In this document: positions 1 to 64,000 of the stretch, piece after piece | Position numbering within the stretch: position 1 is the first letter of the stretch | Layout of the letters: each line of letters opens with the position of its first letter | Origin: Pseudomonadota bacterium | Lineage (GTDB): Bacteria > Pseudomonadota > Gammaproteobacteria > Burkholderiales > Rhodocyclaceae | Direction: 5' to 3' | Assembly: GCA_018241665.1 (NCBI GenBank) | Contig: JAFEDK010000008.1 | Span: forward strand, 1-64,000 | DNA length: 64,000 nt | The notes under the pieces: model-generated | Told to the model about the DNA's origin: nothing | What the model saw: only the letters and a program-made list of their open reading frames with translations | The model's database searches: none | Program-made: the position numbers and the translations under genes

Positions 1-103
1 CGACTGGTTCCGCGCCCGCGGCGAGGGCAATGCCTATCTGCCCTGGTGGGGGCTGCGCAAGAACGCGGACTGGGCGACTTATCCGCAGGGGTTCTCCGAT
101 TGA
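1..103 (+). CDS. 3' end of a Tla3-like (DUF2875) T6SS-associated protein, upstream tandem copy (partial)
   Basis: Only the last 33 codons and the TGA stop (101-103) of this gene are inside the window. Base by base it differs at four of 103 positions from 1296-1398, the end of the next gene, and the two protein tails differ by one Asn/Asp exchange. It is therefore a recent tandem paralogue of the following gene. Its stop overlaps the TTG start of that gene in TTGA, which implies translational coupling. The function is inferred entirely from the neighbouring copy. Confidence 0.8.
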   Translation, partial: DWFRARGEGNAYLPWWGLRKNADWATYPQGFSD

Positions 104-1398
104 AAGCCGTTCTTGCCGGCCTGATCGGGCTTCTTGCCGGGTGCGCCTCGATCAACGAGTCCACACGGACGCCGCAGCCGGATCGCCCGACGGGCCCCTT
201 TCGGGCGCAGGTCGTTGGTGTGCAGTGGATGAATCCACTCGTACGGCGGGACTACCCGACCGAGTGGCAATTGCTGTGGACACAGGGGTTGGCCAGGCCC
301 AATAAGAACGATGACATGGTCCGCACGGATCCCGCTTCATTTAGCACCATTCAACCCGTCGCCGCCATCGTCTGGAACATAAGCGGCAGAGTCAAGTTTT
401 CAAGCTTCTTTGGCGGCTACATGGAGGACATCCTGCGTCCATTCGGCAATCGTTATGTATTGAACGCCAACTACTTTTACACCATCCAACCCAAGTCTCC
501 GAAAGACTGGCACGAACTGGCCGGCATTCACATCGAATTTGCCCTCCCGGATACGCCCCTTCTGCCTCAGGAACAGGCCATCCATATCGTGCGAAATGCA
601 ATGAATGAGGAATTCCAGTTCTACAACCCAAGACTCTCCACCCGCGATGTCCCCGCCGACGTGCACGTCTCCGTCGGCGGTGCCAGCGTCGGTTTCACCT
701 CCCTCACCGCCGCCCTCGACTACCTCAAGACCCACCCCAAGGAATCCGTTTGGGCGATGACCTGGGATTCGCCGGACCACCCGAAGGATGAGCAGATGAC
801 CGAGAACTGCGTCCTCCTCGTCCTCGCCGGCCCCGACTTCGACACGAAACGCGAACCGCTCGCCTGGATCGGCTATCCGGCCGTCCACAACGTGAGGGAC
901 TTCGAAACCAGTGCGAACGAATATCACCCGTTGCAAGCCTGGCAAGCCGCCATCCGCGATGCGGCGACCCAGGCCGACACGACGGTCCCCGCGATCAGCC
1001 ACGTCATCCACGACGCCGGTTTCGGTTCGGACTTGGCTGGACGCCGGCTCGCACAAGTCGGCCATGCCCTCGGCACGCTCAACCCTGAATTCGATTTCGC
1101 CACTCAGACCTTCAACACGCCCAAGTTGCTCGGAGACATGCGCGCCGGCACGGCGCTCACCAACGTCGCGCTGGCCATCGCCTGGACACACCAGAAAGGC
1201 AAGCCGGTGCTGGTACTCGGCACCACCGAAACCGACCGCCTCAGCGCTGTCGTTGTCACCCCGCCGGCCCGGCCGCGCATCTTTGATCCAAACCGCGACT
1301 GGTTCCGCGCCCGCGGCGAGGGCAATGCCTACCTGCCCTGGTGGGGGCTGCGCAAGGACGCGGACTGGGCCACTTATCCGCAGGGGTTTTCCGATTGA
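100..1398 (+). CDS. Tla3-like (DUF2875) lipoprotein of a type VI secretion effector module
   Basis: The 432-residue product starts with a short hydrophobic segment and a lipobox L-A-G-C, with Cys15 as the lipidation site when translation starts at TTG 100. An AGGGG Shine-Dalgarno lies 8 bases before that TTG, which overlaps the stop of the preceding copy. An upstream start at 46 would bury the signal peptide and lie inside the previous gene. The body (VGVQWMNPLVRRDYPTEW and following) resembles the DUF2875 family, whose characterised member Tla3 helps load a lipase effector onto VgrG in Pseudomonas. The PAAR gene just downstream supports a T6SS role. Being an exported lipoprotein it could instead be an immunity factor; duplication is common for immunity genes. 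The family call is from memory of the motif; the exact role is open. Confidence 0.65.
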   Translation: MKAVLAGLIGLLAGCASINESTRTPQPDRPTGPFRAQVVGVQWMNPLVRRDYPTEWQLLWTQGLARPNKNDDMVRTDPASFSTIQPVAAIVWNISGRVKFSSFFGGYMEDILRPFGNRYVLNANYFYTIQPKSPKDWHELAGIHIEFALPDTPLLPQEQAIHIVRNAMNEEFQFYNPRLSTRDVPADVHVSVGGASVGFTSLTAALDYLKTHPKESVWAMTWDSPDHPKDEQMTENCVLLVLAGPDFDTKREPLAWIGYPAVHNVRDFETSANEYHPLQAWQAAIRDAATQADTTVPAISHVIHDAGFGSDLAGRRLAQVGHALGTLNPEFDFATQTFNTPKLLGDMRAGTALTNVALAIAWTHQKGKPVLVLGTTETDRLSAVVVTPPARPRIFDPNRDWFRARGEGNAYLPWWGLRKDADWATYPQGFSD

Positions 1399-1423
1399 AC
1401 ATCAGCCATTTCTGGAGGCAGCA

Positions 1424-1687
1424 ATGAAAGGCGTCATCCGACTCGGCGATCCCACCAGCCATGGCGGCAGCGTGGTGCAGGCCAGTTCATCCCACCGCGT
1501 GATGGAGTGCGGCGTCGCCCGCATGGGCGACCGCTGCATCTGCCCGATGCGCGGCCACGAGAACTGCGTGATCGCGGAAGGCGACCCGCAGGTCTTGAGC
1601 GACGGCATCCCGGTAGCCTTTGATGGTCACAAGACCAGTTGCGGGGCGACGCTGATCTCCACGCTCGGCCGCAGCGGACGCGCCTGA
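1424..1687 (+). CDS. PAAR-domain protein (type VI secretion spike tip)
   Basis: This 87-residue protein is essentially one PAAR domain. It opens with MKGVIRLGDPTSHGGSV and carries the repeated Pro-Ala/Gly-type turns and the Cys/His residues (for example C-x-C-P near residue 45 and H-K-T-S-C-G near 75) expected of the zinc-binding cone. PAAR proteins cap the VgrG spike and recruit effectors. GGAGG lies 7 bases before the ATG. It follows the Tla3-like gene by 25 bases, which makes one small T6SS accessory operon; the core T6SS genes and the cognate VgrG are not in the window. There is no C-terminal toxin extension, so it is a structural tip rather than an evolved effector. Confidence 0.9.
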   Translation: MKGVIRLGDPTSHGGSVVQASSSHRVMECGVARMGDRCICPMRGHENCVIAEGDPQVLSDGIPVAFDGHKTSCGATLISTLGRSGRA

Positions 1688-1741
1688 GCGCACCGGCATC
1701 CGTAAAATGCCTGCTCCACGTCGCTCTTGAGTACGGCCACC

Positions 1742-2356
1742 ATGTCCGGTATCACCGACTACCCCGCTTTCGTCCTCGCCGTCATCCTCTTCCTGCTGAT
1801 TCCCGGGCCAGGCAATCTGGCCCTGATCACGTCCACCGGCAAGGGTGGCGTCCGCGCCGGATTGGCGGCCACCTGCGGGCTGATCCTCGGCGACCAGGTG
1901 CTGTTGTGGCTGGCAGTGGGTGGCGTGGCGGCACTGCTTGCGATGAACCCGCTCGCCTTTCAGGCCGTGCAATGGCTGGGCGCCGCCTACCTGGCCTGGC
2001 TGGGGCTGCGGATGCTGTTGGCCAAGCCCGGACAGGCGCCTGTGCTCAACATCCGCCCGCGGCATTACCTGCGCCAGGCACTGCTGATCACCCTGCTCAA
2101 TCCGAAGGCCATCGTTTTCTATATGGCCTTCTTTCCGCTCTTCATCGATCCGGCCCGCAATCCGGGCCTGGCCACCTACGGCATCATGGCCTTGAGCATC
2201 GCCGTGCTGACCTTCCTGTACGGCCTCATCGCGGTTCTGCTGACCCATGTCCTTGCCGAACGGCTGCGGAGCAACCCTTTTATTTCCCGTGTGCTCGAGA
2301 AAATGGCCGGCAGCGTGTTGATCGCCTTCGGCATCAAGCTGGCCGTAACACACTGA
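1742..2356 (+). CDS. LysE/RhtB family amino-acid exporter
   Basis: A 204-residue inner-membrane protein of the usual LysE family length, with about six hydrophobic segments. The N-terminal signature region FLLIPGPGN (residues about 16-24) is typical of LysE/RhtB translocators, which export amino acids or related small molecules by proton exchange. ATG 1742 is chosen; an in-frame TTG at 1727 would add five residues, and neither has a strong ribosome site. The gene stands alone between the T6SS module and the PEP-CTERM gene. Substrate cannot be read from the sequence. Confidence 0.85.
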   Translation: MSGITDYPAFVLAVILFLLIPGPGNLALITSTGKGGVRAGLAATCGLILGDQVLLWLAVGGVAALLAMNPLAFQAVQWLGAAYLAWLGLRMLLAKPGQAPVLNIRPRHYLRQALLITLLNPKAIVFYMAFFPLFIDPARNPGLATYGIMALSIAVLTFLYGLIAVLLTHVLAERLRSNPFISRVLEKMAGSVLIAFGIKLAVTH

Positions 2357-2439
2357 ATCGATGTCGATTTTTCTTACACAAAGGGCGCCGCCGGCCTTTT
2401 TCAAGCGCCAAGCCATTGAATTAAATAAGCTTAATTTCA

Positions 2440-2456
2440 AGGCACGTATGATGCAT
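2440..2456 (+). promoter_or_regulatory. Sigma-54-like promoter of the PEP-CTERM gene
   Basis: AGGCACGTATGATGCA matches the -24/-12 consensus TGGCACG-N4-TTGCW at 10 of 12 defined positions, with the invariant GG (2441-2442) and GC (2453-2454) correctly spaced. Transcription would begin near 2466, giving a leader of about 48 bases. PEP-CTERM genes are known to be driven by sigma-54 with the PrsK/PrsR two-component system in several species. Confidence 0.55.
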
Positions 2457-2513
2457 GGTGTGATCAACCGCACATAATTCACCAATTGCCGGTCCGGTCT
2501 CACGGAGACATCC

Positions 2514-3131
2514 ATGCACTACTCCGGCCTCCCCACCTGCCTTGCGCTTGCACTGCTGTGCATCACTCCGCCAGCCTCCGCCGCGGATTACACCTTTTCC
2601 GGACGCCTCGACGATGCGGGCAATGCAGCCCTGGCCGGTAGCGACCTGGGTGCGCCGCAATTCGCCAGCAACGGGGCCATTGCCAATAACGTCGCTCTGT
2701 ACACCTTCAATGTGGCAGCCAGCGGGGTGGTCAGTTTCACCAGTCTCGGCTTTGCCGGAGGTGGCGTCGATCCCTACTTCAGCCTGTTCAGCGGCAGCGG
2801 CAATGCTGCCGGTTTCCTGGGCTCCAACTCCATCCAGGCCTTCTCCACCGGGGGCGATTTCGCCTTCAGCTTCGCGCTCTCCCCTGGCGATTACACGATC
2901 GCGCTGAGCAGTTTCGCCAATATGTCCATCGCCGAGAGTGCCGGCAACGGCAGCCTCGGCGATGGCTTCAGCGGACTCGGCCAGGCCGGCGCCCTTGGTT
3001 CGAGCTATTACAGGCTGGACCTCGCCGTTCCCGATCAATCGAATGGCGCCCCCGAGCCGGGCACCCTGCTGCTGCTGGGGCTTGCCGGCGTCGTGCTCGG
3101 CGTGATCCGTTACTTCCGGTCCCGCCGCTAG
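2514..3131 (+). CDS. PEP-CTERM sorted secreted protein (DVUA0089-like)
   Basis: The 205-residue product has a signal peptide (cleavage after about residue 23, A-S-A|A), a Gly/Ser/Phe-rich beta-type middle region, and the complete C-terminal PEP-CTERM sorting tail: the motif PEPG at about residue 180, a hydrophobic helix, and a basic end RYFRSRR. Such tails are cut by exosortase (EpsH/XrtA) in the inner membrane, and the mature proteins are tied to exopolysaccharide or floc formation. The middle resembles the DVUA0089/FxDxF-type domain often seen in these proteins. CGGAG precedes the ATG by 7 bases. The gene overlaps the convergent CoA-transferase by four bases at the stops. Exosortase must lie elsewhere in the genome. 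Confidence 0.88.
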   Translation: MHYSGLPTCLALALLCITPPASAADYTFSGRLDDAGNAALAGSDLGAPQFASNGAIANNVALYTFNVAASGVVSFTSLGFAGGGVDPYFSLFSGSGNAAGFLGSNSIQAFSTGGDFAFSFALSPGDYTIALSSFANMSIAESAGNGSLGDGFSGLGQAGALGSSYYRLDLAVPDQSNGAPEPGTLLLLGLAGVVLGVIRYFRSRR

Positions 3132-4696
3132 CCACGCTCTCCGAGCAAGGCGGCCAGGCCTCCCCACTCCGGCTTGAAGATCTCCGCGTCCATCAGCGTC
3201 AGGTCGCGGACGATCGGCCGGAAGCGCATGTGCGCCAGAACGTCCCGCTCCAGGTCGATGCCAGGCGCAATCTCGGTGAGTTCCACGCCCTCCTCCGTCA
3301 GCCGGAACACCGCCCTCTCGGTCACGTACAGCACCGGCTGGCGGATGCCCTGGGCGTAGCGACCGCTGAAGGTGATCTGCTCCACCTGGTCCAGAAACTT
3401 GCTGTGCCCGCCTTCCTGCACCACCGTCACGCGGCCGTCGTCGATCTCCACCTGCAGGTCGCCCGCGGTGAAGGTGCCGCAGAACACCACCTTGCGGGCA
3501 TTCTGGGTGATGTTGATGAATCCACCGCAGCCCACGGGGCGGCCGTTGAACTTGCTGACATTCACATTGCCGGCCGCATCCGTCTGCGCGAGGCCCAGGA
3601 AAGCCACGTCGATGCCGCCGCCGTCGTAGAAGTCGAACTGGGCCGGCTGCTCGATGACGGCCTCCGCGTTAAGCGCGTGGCCGAAGTCGAAGCCACCGGC
3701 CGGCACGCCACCGATCGGGCCGGTCTCCAGCGTCAATGACATCAGCTGATCCACATGTTCTTCGGCAGCCACCGCGGCAACGCCTTCCGGCATGCCGATG
3801 CCCAGGTTCACCACCGCGCCGGCCTTCAGCTCCATCGCCGCCCGCCGGGCGATGATCTTGCGCGGGTCCAGCGGCAGCGGCGGCGTGGAGCCGCGCAGTA
3901 CCTTGATGTCGCCCGCGTAGGCCGGGTTGAAGTAGGTCGCCATGGTCTGCAGGTGGTTCTCGGCCTTGCCGACCACCACGTAGTCCACCACCACGCCGGG
4001 GATCTTCACCTGCTTGGGATGCAACGAACCGGCGCGCACCACGTGCTCCACCTGGGCGATCACGATACCGCCGCTGGCCCGTGCCGCCTGGGCCACCGAC
4101 AGGCTCTCCAGCAACACACCTTCCCGGTCCATCGTGATGTTGCCTTTCTCGTCGGCCACCGAACCGCGGATCAGCGCCACATCCACCTTGGGCGCCTTGA
4201 ACTGCAGCCACTCCTCGCCATCCATCTCGATGAGCTTCACCAGGTCTTCCTCGGTCCGGCGATTGACCTTGCCGCCCTCGATGCGCGGATCGACGAAGGT
4301 ACCCAGCCCAACCTTGGTGATGAAGCCGGGCCGGCGCCCCGCCACCTGGCGCGGCAACAGGGCCAGCACGCCCTGGGGCAAGTTGTAGGCCTCGATGCGC
4401 TCCTCCATGATCAGCTTCATCAGGTTCGGCCCGCCGACGCCGAAGTGCCCGCCGACCAGGCGCTTGATCAGCCCTTCGTGGGCGAAATGGTGCATGCCCC
4501 GGTCCTTGCCGTTGCCGACACCGGTGGAGTGATACAGCGTCAGGTCACGCGGATGGCCGGTGGCGAGGAAGGCCGCCTCGATGGCCTTGGCCACTTCCTC
4601 CGGGAAACCGGCCAGGCCCATGCCGGTGCAGAAAACGGTGGCACCGTTGGGAATCAGGCGAGCGACGTCGCCCGCCTCGATGAAACGGGTGGTCAT
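3128..4696 (-). CDS. Acyl-CoA:acetate/3-ketoacid (propionate-type) CoA-transferase
   Basis: A 522-residue single-chain CoA-transferase in which the alpha and beta halves are fused, as in YdiF and propionate CoA-transferase. The catalytic glutamate is most likely Glu324 in L-E-T-G-P-I-G-G, the equivalent of the E-S-G-x-I-G-G motif that forms the glutamyl-CoA thioester. Glycine-rich CoA-binding stretches are visible near residues 25-30 and 297-305 (NLGIGMPEG). It swaps CoA between acyl-CoA and a free carboxylate in the cytoplasm. ATG 4696 has AGGAG 9 bases upstream; longer reading frames beyond it are antisense noise. It is the last gene of the beta-oxidation set, separated from the acyl-CoA dehydrogenase by a palindromic repeat, so it may be partly independent. 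Confidence 0.85.
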   Translation of the reverse strand: MTTRFIEAGDVARLIPNGATVFCTGMGLAGFPEEVAKAIEAAFLATGHPRDLTLYHSTGVGNGKDRGMHHFAHEGLIKRLVGGHFGVGGPNLMKLIMEERIEAYNLPQGVLALLPRQVAGRRPGFITKVGLGTFVDPRIEGGKVNRRTEEDLVKLIEMDGEEWLQFKAPKVDVALIRGSVADEKGNITMDREGVLLESLSVAQAARASGGIVIAQVEHVVRAGSLHPKQVKIPGVVVDYVVVGKAENHLQTMATYFNPAYAGDIKVLRGSTPPLPLDPRKIIARRAAMELKAGAVVNLGIGMPEGVAAVAAEEHVDQLMSLTLETGPIGGVPAGGFDFGHALNAEAVIEQPAQFDFYDGGGIDVAFLGLAQTDAAGNVNVSKFNGRPVGCGGFINITQNARKVVFCGTFTAGDLQVEIDDGRVTVVQEGGHSKFLDQVEQITFSGRYAQGIRQPVLYVTERAVFRLTEEGVELTEIAPGIDLERDVLAHMRFRPIVRDLTLMDAEIFKPEWGGLAALLGERG

Positions 4697-4710
4697 GGTT
4701 TTGTTCTCCT

Positions 4711-4776
4711 GTGGGGCGACTTCATTCGCCCTTCTTGCGTTGAATGACGTCTGCGGGCGAATGAATTCGCCCGCAC
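4711..4776. repeat. Composite palindromic repeat, copy 1 (one degenerate unit)
   Basis: Two inverted units flank a spacer. The left unit (GGGGCGACTTCATTCGCCC) has mismatches, the right one (GGGCGAATGAATTCGCCC) is perfect. The copy lies between the acyl-CoA dehydrogenase and CoA-transferase genes. It belongs to the same family as the repeats at 9428, 14744, 14793, 18819, 45267 and 60642. Confidence 0.85.
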
Positions 4777-4793
4777 GAATCAGAAGCGTGTTC

Positions 4794-6581
4794 TCAGAAG
4801 GCGGCTTCGCTGAAGGCGGACAGCGCGGGGCCGGCGGTCTGCACGGTCTGCGCGCGGGCAGCCACTTCGGGCAGCACGGTGGCGAAATAGAAGTGGGCCA
4901 GCTCCACCAGGCTGCGCAGATACGTCGCATCGCCCTCGCCCGCGGCCAGCTGAAGCCGCGCGGCCTGGGCCATGCGGCCCATCTGCCATGCGCCGACCAC
5001 GCTGCCGAGCAGGTGCAGGAAGGGCACCGCCCCGGCCAGCACGTCGGCCAGGCGGGTCTTGCCATTGGCGAGAATCCAGTCCGTCGTGCCCTCCAGCGCG
5101 GCAACCGCGGCGTCCAGCCCGTCGGCCAGCGCTGCGAAATCATTGCCGCGCAGCAAGGCCACGCCATCGCGGAGTTCCGCGATCAGCTCGCGCAGGGTCT
5201 CGCCGTTCTCGCGCAGGATCTTGCGGCCGATCAGGTCGTTGGCCTGGATGCCGGTAGTGCCTTCGTAAATGGTGATGATGCGGGCGTCGCGGAAGAACTG
5301 GGCGATGCCGGTCTCCTCGACGAAACCCATGCCGCCGAAGACCTGGATCGCCTCGTCGCACACGTCGTTGCCGACCTCGGTGCACCAGCCCTTGGCCACC
5401 GGCATCAGCAGATCCACATAGCGCCGGGCCTTGCCGGCCGCCGCCGCGTCCGGGCTGTGGTGGGCGATGTCAAACCAGCCGGCCGCGGTATACAGCAGGC
5501 CGCGCATCGCCATCACGCGGGCGCGCATGCCGAGCAGCATGCGCTTCACGTCCGGGTGATGGATGATCGGCCGCCCTGCTTCGCCGCTCACCGCGTCGCG
5601 CCCCTGCACGCGCTCGCGGGCGTAGGCCAGCGCGTACTGGTAGGCCCGCTCGCCGAGGCCGAGGCCCTGCACGCCGACGCCGAAGCGGGCTTCGTTCATC
5701 ATGATGAACATGGTTTCCAGGCCCCTGTTCGGCTGGCCGACCAGCCAGCCGACGGCACCACCGGCATCGCCGAAGCTCAGCGTGCAGGTCGGGCTGCCGT
5801 GGATGCCCATCTTGTGTTCGATGGAGATGCAGCGCACGTCGTTCTTTGCGCCCGGCTGACCGTCCGCATCGAGCAGGTACTTGGGCACGATGAACAGGGA
5901 CAGGCCCTTCACGCCGGCCGGTGCGTCCGGCAGGCGGGCCAGCACCAGGTGCACGATGTTGGGCGTCAGCTCGTGCTCACCGTAGGAGATGAAGATCTTC
6001 TGCCCAAACAGCCGGTAGCTGCCGTCTTCACCCGGCTCGGCGCGGCAGCGCGTGGCGGCCAGGTCGGAACCCGCCTGGGGCTCGGTGAGGTTCATCGTCG
6101 CCGCCCATTCACCGCTCACCACCTTGCCGAGCCACTGGGCCTTCTGCTCGTCCGACGCGGCGATCTGCAGCGCCTCGGCCTGCCCCACGTTGAGCTGCGG
6201 CAGCATCGTGAAGGCCATGTTGGTGGAGAACCACATCTCCCACACCGCCGTGGACAGCAGCTTGGGCAGGCCCTGGCCGCCGTGCTCGACGGGCAGTGAC
6301 AGGCCGATCCAGCCGGCCTCGGCGAACTGCTTGTAGGCCTCGGCCCAGCCATCCGGGGTGATGACCCGGCCGTCTTCGGTGAGCCGGCAGCCCTGCATGT
6401 CGCCCTGCCGGTTGATCGGTGCCAGCACGCCGGCGGCAAACTTGCCCGCCTCTTCCAGCACGGCGTTCACCAGGTCCTCGCTGGCCTCCTCGCAACCCGG
6501 CAGGCGGGCGATGTCATCGAGTCCGGCCAGCGCCTTCATCAGGAATTGCATGTCCCGCAGGGGAGCTTGATAGTCGGTCAT
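4794..6581 (-). CDS. Acyl-CoA dehydrogenase (DmdC/FadE5-like, with C-terminal extension)
   Basis: At 595 residues it is longer than ordinary acyl-CoA dehydrogenases (about 380) and has the extra N-terminal helix bundle and C-terminal domain of the DmdC/FadE5 group. The FAD/substrate motif N-L-T-E-P-Q-A-G-S-D-L is at about residues 164-174, and the catalytic base is Glu440 in I-Y-E-G-T-T-G-I-Q-A-N-D-L. It introduces the alpha,beta double bond in an acyl-CoA and passes electrons to ETF. GGAGACGCCACC precedes the ATG. In this operon it would oxidise the saturated acyl-CoA made by the ligase at 11604, for example a 3-arylpropanoyl-CoA; the true substrate is not evident. Confidence 0.9.
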   Translation of the reverse strand: MTDYQAPLRDMQFLMKALAGLDDIARLPGCEEASEDLVNAVLEEAGKFAAGVLAPINRQGDMQGCRLTEDGRVITPDGWAEAYKQFAEAGWIGLSLPVEHGGQGLPKLLSTAVWEMWFSTNMAFTMLPQLNVGQAEALQIAASDEQKAQWLGKVVSGEWAATMNLTEPQAGSDLAATRCRAEPGEDGSYRLFGQKIFISYGEHELTPNIVHLVLARLPDAPAGVKGLSLFIVPKYLLDADGQPGAKNDVRCISIEHKMGIHGSPTCTLSFGDAGGAVGWLVGQPNRGLETMFIMMNEARFGVGVQGLGLGERAYQYALAYARERVQGRDAVSGEAGRPIIHHPDVKRMLLGMRARVMAMRGLLYTAAGWFDIAHHSPDAAAAGKARRYVDLLMPVAKGWCTEVGNDVCDEAIQVFGGMGFVEETGIAQFFRDARIITIYEGTTGIQANDLIGRKILRENGETLRELIAELRDGVALLRGNDFAALADGLDAAVAALEGTTDWILANGKTRLADVLAGAVPFLHLLGSVVGAWQMGRMAQAARLQLAAGEGDATYLRSLVELAHFYFATVLPEVAARAQTVQTAGPALSAFSEAAF

Positions 6582-6632
6582 GGTGGCGTCTCCACAGCCG
6601 GGCCCGTGGGCCCGGGTTTCAGGTTGAAGGGA

Positions 6633-7979
6633 TCAGAAGCGGTAGCGCAGGCCGATCATGCTGGCATTCTGCGACCCACCGGCGGGCGGCGAAATCCCCG
6701 CACCGACCGACGCCGCATACTGGGCATTGGAACTGTTGTCGATATGGGCCAGCTGCAGGTAGGTCGCGAAGTCCTTGTCGAAGGAATAGAAGCCGCGCAG
6801 CACGATCAGGCTGCCATCGCGCCCCTGGTCCTTGTTGAGGATGCGCTGGAAGCTGCCGTCCACCGAGATGCGGGTGGTGATCGGATGGGCGCCTTCCACG
6901 TAGTAGATGTCCGACTTCACCTGCGCCGCGGCGGCATCCACCTTGCGGCCCAGCCAGCCGACGCCGATCTTGCCCTGGCCCAGCTTCACGTAGCCGCCCA
7001 GCGCAGTGCGGGTGTCGGTGTCGCCGGAGCTGGTGAAAGGAATCGCCGCCGTACCATTGAAGAAGGACACGGTGGCACCGGTGCCGCCATGCTGCACGTC
7101 GGTGGCCGCCGCCAGGCCGAAGCGCTCGTCGTCGTAGCGGATCATCGCCGACCAGCCCTTGCAGGAGTTCGCGTTGCCGGCGATCTCGCCGGCGCAGGTC
7201 CCGGACGACGGCGTGCCGCCCTTGGTGTCGCGGCCGGCGCTGTAGTTGATGCCCATCGACAGCTTGGAGAAGGTGCCGCGCCACGCGATGCTGTTGTCGA
7301 AGCGGGCACTCGGCAGGTAGTAGTCGAAGGAGCCGAGGCCGTAGATGTTGGGGCCCAGCAGGTCCGAGCTGTCCATGCCGAACAGCAACATCGAATACTG
7401 GCGGCCGAAGGTGAAGGTACCCACCGGCGTGTCGATACCGGCGTAGAGCTGGCGGCCGAACAAGCGCCCACCCTGGCCCAGCGTGCCGTCGTCCATGTTG
7501 AAACCGGCCTCGGCGACGCCGATGGCCTTGTAACCCTCGGTGAGCTCCTTCACCGCCTTCACGCCAACCCGCGACGCGATGGTGCCGGTGACGCTCGGCA
7601 GCCTGTTGAGGCTGCCCTTGTTGCTGCCCTGCTGCACGTTGCTGATGTGCTCGTAGCCACCGTCGAGCACCCCGTAGAAGCTGAGCTGCGGCGCGCCCGG
7701 CACCAGGCTGGCGACCTTCGCGCCGACGCTCGCCGCGGGGGCCGCTGCCGGCGCGGCGGCGGGGGCAGCCGCCTGGGCGGCGCGCAGGCTTTCCAGCTCG
7801 GACAGGATCCGGTTGATCAGCACCTTCTGCTCGGCCACTTCGCGCTTCAGCGCATCGTTCTCCGCATCGGCCAGGGCCGGTACGCTGGCGCCGAGGCCGC
7901 AAGCGGCCAGTACGGCCACGGCCAGCGGGCGCTGCCAGGTGTTGAAGGAAGCTGCGGTGTGACGGTTTATTGTTTTCAT
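6633..7979 (-). CDS. Outer-membrane porin with N-terminal coiled coil
   Basis: The 448-residue product has a signal peptide (cleavage near residue 38, A-L-A|D), a short charged coiled coil rich in E/K/L (about 40-70), an Ala/Pro linker, and a beta-barrel beginning around LSFYGVLDGGYEHI. It ends in Arg-Tyr-Arg-Phe, the terminal aromatic needed for BAM recognition. This is the Gram-negative general porin architecture of betaproteobacteria. AAGGAGGAG lies before the ATG. Its place inside a catabolic operon next to an ABC importer suggests it admits the same substrate across the outer membrane. Confidence 0.88.
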   Translation of the reverse strand: MKTINRHTAASFNTWQRPLAVAVLAACGLGASVPALADAENDALKREVAEQKVLINRILSELESLRAAQAAAPAAAPAAAPAASVGAKVASLVPGAPQLSFYGVLDGGYEHISNVQQGSNKGSLNRLPSVTGTIASRVGVKAVKELTEGYKAIGVAEAGFNMDDGTLGQGGRLFGRQLYAGIDTPVGTFTFGRQYSMLLFGMDSSDLLGPNIYGLGSFDYYLPSARFDNSIAWRGTFSKLSMGINYSAGRDTKGGTPSSGTCAGEIAGNANSCKGWSAMIRYDDERFGLAAATDVQHGGTGATVSFFNGTAAIPFTSSGDTDTRTALGGYVKLGQGKIGVGWLGRKVDAAAAQVKSDIYYVEGAHPITTRISVDGSFQRILNKDQGRDGSLIVLRGFYSFDKDFATYLQLAHIDNSSNAQYAASVGAGISPPAGGSQNASMIGLRYRF

Positions 7980-8183
7980 CGTGGGTCTCCTCCTTGGTCC
8001 GGCATCAAAGCCGGAATGGTTTTGCCCGTACGGGCGCCTTCACGGGGCGACAGTCGCCATTCCATGAATCCTTGGGACGCACCGGCCCCGGGCCGGTCCG
8101 CGACGGGTCACGTCGGCGGCGCGGCCCCAGCGGGCGCGTCAGATAGGGAGCTGGCCGGGCTTGCCCGGCGTCGGGTCAGCGGG

Positions 8184-8603
8184 CTATTCGCATAGCGCGC
8201 GGTAGTCCTCGGGGATCGCCACCGCGCGGATGCGCAGCGGATCCTCCGGGTCCTGGCGGGCGAAGACGCGCACCTCGCGGCCTTCGCACAACACCGTGTC
8301 GCCGCGGCGGGCGACGTGGCGCATCACGAAGCTCTTGGTGTTCCAGGCTTCCACCGAGGAGTCGATCTCGATGTCCTCGCCGTAGGTGGCCGAGTTCATG
8401 AACTTGGCCTGGGCGTCCACCAGCGGCGTGCCGATGATGCCCCGCTCGGCGGTGGTGTCGCGCCAGCTCGGCACGCCGCAGGCGGTGAAGAACTCCCGGC
8501 TGGCCGTGTCAAACCACTTGAAGTAGTTGGCGAAGAAGACGATCTGCGCCGGATCGCAGTCGCTGAAGGCGATGCGCAGGCGGTGGGTGTGGCTGCGGGC
8601 CAT
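8184..8603 (-). CDS. Hot-dog acyl-CoA thioesterase, 4-hydroxybenzoyl-CoA thioesterase type
   Basis: A 139-residue single hot-dog domain. The start SDCDPAQIVFFANYFKWFD is the hallmark of the 4-hydroxybenzoyl-CoA thioesterase group, with Asp17 at the position of the catalytic Asp of the Pseudomonas enzyme. It hydrolyses an aromatic or short acyl-CoA to the free acid and CoA. AAGGAGGCGACG precedes the ATG, and the upstream SDR stop is 11 bases away, so it is co-transcribed with the beta-oxidation genes. In a pathway shortening a hydroxycinnamoyl-CoA it could release 4-hydroxybenzoate or relieve CoA trapping. Confidence 0.85.
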   Translation of the reverse strand: MARSHTHRLRIAFSDCDPAQIVFFANYFKWFDTASREFFTACGVPSWRDTTAERGIIGTPLVDAQAKFMNSATYGEDIEIDSSVEAWNTKSFVMRHVARRGDTVLCEGREVRVFARQDPEDPLRIRAVAIPEDYRALCE

Positions 8604-8613
8604 CGTCGCCTCC

Positions 8614-9381
8614 TTACTTCGCCGCCAGACGGGTCGCCCCGTCGAGGCGGATCGTCTCGCCGTTGAGCATCACGTTCTCGACGATGTGCTTCGCCAGCGC
8701 CGCGTATTCCGCCGGCTGGCCGAGGCGCGGCGGGAACGGCACCGACGCGCCCAGCGAGGCCTGCACCTCGGCCGGCAGCGTGTGCATCATTGGCGTGATG
8801 AACAGGCCCGGCGCGATGGTCATCACACGGATGCCGTGGCGAGCCAGCTCGCGGGCGATCGGCAGCGTCATCGCCACGATGCCGCCCTTCGACGCCGCGT
8901 AGGCGGCCTGGCCGATCTGCCCTTCGTAGGCGGCGACGGAGGCGGTGTTGATGATCACGCCGCGCTCGCCATCGGGGCCGGCCTCGCCCTTGCTCATCGC
9001 GTCGGCGGCCAGGCGGATCATGTTGAAGCTGCCCACCAGGTTCACATGGACCACCCTGGCGAAGGCGTCCAGCGCCAGCGGCCCCTCCTTGCCCAGCACC
9101 TTGGCGGCATTGCCGATGCCGGCGCAATTGACCAGCCCGTGCAGGCCGCCGAAGCGGCTCAACGCCAGCGCCACGCAGGCCTGGGCATCGGCCTCGTCGG
9201 CCACGTTGGTGCGCTGGAAGGCGGCGCGCTCGCCCAGTTCGGTCACCAGCCGGTCGCCGAGTTCGGCGTTCAGGTCGGCGATCACGACATGGGCGCCGGC
9301 GGCGTGGAAGGCCCGCACGGTGGCTTCGCCGAGGCCCGAAGCCCCGCCGGTGATGATGAAGCTATGGTTGTGAAGCTGCAT
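8614..9381 (-). CDS. SDR-family 3-hydroxyacyl-CoA dehydrogenase (HSD17B10-like)
   Basis: A 255-residue short-chain dehydrogenase with the NAD-binding motif TGGASGLGE (residues 11-19), the NAG-type motif N-C-A-G-I-G (about 85-90) and the catalytic triad Ser148, Tyr161, Lys165. The pattern [11 protein letters not shown] and the loop V-N-L[11 protein letters not shown] are typical of type II 3-hydroxyacyl-CoA dehydrogenases. It would oxidise the 3-hydroxyacyl-CoA formed by the hydratase at 10793 before thiolysis. CGGAG precedes the ATG. It is separated from the thiolase gene by a palindromic repeat. Confidence 0.88.
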
Positions 9382-9427
9382 TGGCTGTGTCTCCGTATGT
9401 TGTTCTCGTGGGGGGCGCCGATTCCCT

Positions 9428-9495
9428 GTGGGGGCGAATTCATTCGCCCTCGGTGCTCATCGCAGGCTGCGGAGGGCGAATGAATTCGCCCCCAC
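9428..9495. repeat. Composite palindromic repeat, copy 2
   Basis: Left unit GTGGGGGCGAATTCATTCGC and the matching right unit ending in CGCCCCCAC form a 22-base inverted repeat around a spacer of about 24 bases. Each unit is itself a palindrome with a two-base centre. It lies between the SDR and thiolase genes, inside the operon. Confidence 0.9.
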
Positions 9496-9536
9496 AGTTC
9501 ATCGATATGCCCGCACAGGCCGAGTAAGGCTGCCGG

Positions 9537-10796
9537 TCAGGCGCTTTCCAGCAGCACCGCTGCGCCCTGCCCGCCACCGGCGCAGGCCGAGGAGACGCCG
9601 TACTGCTGGCCGGCCTCCTGCAGTTCGCGGGCGACGGTGAGGGTCAGGCGTACGCCGGAGGCGCCGAGCGGGTGGCCGATGGCGATGGCGCCGCCGTGCA
9701 CATTGGCCTTGTCCCGGTCCAGCCCGAGCTCCCGCTCGCAGGCCAGGTACTGGGCGCCGAAGGCCTCGTTGATCTCCACGCGGCCGATGTCGCCGACGGT
9801 GATGCCCGCCTTGGCCGCCGCCGCGCGGATGGCCGGCGCCGGGCCGATACCCATGATCTCCGGCGGCACCGCCACCACCGCGCCGCCGACGATGCGGGCC
9901 AGCGGCTTGAGGCCGTGGGCGCGCACCCAGTCGCCGCGGGCGACGATCACTGCCGCCGCGCCATCGACGATGGCCGAGCTGTTGCCGCCGGTCTGCACGC
10001 CGCCGAAGGCCGGCTTCAGCTTGTTGAGGGTTTCGAAGGAGGTCGGGCGCACGTGGCCGTCCCGCTCGAAGCGGGCCAGGCGGTCGGCCAGCTTGATGCC
10101 GCGGGGCTTGTAGCCATCCAGTTCCCAGATGGCGTTCTCGACGGCCGTCACCTCGTCGGCGAACCAGCCGCTCTCCCAGCCGGCGCAGGCGCGGGCGAAG
10201 CTCTGCTCGGCGAAGCGATCCACCTCCTCGCGGCCGATGCCGTAGCGGCGCGCCAGGTTCTCGGCGGTGTCGCCCATGCCGATGCCGGGCGCGGTGTCCT
10301 TGGTGGCTTCCCAAAGGAAGTCGCGGAAATCCACCTGGCCCATGCGGAAGCCGGCGCGGTGGGTGTAGGCCGCCACCGGGTTGCGGGACATGGACTCGGT
10401 GCCCACCGCCAGCACCACGCTGGCCTTGCCGAGGGTGATCTGGTCGGCAGCGGTCAGGATGGTCTCGAAGCCGGTGCAGCACAGGCGCTGCACCAGTAGC
10501 GCCGGGGCCAGCGGATTGACGCCCGAGTACAGCCCGACGTGGCGCGGCAGGAAGTAGGCGTCGAAGCTCGACTGGGCCATGTTGCCGGCGATGATCGCGT
10601 TCACCTCGCTGGCCGGGATACCGCTCTTCGCGAACAGCGCGCGGGCGGCGCAGATGCCCAGGTCGGTGGCGGAGGCGTCGCGCAGCGGGCCGGCGTAGTC
10701 GGCAAACGGTGTGCGCTGGCCGGCCACCAGCCAGATGTCGTCGTAGGTGGTGCCGAGGGCGGCCGCTTCGGAGGCGGCGAAAGCGTGAGTGCTCAT
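9537..10796 (-). CDS. Acetyl-CoA acetyltransferase family thiolase
   Basis: A 419-residue thiolase. The acyl-accepting cysteine is Cys106 in L-C-C-T-G-F-E, the conserved His lies in G-H-P-L-G-A-S-G, and the second catalytic Cys in C-A-G-G-G-Q-G near the C terminus. The N-E-A-F-G motif is also present. It cleaves the 3-ketoacyl-CoA with CoA, giving acetyl-CoA and the shortened acyl-CoA. The chosen ATG (10796) overlaps the stop of the enoyl-CoA hydratase gene as ATGA, which indicates translational coupling; longer frames upstream run inside that gene. AAGGACAAGGACC lies before the start. Confidence 0.92.
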   Translation of the reverse strand: MSTHAFAASEAAALGTTYDDIWLVAGQRTPFADYAGPLRDASATDLGICAARALFAKSGIPASEVNAIIAGNMAQSSFDAYFLPRHVGLYSGVNPLAPALLVQRLCCTGFETILTAADQITLGKASVVLAVGTESMSRNPVAAYTHRAGFRMGQVDFRDFLWEATKDTAPGIGMGDTAENLARRYGIGREEVDRFAEQSFARACAGWESGWFADEVTAVENAIWELDGYKPRGIKLADRLARFERDGHVRPTSFETLNKLKPAFGGVQTGGNSSAIVDGAAAVIVARGDWVRAHGLKPLARIVGGAVVAVPPEIMGIGPAPAIRAAAAKAGITVGDIGRVEINEAFGAQYLACERELGLDRDKANVHGGAIAIGHPLGASGVRLTLTVARELQEAGQQYGVSSACAGGGQGAAVLLESA

Positions 10797-11563
10797 GTGC
10801 GGGGTCCTTGTCCTTTGCGCTGGAGGAATTCGCCGATACGGCCGGCAACTTCGGGGCTGGTTTGCGTGAGTGCGGCGGTGAGGGATTCGACGAAGAAGCC
10901 GTCGTCGGTGGCCATGTTGTCGATGCGGGCGATGGCCGAGCACATTGCCCAGTTGGCCATCGGGGCGTTCTCGGCGACGCGGGCGGCGAGCTGCTGGGCC
11001 TTGGCCAGCGCCTCGCCCTTGCCGACCACGTAGTGGGACAGGCCCAGGCGCTGGCCCTCCTCCGCGTCGAGGATGCGGCCGGTCAGCATCATTTCGCACA
11101 TGCGGCCCGGCCCGATGATCTTGGCCACCCGCACCGACGCGCCGCCGCCGACGAAGATGCCGTGGCGGCCTTCGGGCAGCTGGTAGATCGTGGTCGGCTC
11201 GGCGACGCGGATGTGCGTCGCGGTCGCCAGCTCTAGCCCACCGCCGATCACCGCCCCGTGCAGCGCGGCGATCACCGGGATGCCGCCGTGCTGGATGCGG
11301 TGGAAGATGCGGTGCCACCACTGGGAGTGCTGCATCACACCGAAGGGCTCCCGGTGCTGGTGCTCGGAAAGGTCGAGGCCGGCGCAGAAGTGGTCGCCCT
11401 CCCCGGCCAGGATGATCGCCCGGGTACCTTCGGGCGTCGCCGTCAGGGCTTCGTCCAGCGCCCGCAGCAGGCGGTCGGACACCGCGTTGCGCTTGGCCGG
11501 CCGGGCCAGGGTGATCGTGTAGATGACGCCATCCTGCGACGTCTTGACGAGTTGTTCACTCAT
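10793..11563 (-). CDS. Enoyl-CoA hydratase/isomerase family protein
   Basis: A 256-residue crotonase-fold protein. The oxyanion-hole segments are H-F-C-A-G-L-D-L (about residues 59-66) and H-G-A-V-I-G-G-G-L-E-L (about 104-114). Crotonases of this length hydrate trans-2-enoyl-CoA, but some members are isomerases or aldolases of the feruloyl-CoA hydratase-lyase type, so the exact reaction is not certain. AAGAGGAAACAGCA precedes ATG 11563. Its stop overlaps the thiolase start. Together with the dehydrogenase, SDR and thiolase it completes a beta-oxidation turn. Confidence 0.88.
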   Translation of the reverse strand: MSEQLVKTSQDGVIYTITLARPAKRNAVSDRLLRALDEALTATPEGTRAIILAGEGDHFCAGLDLSEHQHREPFGVMQHSQWWHRIFHRIQHGGIPVIAALHGAVIGGGLELATATHIRVAEPTTIYQLPEGRHGIFVGGGASVRVAKIIGPGRMCEMMLTGRILDAEEGQRLGLSHYVVGKGEALAKAQQLAARVAENAPMANWAMCSAIARIDNMATDDGFFVESLTAALTQTSPEVAGRIGEFLQRKGQGPRT

Positions 11564-11603
11564 TGCTGTTTCCTCTTGTCGTTCTTGTCCGTCTTGTCGC
11601 GGC

Positions 11604-13478
11604 CTACACCGCGCCGTGCACCGTGATGACGGTTTTGTCGGGCACGTCGGCGTACAGGTAGGCCACCAGGTCGGCGCGGCGGTTGAGCACCGCACGCTGG
11701 TTGATGTAGCCCTTGTCGGTGATCTCGCCGGCCTCCACCGACGGGGGTTCGGCAACGAGCAGCGCCCGCGCCGGATAGGTGGAGGTGCCGCCGCCCAGGT
11801 TCTTCATCATCGCCATGCCCTGGCGCACGCGGGACAGTACTGCCGGGTTGGTGAGCACCTGCTCCACGGGCGCATCCGGCGGCAGGTTCGGGCACAGGGT
11901 CCGGCACTCGGGGATGTTCGGGAAAACCAGGAAGCCGATCTCATCCCGGTCGTGGCCGGTGACGACGATGTCCTGGGCCACCGGCTTCAGCGCGTCGATG
12001 CCGGCCACCCGCAAGGAGCCCACATGCACCCAGGTGCCGGTGAGGAGCTTGAAGTCCTCGCCGACGCGGCCGTCGAAGAGCAGCCCGAGGGCCGGCCGCA
12101 CCACATCGACGAACTCCACAGCGTCGCCGATCATGTAGTAGCCCTCGTCGTCGAAGGCCTTGGCGGTGACGTCCGGCTGGCGCCAGTAGCCCGGGAAGAC
12201 GTTCGGGCCCTTGACCCGCACCTCCATCTTGTCGGCGGCCGGCACCAGCTTCAGCGCGGTGCCCGGCACCGGCACGCCGATCACGCCGGAGCGCACCGCG
12301 CGGAAGTGGCAGTCGGTGGCCATCGGCCCGGTTTCAGTGGCGCCCCACGACGACACCATCAGGATGCGCTTGCCGGTGGACTCCTCCGACAGGTCTTCCA
12401 GCGCGCTCCACAAGTGGTTGGGCAGTGCCGCGCCGGCGTAGAAGATGAACTTCAGGCGGCGGAAGAAGTTGTCGCGCAGCGCCTTGTCCTCGCGCAGCAG
12501 CGGCACCAGCATGTCGTAGGCGCGCGGCACGTTGAAGTACACCGTCGGCGAGACTTCCTTCAGGTTGGCGACGGTCCTGGCGATCTGGGCCGGCGTCGGC
12601 TTGCCCTCGTCGATGTACAGCGAGCCGCCCCAGCGCAGCACCATGTTGAAGTTGTGGTTGCTGCCGAAGGTGTGGCTCCACGGCAGCCACTCCATCAGCA
12701 CCGGCGGCTCCTCGGCCAGCACCGGCCACATCAGCTCCTTGGCCTTCTGGTTGGAGCACATCATGCGCTGGGTGTTGATGACCGCCTTCGGCGTGCCGAC
12801 CGAGCCGGAGGTGAACAGGAATTTGGCGATGGTGTCCGGCGTGATGCGTGCGAAGGCCGACATCACCGCCGCCTCATTGGCCTCCCCTTCCAGTTCGGCG
12901 AAGGGAATCGTGCCGTCCACCCGCGCGCTGCCGCCGCCGGCCACCACCACGCCGTTGTGCAGGTGGCGGATTGCCTCGATGGCCGGCAGGAAGCGCTCCA
13001 CCGGGTCGGCGTAGATCACGCCGGGGCGCAGCAGCTCGATGTTGCCCTTGAGCTTGGCGTGATCCTTCGACAGCAGCGAATTGCCGGACGAGATCGCGCA
13101 GGACGGCACGCCGATGTGCATCGCGGCGAGCATCAGCAGCGCGTGCTCGATGGCGTTGTCCGACAGCATCACCACCGGCCGCTCCGGCGACAGGTTCTGG
13201 CCGAGCAGCCAGCTGGCGATGCGGACCACCCGCTGGCGCGCCTCGCCGTAGCTCACCTCGATCCACGCCCCGTCGGCGCCGCGCTGGGCGAGGAACATCC
13301 GCTCCGGCGTGACACGGGCCCAGTGCTCCAGCCACTCACCGACGCAGCGTGCGTAGGTGTCGGGCAGCGGGATGCCGGAGCGCAGGATGCGCGTGCCGTC
13401 GGCGCGGGCCTCGATCAGCACCAGCGGCTCGGTGAACATCGGCCGGCTGAGTTCGTTGATTTCATTGAGCATGTTCAT
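11604..13478 (-). CDS. AMP-forming acyl/aryl-CoA ligase, feruloyl-CoA synthetase-like
   Basis: A 624-residue adenylate-forming ligase. The P-loop LFTSGSVGTPKAV is near residue 220, the A5-type motif S-S-W-G-A-T-E-T-G-P near 375, and the D-G-R-V-G-E-D-F-K-L motif, typical of feruloyl-CoA synthetase-type proteins, near 475. It activates a carboxylic acid to its CoA thioester with ATP through an acyl-AMP. AAGGACGGGCG lies before the ATG. It sits between the transporter's binding protein and the beta-oxidation enzymes, so it probably activates the imported acid. A hydroxycinnamate or arylpropanoate is the most likely substrate by family; that is inference. Confidence 0.85.
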   Translation of the reverse strand: MNMLNEINELSRPMFTEPLVLIEARADGTRILRSGIPLPDTYARCVGEWLEHWARVTPERMFLAQRGADGAWIEVSYGEARQRVVRIASWLLGQNLSPERPVVMLSDNAIEHALLMLAAMHIGVPSCAISSGNSLLSKDHAKLKGNIELLRPGVIYADPVERFLPAIEAIRHLHNGVVVAGGGSARVDGTIPFAELEGEANEAAVMSAFARITPDTIAKFLFTSGSVGTPKAVINTQRMMCSNQKAKELMWPVLAEEPPVLMEWLPWSHTFGSNHNFNMVLRWGGSLYIDEGKPTPAQIARTVANLKEVSPTVYFNVPRAYDMLVPLLREDKALRDNFFRRLKFIFYAGAALPNHLWSALEDLSEESTGKRILMVSSWGATETGPMATDCHFRAVRSGVIGVPVPGTALKLVPAADKMEVRVKGPNVFPGYWRQPDVTAKAFDDEGYYMIGDAVEFVDVVRPALGLLFDGRVGEDFKLLTGTWVHVGSLRVAGIDALKPVAQDIVVTGHDRDEIGFLVFPNIPECRTLCPNLPPDAPVEQVLTNPAVLSRVRQGMAMMKNLGGGTSTYPARALLVAEPPSVEAGEITDKGYINQRAVLNRRADLVAYLYADVPDKTVITVHGAV

Positions 13479-13487
13479 CGCCCGTCC

Positions 13488-14630
13488 TTACTTGGTGAGC
13501 AGCGTATAGGCGCCGCCGACCACGTGGATCAGCACCCGGCCGCGCTGGTCGAGGCCGAAGTGGTCGGTCGGGCTCATGTTGTAGACGCCGTGGGTGGCAA
13601 CCACTTCCTTGTTGCTTTCCAGCGCGTCGCGCAGGGCCTTGCGGAATTCCGGCGTGCCGGGCTTGGCCTTCTTGAGGGCCACCGGCACCGCCGCCTCGAT
13701 CAGGCGGTAGGCGTCGAAAGCATGGCCGGCGAAGGACACGAAACTGCCGGCGCCGTACTTCTCCTCGTACTTCTGCACGAACTCCATGCCGAGCTTCTTG
13801 GACGGATGGCTGTCGGGAATCTGCTTGGCGGCGACCACCGGGCCGACCGGCATGATCACGCCTTCGGCGGCCTTGCCGGCGACGTTGAGGAAGGTCTGGT
13901 TCACGGCCGCGTGGGTCTGGTAGATCTGGCCCTTGTAACCGCGCTCCACCAGGGCCGTCTGCGGCAGCGCCGCCGGGCTGCCGGAGGCGGCGACGAGCAC
14001 CGCGTCGGGCCGCGCCGAAACCAGCTTGAGCACCTGGCCGCTGACCGAGGTGTCGTTGCGGGCGTAGCGCTCGACCACCGCCAGCTTGATACCGGCCTGG
14101 GCCAGCAGCGGCGTGACGACGTTGAGCCAGTCCTCGCCATACACGTCGGAGAAGCCGATGAAGCCGACGCTCTTCACGCCGCGGGCCTTCATGTTGTCCA
14201 CCAGCGCACCGGCCATCAGCGCGTTGTTCTGCGGCGTGCGGAAGACCCAGGCGTTCTTGTCGGCCGGCACATTGACCGGCGAGATGGCGATCTGTGGCGT
14301 CTTGCTCTCGAAGGCCACCTCGGCGATGGCCACCGAGGCCGGCGTGCTGGCCGAGCCGACCAGCACATCCACCTTGTCCTCGGAGACCAGCTTGCGGGCG
14401 TTCTTCGACGCCGCCGACGGGTCGGTGGCGTCGTCGAGGACGATGTACTTCACGTTCTCGCCGGCGATCTTGGTCGGCAGGATCGCGAAGACGTTCTTCT
14501 CCGGAATGCCGAGGGACGCCGCCGGCCCGGTGGAAGACAGGGAGACGCCGACGGTGATGTCGGCCAGCGCGGCCTGGCTGGCCAGCAGCGCGGCACCGGA
14601 AAACACGGCGGCGAGTTTCTTCATCCTCAT
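13488..14630 (-). CDS. Periplasmic substrate-binding protein of Liv-type ABC transporter
   Basis: A 380-residue periplasmic binding protein with signal peptide (cleavage near residue 23, A-L-A|D) and the Peripla_BP_6 fold opening ITVGVSLSSTGPAASLGIP. Proteins of this subfamily bind branched-chain amino acids or, in aromatic degraders, aromatic acids. AAAGGAGCAACA precedes the ATG. It is placed between the CoA ligase and the transporter genes, so the ligand is probably the acid the ligase activates. Confidence 0.88.
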   Translation of the reverse strand: MRMKKLAAVFSGAALLASQAALADITVGVSLSSTGPAASLGIPEKNVFAILPTKIAGENVKYIVLDDATDPSAASKNARKLVSEDKVDVLVGSASTPASVAIAEVAFESKTPQIAISPVNVPADKNAWVFRTPQNNALMAGALVDNMKARGVKSVGFIGFSDVYGEDWLNVVTPLLAQAGIKLAVVERYARNDTSVSGQVLKLVSARPDAVLVAASGSPAALPQTALVERGYKGQIYQTHAAVNQTFLNVAGKAAEGVIMPVGPVVAAKQIPDSHPSKKLGMEFVQKYEEKYGAGSFVSFAGHAFDAYRLIEAAVPVALKKAKPGTPEFRKALRDALESNKEVVATHGVYNMSPTDHFGLDQRGRVLIHVVGGAYTLLTK

Positions 14631-14743
14631 TGTTGCTCCTTTGGTCTCATGCGCCCCTTTGTTGGGGCGTGGTTTCTGGGTGAGCGGGTCTTGGCGCCCG
14701 GCTTCGTTCTGGTTTGCTGTCGTCCTTCTACTGCTGTCCTGCG

Positions 14744-14764
14744 TGGGCGAATGAATTCGCCCCT
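14744..14764. repeat. Single palindromic repeat unit
   Basis: One solitary unit, GTGGGCGAATGAATTCGCCC, of the family otherwise found in inverted pairs. It lies 29 bases from the next full copy in the gap between livF and the binding-protein gene. Confidence 0.8.
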
Positions 14765-14792
14765 ACGTCTTTTTCATTGGCGCGTGACCCCT

Positions 14793-14874
14793 GTGGGGGC
14801 GAATTCATTCGCCCGCGAAGGTTCTCCTCGGCACTGCAATTCTTCCTGGCACCGAGGGCGAATGAATTCGCCCC
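14793..14874. repeat. Composite palindromic repeat, copy 3
   Basis: A left unit with centre TC and a right unit with centre GA, separated by about 40 bases. With the lone unit at 14744 this 264-base intergenic gap holds three units and nothing else that I can identify. Confidence 0.88.
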
Positions 14875-14894
14875 AAAGGCCCTCGCCAGGCAAC

Positions 14895-15653
14895 TCACGT
14901 CGCCAGCATGTCCTGGTGCTTGCCACCGAGGCCCAGGTAGGCCTCGATGACCCTGGGGTCGTCGCGCAGCTGGTCGGCCGGGCCTTCCATCGCCACCGCG
15001 CCGGTTTCCAGCACGTAGGCGTAGTCGGCCACCGCCAGCGCGGCGCGGGCGTTCTGCTCGACGAGCAGGATCGACACGCCGCGGCGGCGCAGCTCGGCGA
15101 TGATGCGGAAGATCTCGCGGGTGATCAGCGGGGCCAGCCCCAGGCTCGGCTCATCGAGCATCAGCAGCTTGGGCTTGGCCATCAGCGCGCGGCCCACCGC
15201 CAGCATCTGCCGCTCGCCGCCGGACAGCGTGCCGGCGGCCTGGCTGCGGCGTTCCTTGAGCCGCGGAAAGAGGCTGAAGACTTCCTCCATGGTGTCCCGG
15301 TAGTTGCGGTCGCCGCTGCGGTAGCGGTGGAAGGCGCCCAGTTCCAGGTTGTCCTCCACGCTCATCTCGCCAAACAGCTCGCGCTTCTCCGGCACCAGGC
15401 TCATGCCGCCGGCCACCAGGCGCTCCACGTCGGGCGCCACTTCCAGCTGGCCGTCGAAGCGCACCTGGCCCTTCGATTCGAGCAGGCCGATGATCGCCGA
15501 CAGCATCGTCGTCTTGCCGGCGCCGTTCGGCCCGATCACCGTGACGATCTGCCCTTCGCCAACGCGCAGGCTGGCGTTGGTGAGCGCTTCGACCTTGCCG
15601 TAGGCCACGCACAGCTTGCTGACTTCCAGCACGTTGCGGGTCGTCGTGTTCAT
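14895..15653 (-). CDS. livF: Liv-type ABC transporter ATP-binding protein (LivF)
   Basis: A 252-residue ABC ATPase with Walker A G-P-N-G-A-G-K-T, signature L-S-G-G-E-R-Q, Walker B L-L-M-L-D-E-P and the LivF-typical end V-I-E-A-Y-L-G. The start is ATG 15653, which overlaps the stop of the upstream gene in TGATG; an in-frame GTG three bases earlier is also possible. GGAG repeats lie just before. It energises the importer formed with the two genes upstream. Confidence 0.9.
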   Translation of the reverse strand: MNTTTRNVLEVSKLCVAYGKVEALTNASLRVGEGQIVTVIGPNGAGKTTMLSAIIGLLESKGQVRFDGQLEVAPDVERLVAGGMSLVPEKRELFGEMSVEDNLELGAFHRYRSGDRNYRDTMEEVFSLFPRLKERRSQAAGTLSGGERQMLAVGRALMAKPKLLMLDEPSLGLAPLITREIFRIIAELRRRGVSILLVEQNARAALAVADYAYVLETGAVAMEGPADQLRDDPRVIEAYLGLGGKHQDMLAT

Positions 15654-17506
15654 CACTCCACTCCCCCCAGGTAGGCTTCCAGTACGCGCGGGTTTTGCTG
15701 CACCTCGTCGGGCAGGCCTTCGGCGATCTTCTGGCCGAACTCCATCACCACCACGCGATCCACCAGCCCCATTACGAAGTCCATGTCATGCTCCACCAGC
15801 AGGATCGCCATGCCTTCGCCGCGCAGCTTGACCAGCAGCTCGCCGAGGGCCTGCTTCTCCTTCAGGCGCAGGCCGGCGGCCGGCTCGTCGAGCAGCAGCA
15901 GGCAGGGGTCGGAAGCCAGCGCCCGGGCGATCTCGAGGATGCGCTGCTGGCCGAGGGCCAGGCTGCCGGCTTCGGCGTGCATGAACTCGCCGAGGCCGAC
16001 GCGCTCGATCTGGTAGGCGGCTTCGCGCAGCAAGCGGGCCTCCTCGTCCCGGTCCATACGCCAGGCGGCCGGCAGCACGCCGCGGCTGCCGCGCAGGTGG
16101 GCACCGAGGGCGACGTTCTCCAGCACCGTCATCCGCGGCAGCAGGCGTACGTGCTGGAAGCTGCGGCTCATGCCGAGGCGGGCGATCTCCCGCGAACCGT
16201 GGCCGGCGATGGACTTGCCGCGGAACAGCACCTCGCCGGAGGTCGGCGTATCGACGCCGGACAGCTGGTTGAACATGGTGCTCTTGCCGGCGCCGTTGGG
16301 GCCGATCAGCGCGAGGATCTCGCCGGCCTTCACGTGCAGGTTCATGTCGTTGTTGGCGACGAGACCACCAAAACGCCGGGTCACGTTCTTCGCTTCGAGG
16401 ATCACCTCGCCGGCGGTCGGCATGGCCTTGCGCGGCAGCGGCTCGGCGGCGGTATCCACGTGGCGCACCGTGCTGCGGCTCGGCGCCAGGCGGGCGATCA
16501 GCGGCCACAGGCCTTCCCGCGCCCGCTGCAGGAGCACCACCATCAGCAGGCCGAAGATGATCGTCTCGAAGTTGCCGGACGCGCCGAGCAGGCTCGGCAG
16601 CCAGTCCTGCAGCCACTGCTTGAGCAGGGTGATCACGCCGGCGCCGACGATGGCGCCCCACACCTGCCCCGCCCCGCCGACCACCGCCATGAACAGGTAC
16701 TCGATGCCCACATGCACGCCGAAGGGCGACGGATTGACGAAGCGCTGCAGGTGGGCGTACAGCCAGCCGGACGCGGCGGCGTGCAGCGCGGCGATGACGA
16801 AGATGATCATCCGCGAGCGGGAGGTATTCACGCCCATCGCCTCGGCCATCACCATGCCGCCCTTCAGCGCGCGGATCGCCCGCCCTTCGCGGGAATCCAG
16901 CAGGTTCCGGGTGGTCAGCACGGCCACCAGCAGGAAGGCCCAGATCAGGTAGAACAGCTCGCGGCCCTCGTCCAGCTCCCAGCCGAACAGGCTGATCGGC
17001 GGGATGCCGGTGACGCCGGTGTGGCCGCCCAGGGTGTCCATCGTGCCGAACAGGAAGTACAGGCTGATGCCCCAAGCGATGGTGCCGAGCGGCAGATAGT
17101 GGCCGGACAGGCGCAGCGTCAGGGAGCCGAGGATCAGCGCGACGGTGGCGGTGAGCAGCAGGCCGACCACCAGCGCGGCCCACGGCGAGGCCGCCCAGGC
17201 CAGCCAGCCGGGCAGATCCGGGCTGGTGGTGAGCACCGCCGTGGTGTAGGCGCCAAGGCCGACGAAGGCCGCCTGGCCGAAGCTGGTCAGCCCGCCGACG
17301 CCGGTCAGCAGCACCAGGCCAAGGGCCACCATCGCCGCCAGGCCGATGTAGTTGAGCAGCGTCACGTAGAACTCGGGCAGCACCGCCGGCGCCACCGCCA
17401 GCAGGGCCAGCAGCACGAGCGGCAGGCTGAGGGCGAAACGGGTGGCCGGGGCCGAGCCGGTGGCAGGCAGCAGCGTCACGGCTGCATTGCGGACGGGGGC
17501 GTTCAT
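15653..17506 (-). CDS. livMG: Fused Liv-type permease and ATP-binding protein (LivM-LivG fusion)
   Basis: A 617-residue fusion. Residues 1 to about 330 are a LivM-type permease with roughly nine membrane segments and the conserved [17 protein letters not shown] loop (about 73-90). From about 375 it is a LivG-type ATPase: Walker A G-P-N-G-A-G-K-S, signature-like L-A-L-G-Q-Q-R, Walker B L-L-L-L-D-E-P and end V-L-E-A-Y-L-G. ATG 17506 overlaps the livH stop as ATGA, and GGAGGAAG precedes it. The fusion keeps permease and ATPase in a fixed ratio; it is seen in some proteobacterial aromatic-acid transporters. Confidence 0.9.
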
Positions 17507-18537
17507 TCTTCTTCCTCCACGTGGTGGCTGGTGAAGGAGCGCCACATCAGCACCGGGATGATCAGCGTGAAAACGAAGACTTCCTTGTAGGCGCTGGCCC
17601 AGAAGGACGAGAAGGACTCCAGCACGCCGACCAGCAGCGCGCCGGCAGCGGCGATGGGGTAGCTGGCGAGGCCGCCGACGATGGCCGCGACGAAGCCCTT
17701 GAGCCCGATCAGGAAGCCGGTGTCGTAGTAGATGGTGGTCAGCGGCGCGATCAGGATGCCCGACAGCACGCCGATGAAGGCCGCCAGCAGGAAGGTGAGC
17801 TTGCCCGCGAAGACCGGCGAGAAGCCCATCAGGCGTGCCCCGTTGCGGTTGATGGCGGTGGCGCGCAGGGCCTTGCCGTACAGGCTGCGCTCGAAGAACA
17901 GCCACAGCCCGCCGATCAACGCCGCCGACACGGCGACCACCCACACCTGCTGTCCGCTGACAGTCAGGCTGCCGACCGCGAACTGCGCATCGGAGAAGGC
18001 CGGCGTACGGGCGCCTTCGGCACCGAAGAACAGTAGGCCGAGGCCGACCATCGCCACGTGGATCGCCACCGAGACGATCAGCAGGATCAGCACCGGCGCT
18101 TCCGCTACCGGCTGATAGGCGAGCCGGTACATCAGCGGCCCCAGCGGCACCAGGATCGCCAGCGTCAGCAATGCCTGCACGAGGATCGACTGACTGGCCG
18201 GCAGCGCGTACAACAGGGCGGCCAGTGCCAGCGGATAAGCGAGGCACCAGCCGAAGCTGGCCGCCAGCCCCGCCCGGCTGCCGCCGCGCAGCGCCTTCCA
18301 GGCATCCAGCCCGGCAGCCAGTGTGCCGAGGACAACCAGCAGCCACAGGGTGGCAGGCACCTTGCCCTGCTGCAGCATGGCCATGGTGAGGGCCCCGTAG
18401 GCCACGTACTCGCCCTGGGGAATGAAGATGACGCGGGTCACGGCAAACACCAGCACCAGCGCCAGGGCCAGCAGCGCATACACCGCGCCGGAGGTGATGC
18501 CGTCCTGGGTCAGGATCAGCGCAATATCCAGTTCCAT
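17503..18537 (-). CDS. livH: Liv-type ABC transporter permease (LivH)
   Basis: A 344-residue inner-membrane permease with about eight hydrophobic segments and the LivH start [22 protein letters not shown] 18537 is chosen because GGGGAGGC lies 5 bases before it; a longer frame upstream runs through low-quality sequence. It is the first gene of the minus-strand operon, with a sigma-70-like promoter about 200 bases upstream. It forms the membrane channel with the LivM half of the fusion protein. Confidence 0.9.
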
Positions 18538-18735
18538 CAAAGCCTCCCCAACCTGCCGGCGCCGCGGACCATGCCGCGCCACGCCCGACCCCGCAGGGGA
18601 ACCGATGAAACCGGAGCTTGAGAGCTCGGTTTCGGGCACATCTGTTGTCTCCTCACATTCCTGTAAGTGGAACCGGACGGCGGCTTGTGCTGCTCTTTTC
18701 CGGTAGGCGCTGACTTATGCCTGCAGCGTGATGTC

Positions 18736-18764
18736 ACTGTAGCGTTCACTAACTACCGTGTCAA
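18736..18764 (-). promoter_or_regulatory. Sigma-70-like promoter of the liv/beta-oxidation operon
   Basis: On the minus strand TTGACA (18764-18759) and TACAGT (18741-18736) are separated by 17 bases. Transcription would start near 18729, giving a leader of about 190 bases to livH. The -35 is perfect, the -10 matches at four of six positions. Confidence 0.5.
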
Positions 18765-18773
18765 ACACTTGGA

Positions 18774-18787
18774 TAACTAATTAGTTA
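18774..18787. promoter_or_regulatory. Candidate TetR operator (14-base palindrome)
   Basis: TAACTAATTAGTTA is a perfect palindrome placed just upstream of the -35 box of the liv operon and between it and the divergent TetR gene. A further TAGTTA half-site lies in the promoter spacer (18746-18751). This is the expected place for an operator of the adjacent regulator. Confidence 0.5.
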
Positions 18788-18818
18788 AAATAGTCGGAAG
18801 CGCTCCAGCGGCCTTCGC

Positions 18819-18886
18819 GTGGGGGCGAATTCATTCGCCCGCGGAGCCTGAAGTAAGCACCGGAGGGCGAATGAATTCGCCCCCAC
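18819..18886. repeat. Composite palindromic repeat, copy 4
   Basis: Full 22-base inverted repeat (GTGGGGGCGAAT and its complement at the ends) between livH and the TetR gene. It occupies the regulator side of the 455-base divergent intergenic region; the other side holds the promoter and palindrome described above. Confidence 0.9.
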
Positions 18887-18992
18887 GGGGCAGGAGCCCC
18901 CAGGGCGGCCCGTCGAGCCGGGCTGCAAGCTGGCGGGAGCGACCAACAGACCGCCGCTGGTTTAGACTGCAGGGACTGGAAAGGCACGACAG

Positions 18993-19901
18993 ATGGCAAC
19001 ACAGCAGGCAACACCCACCGCCCCCGCGCAGGACAGCGAGGCGGCAATTCTCGAACTGGCGCGCAGCGAGCCCGAACTCGGGCAGGCCGCGGTCGCCCGG
19101 CGGCTTCAGGACCAGGGCTACCGCATCTCCCCGTCCGGGGTCCGCTACATCTGGCAGAAGCACGACCTGGAAACCACGGTGAAGCGCCTCAATGCACTGG
19201 CTGCCGACTCCACCGAGGGCATGGAGGCGCTGACCGACAGCCAGCGGGAATTGCTGGAACGCAACTCGGTTACCGCCCGCCTGCTCCACCCCGGCGGCAA
19301 TGGGAGCAAGAGCGCGGACGAGCCGCTGGAGCGCAGCGAGATCATCATCAACGCAGCGGCCGAGCTGTTCAGCACCGCCGGCTACGACCGCACCTCGATC
19401 CGCGACATCGCCAGCCGGGTCGGCCTGCTGCCGGGCTCGATCTACCACCACTTCCCGTCCAAGGAAGAGCTCTACATCGCGGTGCACCGGGAGGGCTTCC
19501 GCCGGGTACTGAAGCGCGCCAAGGCCGCCGGCGAAGGGATTGCAGACCCGTGGGAGCGCCTGCGCCGGGCCTGTGAGATCCATGTGCACGGAATGACAGA
19601 CGGCTCACCGGTGGACCGCATCACCGGCACCAACCTGGCGCTGATCGGCAACGACGACATCCAGGCGCGCATCCAGCCCTTCCGCGACGAGTACGAGCAA
19701 GTCTTCCGCGAACTGATCGACGCGCTACCGATGCGTCCCGGGGTCGACCGCAAGCTCTTCCGCCTGACCCTGCTTGGCAGCATGAACTGGGTCTACCTCT
19801 GGTACCGCCCCGGATTGCGCACGCCCGCCCAGATCGCCTCGGCGATGCTCGACATGATCCGCGACGGGGTGGGGCCGGACGCCTCGCGTGACAAAACCTG
19901 A
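18993..19901 (+). CDS. TetR-family regulator with an additional N-terminal HTH region
   Basis: The 302-residue protein has a normal TetR_N DNA-binding domain only at about residues 114-165 (TSIRDIASRVGLLPGSIYHHF), followed by a ligand/dimer domain. Before it lie about 110 extra residues whose section 15-60 reads like a second helix-turn-helix (A-A-V-A-R-R-L-Q-D-Q-G-Y-R-I-S-P-S-G-V-R-Y-I-W-Q-K-H), of the kind seen in transposase-like winged helices. It is divergent from the liv/beta-oxidation operon, so it probably controls it and senses a CoA ester or the free acid. AAAGG precedes the ATG. The double HTH is unusual for the family's common length of about 200. Confidence 0.88.
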   Translation: MATQQATPTAPAQDSEAAILELARSEPELGQAAVARRLQDQGYRISPSGVRYIWQKHDLETTVKRLNALAADSTEGMEALTDSQRELLERNSVTARLLHPGGNGSKSADEPLERSEIIINAAAELFSTAGYDRTSIRDIASRVGLLPGSIYHHFPSKEELYIAVHREGFRRVLKRAKAAGEGIADPWERLRRACEIHVHGMTDGSPVDRITGTNLALIGNDDIQARIQPFRDEYEQVFRELIDALPMRPGVDRKLFRLTLLGSMNWVYLWYRPGLRTPAQIASAMLDMIRDGVGPDASRDKT

Positions 19902-20061
19902 CATTGCGGACGGGGAATTGCTCACGAAGGCCTCGTATAACTTAAGGCGTATAGATAGAGCCAATTTATAATTCGGGGCCACAACTCGCCGCACCCGATT
20001 CCGTGCCCTCCTTCTGTTGCCCCTGCGTCCCCGGCGCCGTGTCCTGCGGCCGGAGCACATT

Positions 20062-22644
20062 GTGCTGAAACTCCGCCTCCCCCGCCGACAGGCCAAGCGC
20101 CTGCCGGTCCTGGCCTGGCTGACGCTCGTGCTGGCATCCGGCGCCGTCGGGGTGTACTGGTGGCGCGTGGACGTCTTCTATCAGCAGCTGGAGCGGGAGA
20201 TGCTGGCGCAGATCAACCTCCGGGCGACAGAACTGGCCGCGGCAGTGGCCGCGCACACCGAAACAACCATCCGCAGCGTGGACCTGGCGCTGCGCCACCT
20301 GCGCGACGAATACGCCGCCGGGCGGGATATCGACGCGACGGTGCGGACGATACGCGAGAGTTTCCCTCCCGATGCGATCGTTCAGGTGGCAGTGATCGCC
20401 CCGGACGGCTATCTCAGGAAGACCAGCATCGGCCGTTTTGAACGGACCTACCTGGGGGATCGCGAGCACTTCCGCGCCCACCTGGATAGCCCGGACGACA
20501 ACCTGTTCATCAGCCGCCCCGTGCTCGGGCGTGCCTCCGGCCTGTGGTCGATCCAGTTCACCCGGCCGATCCGCCACAACGGGGAGTTCGCCGGCGTCAT
20601 GGTGCTGTCCATCGCCCCGCAGTACTTCGCTGACAGCCACCAGCAGATCGAACAGGGCGGCCGCAACGTCGTCTCCCTGTTCCGCTCCGACGGCAGCTAC
20701 CTGGTGCGCACCCCCAGGCTGCTCGAGGCGATGGGCAAGCGCCTGCCGGCCGACCGCCCCTTCCTGCGGGCCGATGCGCCTTTGCAGGGCGGCTTCCGGG
20801 CCCATGCGGCCTTCGACACGATCGCCCGCACCTACGCCTGGCATCGCCTCGCCAACTACCCGGTGGTGGTCAATGTAGGCCTCGACGAGGACGTGCAGCT
20901 GGGCCGCCTCCGCGCCGACATCGAGCGCTCCCACCTCCGCACGGCCATCGGCGGCGCGATCGTACTGCTGCTGGCCGGGGTGGTCTCGCAATTGCTCCGC
21001 CGCGCGGCCCGCCAGCAGGAAGCCCTGGTCGCCAGCGAGCAACGCCATCGCTCCTTCTTCGAGAAAAACGTTTCGGTCAAGCTGGTGATCGACCCGGAGA
21101 GCAGTCGCATTGTCGATGCCAACCCCGCCGCGCTGCGTTATTACGGCTATCCGCGGGAGACCCTGCTCGGCCTGCGCATGAACGATCTCAACGGCCTGTC
21201 ACCGGAACAGGACCGCCTCGAGATGCACAAGGCCCTGCACGAGGAACGCATGTTCTTCACCTTCCGCCACCGTCTTGCCAACGGCAGCGAGCGGGATGTG
21301 GAGGTGTATTCCGGACCGGTGGAAGTAGCCGGCAGGCCGATGCTGTACTCCATCGTCCATGACGTGACGACGCGCCGCGAACTGGAGTTGCGCCTGGCGG
21401 AAAGCGAGGAACTGCATCGCAACCTGTTCATGACCGTCGCCGACGGCATCACGGTGATGAGTCGCGACGGCGTAGTCGCGGCCTGGAACGAAGCCGCCCT
21501 GAGCATCCTCGGGGTGGACGCGGACGGCATGCGCGCGCGCGGCTACCTGATGTACGACGCGAACGGCACCCAGCTGGCGCTCAGCGACTACCCATCGTCC
21601 CTCGCCGTCCGTGGCGAGTTCGTCGACCACCAGCTCTACAGCGTGCAACATCTGGACGGCAGGCATGTGTGGATCACCGTCAGCAGCCGCCCGCTCCGGG
21701 TCGGCGGCACGAGCGAAGGCACCGCGGCGGTGCTGTCCTTCTCCGACATCACCCAGCTGGTGGAGGCCGAAGAATCCCTGCGCGTCGCCGAATCGGTTTT
21801 CGAGGTGGCCAGCGAGGGCATCATCGTCACCGACGCGAAAAACCGCATCATAGCGGTGAATCCGGCCTTTTCGGTGCTGACCGGCTACCCGGCCGGCGAG
21901 GTGCTCGGCAAGCGCCCCTCGGTGCTCGCCTCCGGCATCCACGACGGCACCTTCTACAGCAGCATGTGGCAACGTCTGGAGCACGACGGGCGCTGGGAAG
22001 GCGAGATCAGCAACCGACGCAAGGACGGGCGTCTCTACATTTCCTGGCTGCGCATCAACGTGGTGCCGGAACGGCTCGGCCACGGCAAACGCTACGTCGG
22101 CCTGTTCAGCGACATCACCGACCGCAAGCGCGAGGCCGATGCGGTCTGGCGGCAGGCCAATTTCGATGCCCTCACCGGGCTGGCCAACCGCAAGCTGCTC
22201 GAGGACCGGCTGCAGCAGGCCATCGCCCGCGCCCACCGCAGCCAGACCGCCGTGGCCGTGCTGTTCATCGACCTGGACCGCTTCAAGCCGATCAACGACA
22301 CCTACGGCCACGCCGCCGGTGACGAACTGCTGCGCCAGGTTGCCCGCCGCCTGGAGAACAGCCTGCGCGACGAGGACACCGTCGCGCGGCTGGGTGGCGA
22401 CGAATTCGTGGCCGTGCTGCCCGACCTGCGGATCGAGGACTTTCCCAGCCGGGTCGCCGAGAAGATCGTATCGGTGCTCAACGAGCCCCATCGACTCGGC
22501 GCCGATATCGTCGATGTGTCATGCAGCGTCGGCGTCAGCCTCTTCCCGAAGGATGGGGATAGCCCGGGCAAGTTGATCGCCGCCGCCGACGCCGCCATGT
22601 ACGGGGCCAAGCAGGCCGGACGCGGCACCTGGCAGCGGGTCTAG
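20062..22644 (+). CDS. Membrane diguanylate cyclase with Cache-like sensor, three PAS domains and GGDEF
   Basis: An 860-residue protein starting at GTG 20062 (CGGAG six bases upstream); a TTG 15 codons earlier is weaker. Order: membrane segment (about 15-35), periplasmic double-Cache-like sensor (about 40-290), second membrane segment (about 300-322), three PAS domains (about 335-455, 460-580, 585-700), and a GGDEF domain (about 700-860). The active-site motif G-G-D-E-F is intact in V-A-R-L-G-G-D-E-F-V-A. It should make c-di-GMP in response to an external ligand. There is no EAL domain. The gene stands alone; nothing nearby identifies its signal. Confidence 0.9.
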   Translation: MLKLRLPRRQAKRLPVLAWLTLVLASGAVGVYWWRVDVFYQQLEREMLAQINLRATELAAAVAAHTETTIRSVDLALRHLRDEYAAGRDIDATVRTIRESFPPDAIVQVAVIAPDGYLRKTSIGRFERTYLGDREHFRAHLDSPDDNLFISRPVLGRASGLWSIQFTRPIRHNGEFAGVMVLSIAPQYFADSHQQIEQGGRNVVSLFRSDGSYLVRTPRLLEAMGKRLPADRPFLRADAPLQGGFRAHAAFDTIARTYAWHRLANYPVVVNVGLDEDVQLGRLRADIERSHLRTAIGGAIVLLLAGVVSQLLRRAARQQEALVASEQRHRSFFEKNVSVKLVIDPESSRIVDANPAALRYYGYPRETLLGLRMNDLNGLSPEQDRLEMHKALHEERMFFTFRHRLANGSERDVEVYSGPVEVAGRPMLYSIVHDVTTRRELELRLAESEELHRNLFMTVADGITVMSRDGVVAAWNEAALSILGVDADGMRARGYLMYDANGTQLALSDYPSSLAVRGEFVDHQLYSVQHLDGRHVWITVSSRPLRVGGTSEGTAAVLSFSDITQLVEAEESLRVAESVFEVASEGIIVTDAKNRIIAVNPAFSVLTGYPAGEVLGKRPSVLASGIHDGTFYSSMWQRLEHDGRWEGEISNRRKDGRLYISWLRINVVPERLGHGKRYVGLFSDITDRKREADAVWRQANFDALTGLANRKLLEDRLQQAIARAHRSQTAVAVLFIDLDRFKPINDTYGHAAGDELLRQVARRLENSLRDEDTVARLGGDEFVAVLPDLRIEDFPSRVAEKIVSVLNEPHRLGADIVDVSCSVGVSLFPKDGDSPGKLIAAADAAMYGAKQAGRGTWQRV

Positions 22645-22749
22645 CCCCGGCAGGCGGGCCCCGAGCAGCCCGGAAGAAGGCTGGTGATATGCCGCTTGTG
22701 AAGATCTGCGCTGAGCGATAATCGCGTCTTCCGGCCTTCGACCCAGACC

Positions 22750-23631
22750 ATGATCGCGCGCAAGTACCTCTACCTCATCGCCCTCGCCCGGGAACGGCAC
22801 TTTGGCCGCGCCGCCGAAGCCTGCCACGTGTCCGCATCAACGCTGTCCGCAGCGATCCGCGACATCGAGCATGAACTGGGGGTCACCATCGTCGAACGCG
22901 GCCAGCAGTTTTCCGGCCTGACCGTGGAAGGCGAGCGGGTACTCGAATGTGCCCGTCAGATGGCCGCCCGCGCCGAAGGCCTGCACCAGGAACTCGCCCA
23001 GTTGCAGGATGGATTGTCCGGCCGGCTGCGCCTCGGCGTCATTCCCACCGCCCTGACCGCAGTAGCGGCGCTCACCGCGCCCTTTGCGCGGCGCCACCCG
23101 CATGTGGACATCGAGGTGCTGTCGATGAGCACCCAGCAGATCATCGCCGGGCTGCGTAGTTTCGAACTGCACGGCGGCATCACCTATCTCGAGGCGGCTT
23201 CCGCGGACCTCTCGGCCACCCCCTTGTGGCGCGAGAACCATGTGTTGATCACCCCCGCCGGCAGCCCCCTCGAGCGGCGGGAGTGGGTCACCTGGCAGGA
23301 AGCTGCCCAACTCCCCTTGTGCCTGCTGCCCCCCAACATGCACAACCGCCAGACCATCGACAACGTGTTCGCCACCATCGGCCACAAGCCGCGGCCGACC
23401 CTGGAGACGGACTCCATCGTCAGCATCCTGGCCCATGTGGGCGCCGGCCACTGGTCGAGCATCGTGCCGCGCGCGGTACTCGAATTGATCGGCATCCCCA
23501 ACGGCATCCGCGCCTATGATCTGCGCGAACCGGTCGTAGAATGGGCTACCGGCCTGCTCCTGCTCAACCGCCAACCGCGCTCGCCGATGGCCGAGGCCCT
23601 GCTCGCCGAAGCCCTTAGACTCGGAGGCTAG
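22750..23631 (+). CDS. LysR-family transcriptional regulator
   Basis: A 293-residue LysR-type regulator. The N-terminal winged HTH covers residues about 1-60 (H-F-G-R-A-A-E-A-C-H-V-S-A-S-T-L-S-A-A-I) and a type 2 periplasmic-binding-like effector domain follows from about 90. No strong ribosome site precedes the ATG. It is a single gene between the diguanylate cyclase and a small secreted protein and has no divergent partner, so its regulon cannot be read from context. Confidence 0.9.
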   Translation: MIARKYLYLIALARERHFGRAAEACHVSASTLSAAIRDIEHELGVTIVERGQQFSGLTVEGERVLECARQMAARAEGLHQELAQLQDGLSGRLRLGVIPTALTAVAALTAPFARRHPHVDIEVLSMSTQQIIAGLRSFELHGGITYLEAASADLSATPLWRENHVLITPAGSPLERREWVTWQEAAQLPLCLLPPNMHNRQTIDNVFATIGHKPRPTLETDSIVSILAHVGAGHWSSIVPRAVLELIGIPNGIRAYDLREPVVEWATGLLLLNRQPRSPMAEALLAEALRLGG

Positions 23632-23678
23632 ACGCCGGAGCCACTGCAGGGCCGCCCACGACCGGGAGGACGTGATCG

Positions 23679-24086
23679 ATGAAACCCCTGTTTTCGAACA
23701 CCCTCGTTGCCCTGCTTCTGCTCACCAGTCCATTTGTCCGGACCGCGGCAGCAGATTGCGGCCGGCACCACACACCGCCCTTCATCAGCGGCGGCATCGG
23801 CGAAGATGAACGCCTCGACATGCGGGTCGTCGCCTGCAACTACAACCTCCGCCTGGTTTTCGCCCAGGCCGGCAGCGGCGCCTACCTGGCCGCAGTGCGC
23901 GTGCGCATCGAGGACGCGACGACCCATGCCCGGCTGGTCAATACGGTCGCAAAAGGGCCGTTCTTCTATGCCTCCCTGCCCCCCGGCAGCTACGACGTCA
24001 GCGTCCGCTACCGCGGCCAGCTGCAGGAGCGCAATTTCGTCATCCGCGACGGCAACATACCCGCCAGCCATTTCTACTGGCCCTGA
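23679..24086 (+). CDS. Small secreted carboxypeptidase-regulatory-like protein
   Basis: A 135-residue product with signal peptide (cleavage near residue 25, A-A-A|D). The middle and end (G-S-G-A-Y-L-A-A-V-R-V-R-I-E-D and L-P-P-G-S-Y-D-V-S-V-R-Y-R-G) resemble the beta-sandwich carboxypeptidase-regulatory/transthyretin-like fold. Two cysteines (C27, C53) may form a disulfide in the periplasm. GGGAGG precedes the ATG by 10 bases. No specific function is known to me. Confidence 0.7.
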   Translation: MKPLFSNTLVALLLLTSPFVRTAAADCGRHHTPPFISGGIGEDERLDMRVVACNYNLRLVFAQAGSGAYLAAVRVRIEDATTHARLVNTVAKGPFFYASLPPGSYDVSVRYRGQLQERNFVIRDGNIPASHFYWP

Positions 24087-24118
24087 GCGACACACGAAAC
24101 ATCTTCAGCACAAAAACA

Positions 24119-24149
24119 AAGCCCCTGCCGGTTTCCCGGACAGGGGCTT
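24119..24149 (-). terminator. Rho-independent terminator of acnB
   Basis: Stem AAGCCCCTG/CAGGGGCTT with an inner CCGG/CCGG pair and a small loop. On the minus strand it is followed by TTTGTTTTTG, so it ends acnB transcription; it may also stop the convergent gene at 23679. Confidence 0.85.
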
Positions 24150-24191
24150 CGTCATCGACAGCCGGGCCAGGCCCGGCATATCGAGAGGGTC

Positions 24192-26801
24192 TTACACTTC
24201 GACGGTATCGGCGACTTCAACGAAGGCCGGGATCTGGTCGAAGTTCATGTAGCGGTAAACGTCAGCCGCCTTGGCGTTAACCGCCTGAACCTTTTCCTGG
24301 TATTCGGCGACGGTCGGCAGGCGGCCCAGCAGGGCTGCGATGGCGGACAGTTCGGCGGAAGCCAGGTATACGCGGGTGTCGATACCCAGGCGGTTCGGGA
24401 AGTTACGGGTCGAGGTGGACACCGCGGTGGAACCCTTGCGGATCTGCGCCTGGTTACCCATGCACAGGGAGCAGCCCGGCATTTCCATGCGGGCGCCAGC
24501 CTTGCCGAGGACGCTGTAGTAGCCTTCTTCGGTCAGGATCAGGGCGTCCATCTTGGTCGGCGGAGCGATCCACAGACGGGTCGGGATGTCGGACTTGCCG
24601 TCCAGCACCTTGCCCGCAGCGCGGAAGTGGCCGATGTTGGTCATGCAGGAACCGATGAACACTTCGTCGATCTTGTCGCCGGCAACTTCGGACAGCACCT
24701 TGACGTCGTCCGGATCGTTCGGGCAAGCCAGGATCGGCTCGGTCACGTCGGCCAGGTCAATCTCGATAACGGCGGCGTACTGGGCGGCAGCGTCGGCCTT
24801 CAGCAGCGTGCCGTTGGCGATCCACTCTTCCATCGACTTGATGCGGCGCTTCAGGGTGCGGGCATCTTCGTAGCCTTCCGCGATCATCCACTTCATCAGG
24901 GTGATGTTGGAACGCATGTACTCGACGATCGGCTCCTTGTTCAGGGCCACGGCGCAGGCAGCGGCAGAGCGCTCGGCGGCGGCATCGGACAGCTCGAAGG
25001 CTTGTTCGACCTTCAGGTCCGGCAGACCTTCGATTTCGAGGATGCGGCCGGAGAAGATGTTCTTCTTGCCCTTCTTCTCGACGGTCAGCAGGCCGGCCTT
25101 GATGGCGTACAGCGGGATCGCGTTGACCAGGTCACGCAGGGTGATGCCGCGGGCGGTGGCGTCAGCCATCGTGCCCTTGAAGCGGACCAGCACCGATTCC
25201 GGCATGTCCAGCGGCATCACGCCGGTGGCAGCGGCAAAGGCGACCAGGCCGGAACCGGCCGGGAAGGAGATGCCGATCGGGAAACGGGTGTGGGAGTCGC
25301 CACCGGTGCCGACGGTATCCGGCAGCAGCAGACGGTTCAGCCAGGAGTGGATCACGCCGTCGCCCGGACGCAGCGCAACGCCGCCACGGTTGGCGATGAA
25401 GGTCGGCAGCTCGCGGTGCATCTTGACGTCCACCAGCTTCGGGTAGGCGGCGGTGTGGCAGAAGGACTGCATCACCAGGTCGGCGGAGAAGCCGAGGCAG
25501 GCCAGATCCTTCAGCTCGTCGCGAGTCATCGGGCCAGTGGTGTCCTGGGAGCCGACGGTGGTCATCTTGGGCTCGCAGTAGGTACCCGGCAGGATGCCCT
25601 TGCCTTCCGGCAGGCCACAGGCACGGCCAACCATCTTCTGGGCCAGGGAGTAGCCGGTGCCGGCATCGGTGGGGTTCTGCGGCAGGCGGAACAGGGTGGA
25701 CGGAGCCAGGCCCAGGGCTTCACGGGCCTTGGTGGTCAGGCCGCGGCCGATGATCAGCGGGATACGGCCGCCAGCACGGACTTCGTCGAGGATGACCAGG
25801 GTCTTGAGCTGGGACTCGGCGATCACGGCGCCGTTCTTGAGCGCGGTGACCTTGCCGGTGGCGTCGTCAACCTTCAGCTCGATCTCGTCGCCCATGTCCA
25901 TCTGGCCGGCGTCGATTTCGATCGGCAGTGCGCCGGCATCTTCCATCGTGTTGAAGAAGATCGGGGCGATCTTGGAGCCCAGGCAGACGCCGCCGAAACG
26001 CTTGTTCGGAACGTAGGGGATGTCTTCGCCAGTGAACCACAGCACGGAGTTGGTGGCGGACTTGCGGGAAGAACCGGTACCGACCACGTCACCAACGTAG
26101 GCGATCAGGTTGCCCTTGGCGGCCAGGCCTTCGAGCTGCTTCAGCGGGCCACGGGCACCCGGCTCGTCGGCCTCGATGCCCGGACGCGGGTTCTTCAGCA
26201 TGGCCAGCGCGTGCAGCGGGATGTCCGGACGGGACCAGGCATCCGGAGCGGGCGACAGGTCGTCGGTGTTGGTTTCGCCGGTAACCTTGAAAACGGTCAG
26301 CTTCTGGCTGGCGGGGACAGCGGGACGGGAAGTGAACCACTCACCATCGGCCCAGGACTGGATCACGGCCTTGGCGTTGGCGTTGCCGCCCTTGGCCAGT
26401 TCGGCGACGTCATGGAAGAAGTCGAAGACCAGCAGGGTCTTCTTGAGGCCTTCGGCAGCCACGGCACCCACTTCGGCGTCAGCCAGCAGGTCGATCAGCG
26501 GCTTGACGTTGTAGCCGCCCAGCATGGTGCCCAGCAGCTCGGTGGCCTTGGCGCGGGACACGAGGCCGACGGACAGCTCGCCCTTGGCGACCTTGGCCAG
26601 GAATTCGGCCTTGACCTTGGCGGCGTCATCCACGCCGGCGGGAATACGGTAGGTCAGCAGTTCCACCAGGAAAGCTTCTTCGCCGGCCGGCGGGTTCTGC
26701 AGCAGCTCGACCAGAGCTTGGGTTTGCTGCTTGGACAGGGGCAGCGGCGGGATGCCGAGGGCGGCGCGCTCGGCAACATGCTGGCGATAGGCTTCAAGCA
26801 T
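24192..26801 (-). CDS. acnB: Bifunctional aconitate hydratase 2 / 2-methylisocitrate dehydratase
   Basis: An 869-residue AcnB, the normal length. The N-terminal HEAT-like domain ([21 protein letters not shown]) precedes the swivel domain, as is specific to AcnB. The cluster cysteines are in [12 protein letters not shown] and G-C-S-L-C-M-G-N-Q near the C terminus. It interconverts citrate and isocitrate in the TCA cycle and can act in the methylcitrate cycle. AGGAAGG precedes the ATG. An AT-rich stretch at about 26925-26955, with TATAAT on the minus strand at 26940-26935, is the probable promoter region. Confidence 0.97.
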
Positions 26802-27006
26802 GGATACATCCTTCCTAGACGGTGGTTACATGACGGTGGTGCTGACGCGCGCGACCGGCTGGTTAGGCCCTGGGCGCCTCTCCCTAATGGACTGGCACCA
26901 TTGTTATAAAAGACCGGAGCCAAGTCTTATATATATTATATTTTATTTCTCTCAGGATTGTGCGCCTGCACCAATCCAATTTTGCAGCCGGCTTGAGCGC
27001 CCGATC

Positions 27007-27393
27007 CTACTTGCTGAAACAGGCCACCAGCGCGTCCTCGACGGCCTTGAAGGTGATCGGCTTGATCAGCAGCTCGTCGAAGCCGGCATCCAGCAGACGC
27101 TGCTTTTCATCCGGCAAGGCATGGGCAGTATAGGCAATCACCGGAAGACCGCTGAAGCGCGGGTCGGAACGCAGCACAGCCAGCACTTCTTCCCCCGACA
27201 TGCCGGGCATGCTGATGTCGAGCAGCACGATGTCGAAGTTGCCCGCGCGGAGGCGCTCGAGCGCCGTCGGGCCATCCTCCGCCTCCTGCGCCTGCAGCCC
27301 CAGCCGGCTCAGAAAGGCAATGGCGAGACGGCGGTTGATGGCGTTGTCGTCGACAACGAGGACTTTTTTTTGCTCGGGAGACTGCTCGCTCAT
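27007..27393 (-). CDS. Single-domain response regulator (CheY-like receiver)
   Basis: A 128-residue stand-alone receiver domain. The acidic pair is D15-D16 (V-V-D-D-N), the phosphoacceptor Asp59 (L-L-D-I-S-M-P-G) and the conserved Lys about 111 (L-I-K-P). There is no output domain, so it acts by protein contact or phosphorelay. It begins 7 bases after the histidine kinase stop, and the two genes form an operon. Its N-terminal sequence V-D-D-N-A-I-N-R-R-L is typical of receivers attached to or paired with hybrid kinases. Confidence 0.92.
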   Translation of the reverse strand: MSEQSPEQKKVLVVDDNAINRRLAIAFLSRLGLQAQEAEDGPTALERLRAGNFDIVLLDISMPGMSGEEVLAVLRSDPRFSGLPVIAYTAHALPDEKQRLLDAGFDELLIKPITFKAVEDALVACFSK

Positions 27394-27400
27394 GGATGAA

Positions 27401-29947
27401 TCAGGAGCCGGGCTCCTGCAAAGGAAGATGGAAGGTGAAGGTCGAACCTTCGCCGACCCTCGACGCCACGGTCAAGCCCCCGCCCAGAAGATGGGCCAGT
27501 TCCCGCGCGAGCGCCAGGCCGAGGCCCGAGCCGCCATGATCGCGGGTGACGAAATGGTCCAGTTGCCGGAATTTCTCGAAGACGAGCTCCAGCGCTTCGG
27601 GCGGAATGCCACGACCGGTATCGAAGACAGCGAAGGCCAGTCGGGAACCGTCCCGGCTGACCTGCAGGCCGATTTTGCCATTTTCGGTGAATTTAACCGC
27701 GTTGTTCAACAGATTGTTCAGGATCTGTCGAACCCGCAGCGCATCCGTGTGGACAGTTTCCGGCAGATCCGGGGCGAGCGCCAGCTCGACCTCCAGGCCC
27801 TTCGCCCGGGCATGGGCCCGGTGCGCCGCCACCAGTTCGCTGGCAAGCCGCGCCACGTCCACGTGCGACGGCTTGAGCTCGATCCCGCCAGCCTCGATCT
27901 TGGCCAGATCGAGGATGTCATTGACGATGTTGAGCAGGTGCTCGCCGGAACTATGGATCGTCGCGGCGAACTCCCGCTGGTCGGGCTCGGTCAGCTCCAG
28001 GCGCAGCAACTCGGAATAGCCGAGGATGCCGTTCAGCGGCGTGCGCAGCTCATGGGACATGCTGGCGAGGAACTCCGATTTCAGCCGGTAAGCATCTTCA
28101 GCCTTGCTGCGGGCCTCCTCCGAACGCTGGAAGGACTCCTGCACGGTGTCGGCCATCCGGTTGAAGGAACTCGCCAGCTGCCCCATCTCATCGCTGGCAC
28201 GCACTTCCAGCCGGTGGGACATGTCCCCTTTCTCGAAGCGGCCGAGCCCCTGGATCATGTCGGTGATGCGTCGGGTGATGAACTGGGCCATCCAGATTGC
28301 GACAACGATCACCACCCCCACCATCATCAGGGTCGACAGGCCCAGGGCCGTAGCCGTCTCGGCCAGGTTGCGCCCGATGGATTCGAGCAAGCCCTGGCGG
28401 CGGGCCTGGAAGTCCCGGTCCCGCTCGTCGATGGTCGCGCCGATGCGCTTGGCCGACTCGGTCGCTGCCCGATGGAAGTCATCCACGTTGGCGCCGATGG
28501 TGACGAAGCCGAAGCCCTGCGGCGTGCGGCCGTACTGGCCGGTGTAATAGGGAATCGCGGCCGCCGTGGTGAGCTTCCACAAGCCCGAGAAAAAGATCTC
28601 GAAAGAGCCTGAACCGCCCTTCTCCGTGAGCTGGTTCCAACCCGTGCACTGGGGCGAGAAGTTCAGGTAGCGGCAGTCCAGCGCCACCGTGCCGACCTTG
28701 ACCTGGGCTGCCGCCGGCTTCTTCTTCAGGGACTGCCCGTCGAAGGGCTTCACCTCGGCGAGGAAATCCCGGGCCGGCTTGCCGGAGGCCTGCCAGGCCT
28801 CGTACAGGGACTGATCCAGCCAGGACACCACCGGCTCGCCAGTGGCGGGATCGTAGCCGGGGATGAAGTAGTCCCGCGGATGGGAGATCGCCCGGCTCTT
28901 GTGGTCCCACATGAAGGCGTAGTTGCCGACGATGGCATCGCTGATCTGGGTGTAGCGGCGATCAGTCGGACTGAGACGATCGGTAAACTGGCGGATGTGG
29001 TCGTGATCGAGCGCCAGCGTCACGTAGCCCGTCACCTTGCCCCCCTGCACCACCGGCATGGCCCAGCGCACGATGGCACGGAAGTGCTTGCCAACCGGAT
29101 TTTCCGTCCCTGCGTAGGCGGACTCCTCCGGCTTGAAATCGACACCGGCCTTGCGCGCGCTTTCCGGCAGGTAGGCGCCGATCACCCGGCTGCCCACGTA
29201 GGCGCCGATCACCTCGGAAACGTAGATCTCACCCGGCTTCAAGCGTTTGAGCTCTGGCCAGTAGCGCTCGGCCTTGAGGAACGTGCCCTCCGGCCGGCTC
29301 ACATCACGCAGGCCGGGTTGGGTCAGCGTCCCCGTCGTGACCTTGACGCGCTCCCGCCCCTGCGTGTCGATGAAGCTCATTTCCACGAACAGCGGACGTT
29401 GCTCGGCAAGGCCGAGGAACTCGGGCGGCCGCGCGCTGAAGGCCTTCGCGTTGTCGCCGAGGGCCTGGCGCGGATCGGCAGCCAGCCTGGCATCGGCCGT
29501 TTCGGGCTCGACGGGCTCCCAGCGCTTCTGATCCGCGGAAAGCTGCCAGCGACCGTGCCCGTAAAGGGTCCGGCTGCGGTGGGCCAGGAAGCGGCGGTAG
29601 GCCTCCGGGTCAGGCGCCAGCTCGGCGGCCTGGCGCACGTCGGAGTCCCGGTCGTAAAGAAAGGCCGCCACGGCCCGGGCCGTATCGGTGGTCAGCCGCT
29701 CCATGCCCTCCCGAGCCCGGTCGTCGAGGGCGCGGATGGCGTCCCCGGTCGCCGCGTCCCCCACCTGCTTGACGGTCGCCAGCATGACTTCTGCCATGGA
29801 TTCCGCCTGGCCGCTGACACTCTGGCCCAGCCGTTGCGCCATGCTCCATGCCAGCAGCGCCAGCAACACCAGGGGAACCACCTTGATGACCACGAAGATC
29901 GCGATCAACTTGGCGCGGATCCCCTTCATCCACGTCCCGAACGCCAT
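27401..29947 (-). CDS. Membrane sensor histidine kinase (Cache-like sensor, HAMP, HisKA, HATPase)
   Basis: An 848-residue kinase. A membrane segment at about 12-35 and another near 530-558 bracket a large periplasmic sensor of about 490 residues. A HAMP linker (about 560-610) leads to the HisKA domain with phosphoacceptor His632 (S-H-E-L-R-T-P-L-N) and an ATPase domain with N box N-N-L-L-N-N-A-V-K-F-T-E-N-G, G1 D-T-G-R-G-I and G2 G-G-S-G-L-G-L-A-L-A. ATG 29947 follows GGGGAGAGG closely; a GTG four codons earlier is possible. It should phosphorylate the adjacent receiver at 27007. The ligand is unknown. Confidence 0.92.
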   Translation of the reverse strand: MAFGTWMKGIRAKLIAIFVVIKVVPLVLLALLAWSMAQRLGQSVSGQAESMAEVMLATVKQVGDAATGDAIRALDDRAREGMERLTTDTARAVAAFLYDRDSDVRQAAELAPDPEAYRRFLAHRSRTLYGHGRWQLSADQKRWEPVEPETADARLAADPRQALGDNAKAFSARPPEFLGLAEQRPLFVEMSFIDTQGRERVKVTTGTLTQPGLRDVSRPEGTFLKAERYWPELKRLKPGEIYVSEVIGAYVGSRVIGAYLPESARKAGVDFKPEESAYAGTENPVGKHFRAIVRWAMPVVQGGKVTGYVTLALDHDHIRQFTDRLSPTDRRYTQISDAIVGNYAFMWDHKSRAISHPRDYFIPGYDPATGEPVVSWLDQSLYEAWQASGKPARDFLAEVKPFDGQSLKKKPAAAQVKVGTVALDCRYLNFSPQCTGWNQLTEKGGSGSFEIFFSGLWKLTTAAAIPYYTGQYGRTPQGFGFVTIGANVDDFHRAATESAKRIGATIDERDRDFQARRQGLLESIGRNLAETATALGLSTLMMVGVVIVVAIWMAQFITRRITDMIQGLGRFEKGDMSHRLEVRASDEMGQLASSFNRMADTVQESFQRSEEARSKAEDAYRLKSEFLASMSHELRTPLNGILGYSELLRLELTEPDQREFAATIHSSGEHLLNIVNDILDLAKIEAGGIELKPSHVDVARLASELVAAHRAHARAKGLEVELALAPDLPETVHTDALRVRQILNNLLNNAVKFTENGKIGLQVSRDGSRLAFAVFDTGRGIPPEALELVFEKFRQLDHFVTRDHGGSGLGLALARELAHLLGGGLTVASRVGEGSTFTFHLPLQEPGS

Positions 29948-30140
29948 GCCTCTCCCCACTGCCGACGTGCCCCCGAAGGACCGCCGACCACCCCGTTATC
30001 AATCGGACTTTCCTGGTATCCCGGACTTATCGGCCCTGAGCCGGAAATCTCAAGCGCAGAAACGGAATGCCACACACCTTGCCGCCAGGACGGAATCCCG
30101 CCGAGAATACCGGCCCTGCCCACGACCATCAGGCCTGCCA

Positions 30141-30524
30141 ATGCCCTCCTGCCCCTGCGGCTCTCCGGCCGATTACGCCGCGTGCTGTGGCCGATACATC
30201 GACGGCGGCGTCGCCGCACCGGGCGCCGAAGCCCTGATGCGCTCCCGCTACACCGCCTTCACCCTCGGCAACGAAACCTACCTGCGCGCCACCTGGCATC
30301 CGGACTTCCTGCCCTCAGACCTGCACCTGGCCGAGGACCCGCCCACCCAATGGCTGGGACTGGAGGTCAAGCGTCACGCCCAACAGGATGCGGAGCACGC
30401 CATCGTCGAATTCGTAGCGCGCTACAAGATCGGCGGACGGGCCCACCGCCTGCATGAAACCAGCCGCTTCGTACGCATCGACGGGCGCTGGCTGTATACA
30501 GACGGGGACATCCATCCACGCTGA
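30141..30524 (+). CDS. YchJ family protein (SEC-C motif plus NTF2-like domain)
   Basis: A 127-residue protein of the YchJ/UPF0225 family. It begins with a zinc-binding SEC-C motif C-P-C-G-S-x8-C-C-G and continues with the NTF2-like body (A-E-A-L-M-R-S-R-Y-T-A-F near residue 30). The molecular role of YchJ is not established. It is divergent from the histidine kinase gene. The ATG chosen is the one directly before the SEC-C motif. Confidence 0.9.
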   Translation: MPSCPCGSPADYAACCGRYIDGGVAAPGAEALMRSRYTAFTLGNETYLRATWHPDFLPSDLHLAEDPPTQWLGLEVKRHAQQDAEHAIVEFVARYKIGGRAHRLHETSRFVRIDGRWLYTDGDIHPR

Positions 30525-30657
30525 AGTCAGCGGGAGGGATGCCCTCCTCCCCACGCGCCGCCCTCCCCGATTCATATCGAGTCAGCGCGTGGAACGTGGT
30601 CACCATAAGGCCAGACGACACTCCGGGTCAGCCGCCCCAATTCGGCGGACACAAAGC

Positions 30658-30686
30658 ACAAAGGGGCGATTCACTCGCCCCTTTGT
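30658..30686. terminator. Bidirectional terminator hairpin
   Basis: A 12-base perfect stem ACAAAGGGGCGA/TCGCCCCTTTGT with a five-base loop between the convergent YchJ and S4-domain genes. Both flanks carry T/A-containing tails within the stem end, fitting termination in both directions. Confidence 0.75.
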
Positions 30687-30707
30687 CAGACCGGAAAACC
30701 GCGGCGC

Positions 30708-30941
30708 CTAGGCTGTCGCTACGACATCAGCGGCAACCAGCTCGATGGTTTCGCCGGCAAAATCCACGCGCTGGCCTGGTCGCAGCTTGGCCCTCTTGCG
30801 GTTCTCGATATCTCCGTCCACGAACACGTCGCCGTCCGCCACCCTCTGCTTGGCCTCGCCGCCGGAACCGCACAGGCCCACGGCCTTCAGGAGCTGGTCG
30901 AGCTGGATGAATTCGCCTTCGACGGAGAAACGAATGGTCAT
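30708..30941 (-). CDS. S4-domain RNA-binding protein (YaaA/RqcP-type small protein)
   Basis: A 77-residue protein that is little more than an S4 domain: F-I-Q-L-D-Q-L-L-K-A-V-G-L-C-G-S-G-G-E-A at the start, then V-x-V-D-G-x2-E-N-R-K-R-A-K-L. S4 domains bind structured RNA, often rRNA or tRNA. ATG 30941 is used because AAGGGG lies 9 bases before it. Small S4 proteins of this type are widespread; the specific target is not known. Confidence 0.85.
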   Translation of the reverse strand: MTIRFSVEGEFIQLDQLLKAVGLCGSGGEAKQRVADGDVFVDGDIENRKRAKLRPGQRVDFAGETIELVAADVVATA

Positions 30942-31037
30942 GGTGACACCCCTTGCGTGTGTTAAGGAAATATTGCTGTCGGCAGGGATTGTGTCAGAGC
31001 CCGATCGCGCCGCCAAGCGGCTTGAACGGGCTCGAGT

Positions 31038-31370
31038 TCACTCGCCGAGAGGCGCCATTCCATGGCGCCGCCGGGCCCGCGCACAGCCTTCCTCTCCGAT
31101 GTTCAGCGCCGCGTAGGGCGAGAAGTCCCGGCATGGGCCAGGGCGCTTTTCGTAAATCGTGCACTTCACCTCGCGCCCCACCTCGCCAGCCAGCGCGATG
31201 CAGCGCGGCTCCGCTTCATCAGTACCGCGCATGCGCACCAGCGTCGCGGTGAGCGGCACCGTCAGCGCTACCGGCACACAGCCGCCGGGCGTGGTTTCCA
31301 GATCGGCGATATGGAAATCCACCCGGAAGCTGGCGCAGCAGGCACCACAGCTCAGGCAGGGGTCAGCCAC
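31038..31370 (-). CDS. YkgJ family cysteine-cluster protein
   Basis: A 110-residue protein starting at GTG 31370. The N terminus has C5-x2-C8-x2-C11-C12 and further cysteines in C-I-A, K-C-T-I-Y-x4-P-x2-C-R-x-F and E-G-C, the YkgJ zinc/iron-chelate pattern (family CxxCxxCC). The biochemical role is unknown. It starts three bases after the YecA-like gene stops, so both are probably read together with the TrmB-like gene. Confidence 0.88.
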   Translation of the reverse strand: MADPCLSCGACCASFRVDFHIADLETTPGGCVPVALTVPLTATLVRMRGTDEAEPRCIALAGEVGREVKCTIYEKRPGPCRDFSPYAALNIGEEGCARARRRHGMAPLGE

Positions 31371-31373
31371 GGT

Positions 31374-32083
<710 letters not shown>

Positions 32084-32087
<4 letters not shown>

Positions 32088-32779
32088 TGCGGGGTTTCCT
32101 CCACGGTCGGTTGGCGATCGAGCTCCACCACACACCGGTAAAGGGTCTGGCCGGAATCCCGGTACTTGCGTTCGAATGGGGTCAGCGGCGACGGCGCCTC
32201 GAAGGACTCCCACGGCAGCTGGCGGCCGATCAACAGCCCCAGCGCAATGGCGAATTCTTCCACATAAATGTTCCAGTTACTGCGGCACTCCAGCCGGCCG
32301 CCAAGGCGCGGCACAAAGGGGAAAACCGGGTGCGCATGCCAGCGCCGCGCCAGGTGGCCGATCTTCGGCCACGGGTTCGGGTAGAGGATGTAATGGCGCG
32401 CCAGGCGGATGCCGGCATCCGCCATCAGGCGCCAGTAGTCCACCAGGTCGGCGCGCACGAAGATCATGTTCTTCGGCAGCAGCGCGTCCGGGTAGGGCTT
32501 CTTGCGGCTCAGGCGATCTTCCGACTGGTCCACGCCGATCACCCAGTGGTCGGGAAAGGCCCGCGCCAGCTGGATGGTGCTGTGGCCCACGCCGCAGCCG
32601 GAATCGAGGATCAGCGGTGCCTTGCCGTCCCAGCCGGCCAGGCTGGCCTCGAAGGCCGCCTTGTTGTGGTCGAGGACGGGTTTGCGGAACTCGCAGCTGG
32701 CGTGCTTGGCCACCCGCTCGACGAGATGTTCATGGACGCCCTGCTGGGCGCTCTCGGGAATCTTTGAATTGGCGTACAT
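32084..32779 (-). CDS. TrmB-like SAM-dependent methyltransferase (tRNA m7G46-type family)
   Basis: A 231-residue methyltransferase with SAM motif L-D-S-G-C-G-V-G-H-S (about 58-67) and V-D-Q-S-E-D-R-L. The motif Y-P-N-P-W-P-K replaces the F-x-D-P-W-P-K of TrmB, but the basic K-K-R-H-H-K-R-R stretch that follows in canonical TrmB is missing (I-G-H-L-A-R-R-W-H-A-H-P instead). It is thus a divergent paralogue, and a canonical TrmB may exist elsewhere. It overlaps the next gene by four bases and follows dusC by nine, forming a small tRNA-modification-linked run. Confidence 0.8.
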
Positions 32780-32788
32780 CGGTTTGGG

Positions 32789-33763
32789 TCAGGCGGCGGC
32801 CTGCAGCAGCGGCACGCCATGGCGGCGCAGGACGTGGTCGATGGCCCGGCACTCGGGCTGGGCGCGCAGGTCCTGATAAAGAAGTTCGGCGGCCGGGAAA
32901 TTGCGCCGCAGCATGTTGATCCATTGTTTCAGGCGGCCCGGCGCGTGGCGCGCCTCGACCTTCAACTGCACGCGCTCCCAGAAATCGCCGATGAGGAGCA
33001 GCAGCTCGCTCCACTCCGCGTCCCGGTCGGCCGGCACTTCGGCACCGGCGGCGATGCGCCGCGCCAGGAAGGGATCGGACACCGCGCCGCGGCCGAGCAT
33101 CACGTCGTCCGCGCCACTCACCGAGCGGCAACGCCGCCAGTCGTCCTCGCTCCACACCTCGCCGTTGGCCACCACCGGCAGCTCGACTACGTCGCGGATG
33201 CGGGCGATCCACTCCCAGTGGGCCGGCGGACGGTAGCCGTCACGCTTGGTACGGGCATGCACCACCAGGCCTTCGGCGCCGCCGGCCTCCAGCGCCCGCG
33301 CGCAATCCAGCGCGAGGGAGGTGTCCTCCACCCCGAGTCGCATCTTGGCGGTGAAGGGGATGTGCCGCGGCACCGCGCGGCGCACCGCGCCGGCGATGCG
33401 GTACAGGCATTCGGGATCGGCCAGCAGCATGGCGCCGCCACCGTGGGAATTGACGGTCTTGGCCGGGCAGCCGAAGTTGAGGTCGACGCCCGGCGGCGAC
33501 AGCTCGCACAGGCGGGCGGCGTTCTCGGCCAGCGCGGCCGGATCGCTGCCGAGCAGCTGGACCACCACCGGCGTACCGCCGGACGTGCGCCCACCGTTGT
33601 CGATTTCGGGGCTGATGCGGCGATAGGTGCGATGGGGCAGCAGGCTGCCGGAGACGCGGACGAACTCCGTCACCGCGCCGTCGTAGCCGCCCACCTTGGT
33701 CAGCACGTCGCGCAGCAGGTAATCGGCCAGCCCCTCCATGGGCGCAAGCAACAGTCTTCCCAT
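32789..33763 (-). CDS. dusC: tRNA-dihydrouridine(16) synthase DusC
   Basis: A 324-residue Dus flavoenzyme. L-L-A-P-M-E-G-L opens the FMN barrel, the active-site cysteine is in N-F-G-C-P-A-K-T-V-N (about residue 98), and H-A-R-T-K-x2-G-Y and V-V-A-N-G-E-V bind FMN. The E-F-V-R-V and S-x2-L-P features and overall length fit DusC, which reduces U16 in tRNA, rather than DusA or DusB. It is the first gene of the run down to YkgJ. Confidence 0.9.
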   Translation of the reverse strand: MGRLLLAPMEGLADYLLRDVLTKVGGYDGAVTEFVRVSGSLLPHRTYRRISPEIDNGGRTSGGTPVVVQLLGSDPAALAENAARLCELSPPGVDLNFGCPAKTVNSHGGGAMLLADPECLYRIAGAVRRAVPRHIPFTAKMRLGVEDTSLALDCARALEAGGAEGLVVHARTKRDGYRPPAHWEWIARIRDVVELPVVANGEVWSEDDWRRCRSVSGADDVMLGRGAVSDPFLARRIAAGAEVPADRDAEWSELLLLIGDFWERVQLKVEARHAPGRLKQWINMLRRNFPAAELLYQDLRAQPECRAIDHVLRRHGVPLLQAAA

Positions 33764-33869
33764 CTAATCCACACACACCGCTCACGGTCGAAGGGCGCGA
33801 TTCTACGGCGAATCGGCGAGCCGATCCCAGGTTTTTCAAGCCCTTGCCGGAGAAAAGGCAGCCGTCCGG

Positions 33870-34604
33870 TCAGTGTCCGGCGCCCTGCTCCGCCGCCGCT
33901 GCGGTGATCTGCCCCTGCGCAAGATTCTGCTGCCGCGCCGCGTGCAGGTTGTGCAGCGTGATCTTGCGCACCTCGGCCTTGCTGGCCTCGATGTGGGAGC
34001 GCAGCAGGATGCTCGCCTGCGCCGCCTTGCGCTGGATCAGCAGGCGCAGCAACTGCGCATGCTCGTCGTAGGTTGCCTGGATGCGCGCCGGATTGGTGAA
34101 GTCCAGGCGGCGCACGATACGGATCTTCTCGGTGACGTCCTGGTGCACGGCGGCCATCTCCCGGTTGCCGGTGGCCAGCACCAGGCCCTGGTGGAAGGCT
34201 TCGTCCAGCGCCGCGACGCGGTTGCCGTCGGTCAGTCGCTCCTCCGGGTCCACCAGCCACACCTCGGTCAGCGCACTCAGGTCCACGGTCTGCGGCGCTT
34301 CGCAGATGCGGCTCACCGCAGCGTCCTCAAGCACGACGCGCAGGTCGTAGAGCTGGTCCAGGCGCTCGAAGTCGATGCTGCGCACCGACCAGCCGCTGCG
34401 GAAATACACCTGCAGAAAGCCTTCCCGCTCCAGGCGGTACAGCGCGCCACGCACCGGCGTGCGCGATACACCGTAGCGCTCGGCCACCTCGGTCTCGGTG
34501 AAGCGATCCCCCGGCAGCAGCTGGAAGGAGAAGATCTCGTCCTTCAACTGCTGGTAGATCCGGTTGGCGAGGGCGTTTTCCCTGGGTCGGCTGGCATTGC
34601 CCAT
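33870..34604 (-). CDS. GntR/FCD-family regulator of the ureide operon
   Basis: A 244-residue regulator with an N-terminal winged HTH (about 15-75; T-E-T-E-V-A-E-R-Y-G-V-S-R-T-P-V-R-G-A-L) and an all-helical FCD ligand domain with metal-site-type residues (D-E-A-F-H near 133 and H-x3 further on). It is the last gene of the operon that begins with the allophanate hydrolase and starts six bases after the AtzH-like gene, so it is autoregulated. The inverted repeat at 42966-42993 is the best candidate operator. The inducer is likely a ureide of this pathway. Confidence 0.88.
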   Translation of the reverse strand: MGNASRPRENALANRIYQQLKDEIFSFQLLPGDRFTETEVAERYGVSRTPVRGALYRLEREGFLQVYFRSGWSVRSIDFERLDQLYDLRVVLEDAAVSRICEAPQTVDLSALTEVWLVDPEERLTDGNRVAALDEAFHQGLVLATGNREMAAVHQDVTEKIRIVRRLDFTNPARIQATYDEHAQLLRLLIQRKAAQASILLRSHIEASKAEVRKITLHNLHAARQQNLAQGQITAAAAEQGAGH

Positions 34605-34609
34605 TTGGC

Positions 34610-34993
34610 TCAGATCAGCATGCTCACGTGGGCCGAGACAACCCGCCAGCCTTCCGGGAAGCGCACCCAGGTCTGGCTCTGGCGGCCGACCGGATCGCCG
34701 TCCCGCAGGAATTCCACGTCGGCGGTGGCGAAGTGCTCGTCGAAGGTGGTGATCACCAGGTTGCGCAGTTGTCGGGGCATGTTGGCGGGGGGAACAAAGT
34801 GCTCCCGGTACTTGCGGATGGCATCGGCGCCGTAGTGGATCTCGGCGATGCCGAAGCGCACCGTGAGCGGATTGTCCCAGAAAAGCGCGTTGAGCACCGC
34901 CACGTCATTGGCGATCAGTGCGGCTTCGTAGCGCTCGAACACGGCGCCCAGTTCGGCGACCACATGGGGAAGATTGATGGCGGGTACGCTCAT
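34610..34993 (-). CDS. AtzH/HpxZ-like protein (DUF3225, NTF2 fold)
   Basis: A 127-residue NTF2-like protein ([24 protein letters not shown] region, residues about 24-47) of the family containing HpxZ of oxalurate catabolism and AtzH of cyanuric-acid catabolism. As I recall, AtzH acts on 1,3-dicarboxyurea to give allophanate. That fits an operon that makes carboxylated biuret-type intermediates. The ATG overlaps the stop of the hydrolase gene as ATGA. Whether this protein is catalytic is not shown by the sequence alone. Confidence 0.82.
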
Positions 34994-35670
34994 GGATTCG
35001 CTTTCACCGCTTCGAGGGCGGCCGTCAGCGCGGCCAGCGGCGCGCTCCAGCCGACGATGCCGCCCTGGGCGACGATCATCTCGATGGCGGCGGCCTTGAA
35101 GGCCGGGAAGTAGCTCTCGGTGGCGTCCTCGACCAGCAGGCAGTCATAACCCCGGTCGTTGGCCTCGCGCATCGTCGTCTGCACGCAGACCTCGGTGGTC
35201 ACGCCGGCGAACAGCAAGTGGGTGACTCCCTTCAGGCGCAGGATTTCCCCCAGCGCGGTGGCGTAGAAGGCGCCCTTCCCCGGCTTGTCGATGACGATCT
35301 CGCCAGGCAGCGGTGCCACGGCAGGAAGGATGTCGTTGCCCGGTTCGCCGGCCACCAGGATGCGCCCCATCGGCCCTGGGTCGCCGATGCGCAGCGCCGC
35401 GTCGCCGCGATTGAGCTTGGCCGGCGGACAGTCGGAAAGATCCGGTCGATGGGCCTCGCGGGTGTGGATCACGGCGATGCCGTGGCGGCGGCAGCTGTCG
35501 AGCAACGCGGCCACTGTCGGAACGATCGCGGCCAGCCGCGACACGTCGTTGCCCAGGCTTTCGCCGAAGCCGCCCGGCTCGATGAAGTCGCGCTGCATGT
35601 CGATGACGATCAGCGCCGTGCTCGCCGGCGCAAAGCTGAAAGCGCAGGGGCGTGCGTCGATATGGATCAT
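34990..35670 (-). CDS. Isochorismatase-like cysteine hydrolase, candidate triuret hydrolase
   Basis: A 226-residue cysteine hydrolase with triad Asp24 (I-V-I-D-M-Q-R-D-F), Lys129 (I-D-K-P-G-K-G) and Cys162 (T-T-E-V-C-V-Q-T-T). ATG 35670 has GAGGAG nine bases upstream; an in-frame ATG at 35679 directly abuts that element and is less likely. It is a diverged paralogue of the BiuH-like protein at 37284 in the same operon. The triuret pathway described in Herbaspirillum uses two such hydrolases (TrtA then BiuH) before allophanate hydrolase, so this one may be TrtA. Ureidoacrylate or N-carbamoyl amide hydrolysis is the alternative. Confidence 0.82.
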
Positions 35671-35683
35671 GGCGCTCATCTCC

Positions 35684-37279
35684 TCAATGGCCCGCCCCGT
35701 GCCCGGCACCGCCCGCCATGTGGCGGCCGATCTCCGCCACATCCACGTAACCGGCCAGCGCCTGGTGGGCGATGCTCCCTTCCGACATCACCAGGATGCG
35801 GTCGGACAGTTCCAGCAGCTCGTCCAGGTCTTCGCTGACCAGCAGGATCGCCGCACCGTCGTTGCGGGCCTGGTCGAGCCGGCGGTGGATCGCCTCGGTG
35901 GCGGCGAAGTCCAGCCCGAAAACCGGGTTGGCGACGATCAACAGGCGTACCGCGCCGGACAGCTCGCGGGCTAGCACGGCCCGCTGGACGTTGCCGCCGG
36001 ACAGGTTCTCGATGGCCGCCGACGGGTCCGGCGGACGCACGCCGAAGGCCTCGATCCATTCCTTCGCCCGGCGTGTCAGCGCGCCGCGGCGCAGGAAGCG
36101 CAGACTGAGCCAGCCGCCGGAGAACGGCGCGATGTCGAAATCCCGCAGCCCCATGTTCTCTGCCACGCTCATGTTGGGAACGCAGGCATTGCGCAGAGGC
36201 TCCTCGGGCAGGCTGAAGACGCCGTGGCGGCGCAGCTCGGCCCGCGTCGCGCCATAGGCCTCGCCATCCACCCGCAGCGCCCCGCCACTCGCGCTGCGCT
36301 GGCCAAGCAGCACCTCAACGAGTTCCTTCTGCCCGTTGCCGGCCACCCCGGCGATGCCGACGATCTCGCCAGCGCGCGCCACCAGGTCAAGTTCGCGTAC
36401 CGCCGGCATGCCGCGATCGTTGTCGGCGCACAGGCGGTCCACCGCCAGGCGGATTTCTCCCGTCTTGCGCTCCGGATCGGCGGCCCGCCGCCGCGGCGCA
36501 GTGGCAACGGAAACCGCGCTGCCGACCATCATCTCGGCCATGTCCTGGGTAGTCAGCTCGCCGACCTTGCCACTCCCCGCCAGCTTGCCGCGCCGCAGCA
36601 CCGTGACGCTGTCGCCGTAGGCGCTCACCTCACGGAACTTGTGGGTGATCATCATCACCGTCAGGCGGCCGTCCCGCGTCATGCCGTGGAGCAGGCCGAG
36701 CACCTCGTCGGCTTCGGCGGGGGTCAGCACCGAGGTCGGCTCGTCGAGGATCAGCAGGCGCTGGCCCAGGTAGAGCTGCTTGAGGATCTCCAGCTTCTGC
36801 TTCTCGCCGGCGGCCAGGTCGGCCACCCGGGCGTTCAGATCGAGGCGGAATGGCGTGCTGTCCAGGAAGGCCGCCAGCGCCGCCTTCTCCCGTCGCCAGT
36901 CGATACGCAGCGGCAGGTCGCCGCGGGCCAGCAGCAGGTTCTCGGCCACCGTCATGCCCGGCGCCAGCGTGAAGTGCTGGTAGACCATGCCGATGCGCAG
37001 GCGCTGGGCGTCGCGCGGGCTGCGGATGGCCTGCTCGCGCCCATCCACCAGGAAGCTCCCTTCCTCCGGCGGGTGGTAGCCGACCAGGCATTTCACCAGC
37101 GTGCTCTTGCCGGCGCCGTTCTCGCCGAGCAGGCAATGGAAGCTGCCGGACGCCACCTTCAGGGACACGTCGTCGAGGGCCGTCAGCGCGCCGAAGCGCT
37201 TGGTGACCCGGTAGGCCTCGACGGCCGCACCGCGGTCCTGCACGTCGGCCGCCAGCAGGGTGTGGGTGAGCGCATCCAT
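35684..37279 (-). CDS. BMP/nucleoside-type ABC transporter ATP-binding protein (two ABC domains)
   Basis: A 531-residue protein with two ABC domains. The first has Walker [10 protein letters not shown] and Walker B L-L-I-L-D-E-P-T (about 165-172). The second, from about residue 275, has a degenerate Walker A (G-V-A-G-N-G-Q-K-E) but the signature L-S-G-G-N-V-Q, as is normal for this family. GGAG sits seven bases before ATG 37279. It energises the permease pair at 37999 and 38927 for uptake of the operon's substrate, probably a ureide. Confidence 0.9.
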
Positions 37280-37283
37280 GGCC

Positions 37284-37967
37284 CTACTCCAGCGCCGCCA
37301 GGAAAGTGCTGGAATCCGACACCGCGCCGAACACCCCGCCCTGCATCTTGATCATCTTGAGCGCGGCCAGGTGGTTTCCATGGTCGGTGGCGCCGCAGCA
37401 ATCCTCCAGCAGCAGGCACTCGAAGCCCATGTCGTTGGCGTCGCGCATGGTGGTGTGCACGCACACGTCGGTGGTGATGCCGGTCAGGATGATGTTGCGG
37501 ATGCCGCCGGTGCGCAGGACCAGCTCCAGGTCGGTGGCGTAGAACGAGCCCTTGCCCGGCTTGTCGATGACCACCTCGCCGGGCAGCGGCGCCAGTTCGG
37601 GGATGATCTCCCAGCCCGGCTCGCCACGTACCAGGATGCGCCCGCAGGGCCCGGCATCGCCGATGCCGGCGCCGATGCGCTGGGAGCGCCAGCGCTTGTT
37701 GGGCGGCAGGTCGGCCAGGTCCGGACGGTGCCCCTCGCGGGTGTGGATGATGAAGAAGCCCAGGCTGCGCAGACGCGCCAGCACCGCCTTGATCGGCCCG
37801 ATAGGCGCGCGGGTCAGGGACAGGTCGTAGCCCATCTTGTCCACGTAGCCGCCGACGCCGCAGAAATCGGTCTGCATGTCGATGATGATCAGCGCGGTGT
37901 TGTCCGGCGTCAGGTCGCCGTTCCAGGGCCAGGGGTAGGGATCGGCTTCGAGGTGGAAAGCGGTCAT
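37284..37967 (-). CDS. biuH: Biuret amidohydrolase (BiuH-type cysteine hydrolase)
   Basis: A 227-residue isochorismatase-fold hydrolase. Its triad Asp30, Lys136, Cys169 keeps exactly the spacing of the Asp36/Lys142/Cys175 triad I recall for Rhizobium BiuH, and stretches such as DPYPWPWNG near the start, [10 protein letters not shown] and [10 protein letters not shown] are very BiuH-like. BiuH turns biuret into allophanate and ammonia. CAGGAG precedes the ATG. The presence of an allophanate hydrolase in the same operon supports the assignment strongly. Confidence 0.87.
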
Positions 37968-37998
37968 GCTTGAAGCTCCTGCCAGGGTTGTCGTGGAT

Positions 37999-38934
37999 TC
38001 AGCGCTGGGTGAAGGACAGCTCGCCGGGCGCGCCGGCCAGGGTCTGCCCCGGCGTCCAGCTGGCCGCCATCAGGGCCAGGGTCAGCACATAGGGTGCCGC
38101 GTTGAAGAGGTAGTAGCCGGCCGTGATGCCCTGCGACTGCAGCGCCGGGCCGAGCGCGCCGGCGGCCCCGAACAGCAGCGCCGCCAGCGCGCAGCGCAAG
38201 GGGCTCCAGCGGGCGAAAATGACCAGCGCCACCGCCATCAGCCCCTGCCCGCTGGACAGGCCTTCGTTCCAGCTGCCCGGGTAATAGAGGGACAGGAAAG
38301 CGCCACCGACGCCGGCCAGGAAGCCGCCGGCCGCCGTCGCCCCGATGCGGATCGGCACCACCGGATAGCCCAGCGCCCGCGCCGCCGCGGCGTTGTCGCC
38401 GACCAGTCGCAGCGCCAGGCCCCAGCGGCTGGCCCGGAAGGCCCAGTGCAGCAGGCCCGCCAGCGCCAGCCCGACGGGCAGCAGCACGTTGATGCGCAGC
38501 GCCGAGCGGATCTGTTCATCGTCGCTCCACGCCCCCAGCTCAACGGACGGCAGCATCGGCGCCTGGGGCTGGATCAGCGGCTTGCCGAGGAAGAAGGCCA
38601 GTCCGGTGCCGAACAGCATCAGCGCGATGCCGACGGCGATGTCGTTCACCTTCGGCAGGGAGCACAGGCCACCGTGCAGCAGCCCCATCAGCACCCCGCA
38701 CAGCCCGGCGGCCAGCACGCCCAGCCACGGCGAGCCGGTGAGCAGCGAGACGCCGTAGCCGCCCATCGCGCCCAGCACCAGCGTGCCCTCCAGGCCCAGG
38801 TTGATGCGGCCGGACTTTTCGGTGATGCACTCCCCAAGGCTGACGAAAAGGAAGGGGGTGCTGACCCGCAGGGCGCCGCCCAGCAGGGCCAGCGCGAGGC
38901 TGCCGAAGGCCAGGCCGTCAGTGGTTTCAGACAC
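37999..38934 (-). CDS. BMP/nucleoside-type ABC transporter permease 2
   Basis: A 311-residue inner-membrane permease (BPD_transp_2 family) with about eight to nine hydrophobic segments and the typical start [14 protein letters not shown]-x8-G-R-I-N-L-G-L-E-G. Translation starts at GTG 38934, with AAGGAG seven bases before it, and overlaps the preceding permease gene by eight bases. It pairs with the permease at 38927. Confidence 0.9.
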
Positions 38935-39961
38935 GGCGTGCTCCTTTCCGGTTGAGGGTTTCGAAGGCCAGCAAGGCCACGAACAGCGCGCCCTGCAACA
39001 CGAGCACAGCAGCGTCGGGCAGATCCAGGCGCCGCTGCAGCAGGCTGCCGGACGCCCCGATGCCACCCACCAGGATGGCGCCGGCGACGATGCCCAGCGG
39101 ATTGTGGCGGGCGGCGAAGGACACCAGGATGCCGGCGTAGCCGTAGCCCGCCAGCAGCGAGGCGTTGGCGCTGCCGTGCACCGCCGCCACTTCGAGCATC
39201 CCCGCCACGCCGGCCGCGCCGCCGCCGAGGAAGCAGGCCGCGATCAGCAACGTGCCGACCGGCAAGCCGGCCATCAGCGCCGCCCGCGGATTGCCGCCGA
39301 CGACGCCGACCGAGAAGCCGAACACCGTACGCCGCAGCAGGAACCACGCCGCCGCGCAGGCCAGCACGCCCCACACCAGGCCCCAATGCACTTCCAGGCC
39401 CGGCAACGGACCGATCAGCACCGCATCGGGCAGCGGCGGCGTCGAAGGCTTGTTGAGGCTGGCCGGATCGCGCAAGACGCCTTCGACCAGGAAATTGAAC
39501 AACGCGATGCCGATGTAGGAGAGCAGCAGGCTGGAGATGGTCTCGTTGATGCCCCGCACGTGGCGCAGCCAGGCCGACGCGGCGATCCACGCCCCACCGG
39601 CCACGAAGCCCGCCAGCGCCATCAGCAGCTGCACCGGCAGGGCCGGCCAGCCGGCGGTCAGGGACGGCACCATCGCCGCGGCAAGCGCGCCCAGCGCCAA
39701 CGCCCCTTCCCCGCCGATGATCACCAGCCCGGCACGGGCCGGCAGGGCCACGCAGAGGGCGGTGAGCATCAGCGGCGCGGCGCGCGCCAGGGTGTTCTGC
39801 CACGCGAAGGCCGAACCGAAGGCGCCCTCCACCACCAGCCCCAGCGCCTCCGGCGCCTCGAAGCCCTGGGCCACCAGGAAGGCCGCGAACAACAATGCGG
39901 CAGCCAGCGCCGCGGCGGTAAAGGGCGCCAGCGGCGCAACGGCGCGCATGGCCCGGTTCAT
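38927..39961 (-). CDS. BMP/nucleoside-type ABC transporter permease 1
   Basis: A 344-residue permease of the same family with about nine to ten hydrophobic segments and the loop A-R-A-G-L-V-I-I-G-G-E-G-A-L-A-L-G. ATG 39961 is chosen because GGAGG lies five bases before it; an in-frame ATG at 39973, which contains that GGAGG, would add four residues. It follows the binding-protein gene by a few bases. Confidence 0.9.
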   Translation of the reverse strand: MNRAMRAVAPLAPFTAAALAAALLFAAFLVAQGFEAPEALGLVVEGAFGSAFAWQNTLARAAPLMLTALCVALPARAGLVIIGGEGALALGALAAAMVPSLTAGWPALPVQLLMALAGFVAGGAWIAASAWLRHVRGINETISSLLLSYIGIALFNFLVEGVLRDPASLNKPSTPPLPDAVLIGPLPGLEVHWGLVWGVLACAAAWFLLRRTVFGFSVGVVGGNPRAALMAGLPVGTLLIAACFLGGGAAGVAGMLEVAAVHGSANASLLAGYGYAGILVSFAARHNPLGIVAGAILVGGIGASGSLLQRRLDLPDAAVLVLQGALFVALLAFETLNRKGARRV

Positions 39962-39976
39962 GGCGGCCTCCATGGC

Positions 39977-41101
39977 TCAGACCTGCCCGATCACGCCGTC
40001 GACCAGGTAGTTCATGCTCTCCAGCAAAGGATCCTGCTGGCCGAGCACCTTGCCGGCGGCGACCACCGTCTTGCCGGTGTTGTCCAGCAACGGCCCCTTG
40101 AAGATCGGGAAGTCGCCCTTCAGCATCGCCGCCTTGACCGCCTCGGACTTCTTCTTCGCCTCGGCCGACACCGCCGGCCCGAAGGGCGACGGCTTGACGA
40201 AGCCGTCCTTCAGCCCGCCACGCAGGAAATTGACCATCGGCTTGCCGTCGAGGGTCGCCTTGACGATTTGTGTGTAAGGCGTCTGCCAGTCCCACTCCGC
40301 GCCGGTCAGGTAGCCCTTCGGCGCCAGCTTGGCCTGGCTGGCGTGGTAGCCGCAGCTGTACACGCCGCGGCGCTCGGCGGTCTCGACGATGACCTTGGGG
40401 CTGTCCACGTGACAGGTCAGCACGTCCACGCCCTGGTCGATGAGGCTGTTGGCGGCTTCGGCCTCCTTGACCGGCAGCGACCAGTCGCCGGTGAAGATCA
40501 CCTTCACCGTCGCCTTCGGGTCCACCGAGCGTGCGCCAAGCAGGAAGGCGTTGATGTTGCGCAGAACCTGCGGGATCGGCTTGGCGGCGATGAAACCGAG
40601 CTTCTTGCTCTTGCTCACCGAGGCCGCGGCGATGCCGTCCAGGTACTGGCATTCGTCGATGTAACCGAAGAAGCTGCCGACGTTCTTCGGGTGCTTGCCC
40701 GCCGTCCACAGCCCGCCGCAGTGGGCGAAGCGCACATTCGGGTATTTCTCGGCCATCTTCAGCACGTGGGGGTCGAAGTAGCCGAAGGAGGTGGCGAAGA
40801 TCAATGACGCCTTGTCCTGGTTGATCATCGCCTCCATGGTCTTCTGCACGGCCACCGTCTCCGGCACCTTCTCTTCCTCCACCACCTTCACGCCGGGCAT
40901 CTTCTTGAGCGCCGCCACCGCCTGGGCCTGGGCCTGGTTGTAGCCGAAGTCGTCCCGCGGGCCGACGTAGATCACGCCGACCACCAGCTTGTCGGCCGCG
41001 CCGGCCAGGCCGATGCCAAAGGGCAAGGCGCTGGCGGCAGCACCGGTGCCGAGAATGCGGAGGATGTCGCGACGGCCGGCGGAGAAACGGGTTTGAGCCA
41101 T
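39977..41101 (-). CDS. BMP-family substrate-binding protein with Tat-type signal
   Basis: A 374-residue periplasmic protein of the basic-membrane-protein (PnrA-like/BMP) family; V-G-V-I-Y-V-G-P-R-D-D-F-G-Y-N-Q and F-A-T-S-F-G-Y are family-typical. Its leader has twin arginines (G-R-R-D-I-L-R-I-L-G) before a hydrophobic stretch, so export is probably by the Tat route, which is common in this family. BMP proteins bind nucleosides, but members next to amidohydrolases serve other polar ligands such as purine or ureide compounds. ATG 41101 follows AAGAGAG. Here a biuret/triuret-type ligand is inferred from context. Confidence 0.88.
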   Translation of the reverse strand: MAQTRFSAGRRDILRILGTGAAASALPFGIGLAGAADKLVVGVIYVGPRDDFGYNQAQAQAVAALKKMPGVKVVEEEKVPETVAVQKTMEAMINQDKASLIFATSFGYFDPHVLKMAEKYPNVRFAHCGGLWTAGKHPKNVGSFFGYIDECQYLDGIAAASVSKSKKLGFIAAKPIPQVLRNINAFLLGARSVDPKATVKVIFTGDWSLPVKEAEAANSLIDQGVDVLTCHVDSPKVIVETAERRGVYSCGYHASQAKLAPKGYLTGAEWDWQTPYTQIVKATLDGKPMVNFLRGGLKDGFVKPSPFGPAVSAEAKKKSEAVKAAMLKGDFPIFKGPLLDNTGKTVVAAGKVLGQQDPLLESMNYLVDGVIGQV

Positions 41102-41126
41102 GGTTGTTCTCTCTTTCGTTGGGGGT

Positions 41127-42953
41127 TCAGGACAAGGTCGGGTCGGCAAGGCGCGCCGCCGCGTGTAGATGGGCACGCCAGCCACCGCTGGCGGAGATAT
41201 CCTGGGCGCCGGCCAGCGCGGCACCCTCGCAGATGAAACCCTTCACCTGCCGGCCGTCGGCGAGGATCAGCGTGCCGATGCCCAGCGGCGGCGGAATCTC
41301 GGCGACGAAGCTGCCGAACAGGCGCAGCGGCATCTCCCACACCTCCACTTCGATGGCGTGCCCCTCGCCGCTCACCCGTTCGAGCCCGAGCTTGGGCGGC
41401 ACGGTGCCGGGCAAGGCGTGCAGGCGGTAGAGCGGCGCAGTCCGGGTGGATTCCACCAGACGGGAGGCCCGTTCGAGGAGCTGCCAGTTGAGTGGCAGGC
41501 CGCTCAGGTGGGCACCGACCACGGCGAGCTGCACGGTGGCCTCCCGCGGCGGCAGGGCCGGCAGCGGCTGCTCGCGGCGCGGCGGCGCCGCTTCGGTCAG
41601 GCCGAGCCGCCGATGCAGCACACGTTCCCAGCTACGCGCGGTTTCCGCCAGCAGGTGATCGGCGCCGGACCGGCCGATCAGGGTCACGCCTGCCGGCAGG
41701 CCGTCGTTACGGAACGGACCCGGCATGGCCAGCGCCGACAGGCCGAGGAGATTGACGAAGTTGGTGTAGCGCCCCAGCCAGGCGTTGCGCTCGATGGGCT
41801 GCTGGGCGATCTCCCGCCGCGTGAAGTGGGTCGGCGTCGTCGGCACCAGCAGCATGTCCACCTGGTCGAAGACCTGGTGGCAGGCCGGTGCGAGCGCTTC
41901 CAGCCGGTAGCGGCCACGGAAGGCGTCGGCAGCGGACTGGATGTCGGCGCGGCCGATGATCGCCGTGACGACCGGATCGAGGCTGGCGTGCGGGGTATCG
42001 AGAAAACGCCCCAGCGCGGCCCGCCGCTCGGCGACCCACGGCCCGTCGTAGAGCAGCGCCGCCACTGCGTGGAAGGGTTCCAGGTCCACCTCCACCAGAC
42101 TGACGCCCGGCACCGCCTGAACGGCGGAAAGGGCGGCGTCGAAAGCCCGTCGCGCCCGCGCGTCGAGTTCGCCCTGCAGCCCCACCGGCACCCCCACCAC
42201 GACGCCGCGGGGCTTGAGCCCACAGGCCGGAACCGCGCCGTCTGCGGTGACCGCCAGCACCTGCCAGGCATCCGCGACGGTATGGGCGAAGATCGACACG
42301 CAGTCCAGGCTGCGGCAGGCCGGCACCACGCCACCGGTGCCGATCAGGCCCGGCGTCGGCTTGAGCCCGACCAGGTTGCAGAAACCCGCCGGCACGCGGC
42401 CCGACCCGGCCGTATCGGTGCCGAGCGCGAAGGCCACGTGCCCGAGCGCGGTGGCCGCCGCCGAACCGGAACTGGAACCGCCGGAGATGTAGTCCGGGTG
42501 AAAGGGATTGCACACCGCGCCGTAGGGCGAACGGGTGCCGACCAGGCCGGTGGCGAACTGGTCTAGGTTGGTCTTGCCGAGCGCGATGGCGCCGGCCTCT
42601 TCCAGGCGGCGCACGGCATCAGCAGACTGTTCCGCCAGGTAGGCGAACTCGCGGCAGGCGGCGGTCGTCCTGAAGCCTGCGACGTCGATGTTGTCCTTCA
42701 CCGCGAAGGGCACGCCGAGCAGCGGCCGGCGGGCCAAGGCTGCCACCGGATCGGCCAGCAGGCTGGCATCCATTTCCGCCAGCCGCTCGCGCAGATCGGC
42801 GTGGGACGCCACGCTGATCCACACCGCCGGGTCGTCGGCGGCGGCGATCCGTGCCAGCAGCGCACGAACCAGGCCGCCTGGAAGGAAACGCCCGCTCCGG
42901 TAGCCTTCGAGCAGGGAATCGATCGTCAATACACGTGGCAAGCTGGCATTCAC
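41127..42953 (-). CDS. atzF: Allophanate hydrolase (AtzF type)
   Basis: A 608-residue two-domain enzyme when started at GTG 42953, close to the 605 residues of AtzF; an ATG at 43001 lies inside the predicted promoter and would add 16 unlikely residues. The amidase domain has the Ser-cisSer-Lys triad Lys86 (A-V-K-D-N-I-D), Ser160 (G-G-S-S-S-G-S) and Ser184 (T-D-T-A-G-S-G-R), with exactly the spacing I recall for AtzF (Lys91/Ser165/Ser189). The C-terminal domain (V-V-G-A-H-L-S-G-L-P-L-N onward) removes the second carbamoyl. It converts allophanate to ammonia and carbon dioxide. First gene of the ureide operon. Confidence 0.95.
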   Translation of the reverse strand: MNASLPRVLTIDSLLEGYRSGRFLPGGLVRALLARIAAADDPAVWISVASHADLRERLAEMDASLLADPVAALARRPLLGVPFAVKDNIDVAGFRTTAACREFAYLAEQSADAVRRLEEAGAIALGKTNLDQFATGLVGTRSPYGAVCNPFHPDYISGGSSSGSAAATALGHVAFALGTDTAGSGRVPAGFCNLVGLKPTPGLIGTGGVVPACRSLDCVSIFAHTVADAWQVLAVTADGAVPACGLKPRGVVVGVPVGLQGELDARARRAFDAALSAVQAVPGVSLVEVDLEPFHAVAALLYDGPWVAERRAALGRFLDTPHASLDPVVTAIIGRADIQSAADAFRGRYRLEALAPACHQVFDQVDMLLVPTTPTHFTRREIAQQPIERNAWLGRYTNFVNLLGLSALAMPGPFRNDGLPAGVTLIGRSGADHLLAETARSWERVLHRRLGLTEAAPPRREQPLPALPPREATVQLAVVGAHLSGLPLNWQLLERASRLVESTRTAPLYRLHALPGTVPPKLGLERVSGEGHAIEVEVWEMPLRLFGSFVAEIPPPLGIGTLILADGRQVKGFICEGAALAGAQDISASGGWRAHLHAAARLADPTLS

Positions 42954-42965
42954 GGTAAGCACCCA

Positions 42966-42993
42966 AACTTGGATACAAGACAGAATCCAAGTT
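42966..42993. promoter_or_regulatory. Inverted repeat, candidate GntR operator of the ureide operon
   Basis: AACTTGGAT (42966-42974) and ATCCAAGTT (42985-42993) are perfect 9-base arms around a ten-base spacer. The repeat covers the predicted sigma-54 transcription start at about 42984, an ideal place for repression by the GntR protein encoded at the end of the operon. Confidence 0.55.
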
Positions 42994-43009
42994 AGCAGCA
43001 TGTATGCCA
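42994..43009 (-). promoter_or_regulatory. Sigma-54-like promoter of the ureide operon
   Basis: On the minus strand TGGCATACATGCTGCT matches TGGCACG-N4-TTGCW at 9 of 12 positions, with GG (43008-43007) and GC (42996-42995) correctly spaced. The start would be near 42984, about 30 bases before the GTG of atzF. Sigma-54 is expected for NtrC-controlled nitrogen genes. Confidence 0.5.
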
Positions 43010-43113
43010 GTTAAATCGTGAACCGCCTCTCCATAAGAATCATGAACTTACGGCCACGCGTGAAACGGCACCTCATGTCGCAGCGCACCATCGACGGGAT
43101 AATCCCGGAACGA

Positions 43114-43130
43114 AGCACGCTCCCGGTGCA
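43114..43130. promoter_or_regulatory. Possible NtrC-binding site
   Basis: AGCACGCTCCCGGTGCA resembles the NtrC site TGCACCA-N3-TGGTGCA at 10 of 14 positions. Its centre lies about 138 bases upstream of the predicted ureide operon start, within the usual enhancer range. It could instead serve the divergent gene at 43218. Confidence 0.35.
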
Positions 43131-43217
43131 TTTCCGCCAGGCGCCCGCCGCCGCAGCTGGGCCGGACAGGCGTAAGATTCGCCCCCCTGAATCCACCTGC
43201 CATCACAGGAGCTCCCC

Positions 43218-44546
43218 ATGCGCCGCCTGAGCACCACCAGCAGCCGTCGCGACCTCCTCGTCCTCGCCCTGCCGGCCGTCGTGCTGGTCATCGCCGCCTT
43301 CGTGCTGGCCTGGCAGTTCGTGCGACCGGCTCCGCCGAAGAAGATCGTCATCAGCACCGGGGCCGTTGGCGGCGCCTACCAGTTCTTCGGCGAGCGCTAC
43401 CGGGACAAACTGGCCCAGGAAGGCATCGAGGTCGAATTACGCCCCTCCACCGGCGCCGTCGAGAACCTGATGCGCCTGAAGACCGACGACAGCGTGGATG
43501 CGGGCTTCGTGCAGGGCGGCATCGCCAACGAGCCCGATTCGGAAGACCTGGCCACCCTCGGCAGCATGTACCTGGAGCCGGTGTGGGTCTTCTACCGGGG
43601 CAAGGACGACTACGAGCGCCTGACCCAGCTGAAAGGCAGGAAGATCGCGGTCGGCGTGCAGGGCAGCGGCGCCCAGCTCTTCGCACTGCAGCTGCTGTCG
43701 GCCAACGGCTTCGCCACCCACGACCCGACGCTGGTGGCCATCGGCGGCATGCAGGCGGTGGACGCCCTCAAGCGCGGCGACGTGGATGCCTTCTTCGTGG
43801 TCGGCGCGCCGCAGGCGCCGGTGGTGGGTGCGCTGCTCCACACGGAGGGCATCAAGTTGCTCGACTTCGTCCAGGCGGAAGGCTACGTACGCCACTTCCC
43901 GCACCTGCTGACGGTCACCCTGCCTCGCGGCGCCATCGACATTGCCAACGACCGGCCGGCCAGGGACATCCACCTGCTCGCCGCCACCGCCAACCTGGTG
44001 GTCAAGGCCGACATCCATCCGGCCATCGTCACCCTGCTGCTCAAGCACGCCCGCGAGATCCACCGCGCACCGGGCCTGCTGCAGGCCGCCGATGCCTTCC
44101 CGGCCCCCCAGGACCACGCGCTGCCGCTGCACCCGTCGGCACGCCGCTTCTACGACAGCGGCCCGCCCTTCCTGCAGCGCTACCTGCCGTTCTGGCTGGC
44201 GGTGCTGATCGACCGCCTGATCGTCATGCTGCTGCCGCTGGTGGCGGTGGTGATCCCCCTCTCCAAGGTCTTGCCGGGGATCTACAACTGGCGTATCCGC
44301 TCGCGCATCTACCGCTGGTACGGCGAGCTGAAGTACCTGGAGAACGAGCTCGACCAGGCGCCGGCCACCGCCCACGACGCGGACGCCATCGACGCCTTCA
44401 TCGTGCGCCTCGACCGCATCGAGCAGCGTGCGCTGCACCGCAAACTGCCGCTGGCCTTCAGCACCGAGCTGTACACCCTGCGCGAGCACATCGCGCTGGT
44501 ACGTGGCCGCCTGCAGCGTCTTGCGGAAACTGCCACAGGCCATTGA
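43218..44546 (+). CDS. TAXI-family TRAP solute-binding protein, membrane anchored
   Basis: A 442-residue protein. An N-terminal membrane segment (about 14-36) is followed by the TAXI binding domain (S-T-G-A-V-G-G-A-Y near 46-54; G-V-Q-G-S-G near 145). A second hydrophobic stretch near 325-350 is followed by a C-terminal charged helix region of about 90 residues. No TRAP permease (DctQ/DctM) gene is adjacent, so it may sense rather than transport. CAGGAG precedes the ATG. Similar anchored TAXI proteins with C-terminal extensions occur in betaproteobacteria, with no clear function known to me. Confidence 0.82.
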   Translation: MRRLSTTSSRRDLLVLALPAVVLVIAAFVLAWQFVRPAPPKKIVISTGAVGGAYQFFGERYRDKLAQEGIEVELRPSTGAVENLMRLKTDDSVDAGFVQGGIANEPDSEDLATLGSMYLEPVWVFYRGKDDYERLTQLKGRKIAVGVQGSGAQLFALQLLSANGFATHDPTLVAIGGMQAVDALKRGDVDAFFVVGAPQAPVVGALLHTEGIKLLDFVQAEGYVRHFPHLLTVTLPRGAIDIANDRPARDIHLLAATANLVVKADIHPAIVTLLLKHAREIHRAPGLLQAADAFPAPQDHALPLHPSARRFYDSGPPFLQRYLPFWLAVLIDRLIVMLLPLVAVVIPLSKVLPGIYNWRIRSRIYRWYGELKYLENELDQAPATAHDADAIDAFIVRLDRIEQRALHRKLPLAFSTELYTLREHIALVRGRLQRLAETATGH

Positions 44547-44616
44547 AAGTCAAATTGATAAACTCGTCGGGCAGGCGGCCATCCGACCGCCGGCGCGACG
44601 CAAAACGAGCCACACC

Positions 44617-45228
44617 ATGAGTCCCCATCTCGATCTCACCGCCCCTTACGCCCCGCTGGTCCATCGCATCGAAAAGGAAGCCACCGTCGAGAACGGCCAG
44701 ATCCTGCGCATCGACCACTTCCTGAATCACCGCATCGAGCCGGCCTTCATCTTCGAGCTGGCCCATGAGCTGGCGCGGCGCCTGTCCTTCTTCCAGCCCA
44801 ACGTGATCCTCACCGCCGAGGCGAGCGGCATCGCGCCGGCGCTGATCGTCGCGCAGACCCTCAGCGTGCCGCTGGTGTATGCCAAGAAGTATTCGCCGCA
44901 GGTGGAAGCCCCCGCAATCTCGCGGATCATCCCGTCGCCGACCAAGGGCGGCCACACCCGGCTGGTGATCTCCCAGCGCTACATCAAGCCCGGCCAGCGG
45001 GTCGTCATCGTGGACGACTTCCTCGCCAACGGCCGCACCGCCACCGCGCTGATCGACATGGTGCGGGAAGCCGGTGCCGAGGTGCTGGGCGCCGGCTTCG
45101 TGGTGGAAAAGCGCTTCAAGCAGGGCCGCGAGCACATCGAGGCGCTGGGCGTCCCGGTGTCGACGCTGGCCCAGGTGGAACGCCTCGAACAGGGCCATGC
45201 GATCCTGGCCCAGCCGAAGTCGGAGTAA
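44617..45228 (+). CDS. xpt: Xanthine phosphoribosyltransferase
   Basis: A 203-residue type I phosphoribosyltransferase. The PRPP-binding motif is V-V-I-V-D-D-F-L-A-N-G-R-T (about 127-139) and the start L-R-I-D-H-F-L-N-H-R-I-E-P matches the Bacillus-type Xpt, not the enterobacterial Gpt. It salvages xanthine to XMP. ATG 44617 is directly in front of the conserved start; upstream frame sequence is part of the TAXI gene region. It is a purine-salvage gene near two ureide-degradation loci, but no operon link is visible. Confidence 0.88.
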   Translation: MSPHLDLTAPYAPLVHRIEKEATVENGQILRIDHFLNHRIEPAFIFELAHELARRLSFFQPNVILTAEASGIAPALIVAQTLSVPLVYAKKYSPQVEAPAISRIIPSPTKGGHTRLVISQRYIKPGQRVVIVDDFLANGRTATALIDMVREAGAEVLGAGFVVEKRFKQGREHIEALGVPVSTLAQVERLEQGHAILAQPKSE

Positions 45229-45266
45229 GCACCTTCCGGCCTCCTCTTCGTGGGGGTTGTGGGGTT

Positions 45267-45333
45267 GTGGGGGCGAATTCATTCGCCCTCCGCGGCCTGC
45301 TTCACCTCCGCGGGCGAATGAATTCGCCCCCAC
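45267..45333. repeat. Composite palindromic repeat, copy 5
   Basis: Full inverted pair (GTGGGGGCGAAT end and its complement) in the gap between the convergent xpt and tupA genes. Outside it, the gap holds short direct repeats of the type ACAGTCCT/ACAGACCTGACTC (about 45332-45377). Confidence 0.9.
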
Positions 45334-45424
45334 AGTCCTACCCCACAGTCCTGACTCACAGACCTGACTCACAGACTTGATTCACAGCCTCCCCGTCCGC
45401 AGCACGCGGGCCGGGGGCAGCGCC

Positions 45425-46240
45425 TCACTTCGACAGCGGATAGAACAGCTGTTCGTTGCCGATGCGGTAGGCGGAGATCGCCCGCCGGCCTTCGGCGGAG
45501 GTGAGCCAGTTGATGAAAGTCTCGCCGGCCACTTTCTTCACGTGCGGGTGTTTCGCCGGGCTCACCAGCATCACGCCGTAGGGGTTGTAGAGCTTGAGGT
45601 CGCCCGCATACAGGATGGTCAGATCCTGGCGGTTCTTGAAGCTGGCCCAGGTACCGCGGTCCGATAGCGTGTAAGCCCCCATGCCGGCCGCCATGTTCAA
45701 GGTCGGCCCCATGCCGGAACCGGCCTCCTTGTACCAGCCCTGCCCCTTCGGCTCCACGCCCGCCGCCTGCCAGAAACGCAGTTCCGCCGCATGAGTCCCG
45801 CTGCGATCCCCGCGGGACACCCACGGGCTGCCCTTGCGGGCGATGCGCGCGAAGGCGTCGGTCACATCCTTTGCGCCCTTCACGCCCGCCGCGTCGGCCA
45901 CCGGGCCGACCAGCACGAAGTCGTTGTACATCACGTTGCGGCGGTCGATGCCGTAGCCGTCGGCAACGAACTTCTCTTCGGCCGGCCGATCATGCACCAG
46001 CACCACGTCGGCGTCGCCGCGGCGCCCCACGTCCAGCGCCTGGCCGGTGCCGAGGGCGACCACTTTCACCGCAATACCGGACTGCTTCTCGAAGATCGGC
46101 AGGATGAAATTGAACAGCCCCGACTGCTCGGTGGACGTGGTGGACGCCAACACGATGGTTTCGCCGGCCTGGGCCGCCGGTGCCAACGCTGCCAGGCCCA
46201 GCACAACCGATCTGAGAAACTTCAAAACGCCATACGCCAT
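45425..46240 (-). CDS. tupA: Tungstate ABC transporter substrate-binding protein
   Basis: A 271-residue periplasmic protein with signal peptide (cleavage near residue 25, A-Q-A|G). The oxyanion-binding start L-A-S-T-T-S-T-E-Q-S-G-L-F is the T-T-S-T motif of TupA/WtpA-type tungstate binders, and it resembles TupA more than ModA. AGGGAG lies before the ATG, which is inside the end of tupC (19-base overlap). With tupB and tupC it imports tungstate for the aldehyde oxidoreductase encoded upstream in the same run. Confidence 0.92.
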   Translation of the reverse strand: MAYGVLKFLRSVVLGLAALAPAAQAGETIVLASTTSTEQSGLFNFILPIFEKQSGIAVKVVALGTGQALDVGRRGDADVVLVHDRPAEEKFVADGYGIDRRNVMYNDFVLVGPVADAAGVKGAKDVTDAFARIARKGSPWVSRGDRSGTHAAELRFWQAAGVEPKGQGWYKEAGSGMGPTLNMAAGMGAYTLSDRGTWASFKNRQDLTILYAGDLKLYNPYGVMLVSPAKHPHVKKVAGETFINWLTSAEGRRAISAYRIGNEQLFYPLSK

Positions 46241-46968
46241 GGTAGTTCTCCCTGGATGTAGAGCCGCGCGGCCTGGGAGGCCGGGCGGGCAAAGAAACGC
46301 TGGACCGGCGCGTGCTCGCAGACACGGCCGGCGTCGATGAAGACGATGTCGTCGGCCAGGCGGGTGGCCTGGCCGAGGTTGTGGGTGGTCATCAGGATGC
46401 GCGTCCCCTCGGTGCGGATCTCCCGCACGATGCGCTCGATGGCGTCCACCGAGGATGGATCGAGGCTGGCGGTCGGTTCGTCAAGGAGCAGCAGGCGCGG
46501 CCGCGTCACCCAGGCCCGCGCCAGAGCCAGGCGCTGACGCTCGCCGCCGGACAGGCCACGGGCGCCGTCGTCGGCCCGATGGGCCAGGCCGACACGGTCG
46601 AGCACCGCACGGGCCCGCTGCCGGCGCTCCGCCGCCGGCACGCGCTGCGGGCGCAGCGCCAACTCCACGTTGGCGAGCACTGAATCGCGCAGCATCTTCG
46701 GCTGCTGGAAAACCATCGCCACGCCGAACTCGGGTCGGCTTCCACCGCCCCACTCAATCTCGCCGCTGTCCACTTCGAGCAGGCCGCACAAGGTACGCAG
46801 GAACACGCTCTTGCCCGCCCCGTTGGGACCGAGCAGGATCGTGATGCCCTCGCCGCCCAGCTCCATGCTCAGCCCGTCGAGCACCCTGCGTCCGCCTGCC
46901 TGCCAGCACAGCTCATGGATGCGCAGCGGAAACAGGGATGGCGCCAGTGCCGCGTCGTCCGCCCTCAT
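46222..46968 (-). CDS. tupC: Tungstate ABC transporter ATP-binding protein
   Basis: A 248-residue ABC ATPase with Walker A G-P-N-G-A-G-K-S, signature L-S-G-G-E-R-Q-R-L-A-L and Walker B L-L-L-L-D-E-P-T-A-S. ATG 46968 overlaps the tupB stop as ATGA; an ATG seven codons earlier lies inside tupB. No C-terminal molybdate-binding (TOBE) domain is present, unlike ModC. It energises the TupB permease. Confidence 0.92.
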   Translation of the reverse strand: MRADDAALAPSLFPLRIHELCWQAGGRRVLDGLSMELGGEGITILLGPNGAGKSVFLRTLCGLLEVDSGEIEWGGGSRPEFGVAMVFQQPKMLRDSVLANVELALRPQRVPAAERRQRARAVLDRVGLAHRADDGARGLSGGERQRLALARAWVTRPRLLLLDEPTASLDPSSVDAIERIVREIRTEGTRILMTTHNLGQATRLADDIVFIDAGRVCEHAPVQRFFARPASQAARLYIQGELPWRMAF

Positions 46969-47669
46969 GCGTAGCGCCTCAGCGCCCATTGGCGCAGTGC
47001 ATGAGCGAAGCCGTTGAGGAGCAGGATCACCGCCAGCAGCACCAGGCCCAGCGCGACGGCCAGTGGCAGGTCGCCCTTGCTGGTTTCCAGCGCAATAGCA
47101 GTAGTCATCGTGCGGGTGGAGCGGTCGATGTTGCCGCCGACGATCATCACCGCCCCCACCTCGGACATCGCCCGCCCCAGGCCGGCCAGCACCGCCACCA
47201 GCAGGGAATGGCGGCAGTCATGGAGCAGCACGCACACGCTGTCGAGCCAGCCGAAGCGCATCGCCGTGAGCTCTTCCTCGTATTCCCGCCAGGCGTCCTC
47301 GACGACCTGCCGGGCGATCGCCGCCATCAGCGGCACCACCAGCAGGGTCTGGGCAAGGACCATCGCCGTCGGCGAATACAGTAGCCCCAGTTCGCCCAGC
47401 GGCCCGGAGCGCGACAACGCCAGGTAAACCACCACCCCCACCACCACCGACGGCAGGCCCATGCAGCCGTTGAGGATCACCACCAGCGCCGTCCGGCCAG
47501 GAAAACGCCCGACGCCCAGGCAGGCCCCCAGCGGCAGGCCAAGCAGCGTGCCGAACAGCACTGCCAGGCCGCTGACCCGCAGGGACAGCAGCACGATCTC
47601 GGCGACCCGCTGATCGAAACCGGCGAGCAGGACAAGGGCATCGGAAAGGGCCTGGGTGAGTCCGTTCAT
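46965..47669 (-). CDS. tupB: Tungstate ABC transporter permease
   Basis: A 234-residue inner-membrane permease with about five to six hydrophobic segments and the ABC permease coupling loop E-V-G-A-V-M-I-V-G-G-N-I (about 165-176). ATG 47669 is preferred over TTG 47678, though no strong ribosome site is visible. It overlaps tupC by four bases and starts 18 bases after the small gene at 47688, within the AOR operon. Confidence 0.9.
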   Translation of the reverse strand: MNGLTQALSDALVLLAGFDQRVAEIVLLSLRVSGLAVLFGTLLGLPLGACLGVGRFPGRTALVVILNGCMGLPSVVVGVVVYLALSRSGPLGELGLLYSPTAMVLAQTLLVVPLMAAIARQVVEDAWREYEEELTAMRFGWLDSVCVLLHDCRHSLLVAVLAGLGRAMSEVGAVMIVGGNIDRSTRTMTTAIALETSKGDLPLAVALGLVLLAVILLLNGFAHALRQWALRRYA

Positions 47670-47687
47670 GCGGAGCAAGATACCGGC

Positions 47688-47999
47688 TCAGCCGCCGCCG
47701 CGCTGCATCGCCAGATCGATGCGCGCCAGCAGCGCCGTGCGCGCGGCGCGATCGCCCGCGGTAAAGCGCAGGCGCGCCTGCAGCACCGGCAGGCGGAACA
47801 GGCCGATGCAGCGCTCCGGCATCTCGCTGAGCGCCACCTCCAGCACCGCGCGCCCGTCATCGGCGCGCAGCCGGCCCGGTTCGAGCGCACTGACGCCGTC
47901 CGGCAGCGCCAGCCGCAGGCCACGTTCAAACTCCGCCAGCGTCGCGCCGACTTCCCGCACGAAGCCGCCCGGCGCACACACATCCTCCCCCCGCAGCAA
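47688..47999 (-). CDS. Conserved-looking small protein between aorD and tupB, function unknown
   Basis: A 103-residue reading frame that starts at TTG 47999, three bases after the aorD stop. I do not recognise a family. It is rich in Leu, Ala, Arg and Glu, has two Cys (C8, C64) and no membrane segment or signal peptide. Its composition (E-V-A-L-S-E-M-P-E-R-C-I-G-L-F-R-L-P-V-L-Q-A) looks like a real globular protein rather than antisense noise, and the tight spacing on both sides favours a coding gene. By position it may help tungsten-pterin cofactor insertion or AOR assembly; that is a guess. Another frame with an ATG at 48003 gives an Arg/Cys-rich product and is rejected. Confidence 0.6.
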   Translation of the reverse strand: MLRGEDVCAPGGFVREVGATLAEFERGLRLALPDGVSALEPGRLRADDGRAVLEVALSEMPERCIGLFRLPVLQARLRFTAGDRAARTALLARIDLAMQRGGG

Positions 48000-48002
48000 G
48001 CA

Positions 48003-48254
48003 TCAGCCTCCGGCAATCGGCGGCCAGATGGCGAGTTCGTCGCCCTCCTGCAGCGCGTGTTCGGGGCGCCCGGCGGGCGCGATGTAATGGCCGTTCACAA
48101 GCACCAGGTGCGCGCTCTTCTCCGGCAATTGATAGCGCGTGATCAGGTTCCCGACCGTCGTGCCAGGCGGCACGTCGAGCTCGATGCGGTTGCCGCGCCG
48201 CTCGGCCGGCAGGTAGTCGGACAGCGACGCGAACAGCTTGAAGACGACTCTCAT
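48003..48254 (-). CDS. aorD: MoaD/ThiS-like sulfur carrier of the AOR cluster
   Basis: An 83-residue ubiquitin-like protein ending in the sulfur-carrier tail P-P-I-A-G-G. The pattern V-N-G-x-Y and E-G-D-E-L-A-I is usual for MoaD. Its terminal Gly-Gly would be thiocarboxylated and supply dithiolene sulfur to the pterin cofactor. AOR clusters of Aromatoleum carry such a gene (aorD). ATG 48254 overlaps the aorC stop as ATGA. Confidence 0.88.
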   Translation of the reverse strand: MRVVFKLFASLSDYLPAERRGNRIELDVPPGTTVGNLITRYQLPEKSAHLVLVNGHYIAPAGRPEHALQEGDELAIWPPIAGG

Positions 48255-49537
48255 GCGAAGGCGGCCACCGGGTGATGACGGGCCACCGAGTCCGGCTGGG
48301 TTGCCGCCAGATAGGCCTCGAAGAAACGTTGCGGCGCGTGCAGCAGCACATCCTTCCACGGCCCCAACTTGAGCTTGCCCTGGATCAGCCCGCGCAGCGC
48401 GCCCACGTGCTGGGTCATGCCGATGGAGGTGGCGCCGATCAGCACGTCCTCCTTGAACTGCAGGCTGAGGTAGCGGTAGGCGGCCTCGTCCACATGCTCG
48501 ACGCCCTGCCCGTCCGGCTCGCCCCACCACTGCCCAAAGGACGTGGAGATCAGCCCGAGGGTGTCCAGCACGTTGATCGCCAGCACGCCCGGCATGCGCG
48601 CATTGCCGCCGGCCATGTTGATCGCTGCCACGCGGGCCTGGTCCGCCGCGTTGGGCTGGATCGCCGACACCAGGTGAGCGCCGGTGAACAGGTCCGGCGC
48701 CTCGGCCACGTCGCCGGCAGCGAAGATGCCCGGCACCGAGGTTTCCATGCGCGCATCCACCAGCACGCCCTTGGCCACGTGCACCGGCGTCGCGTCGAGG
48801 AAGGCGATGTTGGGCGCCACGCCGGCCGCGACGATCAACAGGTCGCAGGGCAACAGGTCGCCGGTGGACAGCTTGACCGTCAGCGGCGCGCCGCCGGCAT
48901 CGCCACGCTCGATACGCTCAACCCCCGCCGACGTGACGACGCGGATGCCCTTCTCCTGCACCCAGCGCTTGATCATGCCGCCCGCCTTGGGCGTCATCAT
49001 GCGCGGCACCATGCGGTCGCCCATCTCGACGACGGTCAGCTCGACGCCACGCTTGGCCAGCGCCTCCATGATGATGCAGCCGATGAAGCCGGCACCGAGC
49101 TGGATCACCCGTGCGCCGGGTTTGGCATGGGCGGCGATGGCCCGCGCATCAGCCAGGGTCCAGCAGGTTTGTACCTCCGGCAGATCCACGCCGGGGATCG
49201 GCGGGCGCACCGGGTGAGAACCGGTCGCCACCAGCAGGCGGTCGTAGCTCTCGAAATGGCCGTCGGCGAACAGCACGCGCTGCTGCGCGGTATCCAGCGC
49301 CACCGCCCGGGCATTGAGCTGGCGCACGCCGAGCTTGTCGAAATGGTCCGGCGTCTTGCGCAGCCAGGTGCCGGACTCGTCGATGTTGCCCTCCAGCAGA
49401 TAGGGAATCGCCATCCGCGAATAGGACGGCTCGCTCTCGCAGCCGACCATCACGATCTCGTCGCGCGGCGCAGCATGGCGCAGGGCTTCGACGGCCACCA
49501 CGCCCGCCGGCCCGTTGCCCAGGATGAGGTGTTTCAT
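48251..49537 (-). CDS. aorC: FAD/NAD(P)-dependent subunit of the tungsten aldehyde oxidoreductase
   Basis: A 428-residue flavoprotein of the pyridine-nucleotide-disulfide fold. The FAD site is L-G-N-G-P-A-G-V-V-A (about 5-14) and the NAD site Q-L-G-A-G-F-I-G (about 145-152); F-A-A-G-D-V is also present. There is no redox CxxC pair, so it is an electron-transfer reductase, not a disulfide reductase. In Aromatoleum AorC links AorAB to NAD. Between it and aorB are 110 bases with a strong hairpin. Confidence 0.92.
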   Translation of the reverse strand: MKHLILGNGPAGVVAVEALRHAAPRDEIVMVGCESEPSYSRMAIPYLLEGNIDESGTWLRKTPDHFDKLGVRQLNARAVALDTAQQRVLFADGHFESYDRLLVATGSHPVRPPIPGVDLPEVQTCWTLADARAIAAHAKPGARVIQLGAGFIGCIIMEALAKRGVELTVVEMGDRMVPRMMTPKAGGMIKRWVQEKGIRVVTSAGVERIERGDAGGAPLTVKLSTGDLLPCDLLIVAAGVAPNIAFLDATPVHVAKGVLVDARMETSVPGIFAAGDVAEAPDLFTGAHLVSAIQPNAADQARVAAINMAGGNARMPGVLAINVLDTLGLISTSFGQWWGEPDGQGVEHVDEAAYRYLSLQFKEDVLIGATSIGMTQHVGALRGLIQGKLKLGPWKDVLLHAPQRFFEAYLAATQPDSVARHHPVAAFA

Positions 49538-49614
49538 CGGGAAATCCTCGGATCAGGACTGCGCCGACACAGCCGCAAGGGCACGTCGGCGCAGGAAACA
49601 GGAAAGGATGAAGA

Positions 49615-49642
49615 GAGATGGCGGGACACCGCCCGCCATCTC
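49615..49642 (-). promoter_or_regulatory. Intergenic hairpin between aorB and aorC (attenuator or processing site)
   Basis: An 11-base perfect stem GAGATGGCGGG/CCCGCCATCTC with a six-base loop lies just after the aorB stop. In the direction of transcription it is followed by TCTTCATCCTTTCC, only partly T-rich, so it would be a leaky terminator or an RNA-stability element that lowers aorC relative to aorAB. Confidence 0.6.
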
Positions 49643-49647
49643 GTTCC

Positions 49648-51495
49648 TCAGAGCCCCAGGCGTTCCAGGGTTTCGGCGGTCGGCACCCCGTCCGGCGTCC
49701 ACCCGCGCAGCTTGTAGTACTCCGGTAGCATCGTCGCGAGGCCGTTCACCAAGCCCTTGGCCGGCCCGGTCTTGGCCGGTTCGGTGGTCAGGCGCGGCGG
49801 CAGGTTGTCGTCCTTGCTGCTCAGGCCAGCCGCGTTGTTGAACAGGCGCTCCATGTTCCAGATCCGCTCGCCCATCGCGTTGAGCTTCTCCATCGACCAG
49901 TCGCCTTCGCAGGCCGCCTCGATCTGCGGCTGCACATCGGCCACCGTCCATGCGAAGGACGTGAACACGCAGATCCCGGCCGCGTCGAACACCGCCGTCG
50001 CATCCTGGAAGGCCTTCACCAGTTCCGGCTTGCCTTCAGTGGTGAGCGGATCGGTCTTGACCGGGATACCCAGCACTTCCGACGCCACCGTGTAGCCGCG
50101 CAGGTGACAGGCACCCCGGTTGGACGTGGCGTACGCCAGACCCATGCCCTGGATGCCACGGGCGTCGTAGGCCGGGAATTCCTGCCCTTTGACCGTCATC
50201 GACAGTTCCGGGTGGCCGTACTTGGCGCACAGGCGCCGGGAACCCTCGCCGATCTCCTTGCCGAAGCCCTCTCCGCGGGCGGTCATCTCCGCCAGGCGCG
50301 CCAGTGCCTCGGCGGAGCCGAAAGGCGCCTCGGTGCCAAGCTGCTCCTTGGTCAACACGCCCATCTCGTAGAGTTCCATCACCGCGCCGATGGTTGCGCC
50401 GAAGGAGATCGGGTCCATGCCCTGCTCGTTGCACAGCAGGTTGGCGTACTGCAGCGCCTCCAGGTCGCCCACGCCGTTGGCGGCACCGAGCGCCCAGGCC
50501 GCTTCGTACTCCAGGCCGCCGGAAGCGCCCCAGTACTTGGGATTGTTCACCACCGTGAAGTGGCCCTTGTCGATCTCGGCGATACGCCCGCAGGCAATAG
50601 TGCAACCGAAGCAGGCCGCGTTGGTGACCAGCTGCGGCTTGCCGTCGGTGGGCCGAACCTCGTGCATGGCCTCGGCGGAGATCTTGCCCGCATCCTCGAA
50701 CTGCACGTCCTTGTGGTTGCGGGTCGGCAGTGCGCCGATCTCGTTGATGACGTTCATCAGCACCTGGGTGCCGTACTTGGGCAGGCCCTGGCCGGTCACC
50801 GCGTTGTCGGCCAGCACCTTCTTCTTCTCGGTGGTGATCTTCATGAAGGCCTTCATGTCCTTGATGCCGGACACACCCTTGGTGCCGCGCAGGGCCACCG
50901 CCTTCAGGTTCTTCGAGCCCATCACCGCACCGACGCCCGAGCGCCCCGCCGCCCGGTGCAGGTCATTGACGATGCAGGCGAACAGCACCTGGTTCTCGCC
51001 GGCCAGGCCGATGGACGACACGCGGATCAGCGGGTCCTGGTGGTGATGCTTGATCGCCTCCTCGGTCTCCCAGCAGCTCTTGCCCCACAGGTCGGTCGCA
51101 TCCACCAGCTCGGCCTTGTCGTTCTCGACGTACAGATACACCGGCTTCGGGGAACGGCCTTCGAAGATGATCATGTCCCAGCCGGCGAACTTCATCTCGG
51201 CACCGAAGAAGCCGCCTGAGTTGGAGCACGCGACGGCCCCCGTCAGCGGCCCCTTGGTGACCACCGTGTAGCGGCCGCCGGTGGACGCCATCGTGCCGGT
51301 GAGCGGCCCGGTGGACATGATCATCTTGTTGTCCGGCGACAGCGGGTCCACCTTCGGGTCGATCTCCGACACCAGGTACTTGGTCGCCAGCCCGCGGGAG
51401 CCGAGGTATTCGTCGGCCCACTCCATGTTGAGCGGCTCTTCCTTGCAGGTGCCGGCGCCGAGGTCGACGCGCAGTACTTTCCTGTTCCAGCCCAT
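49648..51495 (-). CDS. aorB: Tungsten-dependent aldehyde ferredoxin oxidoreductase, catalytic subunit
   Basis: A 615-residue AOR-family protein. It opens N-R-K-V-L-R-V-D-L, has the pterin-contact region S-T-G-P-L-T-G-T (about 60-70) and the iron-sulfur cysteines in C-F-G-C-T-I-A-C-G (about residue 285-300) with a fourth in G-I-C-V-F-T. It oxidises aldehydes to acids, and the Aromatoleum enzyme also reduces acids. AAGGAGG precedes ATG 51495; the much longer open frame is not supported because aorA lies just upstream. It partners with the ferredoxin subunit at 51506. Confidence 0.95.
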   Translation of the reverse strand: MGWNRKVLRVDLGAGTCKEEPLNMEWADEYLGSRGLATKYLVSEIDPKVDPLSPDNKMIMSTGPLTGTMASTGGRYTVVTKGPLTGAVACSNSGGFFGAEMKFAGWDMIIFEGRSPKPVYLYVENDKAELVDATDLWGKSCWETEEAIKHHHQDPLIRVSSIGLAGENQVLFACIVNDLHRAAGRSGVGAVMGSKNLKAVALRGTKGVSGIKDMKAFMKITTEKKKVLADNAVTGQGLPKYGTQVLMNVINEIGALPTRNHKDVQFEDAGKISAEAMHEVRPTDGKPQLVTNAACFGCTIACGRIAEIDKGHFTVVNNPKYWGASGGLEYEAAWALGAANGVGDLEALQYANLLCNEQGMDPISFGATIGAVMELYEMGVLTKEQLGTEAPFGSAEALARLAEMTARGEGFGKEIGEGSRRLCAKYGHPELSMTVKGQEFPAYDARGIQGMGLAYATSNRGACHLRGYTVASEVLGIPVKTDPLTTEGKPELVKAFQDATAVFDAAGICVFTSFAWTVADVQPQIEAACEGDWSMEKLNAMGERIWNMERLFNNAAGLSSKDDNLPPRLTTEPAKTGPAKGLVNGLATMLPEYYKLRGWTPDGVPTAETLERLGL

Positions 51496-51505
51496 GGTCG
51501 CCTCC

Positions 51506-51979
51506 TTATTCCGTGACGGCCGTGTTGGCCTTGGCCGCCCACGCCCGCATGCGGTCGAGGCCGGTCCAGTCGGCGTCCACATAGGTGATCGCGCCGGTCG
51601 GGCAGGCAGTGGCACAGGCCGGGTCGCCGCCGCACAGGTCGCATTTCTGGACCTTGCCGGTGTCCTGGTTGTAATTGACGGTACCGAAGGGACAGGCAAT
51701 GGTGCAGACCTTGCAGCCCACGCAGACGTCGTCGAAGACCTGCTTGGCGCCCGTCGCCGCATCGAGGCGGATCGCATCCACCGGACAGGCGTTCATGCAC
51801 CAGGCCTCGGTGCACTGGGTACAGGTGTAGGGCACCTTGCGCCCTTCGGTCTCGAAACTGAAGACCTTGATGCGCGACTTGGACGGATTGATGACCCCGG
51901 TATGCTCCACCGAACATGCCATTTCACACTGCAGGCAGCCGGTGCACTTCTTGGGATCAATGTGCAGGGATTTCCACAT
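51506..51979 (-). CDS. aorA: Four-cluster ferredoxin subunit of the tungsten aldehyde oxidoreductase
   Basis: A 157-residue polyferredoxin with four CxxC-type groups: C-x2-C-x3-C (about 12-20), C-T-Q-C-x4-C-x3-C-P (about 50-65), C-V-G-C-K-V-C-T-I-A-C-P (about 83-95) and C-D-L-C-G-G-x3-C-x3-C-P (about 110-125), enough for four [4Fe-4S] clusters. It carries electrons between AorB and AorC. ATG 51979 has AGGAGG nine bases upstream. First gene of the AOR operon. Confidence 0.95.
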   Translation of the reverse strand: MWKSLHIDPKKCTGCLQCEMACSVEHTGVINPSKSRIKVFSFETEGRKVPYTCTQCTEAWCMNACPVDAIRLDAATGAKQVFDDVCVGCKVCTIACPFGTVNYNQDTGKVQKCDLCGGDPACATACPTGAITYVDADWTGLDRMRAWAAKANTAVTE

Positions 51980-52122
51980 CGAACGGTACCTCCTCCAGAT
52001 GGATCGCGAACCGGCTGGTGCGGCCACTGCTGGGCCGAAGGATCACTCCGAGGAGTGCCCCGAACATCCGCCGGACTCTATCTCCCGCCATGGCCCACCC
52101 GAAATGGGCCGCGTGTCTTTTG

Positions 52123-52150
52123 AGAATACGCCGCCGCATCGTGATGTCAA
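52123..52150 (-). promoter_or_regulatory. Sigma-70-like promoter of the AOR operon
   Basis: On the minus strand TTGACA (52150-52145) and TATTCT (52128-52123) with 16-base spacing. The start would be near 52116, leaving a leader of about 137 bases with small stem-loops at 52092-52110 (GGCCCA/TGGGCC) and 52044-52057 (CACTCC/GGAGTG). Confidence 0.55.
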
Positions 52151-52227
52151 TGCGCGGCGCGGCAAGGCTGGAGGGGCGGGTTTGAAACGCGATATGGCGG
52201 ATTCCAGTCGTCAGCATGGCCATGCAG

Positions 52228-52269
52228 GGCAAAGGGCCGAAATAGCTTTCTGCTTCGGCCCTTTGCCCG
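52228..52269. terminator. Strong hairpin after the porin gene
   Basis: A 15-base perfect stem GGGCAAAGGGCCGAA/TTCGGCCCTTTGCCC with a 12-base loop lies 40 bases past the porin stop. There is no clear U-tract, but position and strength suggest it ends porin transcription before the AOR promoter. Confidence 0.6.
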
Positions 52270-52309
52270 CCCTGTCAGGCCAGAGAGGACCGCCCCCCCG
52301 CGCTTACCG

Positions 52310-53380
52310 TCAGAACGTGACGCGTACCCCGGTGGCGATCGAACGCTGGCTGTGTCCACCGGTCACCGGAGCATCCCCGACCAGCGTCTGCGTCGAATTG
52401 GCCGAATTGTTGATCCAGGCAAGATTGACCAGGAAACTAACTTCAGGGCGCCAATCGTAAACGGCCAGCAGGCGATTGACGGTGGCTCGCTGATCGGTTG
52501 TCGTATTTTTCCGGACCAGGTTGTCGTAGGACAGAAGCAGCTTGCTGGTGATCGAATAATCGATCCCGAGACTGCTCACGTGCGCTTTGCTGTCGCTGGC
52601 ATAGGTGCCGATCGAACGGTAAACGCCGGGCTCAATGTCGTTCGTTGCAAAGCCCAGGCGCAGCTTGACCGGATCGAAACGATAACTGCCGCCCAGGGTC
52701 ATCAACTGATAGCTGCCGCCCGTGCTGCCCTTTTCGCGTAGCAACGTCGCGGCCAGGAAAACCGGGCCATTGGCATACTTGGTGCCGATGTTGCTCAACG
52801 ACGACGCATCGTCAGGCGCCGAGTCGTCGAGCTTGTCGGCGTACATGACTCCGGCCTGGAAACCGCGTCCGAACACCGGGCTCACGTATTTGACCGAATT
52901 GCTGTAGATGTCGCTGATCGCATCGAATTCGCTGAACTTGAAAACGGTGCCAGAGTTGTAGCCGCCCTTGAAGACGGAGCCAACCAGCCAGTCGTCGTTG
53001 AAGACCCACTGGCGCCCGAACGACACGCTACCCAGTTGCTCATGGCGCAGGCCGACATAGGCGTTGCGCGAGAAGACTGTATCCGGGTCGGACAGCTTGC
53101 CTGTCGTCGGCAGGAAGCCGACCTGGAGATTGAAGAAGCCGGTCAGACCATCGCCGAAATCCTTCTCACCTCGTAAGCCGAGATTCGAGACGCCGAGAAT
53201 GCTGTTCACGGCCCCCGAGTTGGTCGCATCGGCGTTCTTCCCGGTATGGGTCGTCTGCGCATAGCCGGCATCGATTACGCCGGAGACGAACAATCCCTTG
53301 TAAATCTCGGTTTCGGCCATCGCCGTCGTTTGGGCCGCCAGCAGGGCTAGGCCCATCGTCGTTTGGGCAATTTTTTTCAT
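52310..53380 (-). CDS. Outer-membrane porin of the allantoin cassette
   Basis: A 356-residue porin with signal peptide (cleavage near residue 21, A-M-A|E) and beta-barrel repeats (S-G-V-I-D-A-G-Y near residue 31; G-F-F-N-L-Q-V-G-F) ending in V-R-V-T-F. AGGA lies six bases before ATG 53380; an ATG two codons earlier is possible. It follows the NCS1 permease by 114 bases on the same strand, so it likely gives outer-membrane passage for allantoin or a related ureide. Its codon use is less GC-biased than in the AOR genes. Confidence 0.88.
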   Translation of the reverse strand: MKKIAQTTMGLALLAAQTTAMAETEIYKGLFVSGVIDAGYAQTTHTGKNADATNSGAVNSILGVSNLGLRGEKDFGDGLTGFFNLQVGFLPTTGKLSDPDTVFSRNAYVGLRHEQLGSVSFGRQWVFNDDWLVGSVFKGGYNSGTVFKFSEFDAISDIYSNSVKYVSPVFGRGFQAGVMYADKLDDSAPDDASSLSNIGTKYANGPVFLAATLLREKGSTGGSYQLMTLGGSYRFDPVKLRLGFATNDIEPGVYRSIGTYASDSKAHVSSLGIDYSITSKLLLSYDNLVRKNTTTDQRATVNRLLAVYDWRPEVSFLVNLAWINNSANSTQTLVGDAPVTGGHSQRSIATGVRVTF

Positions 53381-53494
53381 GATCATTCCTATCGAAGTGG
53401 GAGGAGCCGGCAACGCAGGCCGAGCGGGCCCCTGCCCTCCACTTGGACGGCATGGCTCCCCGGCCTCGGTCGCCGGTCAAACGGGCTTAGGGAT

Positions 53495-54922
53495 TCAGGC
53501 GGAAAGCGGCTTGACTTGCTTTCCCATGAGGGTGCGGTAGAACAGGCCGCCCAGGAGGCAACCGATGAACCAGTTGAAATCCGCAATGGCCTTGTGGCCG
53601 GACAAGGCAATCGCAATGCCTACTGCCACGGCGGGAATCAGCGCATAAACAGCCTTGGCATTGACCCCGCCCGAATACCAGTAGGCGCCGTCCTTGCGCT
53701 CGGAATAGAGATCCTCGACCACGATGCGCTGCCCCCGGATCAGGTAGAAGTCGACCAACAGAATGCCGAACAAGGGGCCGATGAAGGCTGCCAGCATGTC
53801 AAGCGTGTAATGGATCACTTCGGGCGAATTGAAAAGATTCCAGGGGGTGATGAAGATCGAACCGACCGCGGCGATGAAGCCTCCGGTACGAAAGCTGATG
53901 TGCTTGGGCGCTACGTTGGAAAAGTCGAAAGCCGGCGACACGAAATTGGCCACGATGTTGATGCCGATGGTGGCCGTCACGAATGTAAAGGCACCGAGTA
54001 CGGCAGCCGTCGTGTTGTCGATCCTGCTCACCGTTTCGATCGGATCGGTGATCATGTGGCCGAAGACTGGAATTGTCCCCGAGGTGATGATCACGGTAAC
54101 CACCGAGAACGCCAGGAAATTGACCGGCAGTCCCCAGAAATTGCCGCGCTTCACTTCTTCCATCGTCCTGCCGTAGCGCGAGAAGTCGCCGAAGTTGAGC
54201 ATCGGGCCGGAAAAATAGGAGACGACCAACGCAATGGCCGTGATCATCATGCCCAGCGACTCCATCCCGCTGTACTTGACCTCGCCGAGATTGAGAGAAA
54301 TGTTGTCCGGGCCGGCTTTCCAGACGATCCAGCCGGCGAGCATGAACATCACGAGATAGACCGCCGGTCCCGCCCAGTCGATGAAGCGCTTGATCGACTC
54401 CATGCCATGCCAGAAAACGGCGGCCTGCAGCACCCACATGGTCATGAAACCGCCCCAGCCCAGCAGCGAAAGGCCGAGCAGTTGTTCGTGCGCAAGGCTT
54501 TCCAGAGAGGGGAAAAAGCGCAGCAGGACAATACTCAGCGCGGACGAGGCAAGGAATGTCTGGATGCCGTACCAGGCAACCGCGATCAGGCCGCGGATGA
54601 TGGCCGGGATATTCGCCCCCCAGATTCCGAAGGGCACCCGACAAGCCACCGGGTACGGAATCCCGGCCATCTGGCTGGGCCGCGCCACCAGGTTGCACAG
54701 GACATTGACGATGACGATGCCGAGCAGCAGCGAAATCAGCACCTGCCAACTCGACAGGCCAAGGGCAAACAGGCTGCCCGCGAAGACATAGCCGCCAACA
54801 CTATGTACATCGGACATCCAGAAGGCAAAGATGTTGTACCAGTTCCAGTTCTGATCCTTGAGCGGAGCCAGATCTTCGTTGAACAGGCGTTCGCTGTATT
54901 CGGCCGGCCTTATATCGGTCAT
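53495..54922 (-). CDS. NCS1-family permease, probably for allantoin
   Basis: A 475-residue transporter with about twelve membrane segments. The start NWNWYNIFAFWMSDVHSVGG and G-I-P-Y-P-V-x3-V-P-F-G-I-W-G-A-N-I-P are the classical NCS1 (nucleobase/allantoin/hydantoin) signature; N-F-G-D-F-S-R-Y-G lies mid-protein. It would import allantoin by cation symport. Divergent from the regulator, racemase and allantoinase genes, which supports allantoin as substrate; hydantoin or uracil are alternatives by family. Confidence 0.88.
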   Translation of the reverse strand: MTDIRPAEYSERLFNEDLAPLKDQNWNWYNIFAFWMSDVHSVGGYVFAGSLFALGLSSWQVLISLLLGIVIVNVLCNLVARPSQMAGIPYPVACRVPFGIWGANIPAIIRGLIAVAWYGIQTFLASSALSIVLLRFFPSLESLAHEQLLGLSLLGWGGFMTMWVLQAAVFWHGMESIKRFIDWAGPAVYLVMFMLAGWIVWKAGPDNISLNLGEVKYSGMESLGMMITAIALVVSYFSGPMLNFGDFSRYGRTMEEVKRGNFWGLPVNFLAFSVVTVIITSGTIPVFGHMITDPIETVSRIDNTTAAVLGAFTFVTATIGINIVANFVSPAFDFSNVAPKHISFRTGGFIAAVGSIFITPWNLFNSPEVIHYTLDMLAAFIGPLFGILLVDFYLIRGQRIVVEDLYSERKDGAYWYSGGVNAKAVYALIPAVAVGIAIALSGHKAIADFNWFIGCLLGGLFYRTLMGKQVKPLSA

Positions 54923-54962
54923 TTGGATTCCTTTCTAGGGAAGAGCTTAAATTTTCACTACG

Positions 54963-54974
54963 ATTGTATACAAT
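54963..54974. promoter_or_regulatory. GntR-type operator 1
   Basis: ATTGTATACAAT is a perfect 12-base palindrome with the TTGTATACAA core typical of FCD-type GntR sites. It lies in the leader of the NCS1 permease, about 40 bases after the predicted transcription start. A near-identical copy lies at 55141. Confidence 0.6.
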
Positions 54975-54992
54975 ACAAAATGTCAAAAAAGA

Positions 54993-55010
54993 CAATATGA
55001 ATTGATATTG
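54993..55010. promoter_or_regulatory. Inverted repeat at the permease transcription start
   Basis: CAATAT and ATATTG arms separated by six bases (54993-55010), directly after the predicted sigma-54 start at about 55012. Adjacent TGTC-A6-GACA (54981-54994) adds another small dyad. Possibly a third regulator contact. Confidence 0.35.
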
Positions 55011-55022
55011 TGTTCAAATATA

Positions 55023-55038
55023 AGCAATCAGCGTGCCG
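55023..55038 (-). promoter_or_regulatory. Sigma-54-like promoter of the allantoin permease operon
   Basis: On the minus strand CGGCACGCTGATTGCT matches TGGCACG-N4-TTGCW at 11 of 12 defined positions; only the first base differs. GG is 55037-55036, GC 55025-55024. The start would be near 55012, 90 bases before the permease ATG. Confidence 0.65.
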
Positions 55039-55140
55039 GATTCTGCTGAAAATCTACCGGTCAGCAGCCGTAACGAATGGACCCAGTTAAAACAGCGACT
55101 TGGATGCAAGCCGAAAGTGTCATACGGCTATCAAGAATAA

Positions 55141-55152
55141 ATCGTATACAAT
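55141..55152. promoter_or_regulatory. GntR-type operator 2
   Basis: ATCGTATACAAT differs from operator 1 at one position and lies 90 bases before the regulator gene. The pair, about 178 bases apart, suggests that the regulator controls both divergent units, perhaps with looping. Confidence 0.55.
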
Positions 55153-55175
55153 TTATGCGTGCATTAAAGACAAAG

Positions 55176-55204
55176 TTGGTGCAAAAATCCGGGGGCTGCA
55201 CCAA
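55176..55204. promoter_or_regulatory. Pair of NtrC-like half-sites
   Basis: TTGGTGCA and TGCACCAA are perfect inverted arms around a 13-base spacer. Each arm contains the NtrC half-site TGGTGCA/TGCACCA, but their order and spacing are not the canonical ones. They are about 178 bases upstream of the predicted sigma-54 start. An RNA hairpin in the regulator's leader is the alternative. Confidence 0.3.
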
Positions 55205-55241
55205 GACGAAGCCCCTCTAACGACGCCAAAGATCGATACGC

Positions 55242-55961
55242 ATGAGTAAAACGGATACCCAAAAGGAAACAGCCGGCGTACAGGAACGCGACGAAACCAT
55301 CTACGCCCACCTGCATGCCGCAATCTGCGATTCCAGGCTGCTGCCCGGCACCCGCCTACCGGAAGACACGCTGGCCGACACCTTCGGCGCCAGCCGGACG
55401 ATCATCCGCAAGGTTCTGCAGCGCCTGGCCCACGAGGGACTGATCGACATTCGGCCTAATCGCGGCGCACAAATCGCCGAGCCCTCGGTCCCGGAAGCAC
55501 GGGACATCTTCGCAACCCGCCGCATCCTCGAATGCGGAGCCCTCGCCGAAATGTCCGGAAAGGTGGGGGCGCAGGACCTGATCAAACTGAGGGACCTGAT
55601 TGCCCAGGAAGACGATGCCCAGCACAAGGGGGATCGCGCCGCGGCGATCCGCCTGTCGGGCGACTTCCACATTCAACTGGTTGCCCTGGCCGGCAACAAC
55701 GTGCTTAGCCAGCTCGTCTCCCAGTTGATCGCGCGCAGTTCGCTGATCATCGCTACCTACGGCTCTCCGATTTCCGTCACCTGCCGCCACTCGGAACACG
55801 AAAAAATCCTCGAACTGCTGGCCGCCAACGCCTTCGAAGAAGCCATCGCCTGGATGAACGAGCACCTGACGACCATCGAGCGCAGCCTGCGCTGGGATCA
55901 GGAAAACGTCGATCTGCAAGCCGTCCTGCGCGAATTCATCGACAAGTCAGGCAAGGCCTGA
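55242..55961 (+). CDS. GntR/FCD-family regulator of allantoin genes
   Basis: A 239-residue regulator with winged HTH (about 20-80; E-D-T-L-A-D-T-F-G-A-S-R-T-I-I-R-K-V-L-Q-R) and FCD ligand domain (D-F-H-I-Q-L near 140; R-H-S-E-H-E near 185). It begins the plus-strand unit with the racemase and allantoinase and is divergent from the permease. Two TTGTATACAA-like sites in the 319-base intergenic region fit its expected operator. Related regulators (HpxS, for example) control purine/ureide catabolism. The inducer may be allantoin or allantoate. Confidence 0.88.
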   Translation: MSKTDTQKETAGVQERDETIYAHLHAAICDSRLLPGTRLPEDTLADTFGASRTIIRKVLQRLAHEGLIDIRPNRGAQIAEPSVPEARDIFATRRILECGALAEMSGKVGAQDLIKLRDLIAQEDDAQHKGDRAAAIRLSGDFHIQLVALAGNNVLSQLVSQLIARSSLIIATYGSPISVTCRHSEHEKILELLAANAFEEAIAWMNEHLTTIERSLRWDQENVDLQAVLREFIDKSGKA

Positions 55962-56001
55962 GCCTCCTGCCAAAGCGCACGACAAGAAAACAGGAATCGA
56001 T

Positions 56002-56736
56002 ATGGAAATACGCATCATCAATCCCAACACCTCGAGTTCGATGACCGCCAGCATCGGCCAGGCGGCCAGCCGCGTCGCAGCGGCAGGAACCCGGATCGTC
56101 ACCGTCAATCCAGCCGACGGCCCGCTCTCCATCGAAAGCCATTTCGACGAGGCTGTGGCCGCCGTGGGCGTCTGCGAAGAAATCCTGCGCGGCGAACAAG
56201 CTGGCAGCGATGCATATGTCGTGGCCTGCTTCGGCGACCCCGGGCTGCATGCGGCCCGCGAATTGACGCGTGCCCCCGTGCTCGGGATAGCCCAGGCAGC
56301 CTTCCAGATGGCCAGCATGTTGGCCACGCGATTTTCAGTCGTCACCACCCTGCAACGCACGGTGATCATTGCCGAACATCTGCTGCACAACTACGGTTTC
56401 GCCCATCAATGCAGCCGGGTACGAGCCGCCGACATTCCAGTGCTCGAACTGGAAGACGCCGCCTGCTGTAGCGGCCGCCTGATCGACGAGGCGCGACGCG
56501 CCCGCGACGAGGACGGGATCGGCGCCATCGTCCTCGGCTGCGGCGGCATGGCCGATTTCGCCCACGAAATGAGCGCTGCCATCGGCCTGCCGGTCATTGA
56601 TGGTGTTACCGCGGCAGTCAAGCTCGCCGAGGCGATGGTCGGCCTCGGCCTGCAGACCAGCAAGCACGGCGATTACGCCTTTCCGCCTGCCAAGATCTTC
56701 ACTGGTCGCTTCCAGCATTTTTCGAGGCCCGCCTGA
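56002..56736 (+). CDS. hpxA: Allantoin racemase (Asp/Glu/hydantoin racemase family)
   Basis: A 244-residue racemase. It starts I-R-I-I-N-P-N-T-S-S-S-M-T and has two catalytic cysteines, Cys76 (V-A-C-F-G-D-P-G) and Cys180 (V-L-G-C-G-G-M-A), spaced as in HpxA (Cys79/Cys184 by my recollection). It interconverts the enantiomers of allantoin so that a stereospecific allantoinase can use both. The PuuE allantoinase gene begins one base after its stop, which makes the assignment strong; hydantoin racemase is the family alternative. Confidence 0.88.
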   Translation: MEIRIINPNTSSSMTASIGQAASRVAAAGTRIVTVNPADGPLSIESHFDEAVAAVGVCEEILRGEQAGSDAYVVACFGDPGLHAARELTRAPVLGIAQAAFQMASMLATRFSVVTTLQRTVIIAEHLLHNYGFAHQCSRVRAADIPVLELEDAACCSGRLIDEARRARDEDGIGAIVLGCGGMADFAHEMSAAIGLPVIDGVTAAVKLAEAMVGLGLQTSKHGDYAFPPAKIFTGRFQHFSRPA

Positions 56737-56737
56737 C

Positions 56738-57670
56738 ATGACGCACGCTGCTTACTATCCCCGCGACCTCGTCGGCTACGGTCGCACTCCCCCCTATGCC
56801 GACTGGCCGGGCCGGGCCCGCGTCGCCGTGCAATTCGTGCTCAATTACGAAGAGGGCGGTGAGAATTGCGTACTGCACGGCGACCCCGGCTCCGAACAGT
56901 TCCTATCCGAAATGTTCAACCCGGCCAGCTACCCAGACCGCCACCTGTCGATGGAGGGCATCTACGAGTACGGCTCGCGCGTCGGCGCGTGGCGCTTCCT
57001 GCGCGAATTCGAACGGCGTGGCCTGCCGCTCACCGTTTTCGGTGTCGGCATGGCGCTGCAACGCCATCCTGAACTGACCAAGGCCTTTGTTGAACTTGGC
57101 CATGAAATCGCCTGCCACGGGTGGCGCTGGATTCATTACCAGAATATGGAGGAAGCGGTCGAACGCGAACATATGCGCCTGGCGCTCGAGGCCATCGAAA
57201 AAATGACCGGAGAGCGCCCACTCGGCTGGTATACCGGGCGCGACTCGCCCAACACACGCCGCCTAGTGGTCGACGACGGCCGTCTTCTGTATGACAGCGA
57301 CTACTACGGCGACGACCTGCCGTTCTGGAGCGAAGTCACGCGTAGCGACGGGCTAACCGTACCGCACCTGATCGTACCGTATGCGCTCGACACCAACGAC
57401 ATGCGCTTCGCCCTGCCGCAAGGCTTCAGCCATGGCGACCCGTTCTTTCAGTATCTGAAGGACAGTTTCGACGTGCTCTACGCCGAAGGCGACGAACGCC
57501 CGGCCATGCTCAGCATCGGCATGCACTGCCGCTTGCTCGGCCGCCCCGGTCGTTTTCTAGCCCTGCAACGTTTCCTCGACCACCTCGAAAAACACGACCG
57601 CGTGTGGATCTGCCGGCGCATCGAAATTGCCCGCCACTGGCAGACCAAGCACCCTTTCACCCCTCGCTGA
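56738..57670 (+). CDS. puuE: Allantoinase, PuuE type (polysaccharide-deacetylase-like fold)
   Basis: A 310-residue protein of the PuuE family: YYPRDLVGYGRTPPYADWP at the start, V-Q-F-V-L-N-Y-E-E-G-G-E (about 32-43), E-I-A-C-H-G-W-R-W-I (about 125-134) and S-I-G-M-H-C-R-L-L-G-R-P-G-R near the end. PuuE hydrolyses allantoin to allantoate without the metal centre of classical allantoinase. ATG 56738 lies one base after the racemase stop (TGA-C-ATG). No allantoate-degrading enzyme is in the window, so the pathway continues elsewhere. A terminator hairpin follows at 57789. Confidence 0.93.
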   Translation: MTHAAYYPRDLVGYGRTPPYADWPGRARVAVQFVLNYEEGGENCVLHGDPGSEQFLSEMFNPASYPDRHLSMEGIYEYGSRVGAWRFLREFERRGLPLTVFGVGMALQRHPELTKAFVELGHEIACHGWRWIHYQNMEEAVEREHMRLALEAIEKMTGERPLGWYTGRDSPNTRRLVVDDGRLLYDSDYYGDDLPFWSEVTRSDGLTVPHLIVPYALDTNDMRFALPQGFSHGDPFFQYLKDSFDVLYAEGDERPAMLSIGMHCRLLGRPGRFLALQRFLDHLEKHDRVWICRRIEIARHWQTKHPFTPR

Positions 57671-57788
57671 ACCGAGGTCCCGCTTTCGAGCCACGTGACG
57701 CCGCACTGTGATGAACGGCGACTTGTATCGGTTCGAGAAGCCCCAGGCCATGCTCGCCACCCAGATTTGCAAATGCGCGTACGGACTG

Positions 57789-57814
57789 TCCTGACGGGGA
57801 GTGTCAGGAATTTT
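57789..57814 (+). terminator. Candidate terminator after puuE
   Basis: Stem TCCTGAC/GTCAGGA with a seven-base loop (57789-57809), followed by ATTTTG. Short but with a T-run, so a plausible intrinsic terminator for the allantoin unit about 120 bases past its last stop. Confidence 0.5.
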
Positions 57815-57890
57815 GTCATGTGACAAGAGCTTCCAATGGCGCCGCGGGGTCTTTTTGCCACGTGAAAAAGGGTCTTTTGCATATGAAAAT
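57811..57890. promoter_or_regulatory. Three similar dyad motifs upstream of moeA
   Basis: TTTTGTCATGTGACAA (57811-57826), TTTTGCCACGTGAAAA (57853-57868) and TTTTGCATATGAAAA (57875-57889) share the pattern TTTTG-x-CA-xx-TGA-x-AA; the third is one base shorter. Centres are about 42 and 22 bases apart, near four and two helical turns. They lie 80-160 bases before moeA. I do not know the regulator. Together with the terminator they account for most of the 298-base gap 57671-57968. Confidence 0.45.
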
Positions 57891-57968
57891 CCCTCCGCGA
57901 CGCTTCATGGTCAGGCAACCACCCGATGTGCTATTAATTCCGCTCCGCCCCCAAGCGAGAGACACACG

Positions 57969-59222
57969 ATGAACATGGACGCAGGCTGTAGCGGCGCCGA
58001 CAGCCGCAAGTCGATCAGCGCCGCCGAGGCGCGGCGGATCATCCTTGGTCGCATCCAGCCGCTGGCCGGCTGGGAGCGCGTGGCGATCCGCGCCGCCCTC
58101 GGGCGCATCCTCGCCGAGGACGTGGTGGCGCCGTGCAATGTGCCAGCCCACGACAATTCGGCGATGGACGGCTACGCGGTACGCGCCGACGATCTGAACG
58201 CCAATGGTGACGTGACGCTGCAGGTGGTCGGCACCGCGCTGGCCGGGCGGGGCTTTTCCGGCCTGGTCGGCCCCGGCCAGGCCGTGCGCATCATGACCGG
58301 CGGTGTGATGCCCGCCGGCGCCGACACCATCGTCGTACAGGAAATGGCGCGCAGGGACGGCGGCACGATCGTCGTGCCGCCCGGCATCCGTCGCGGCCAG
58401 AACGTGCGGCGCGCCGGCGAAGATCTGGCCGAAGGCGCGGTCGCCCTGCCCCGCGGCAAGCTCATCGGCCCGGCCGAGCTGGGGCTGGTGGCGTCCCTCG
58501 GGCTGGCCGAGGTCAGCGTCCATCGGCGCCTGCGGGTCGCCTTCTTCTCCACCGGCGACGAGCTGGCCAGTATCGGCCGGCCGCTGGCGCCAGGCGAGGT
58601 CTATGACTCCAACCGCTACACGCTGTACGGCGCCCTCGCTAAGCTGGGCTGCGACATCGTGGACATGGGCGTCGTCCCGGACCAGCCGGAGGCGCTCGAA
58701 ACCGCTTTCCGTAACGCAGCCGCCTGTGCCGACGTGGCGCTGACCACCGGCGGCGTGTCGGTCGGCGAGGCGGACTTCATCCGCGCGCTGATGCAGCGCC
58801 TCGGCGAGGTGAGTTTCTGGAAGATCGACATCAAGCCCGGCCGCCCGATGGCCTTCGGGCGCATCGGCAACACGTGGATGTTTGGCCTGCCGGGCAACCC
58901 GGTGGCGGTGCTGGTCACCTACTACCAGTTCGTCGTCGATGCGCTGCTGAAGATCGCCGGCCTCGATCCGCTGCCCGAGCGCCCGCTGACCCGCGTGATC
59001 TGCAGCGAGCCAATCCGCAAGCTCGCCAACCGCCGGGAGTTCCTGCGCGGCCGCCTGTTCGATGAAGCCGGCGAGTGGAAGGTCCGCCCGGCTGGCAAGC
59101 AGGGCTCTGGCATCCTGCGCTCCATGTCGGAGGCCAACTGTTTCATCGTGCTGGACGAGAACCAGGGCGACGTCGCGGCGGGCGACGCGGTCCACGTCCA
59201 GCTGTTCGACGGGCTGGTTTAA
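57969..59222 (+). CDS. moeA: Molybdopterin molybdenumtransferase MoeA (likely tungsten insertion for AOR)
   Basis: A 417-residue MoeA, normal length. P-A-H-D-N-S-A-M-D-G-Y-A (about 58-69), I-M-T-G-G-V-M-P-A-G-A-D-T (about 113-125), S-T-G-D-E-L (about 197-202), T-T-G-G-V-S-V-G-E-A-D (about 260-270) and F-G-L-P-G-N-P-V-A are all present. MoeA inserts the metal oxyanion into adenylated molybdopterin. Genomes with AOR often carry a MoeA paralogue dedicated to tungsten. GAGAG precedes ATG 57969; the frame stays open upstream to 57801, through the dyad motifs, which I regard as non-coding. It overlaps the convergent gene by four bases. Confidence 0.93.
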   Translation: MNMDAGCSGADSRKSISAAEARRIILGRIQPLAGWERVAIRAALGRILAEDVVAPCNVPAHDNSAMDGYAVRADDLNANGDVTLQVVGTALAGRGFSGLVGPGQAVRIMTGGVMPAGADTIVVQEMARRDGGTIVVPPGIRRGQNVRRAGEDLAEGAVALPRGKLIGPAELGLVASLGLAEVSVHRRLRVAFFSTGDELASIGRPLAPGEVYDSNRYTLYGALAKLGCDIVDMGVVPDQPEALETAFRNAAACADVALTTGGVSVGEADFIRALMQRLGEVSFWKIDIKPGRPMAFGRIGNTWMFGLPGNPVAVLVTYYQFVVDALLKIAGLDPLPERPLTRVICSEPIRKLANRREFLRGRLFDEAGEWKVRPAGKQGSGILRSMSEANCFIVLDENQGDVAAGDAVHVQLFDGLV

Positions 59223-60214
59223 GGCTTTCCGGCCAGCTCTGCGCCGCCGCGGCACTGGCGCACGTGCCGGTCGCCCCGCGCGCCGCAGGGGGTCAGCGCG
59301 TCGGGCGCCAGCGTGGGCAGGCCTTCGCCATCCATGTGCGCCTCCACCGTGTGCCAGCGCCGCACGCCACGCCGGTCGATACTGAACTGCAGCAGCCAGC
59401 CGGTCTGGGCCTCCGGGAAATCGAAGCCGTCGAAGACGAAGTTGCCGAGGCTGTAGATGATCGGCCGCCCCTTGTAGATCTCCGCACCCTGCGTGACATG
59501 CGGATGGCCGCCGACGACCGCAGATGCGCCGGCATCGATCATCTTGTGCGCAAGCCGGCGTTGCCGTTCGCCGGGCTCCGGCTCGTATTCCCAGCCCCAG
59601 TGCATGAAGGGGATCACCAGATCGGCACCGGCCCGCTTCGCCGCACGGATGTCCGAGATCACCTCGCTGTCCTCGCTCCAGGCGATGCCGGGCGTGGTGG
59701 CACCGGCTTCGAAAGAGCGCGGCTTGAACTCGTTGTAGGCGAGGATCGCGATGCGCAGCCCCCTGGCCTCAATCCACAGCGGCTTGTGCGCCTCCGCGAG
59801 ATTGCGGCCACCGCCGACCACCTTGATGCCCGCCGTGGCGACGTGCTCCATCGTCTCGACGAAAGCCGCCTTGCCGAAATCACCGGCATGGTTGTTGGCC
59901 ACCGCCACGGCGTCGAAGCGCCCTTTCAGCACCTTTACGACGTCCGGCTCAGCGCGGAAAACGTAGGGCTTGTTGGCGATCGGCACACCGTCCTTCGCCA
60001 CCGCGCATTCCAGGTTGCCAATGCGGTAGTCCGCGCCGGCCAGCAGCGGCGCCACCGCGGCGAGCGGATCGCGCCCCGCCGCGATGGCCTTGCCGGGACC
60101 GTCGGCGAGCATGATGTCGCCGGCAAAAAGAATGCGCAGTTCTTCCGCCTGCACGCCCTGCGCCACACCGCACAGACCCGCCAGCACGGCGGCGGATGTC
60201 AGCCACTTTCTCAT
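59219..60214 (-). CDS. CapA-family metallophosphatase-like secreted protein
   Basis: A 331-residue protein with signal peptide (cleavage near residue 23, V-Q-A|E). Metal-site motifs of the CapA/PgsA group are visible: F-A-G-D-I-M-L-A-D (about 29-37), G-N-L-E-C-A (about 65-70), A-N-N-H-A-G-D-F-G (about 104-112), H-W-G-W-E-Y (about 205-210) and G-G-H-P-H-V (about 235-240). Family members are linked to poly-gamma-glutamate or capsule formation, but many are simply periplasmic phosphatases. ATG 60214 overlaps the stop of the preceding small gene as ATGA. Confidence 0.87.
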   Translation of the reverse strand: MRKWLTSAAVLAGLCGVAQGVQAEELRILFAGDIMLADGPGKAIAAGRDPLAAVAPLLAGADYRIGNLECAVAKDGVPIANKPYVFRAEPDVVKVLKGRFDAVAVANNHAGDFGKAAFVETMEHVATAGIKVVGGGRNLAEAHKPLWIEARGLRIAILAYNEFKPRSFEAGATTPGIAWSEDSEVISDIRAAKRAGADLVIPFMHWGWEYEPEPGERQRRLAHKMIDAGASAVVGGHPHVTQGAEIYKGRPIIYSLGNFVFDGFDFPEAQTGWLLQFSIDRRGVRRWHTVEAHMDGEGLPTLAPDALTPCGARGDRHVRQCRGGAELAGKP

Positions 60215-60657
60215 CGCGCGCCCCCCTTCACCACTTCGCACCAGTAGCTCAGTTCCCCGTCACGATACGGTTCGTAGATACGCTGCAGCCCGGTGAAGCC
60301 GTAGCGCTGCCCCACCGACCGTGGCGGCCATGGGTAGCGGGCTTCCTGGATCATCACCGGCTCGTCCTTGCGGTTCCAGAACACCTGGATGCGCACGCCG
60401 GCCAGGTCGGCGGGCTTGTCGCGCAGGATCACCCGCAGCTGGAAATCGTCGTAGATCGGCTGCGGTGCCAGCGTATAGGGAGAATCAACCGGCGCAACGA
60501 CGATCCGCCGGGCCTCGCCGTCGTAGTCCGTGTGGCAGTCGATGCGCGGGCTGGCAAACGCCGTGGAAAAAGGGCCGAGGGCGAAGGCAAGCAGCAGACA
60601 GACATACCTCTCGCCTCGCCCACGATAGCCCCCTCCCCTCTGTGGGGGCGAATTCAT
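60211..60657 (-). CDS. Small secreted protein of unknown function, start codon inside a palindromic repeat
   Basis: The 148-residue product has a basic N-terminal region (about 1-17), a hydrophobic signal core (about 18-34, C-L-L-L-A-F-A-L-G-P-F) and a likely cleavage after A-F-A|S. The mature part has two Cys (R-I-D-C-H-T-D and S-Y-W-C-E-V) and several Trp/Tyr/Pro. I recognise no family. The only in-frame ATG near the signal peptide is 60657, which lies in the left unit of repeat copy 6, so the first five residues come from the repeat. A less usual start nearer the signal core cannot be excluded. Confidence 0.65.
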   Translation of the reverse strand: MNSPPQRGGGYRGRGERYVCLLLAFALGPFSTAFASPRIDCHTDYDGEARRIVVAPVDSPYTLAPQPIYDDFQLRVILRDKPADLAGVRIQVFWNRKDEPVMIQEARYPWPPRSVGQRYGFTGLQRIYEPYRDGELSYWCEVVKGGAR

Positions 60658-60708
60658 TCGCCCATCGTGGGTTGAACGAAGTCCGCGGGCGAATGAATTC
60701 GCCCCCAC
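60642..60708. repeat. Composite palindromic repeat, copy 6
   Basis: Full 22-base inverted pair between the prpE terminator and the small secreted protein gene. The CAT at 60655-60657 in the left unit is the start codon of that gene on the minus strand. Confidence 0.9.
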
Positions 60709-60766
60709 GGGGAATGGCTGCTCTGGCATAAGCATGCTTCGCGTCACAAGAATATATTCACGAAAA

Positions 60767-60799
60767 AAGAGCCGACCGGCTGATGACCGGTCGGCTCTT
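60767..60799 (-). terminator. Rho-independent terminator of prpE
   Basis: A 13-base perfect stem (AAGAGCCGACCGG/CCGGTCGGCTCTT) with a seven-base loop; on the minus strand a run of six T follows. A textbook intrinsic terminator about 25 bases after the prpE stop. Confidence 0.92.
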
Positions 60800-60823
60800 C
60801 CTGAAGCAAGGCTGCGGACGGAA

Positions 60824-62719
60824 TTACTTCGCGCCGAGGGCCGTCTTGATCTGCTCCAGCGTGGACGGATCCTCGATGGTGGTCAGATCGCCCGGATCGC
60901 GGCCTTCCGCCAGCGCCTGAATGGAACGGCGCAGCATCTTGCCGGAACGGGTCTTGGGCAGACCGGAGATGAAGTGCACACGGGCCGGACGGGCGATGGC
61001 GCCGAGGCTGCCGTCGACAATCTTCATCACGGCCTTCTCCAGTGCCACGACCTTTTCCGGGGTGTCGATGGTGGCCGGGTCCTTGACCACGGCGAAGGCC
61101 ATCGGCATCTGGCCCTTGAGCTGGTCGGCCACGCCGACCACCGCCACTTCGGCGATGGCGGGATGGGACTGCACCGCTTCCTCGATCTCGCGGGTGCCCA
61201 GGCGGTGGCCGGCGACGTTGATCACGTCATCGGTACGGCCGAGGATCTTGTAGTAACCGGCGTCGTCCTTGATGCCCCAGTCGAAGCTCGAATAGACCAG
61301 CGGCTCCTGGAACAGCGTGAAGTAGGTGGACACGAAACGCTTGTCGTCACCCCACACGGTGGACAGGCAGCCGGGCGGCAGCGGCGGCACGACACCGACG
61401 ATGCCCTTTTCGTTGGGGCCGCACTCGGAACCGTCGTCGCGGAACAGGCGCACGTCGTAGCCATACACCGGGAAGCCGGGGGAGCCGAGCTGCACTTCGT
61501 GGTGCTCGACACCGGGCATCAGGGACAGCATCGCCCAGCCGGTTTCGGTCTGCCAGTAGTGGTCGATGACCTGGATGCCCAGCTCGTCCATCATCCACTG
61601 GTGGGAGGTTTCGTCCATCGGCTCGCCGGCGCAGTACAGGGTGCGCAGCTTGGAGAGGTCGTACTTCTTGAGGAAGGCCGGGTCCTGCTTCTTGAGCACG
61701 CGGATCGCGGTCGGCGCGCTGAACATCACGGTGACTTCGTGGTCCTGGCAGATCTTCCACCAGATGCCGGCGTCGGGGCGCAGCGGCGTGCCTTCGTACA
61801 TCACGGTGGCCATGCCGGCGATCAGCGGGCCGTAGATGATGTAGCTGTGGCCGACCACCCAGCCGATGTCGGAGGTGGAGAAGAAGGTCTCGCCCGCGTT
61901 GCCGCAGTAGATGTGCTTCATGGACGCGGCCAGCGCCACGGCGTAGCCGCCGGTGTCGCGTTGCACGCCCTTCGGCTTGCCGGTGGTGCCGGAGGTGTAG
62001 AGGATATAGCTGGGCTCGGAGGATTCCAGCCAGGTCACCGGCACCTCGGCATTGAGGTACTGCTCGCGCAGGGTGGCGTAGTCGACGTCACGGCCTTCGA
62101 CGATGGCCATGTCCTTGTCGAGGCCACGGTTGACCATCAGCACGCTGGCGGGCTTGTGCTCGGCCAGGCTGATCGCTTCGTCGAGCAGGTGCTTGTACGG
62201 CACCGGGCGGCCACCACGCATGCCGGCGTCGGCGGACACGATGACGGTCGGCTTGGCATCGTCGATGCGGGTCGCCAGGGAGTGGGAGGCAAAACCGCCG
62301 AACACCACCGAGTGGATCGCACCGATACGCGCACACGCCAGCATCGCGAAGCAGGCTTCGGCGATCATCGGCATGTAGATCAGCACGCGGTCGCCCTTCT
62401 TGACGCCGAGGCTCTGGTAGATCGCCGCCATGCGCATGACTTCAGTGCGCAGCTCGGAGAAGGTGTAGACCTTTTCCTGGTCGGTCTCGGTGGAGATGAA
62501 GACCAGCGCCTTGCGATCCGGGTGGGTCTCGGCGTGACGGTCTACCGCGTTGTAGCACAGGTTGGTTTCACCGCCGACGAACCACTTGACGAACGGCGGG
62601 TTGGAAAAATCGTAGATCTGGCTGGGCTGCTTGTTCCAGTGCACCAGCTCGGCCTGTTCGCCCCAGAAGCCATCGCGGTCTTCGATCGAGCGCTTGTGAA
62701 ATTCCTTGTATGTTGCCAT
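60824..62719 (-). CDS. prpE: Propionate--CoA ligase
   Basis: A 631-residue AMP-forming ligase closely matching PrpE: Y-K-E-F-H-K-R-S-I at the start, Y-T-S-G-T-T-G-K-P-K-G-V near 245, D-W-G-I-K-D-D-A-G-Y near 490, G-R-T-D-D-V-I-N-V-A-G-H-R-L-G near 505, and the catalytic Lys in T-R-S-G-K-M-L-R-R near 595, which in this family is controlled by acetylation. It activates propionate (and acetate, less well). It is a single gene with its own terminator. With acnB-type methylisocitrate activity elsewhere in the window it fits propionate use by the methylcitrate cycle. Confidence 0.93.
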   Translation of the reverse strand: MATYKEFHKRSIEDRDGFWGEQAELVHWNKQPSQIYDFSNPPFVKWFVGGETNLCYNAVDRHAETHPDRKALVFISTETDQEKVYTFSELRTEVMRMAAIYQSLGVKKGDRVLIYMPMIAEACFAMLACARIGAIHSVVFGGFASHSLATRIDDAKPTVIVSADAGMRGGRPVPYKHLLDEAISLAEHKPASVLMVNRGLDKDMAIVEGRDVDYATLREQYLNAEVPVTWLESSEPSYILYTSGTTGKPKGVQRDTGGYAVALAASMKHIYCGNAGETFFSTSDIGWVVGHSYIIYGPLIAGMATVMYEGTPLRPDAGIWWKICQDHEVTVMFSAPTAIRVLKKQDPAFLKKYDLSKLRTLYCAGEPMDETSHQWMMDELGIQVIDHYWQTETGWAMLSLMPGVEHHEVQLGSPGFPVYGYDVRLFRDDGSECGPNEKGIVGVVPPLPPGCLSTVWGDDKRFVSTYFTLFQEPLVYSSFDWGIKDDAGYYKILGRTDDVINVAGHRLGTREIEEAVQSHPAIAEVAVVGVADQLKGQMPMAFAVVKDPATIDTPEKVVALEKAVMKIVDGSLGAIARPARVHFISGLPKTRSGKMLRRSIQALAEGRDPGDLTTIEDPSTLEQIKTALGAK

Positions 62720-62802
62720 CGGATCCTCTCCCTATTCTTGAATAGTCCAAACCACTTTCAATTTGTGGGAGCAGTACGTCCGCCTGTTGCAGCGTCTGTC
62801 CC

Positions 62803-63981
62803 TTATTCGTTTTTGGGTTGCATATTCGATCCGGTTTCTGCGGCGCGGGCGAGGGCTGCCAGCGGCAGACCGGAAGGAATCTCGGATTCTATCAATTCCA
62901 GCAGCGGTAAGAGCGTCCGGATGGCATCGGGAAGTTGTTTGCGCAGGTTGGCGTCCAGTCCGGTGGTGCGCAGGCGCGCCAGGAGCTGGTCGATGCTGAC
63001 CGGTGCCCGGGTCGGCAGCTCGATCATGTCCGCCGTGACTTCACCGTCGGCGCCGATCACCCGGTTGCCGCCGGCGGCCCGTCCGCTGGCGATGCGCTCC
63101 ATGGCCACCCCGATCAGGTGGCTGACCGTCTGCACTTTGCCGGGTGTCGTGGCGGCCAGACCGATGGTGATCTGGATGCGGATGCGCTCCTCCCGGTAGG
63201 TCATCACGATATGGTCGAAGGCCGCCCGCAGACGCATCGCGAAGGCGCAGGCTCCGTCCATGTTGGTACTCGGCGACACCACCGCGAAGCGCGCCGGCGC
63301 CAGTTCGGCCACGGTGTCTTCCTGGCGCAGCTTGGTGGCGAGGATCTTCGACAGCTTGCGGTTGACCAGCTGCGCCACGTGGGCGCCATAGCGGGCCACC
63401 AACGCATCGAAGTGGTCGATCTCGATGACCATCACCGACACGTCTGCGTGGCGGCGCTGGGCCAGGGAGAGCTCCTGCGCGGCGTGGTAATGGAGGTAGC
63501 TTGGCGTAGCGAGGCCAGAGGTGGGGTCCACCGGGCTCGCGCTGGCCAGCGCCGCGCGGCTCTCCTCCAGGTCCCGCTGGGTGCGGGCAAGCTGGGTCAG
63601 CGCCTCCAGGCGGGCCAGCAACTCCACGTTACCGATGCTCTTGGAGATGAAGTCGGTGGCACCCGCACTCTTGGCGCGGACGCGCACGTCGGGCTCGTCG
63701 TCGCCGGAGATCACCACCACCGGCAAGGTGTTGATGCGCGAGATGCGCGAGCCACGGATGCGTTCGAGCAGGCCGTAGCCGTCAAGATTGGGCATGCCGA
63801 TGTCGGTGATGACGGCCTGGATGGTCGGATCCACCATCAGGGTCTGCCAGCCGGCTTCACCGTCGGCCTCCTCGCGCACCTCGAAGCGGTCCCGTATGTG
63901 CCGGATGATGGAAGCCCGCACCATCCGGGAATCGTCGATGATCAAAACCCGTGGCAGGGTCTGCTCGCTGTCGTCGCTCAT
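62803..63981 (-). CDS. Response regulator with degenerate GGDEF domain
   Basis: A 392-residue protein. The receiver domain (about 10-125) has D-D-S-R near 17, phosphoacceptor Asp in V-I-T-D-I-G-M-P-N (about 61) and conserved Lys in I-S-K-S. After a coiled linker comes a GGDEF-like fold (about 150-300; V-I-E-I-D-H-F-D-A), but the active-site motif is A-P-A-R-F in place of GGDEF, and the Mg-binding features are altered. It is probably not a diguanylate cyclase but a receptor, scaffold or inactive regulator. A C-terminal helical tail of about 90 residues follows. It is 83 bases upstream of prpE on the same strand. Confidence 0.88.
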   Translation of the reverse strand: MSDDSEQTLPRVLIIDDSRMVRASIIRHIRDRFEVREEADGEAGWQTLMVDPTIQAVITDIGMPNLDGYGLLERIRGSRISRINTLPVVVISGDDEPDVRVRAKSAGATDFISKSIGNVELLARLEALTQLARTQRDLEESRAALASASPVDPTSGLATPSYLHYHAAQELSLAQRRHADVSVMVIEIDHFDALVARYGAHVAQLVNRKLSKILATKLRQEDTVAELAPARFAVVSPSTNMDGACAFAMRLRAAFDHIVMTYREERIRIQITIGLAATTPGKVQTVSHLIGVAMERIASGRAAGGNRVIGADGEVTADMIELPTRAPVSIDQLLARLRTTGLDANLRKQLPDAIRTLLPLLELIESEIPSGLPLAALARAAETGSNMQPKNE

Positions 63982-64000
63982 GCTGGGACTCGCTGGATAA

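Follow-up and report, generated by a model that had tools for sequence, protein, structure and literature searches.

The window, a stretch of 64,000 nucleotides of DNA, very probably carries a nine-gene operon for the import and breakdown of triuret and biuret as sources of nitrogen. Both compounds are fertiliser impurities. The whole scheme, in which an importer, a triuret hydrolase (TrtA), an AtzH-like protein, a biuret hydrolase (BiuH) and an allophanate hydrolase (AtzF) would act in succession under GntR control, was given a probability of about 0.8. The nine genes are all read from the minus strand and form a single compact unit, with gaps of about 31 nt or less and several overlaps. Every gene that the initial annotation had placed in this unit was found there (AtzF, BiuH, a second hydrolase, an AtzH/HpxZ-like protein, an ABC importer and a GntR regulator). 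Its reading, in which the unit provides nitrogen from biuret and triuret and has an importer and a regulator of its own, is supported by orthology to characterised TrtA and BiuH and by the published route. Some ORF starts in the program-made list were too far upstream. The listed start of trtA was 35742, while the probable start is an ATG with GAGGA upstream. The listed ORF of permease 2 extended to 39066, and its likely GTG start overlaps the stop of the preceding gene. No sigma-70-like site came out of a promoter scan, which is an uninformative result.

Table 1. Features of the predicted triuret and biuret operon.
Feature	Position	Strand	Basis or remark
atzF, allophanate hydrolase, amidase and AH_C domains	41127..42953	-	GTG start 42953, or ATG 43001
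BMP-family ABC solute-binding protein, AtzT-like	39977..41101 (~41101, deduced start)	-	PF02608; RRDILRI twin-arginine-like start
ABC permease 1	38927..39973	-	PF02653
ABC permease 2	37999..38934 (~38934, deduced start)	-	PF02653
biuH, biuret hydrolase	37284..37967	-	NF050097 and identity to 6azo
ABC ATPase, two ATP-binding domains	35684..37279	-	PF00005, two stretches
trtA, triuret hydrolase	34990..35670 (deduced start)	-	Identity to 6xix
AtzH-family protein without Arg66, candidate carboxybiuret decarboxylase (TrtB-like)	34610..34993	-	PF11533, 162 bits
GntR/FCD-family regulator	33870..34604	-	PF00392 and PF07729
Candidate regulator site CTTGTATCCAAG	42968..42979	read on minus strand	Just upstream of the atzF GTG start

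By sequence the 34990 gene product is TrtA, a close orthologue of the characterised enzyme. The TrtA class is defined by activity on triuret, with activity four orders lower on biuret. Over 219 residues, the protein and the Herbaspirillum enzyme (6xix) were 68% identical. It scored 257 bits against the BiuH model NF050097, under the cut-off of 370, because its nearest relative is the sister enzyme TrtA. In the alignment it has the Asp24, Lys129 and Cys162 triad together with Glu72 and Lys132, and the TrtA-specific Phe35, Asn41, Glu160, Gln202 and Ile205 are all present (residue roles as in PMC7948467). The specific residues were conserved in 81/81 proteins, comprising the window protein and 80 relatives picked by similarity to it.

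The 37284 protein is, on the same type of evidence, BiuH and a close orthologue of the characterised enzyme. It scored 419 bits against NF050097 (cut-off 370) and was 79% identical to Rhizobium leguminosarum BiuH 6azo. The BiuH discriminating positions Tyr/Tyr/Asp/Gln/Val were found in 69/69 aligned proteins. An Asp/Lys/Cys triad was aligned in both hydrolases, bearing out the full triad that had been claimed for the BiuH-type enzyme. The second enzyme had been described as a diverged cysteine hydrolase; its identity to TrtA and its specificity residues place it with TrtA instead. RutB of pyrimidine use was rejected for both hydrolases, which scored 105 and 120 bits against a RutB cut-off of 378. 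AtzF was recognised by TIGR02713 (718 bits, cut-off 511) and PRK08186 (767 bits, cut-off 487), has a C-terminal AH_C domain (163 bits) and had the allophanate hydrolase 4gyr as its best PDB match.

Eighty public loci were found with the 34990 protein as query. The core BMP-permease-permease-BiuH-ATPase-TrtA was in the same order and on the same strand in 61 of these, and several of the remaining 19 were short or cut contigs. Chance clustering is excluded, since the core order was kept in so many loci. In the combined TrtA-bearing set the ATPase and TrtA genes were adjacent in 86/87 counted pairs, and those of BiuH and the ATPase in 75/83. The gap between permease 2 and BiuH exceeded 500 bp in 29/80 counted pairs. 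A formamidase-family gene, checked by name, was located in this gap in locus L163 and in plasmids. This gene would suit a unit serving mainly biuret or formylurea-like amides, with triuret incidental, and formylurea is the next best TrtA substrate after triuret. The activity of TrtA on formylurea is however 0.3% of that on triuret (PMC7948467), the triuret-specific residues are conserved and no formamidase gene was found within the window operon, so that such a role is very improbable.

The best PDB match of the binding protein was AtzT 6pi5 (214 bits), with 3s99 also among the closest solved relatives, and it was closest to the AtzT of the s-triazine plasmid. It keeps the AtzT aromatic sandwich of Tyr45 and Trp194 as well as Ser97. 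Guanine was found in the AtzT crystal (PMC6834077), and the importer could thus be a carrier of purine bases or nucleosides in an operon whose main task would be to salvage what purine oxidation yields, triuret being formed within or alongside that route. A xanthine phosphoribosyltransferase gene is nearby on the opposite strand, and PMC12625717 names the same BMP importer genes a nucleoside transporter. Against this, biuH and trtA sit among the importer genes in most loci, and the guanine-binding Glu165, Asn218 and Asn220 of AtzT are Gln, His and Asp in the window protein. Position 165 was Gln, Ser or Thr in 70/72 linked binding proteins and Glu in one; the control was thin, as three unlinked non-copy proteins had Glu in two cases (one being the paralogue from the same genome) and Gln in one. 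Purine salvage is distinctly unlikely on this comparison, and the binding protein is predicted to bind triuret or biuret.

The AtzH-like protein scored 162 bits against PF11533 and 165 bits against the HpxZ model NF033625, above its cut-off of 135. It retains Tyr22 and Arg46, which are required in AtzH, as well as Arg63, Arg73, Phe94, Arg96, Gln106 and Gln108, and has Val in place of Arg66. It could be a true AtzH or HpxZ, acting on dicarboxyurea or intermediates of the oxalurate pathway while carboxybiuret decays unaided. The model score and the two required residues are in line with this, and carboxybiuret is reported to decay spontaneously with a half-life of about 20 min (PMC7948467). Arg66Ala and Arg66Lys were absent from the five impaired variants of Pseudomonas AtzH reported in PMC6219798, so the importance of Arg66, even for dicarboxyurea, is a candidate at most. 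On the other side, the operon has no AtzE/AtzG partner to supply dicarboxyurea, and no protein of the genome was over the AtzE cut-off of TIGR02715 (best 322 against 426), and the AtzEG-AtzH route was rejected for this genome. HpxX and HpxY, the partners of HpxZ, were also not found as neighbours of the gene in the operon. The Arg66 loss matches the pattern of AtzE-less loci, and a true AtzH or HpxZ is considered unlikely. Because Arg66 is missing and AtzE is not alongside, a TrtB-like role in the decarboxylation of carboxybiuret is the most likely one for the protein.

The trtB decarboxylase gene co-occurs with TrtA (PMC7948467) and is said to co-occur with AtzD too in some genomes. A link between the AtzH-like gene and trtB is tentative and comes from the naming in PMC12625717, where the text has trtB and the abstract has atzH. 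In the window it adjoins trtA. No AtzH-like gene was found within about 1.5 kb of AtzD in 30 AtzD loci, one of which (L138) adjoins TrtA in flanks of up to 1.5 kb. L163, a wider stretch of L138, has AtzF, an Arg66-less AtzH-like protein, BMP, BiuH, TrtA and GntR genes and then AtzD. The presence of the AtzH-like gene at that greater distance is no proof of TrtB identity. Neither an AtzH-family gene nor AtzE was in view in 32/98 TrtA loci, so a gene for the decarboxylation step is not nearby in every case.

Across triuret and biuret loci, Arg66 was kept in 45/45 AtzH-family proteins encoded with AtzE and absent in 30/31 of those without it. The contig of the single exception (L011) stops 484 bp past the start of the AtzH match. 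A match of at least 200 bits to a single probe, taken from L062, counted as AtzE. The rule was first noticed in one sample and then held in a second sample and in plasmid loci. In sample A, which excludes L005 and L006 as near copies of the window, Arg66 was present in 24/24 proteins with AtzE and absent in 18/19 without it. Sample B drew on 320 genomes of the window's order and took the 59 AtzH matches that scored over 140 bits; it leaves out two weaker matches over the family cut-off (G547 and G456) and nine below it. Of the 59 genes, 24 were in TrtA or BiuH loci, with Arg66 present in 17/17 with AtzE and absent in 7/7 without it, counts which include the window, L163 and L164, already known when the rule was noticed. 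L022 and L043 are absent from the 98 TrtA loci as the residue pattern did not type them, and manual typing was used for L051 and L058. Among plasmids, 16 of 54 AtzH-family records were inspected, chosen for spread. Nine loci encode a relative of TrtA or BiuH that is 57% or more identical, and all nine fit (Arg66 with AtzE in 4/4, no Arg66 without AtzE in 5/5). Arg66 was kept in every one of the other seven records, of which six matched the AtzE probe and L271 did not.

Fisher p-values for this association exaggerate how strong it is, kin loci having been taken as independent. The best tree had eight Arg66 changes and seven AtzE changes, but well-supported branches force only two, and the paired test was not significant. 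The residues replacing Arg66 differ by group (Val, Leu, Cys, Phe/Tyr, Gln, Thr/Ser), and this points to several independent losses without proving them. Two genomes had TrtA, AtzE and AtzH with no BiuH above cut-off. A tentative model, rated at somewhat less than an even chance, is that triuret operons hold two mutually exclusive solutions for carboxybiuret. One would be AtzGE with an Arg66-bearing AtzH, able to do without biuret and BiuH. The other, represented by the window, would be an AtzH-family protein which repeatedly lost Arg66 and became a carboxybiuret decarboxylase feeding BiuH, the BMP importer being a dedicated triuret and biuret transporter. If true, Arg66 and its neighbouring residues would predict the substrate from sequence, many proteins now named HpxZ would need renaming, and a function would be assigned to 2owp, a solved but uncharacterised structure. 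Cluster contexts of atzG-atzE-atzH gave little clue to the role of AtzH in PMC6219798; the share of AtzH-family genes in TrtA or BiuH loci in sample B makes carboxybiuret formed from triuret a candidate substrate for a sizeable part of them. A one-residue marker parting two decarboxylases would allow annotations to be put right and could be tested at little cost.

The GntR protein may control the operon through a candidate CTTGTATNCAAG site in the leader. With up to one mismatch, this pattern, which was picked from some of the loci and then counted, was found near the BMP or AtzF start in 19/42 loci with GntR (0.04 expected from shuffles) and near these starts in 5/43 loci without GntR (0.14 expected).

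The steps that lead from triuret by way of carboxybiuret and biuret to allophanate are established in these enzyme families (PMC7948467). In the window, planar ureides would be taken up by the AtzT-like ABC importer. TrtA would convert triuret to carboxybiuret and ammonia, as shown for its 68%-identical orthologue. The Arg66-less AtzH-family protein may accelerate the conversion of carboxybiuret to biuret, which takes minutes unaided. By orthology BiuH would convert biuret to allophanate and AtzF would convert this to ammonia and CO2. The pathway can also begin with biuret itself, at the BiuH step. The GntR protein would govern the unit through its leader site.

The initial annotation is partly supported as a whole. 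Its suggestion of a carboxylated compound as the target of the AtzH-like protein agrees with the comparative Arg66/AtzE data, while its view that the system is fuller than any characterised does not stand. The full nine-gene order was found in 5/80 loci (L005, L006, L024 with additional genes inserted, L032 and L055). It occurs in Paraburkholderia, and a Pseudomonas plasmid has it with an extra formamidase gene. The gene set has been published for ammonia oxidisers (PMC12625717, mSystems 2025). That study describes a contig with atzF, biuH, trtA, trtB and bmpA-nupABC; the Fig. 6 legend includes gntR among its genes, with no link to that contig in the sections of text consulted. By gene content this set is the same as that of the window, including importer and decarboxylase. 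Operons with TrtA, BiuH and AtzF are known from Herbaspirillum BH-1 and R. leguminosarum 3841 (PMC7948467), with the same three hydrolases and orthologous specificity residues. Herbaspirillum frisingense L024 has AtzF, importer, BiuH, TrtA, AtzH-like and GntR genes ordered as in the window, but about 2.9 kb, by eye a second ABC transporter, separates AtzF from BMP. A plasmid of R. leguminosarum bv. trifolii (L258, from a strain other than 3841) carries genes for formamidase and AtzD, with no AtzH-like gene or full-length AtzF in the stretch. The cyanuric acid genes of pADP-1 (atzDGEHF and atzSTUVW, L275) share AtzF, an AtzH-family protein and an AtzT-type importer with the window. They differ in having AtzD, AtzEG and a LysR regulator; the stretch has neither TrtA nor BiuH, and its AtzH keeps Arg66, unlike the window protein. 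Cyanuric acid as the main substrate was rejected for this genome, where PF09663 gave no match; the same model matches 25/399 genomes of the order. With the HpxXYZ oxalurate genes the window shares a protein above the HpxZ cut-off, but it lacks Arg66 and an HpxY/AtzE partner. The operon itself is ordinary, such operons having already been described in other bacteria, and the new element here is the comparative Arg66/AtzE rule.

Nine genes lie in an unbroken minus-strand run in the ORF list, from the allophanate hydrolase gene to the GntR-FCD regulator gene. The gaps between genes are about 31 nt or less and stop and start codons overlap; given this spacing the nine-gene unit looks like an operon. 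The initial annotation had placed allophanate hydrolase, the hydrolases, an AtzH-like protein, an importer and a GntR regulator in one unit, and all were found in this run. Three listed ORF starts are probably too long and the shorter starts in the table fit better; 38934 and 41101 were inferred from the ORF list alone and 35670 was examined separately.

Features of the nine-gene run, with products assigned by family profile searches
Feature	Position	Strand	Basis
Allophanate hydrolase (atzF)	41127-42953	-	Family profile searches; GTG start
BMP-type solute-binding protein	Inferred start 41101, listed ORF start 41224	-	Family profile searches
Two permeases	One with listed ORF start 39066, better start 38934	-	Family profile searches
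Biuret-hydrolase-type enzyme (BiuH)	37284 protein	-	Family profile searches
ABC ATPase, two ATP-binding domains	Between atzF and GntR-FCD genes	-	Family profile searches
Second isochorismatase-like hydrolase	34990 protein; listed ORF start 35742, better start 35670	-	Family profile searches
AtzH-family protein	Between atzF and GntR-FCD genes	-	Family profile searches
GntR-FCD regulator	33870-34604	-	Family profile searches

The 37284 protein scored 419 bits on the curated BiuH model (cut-off 370) and shared 79% identity with 6azo, the solved enzyme from R. leguminosarum. The 34990 protein scored 257 bits, under the same cut-off, and was 68% identical to 6xix over 219 residues compared to 48% for BiuH. 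The printed chain of 6xix equals that of 6xj4 except at the catalytic cysteine, and 6xj4 is named as TrtA in PMC7948467. That paper links triuret hydrolysis to Phe35, Asn41, Glu160, and Ile205 of TrtA and biuret hydrolysis to the BiuH residues Tyr, Tyr, Asp, and Val; Gln202 is common to both. The 34990 and 37284 proteins carry exactly the TrtA and BiuH sets, respectively. These sets were present in 81/81 and 69/69 aligned sequences, all collected by similarity to the window TrtA. The BiuH-type hydrolase first proposed was thus confirmed. The second, diverged cysteine hydrolase is also present but is closest to TrtA and has the TrtA residues.

A scan of public genomes with the window TrtA confirmed at least 586 relatives; the analysis continued with the best 80. 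Genes for the BMP protein, permease 1, permease 2, BiuH, the ATPase, and TrtA were in the same order on one strand in 61 of these best 80. Several of the other 19 loci were short or cut contigs, while L010, L019, L051, and L062 were real departures from the core order. Among counted pairs in the combined TrtA-bearing set, neighbors were ATPase and TrtA in 86/87, the two permeases in 79/79, and BiuH and ATPase in 75/83. Permease 2 and BiuH were adjacent in 51/80, with a gap of over 500 bp in the remaining 29. A formamidase-family gene lies between permease 2 and biuH in locus L163 (about 6452-7594; PRK13287, 560 bits, cut-off 406) and on plasmids L258, L259, L260, and L261; it is absent from the window operon. 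The full nine-gene order was found in five of the best 80 loci: L005 and L006 (Zoogloea sp. LCSB751), which are near relatives, L032 and L055 from Paraburkholderia, and L024, which has additional genes inside.

BiuH was above cut-off in 32 of 320 genomes of the window's order, and 31 of these had a second match of 200 to 340 bits, as read from the list. In a class sample of 274 genomes, BiuH and such a second match were each found in 10. A score in this range is no proof of TrtA, as the match in genome G171 (L167) lacked the signature and another in G251 carries an internal stop. Ten same-family genomes were listed, and among them a match reached E 1e-50 only in the window's genome and G519; the distribution of the operon is therefore patchy.

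Ten alphaproteobacterial loci (L012, L014, L017, L018, L020, L023, L037, L047, L049, and L069) have an additional gene, about 250-280 residues long, next to the AtzH-like gene. The L014 copy had no NCBIfam match; by eye, from three copies read, we take the product to resemble 5-formyltetrahydrofolate cyclo-ligase. On R. leguminosarum plasmid L258 a 354-bp gene annotated as allophanate hydrolase (9662-10015) follows TrtA and, judged by length, may be a stand-alone C-terminal domain. A TrtA relative occurs in 78 Escherichia plasmid records. In the one read, E. coli conjugative plasmid L265 (5986-11544), a TrtA-signature hydrolase adjoins DUF2877, FdrA, DUF1116, and carbamate kinase genes. A similar pairing is reported in comammox (PMC12625717).

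The window AtzH-family gene is labeled HpxZ by the NCBI model. AtzH of Pseudomonas ADP decarboxylates the dicarboxyurea made by AtzEG, requires Tyr22, and has an arginine-rich pocket, as reported in PMC6219798. No AtzE was found in the window operon, and no protein of the genome was above the AtzE cut-off. In sample A (L007-L084 and L165) the pocket residue Arg66 was kept in 24/24 AtzH genes with AtzE nearby and missing in 18/19 without it; the exception, L011, is at a contig end where AtzE is not visible. Sample B comprised 59 AtzH matches above 140 bits from the 320 genomes, window included. At its TrtA/BiuH loci Arg66 was present in 17/17 genes beside AtzE and missing in 7/7 without AtzE. 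Outside these loci it was kept in 34/35, and the rule fails at L253, which has no Arg66 despite AtzE. Plasmid loci fetched later, with no AtzH sequence the same as in samples A and B, gave 5/5 missing without AtzE and 4/4 kept with it. Other pocket positions were mostly constant, although some groups have Asp or Ser in place of Arg96. The best tree puts Arg66 changes at eight and AtzE changes at seven, although only two are forced by well-supported branches. The solved hypothetical protein Bxe_B1374 (PDB 2owp) has Cys at 66 and Ser at 96, as in the AtzE-less group, and may by these residues be a carboxybiuret decarboxylase.

TrtA yields carboxybiuret, and this turns into biuret with a half-life of about 20 min (PMC7948467). 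PMC12625717 apparently gives one gene two names, atzH in its abstract and trtB in its text. An AtzH-type pocket short of one arginine would suit a one-carboxylate substrate such as carboxybiuret. Counting against this, the five AtzH variants reported as impaired in PMC6219798 include neither Arg66Ala nor Arg66Lys, and Arg66 may therefore be a marker rather than the cause.

AtzE and an Arg66-bearing AtzH accompany TrtA in 39 of 98 TrtA loci. Neither AtzE nor an AtzH-family gene was seen in 32, some on short contigs, and two had AtzE without AtzH. No BiuH was in view at nine of the 39. A genome-wide look-up covered five of the nine (all but L019, L051, L062, and L069); three had BiuH elsewhere (G389, G428, and G278), and G263 and G462 had no protein above the BiuH cut-off. 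Both have allophanate hydrolase, in two pieces with a stop in G462, and the other G263 hydrolase read (L106) has Glu at the BiuH Gln position. On gene content, these two genomes suggest a triuret route that would bypass biuret. The window's own genome encodes a second allophanate hydrolase outside the operon (contig C43, 38790-40460, 842 bits).

Among solved structures, the window binding protein came closest to AtzT, encoded on the s-triazine plasmid pADP-1 (214 bits). AtzT binds guanine in a stack between Tyr45 and Trp194, and Ser97, Glu165, Asn218, and Asn220 hold it in place (PMC6834077). The window protein retains the aromatic stack, Ser97, and Asn169, and has Gln, His, and Asp at Glu165, Asn218, and Asn220. 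At Glu165, 72 operon-linked proteins had Gln (58), Ser/Thr (12), Phe (1), and Glu (1). A thin control, three unlinked proteins other than copies of the window protein, had Glu in own-genome paralogue L161 and in L225, and Gln in L109. It is plausible that a planar ureide, the inferred substrate, would bind in the aromatic sandwich. A xanthine phosphoribosyltransferase gene (44428-45228, plus strand; 179 bits, cut-off 164) is the second gene beyond atzF, on the opposite strand, and a purine link through this neighbor is possible. Tungstate-type ABC transporter genes follow at 45425-47678 (minus strand), TupA-like and TupB-like with an ATPase between; the TupA-like and TupB-like matches were both under equivalog cut-offs.

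The sequence CTTGTATCCAAG lies directly upstream of the atzF GTG start and is a reasonable candidate operator. Within 500 bp around inferred BMP or AtzF starts, CTTGTATNCAAG with at most one mismatch was found in 19/42 loci with a GntR homologue (at least 50% identity), where single-base shuffles predict 0.04, and in 5/43 loci without one (0.14 expected), the pattern having been chosen from some of the counted loci. It was absent from this region in the other 23/42 loci with the homologue.

Searches of open-licence literature, which lacks most subscription papers and so gives weak evidence of absence, turned up neither experiments on an importer for biuret or triuret in bacteria nor any reference to the Arg66 split. 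The operon had been proposed as a fuller system than any characterized. This did not hold, as publications already describe these enzymes, such operons, and the whole set of genes together, and the window operon is a further example of a known operon type.
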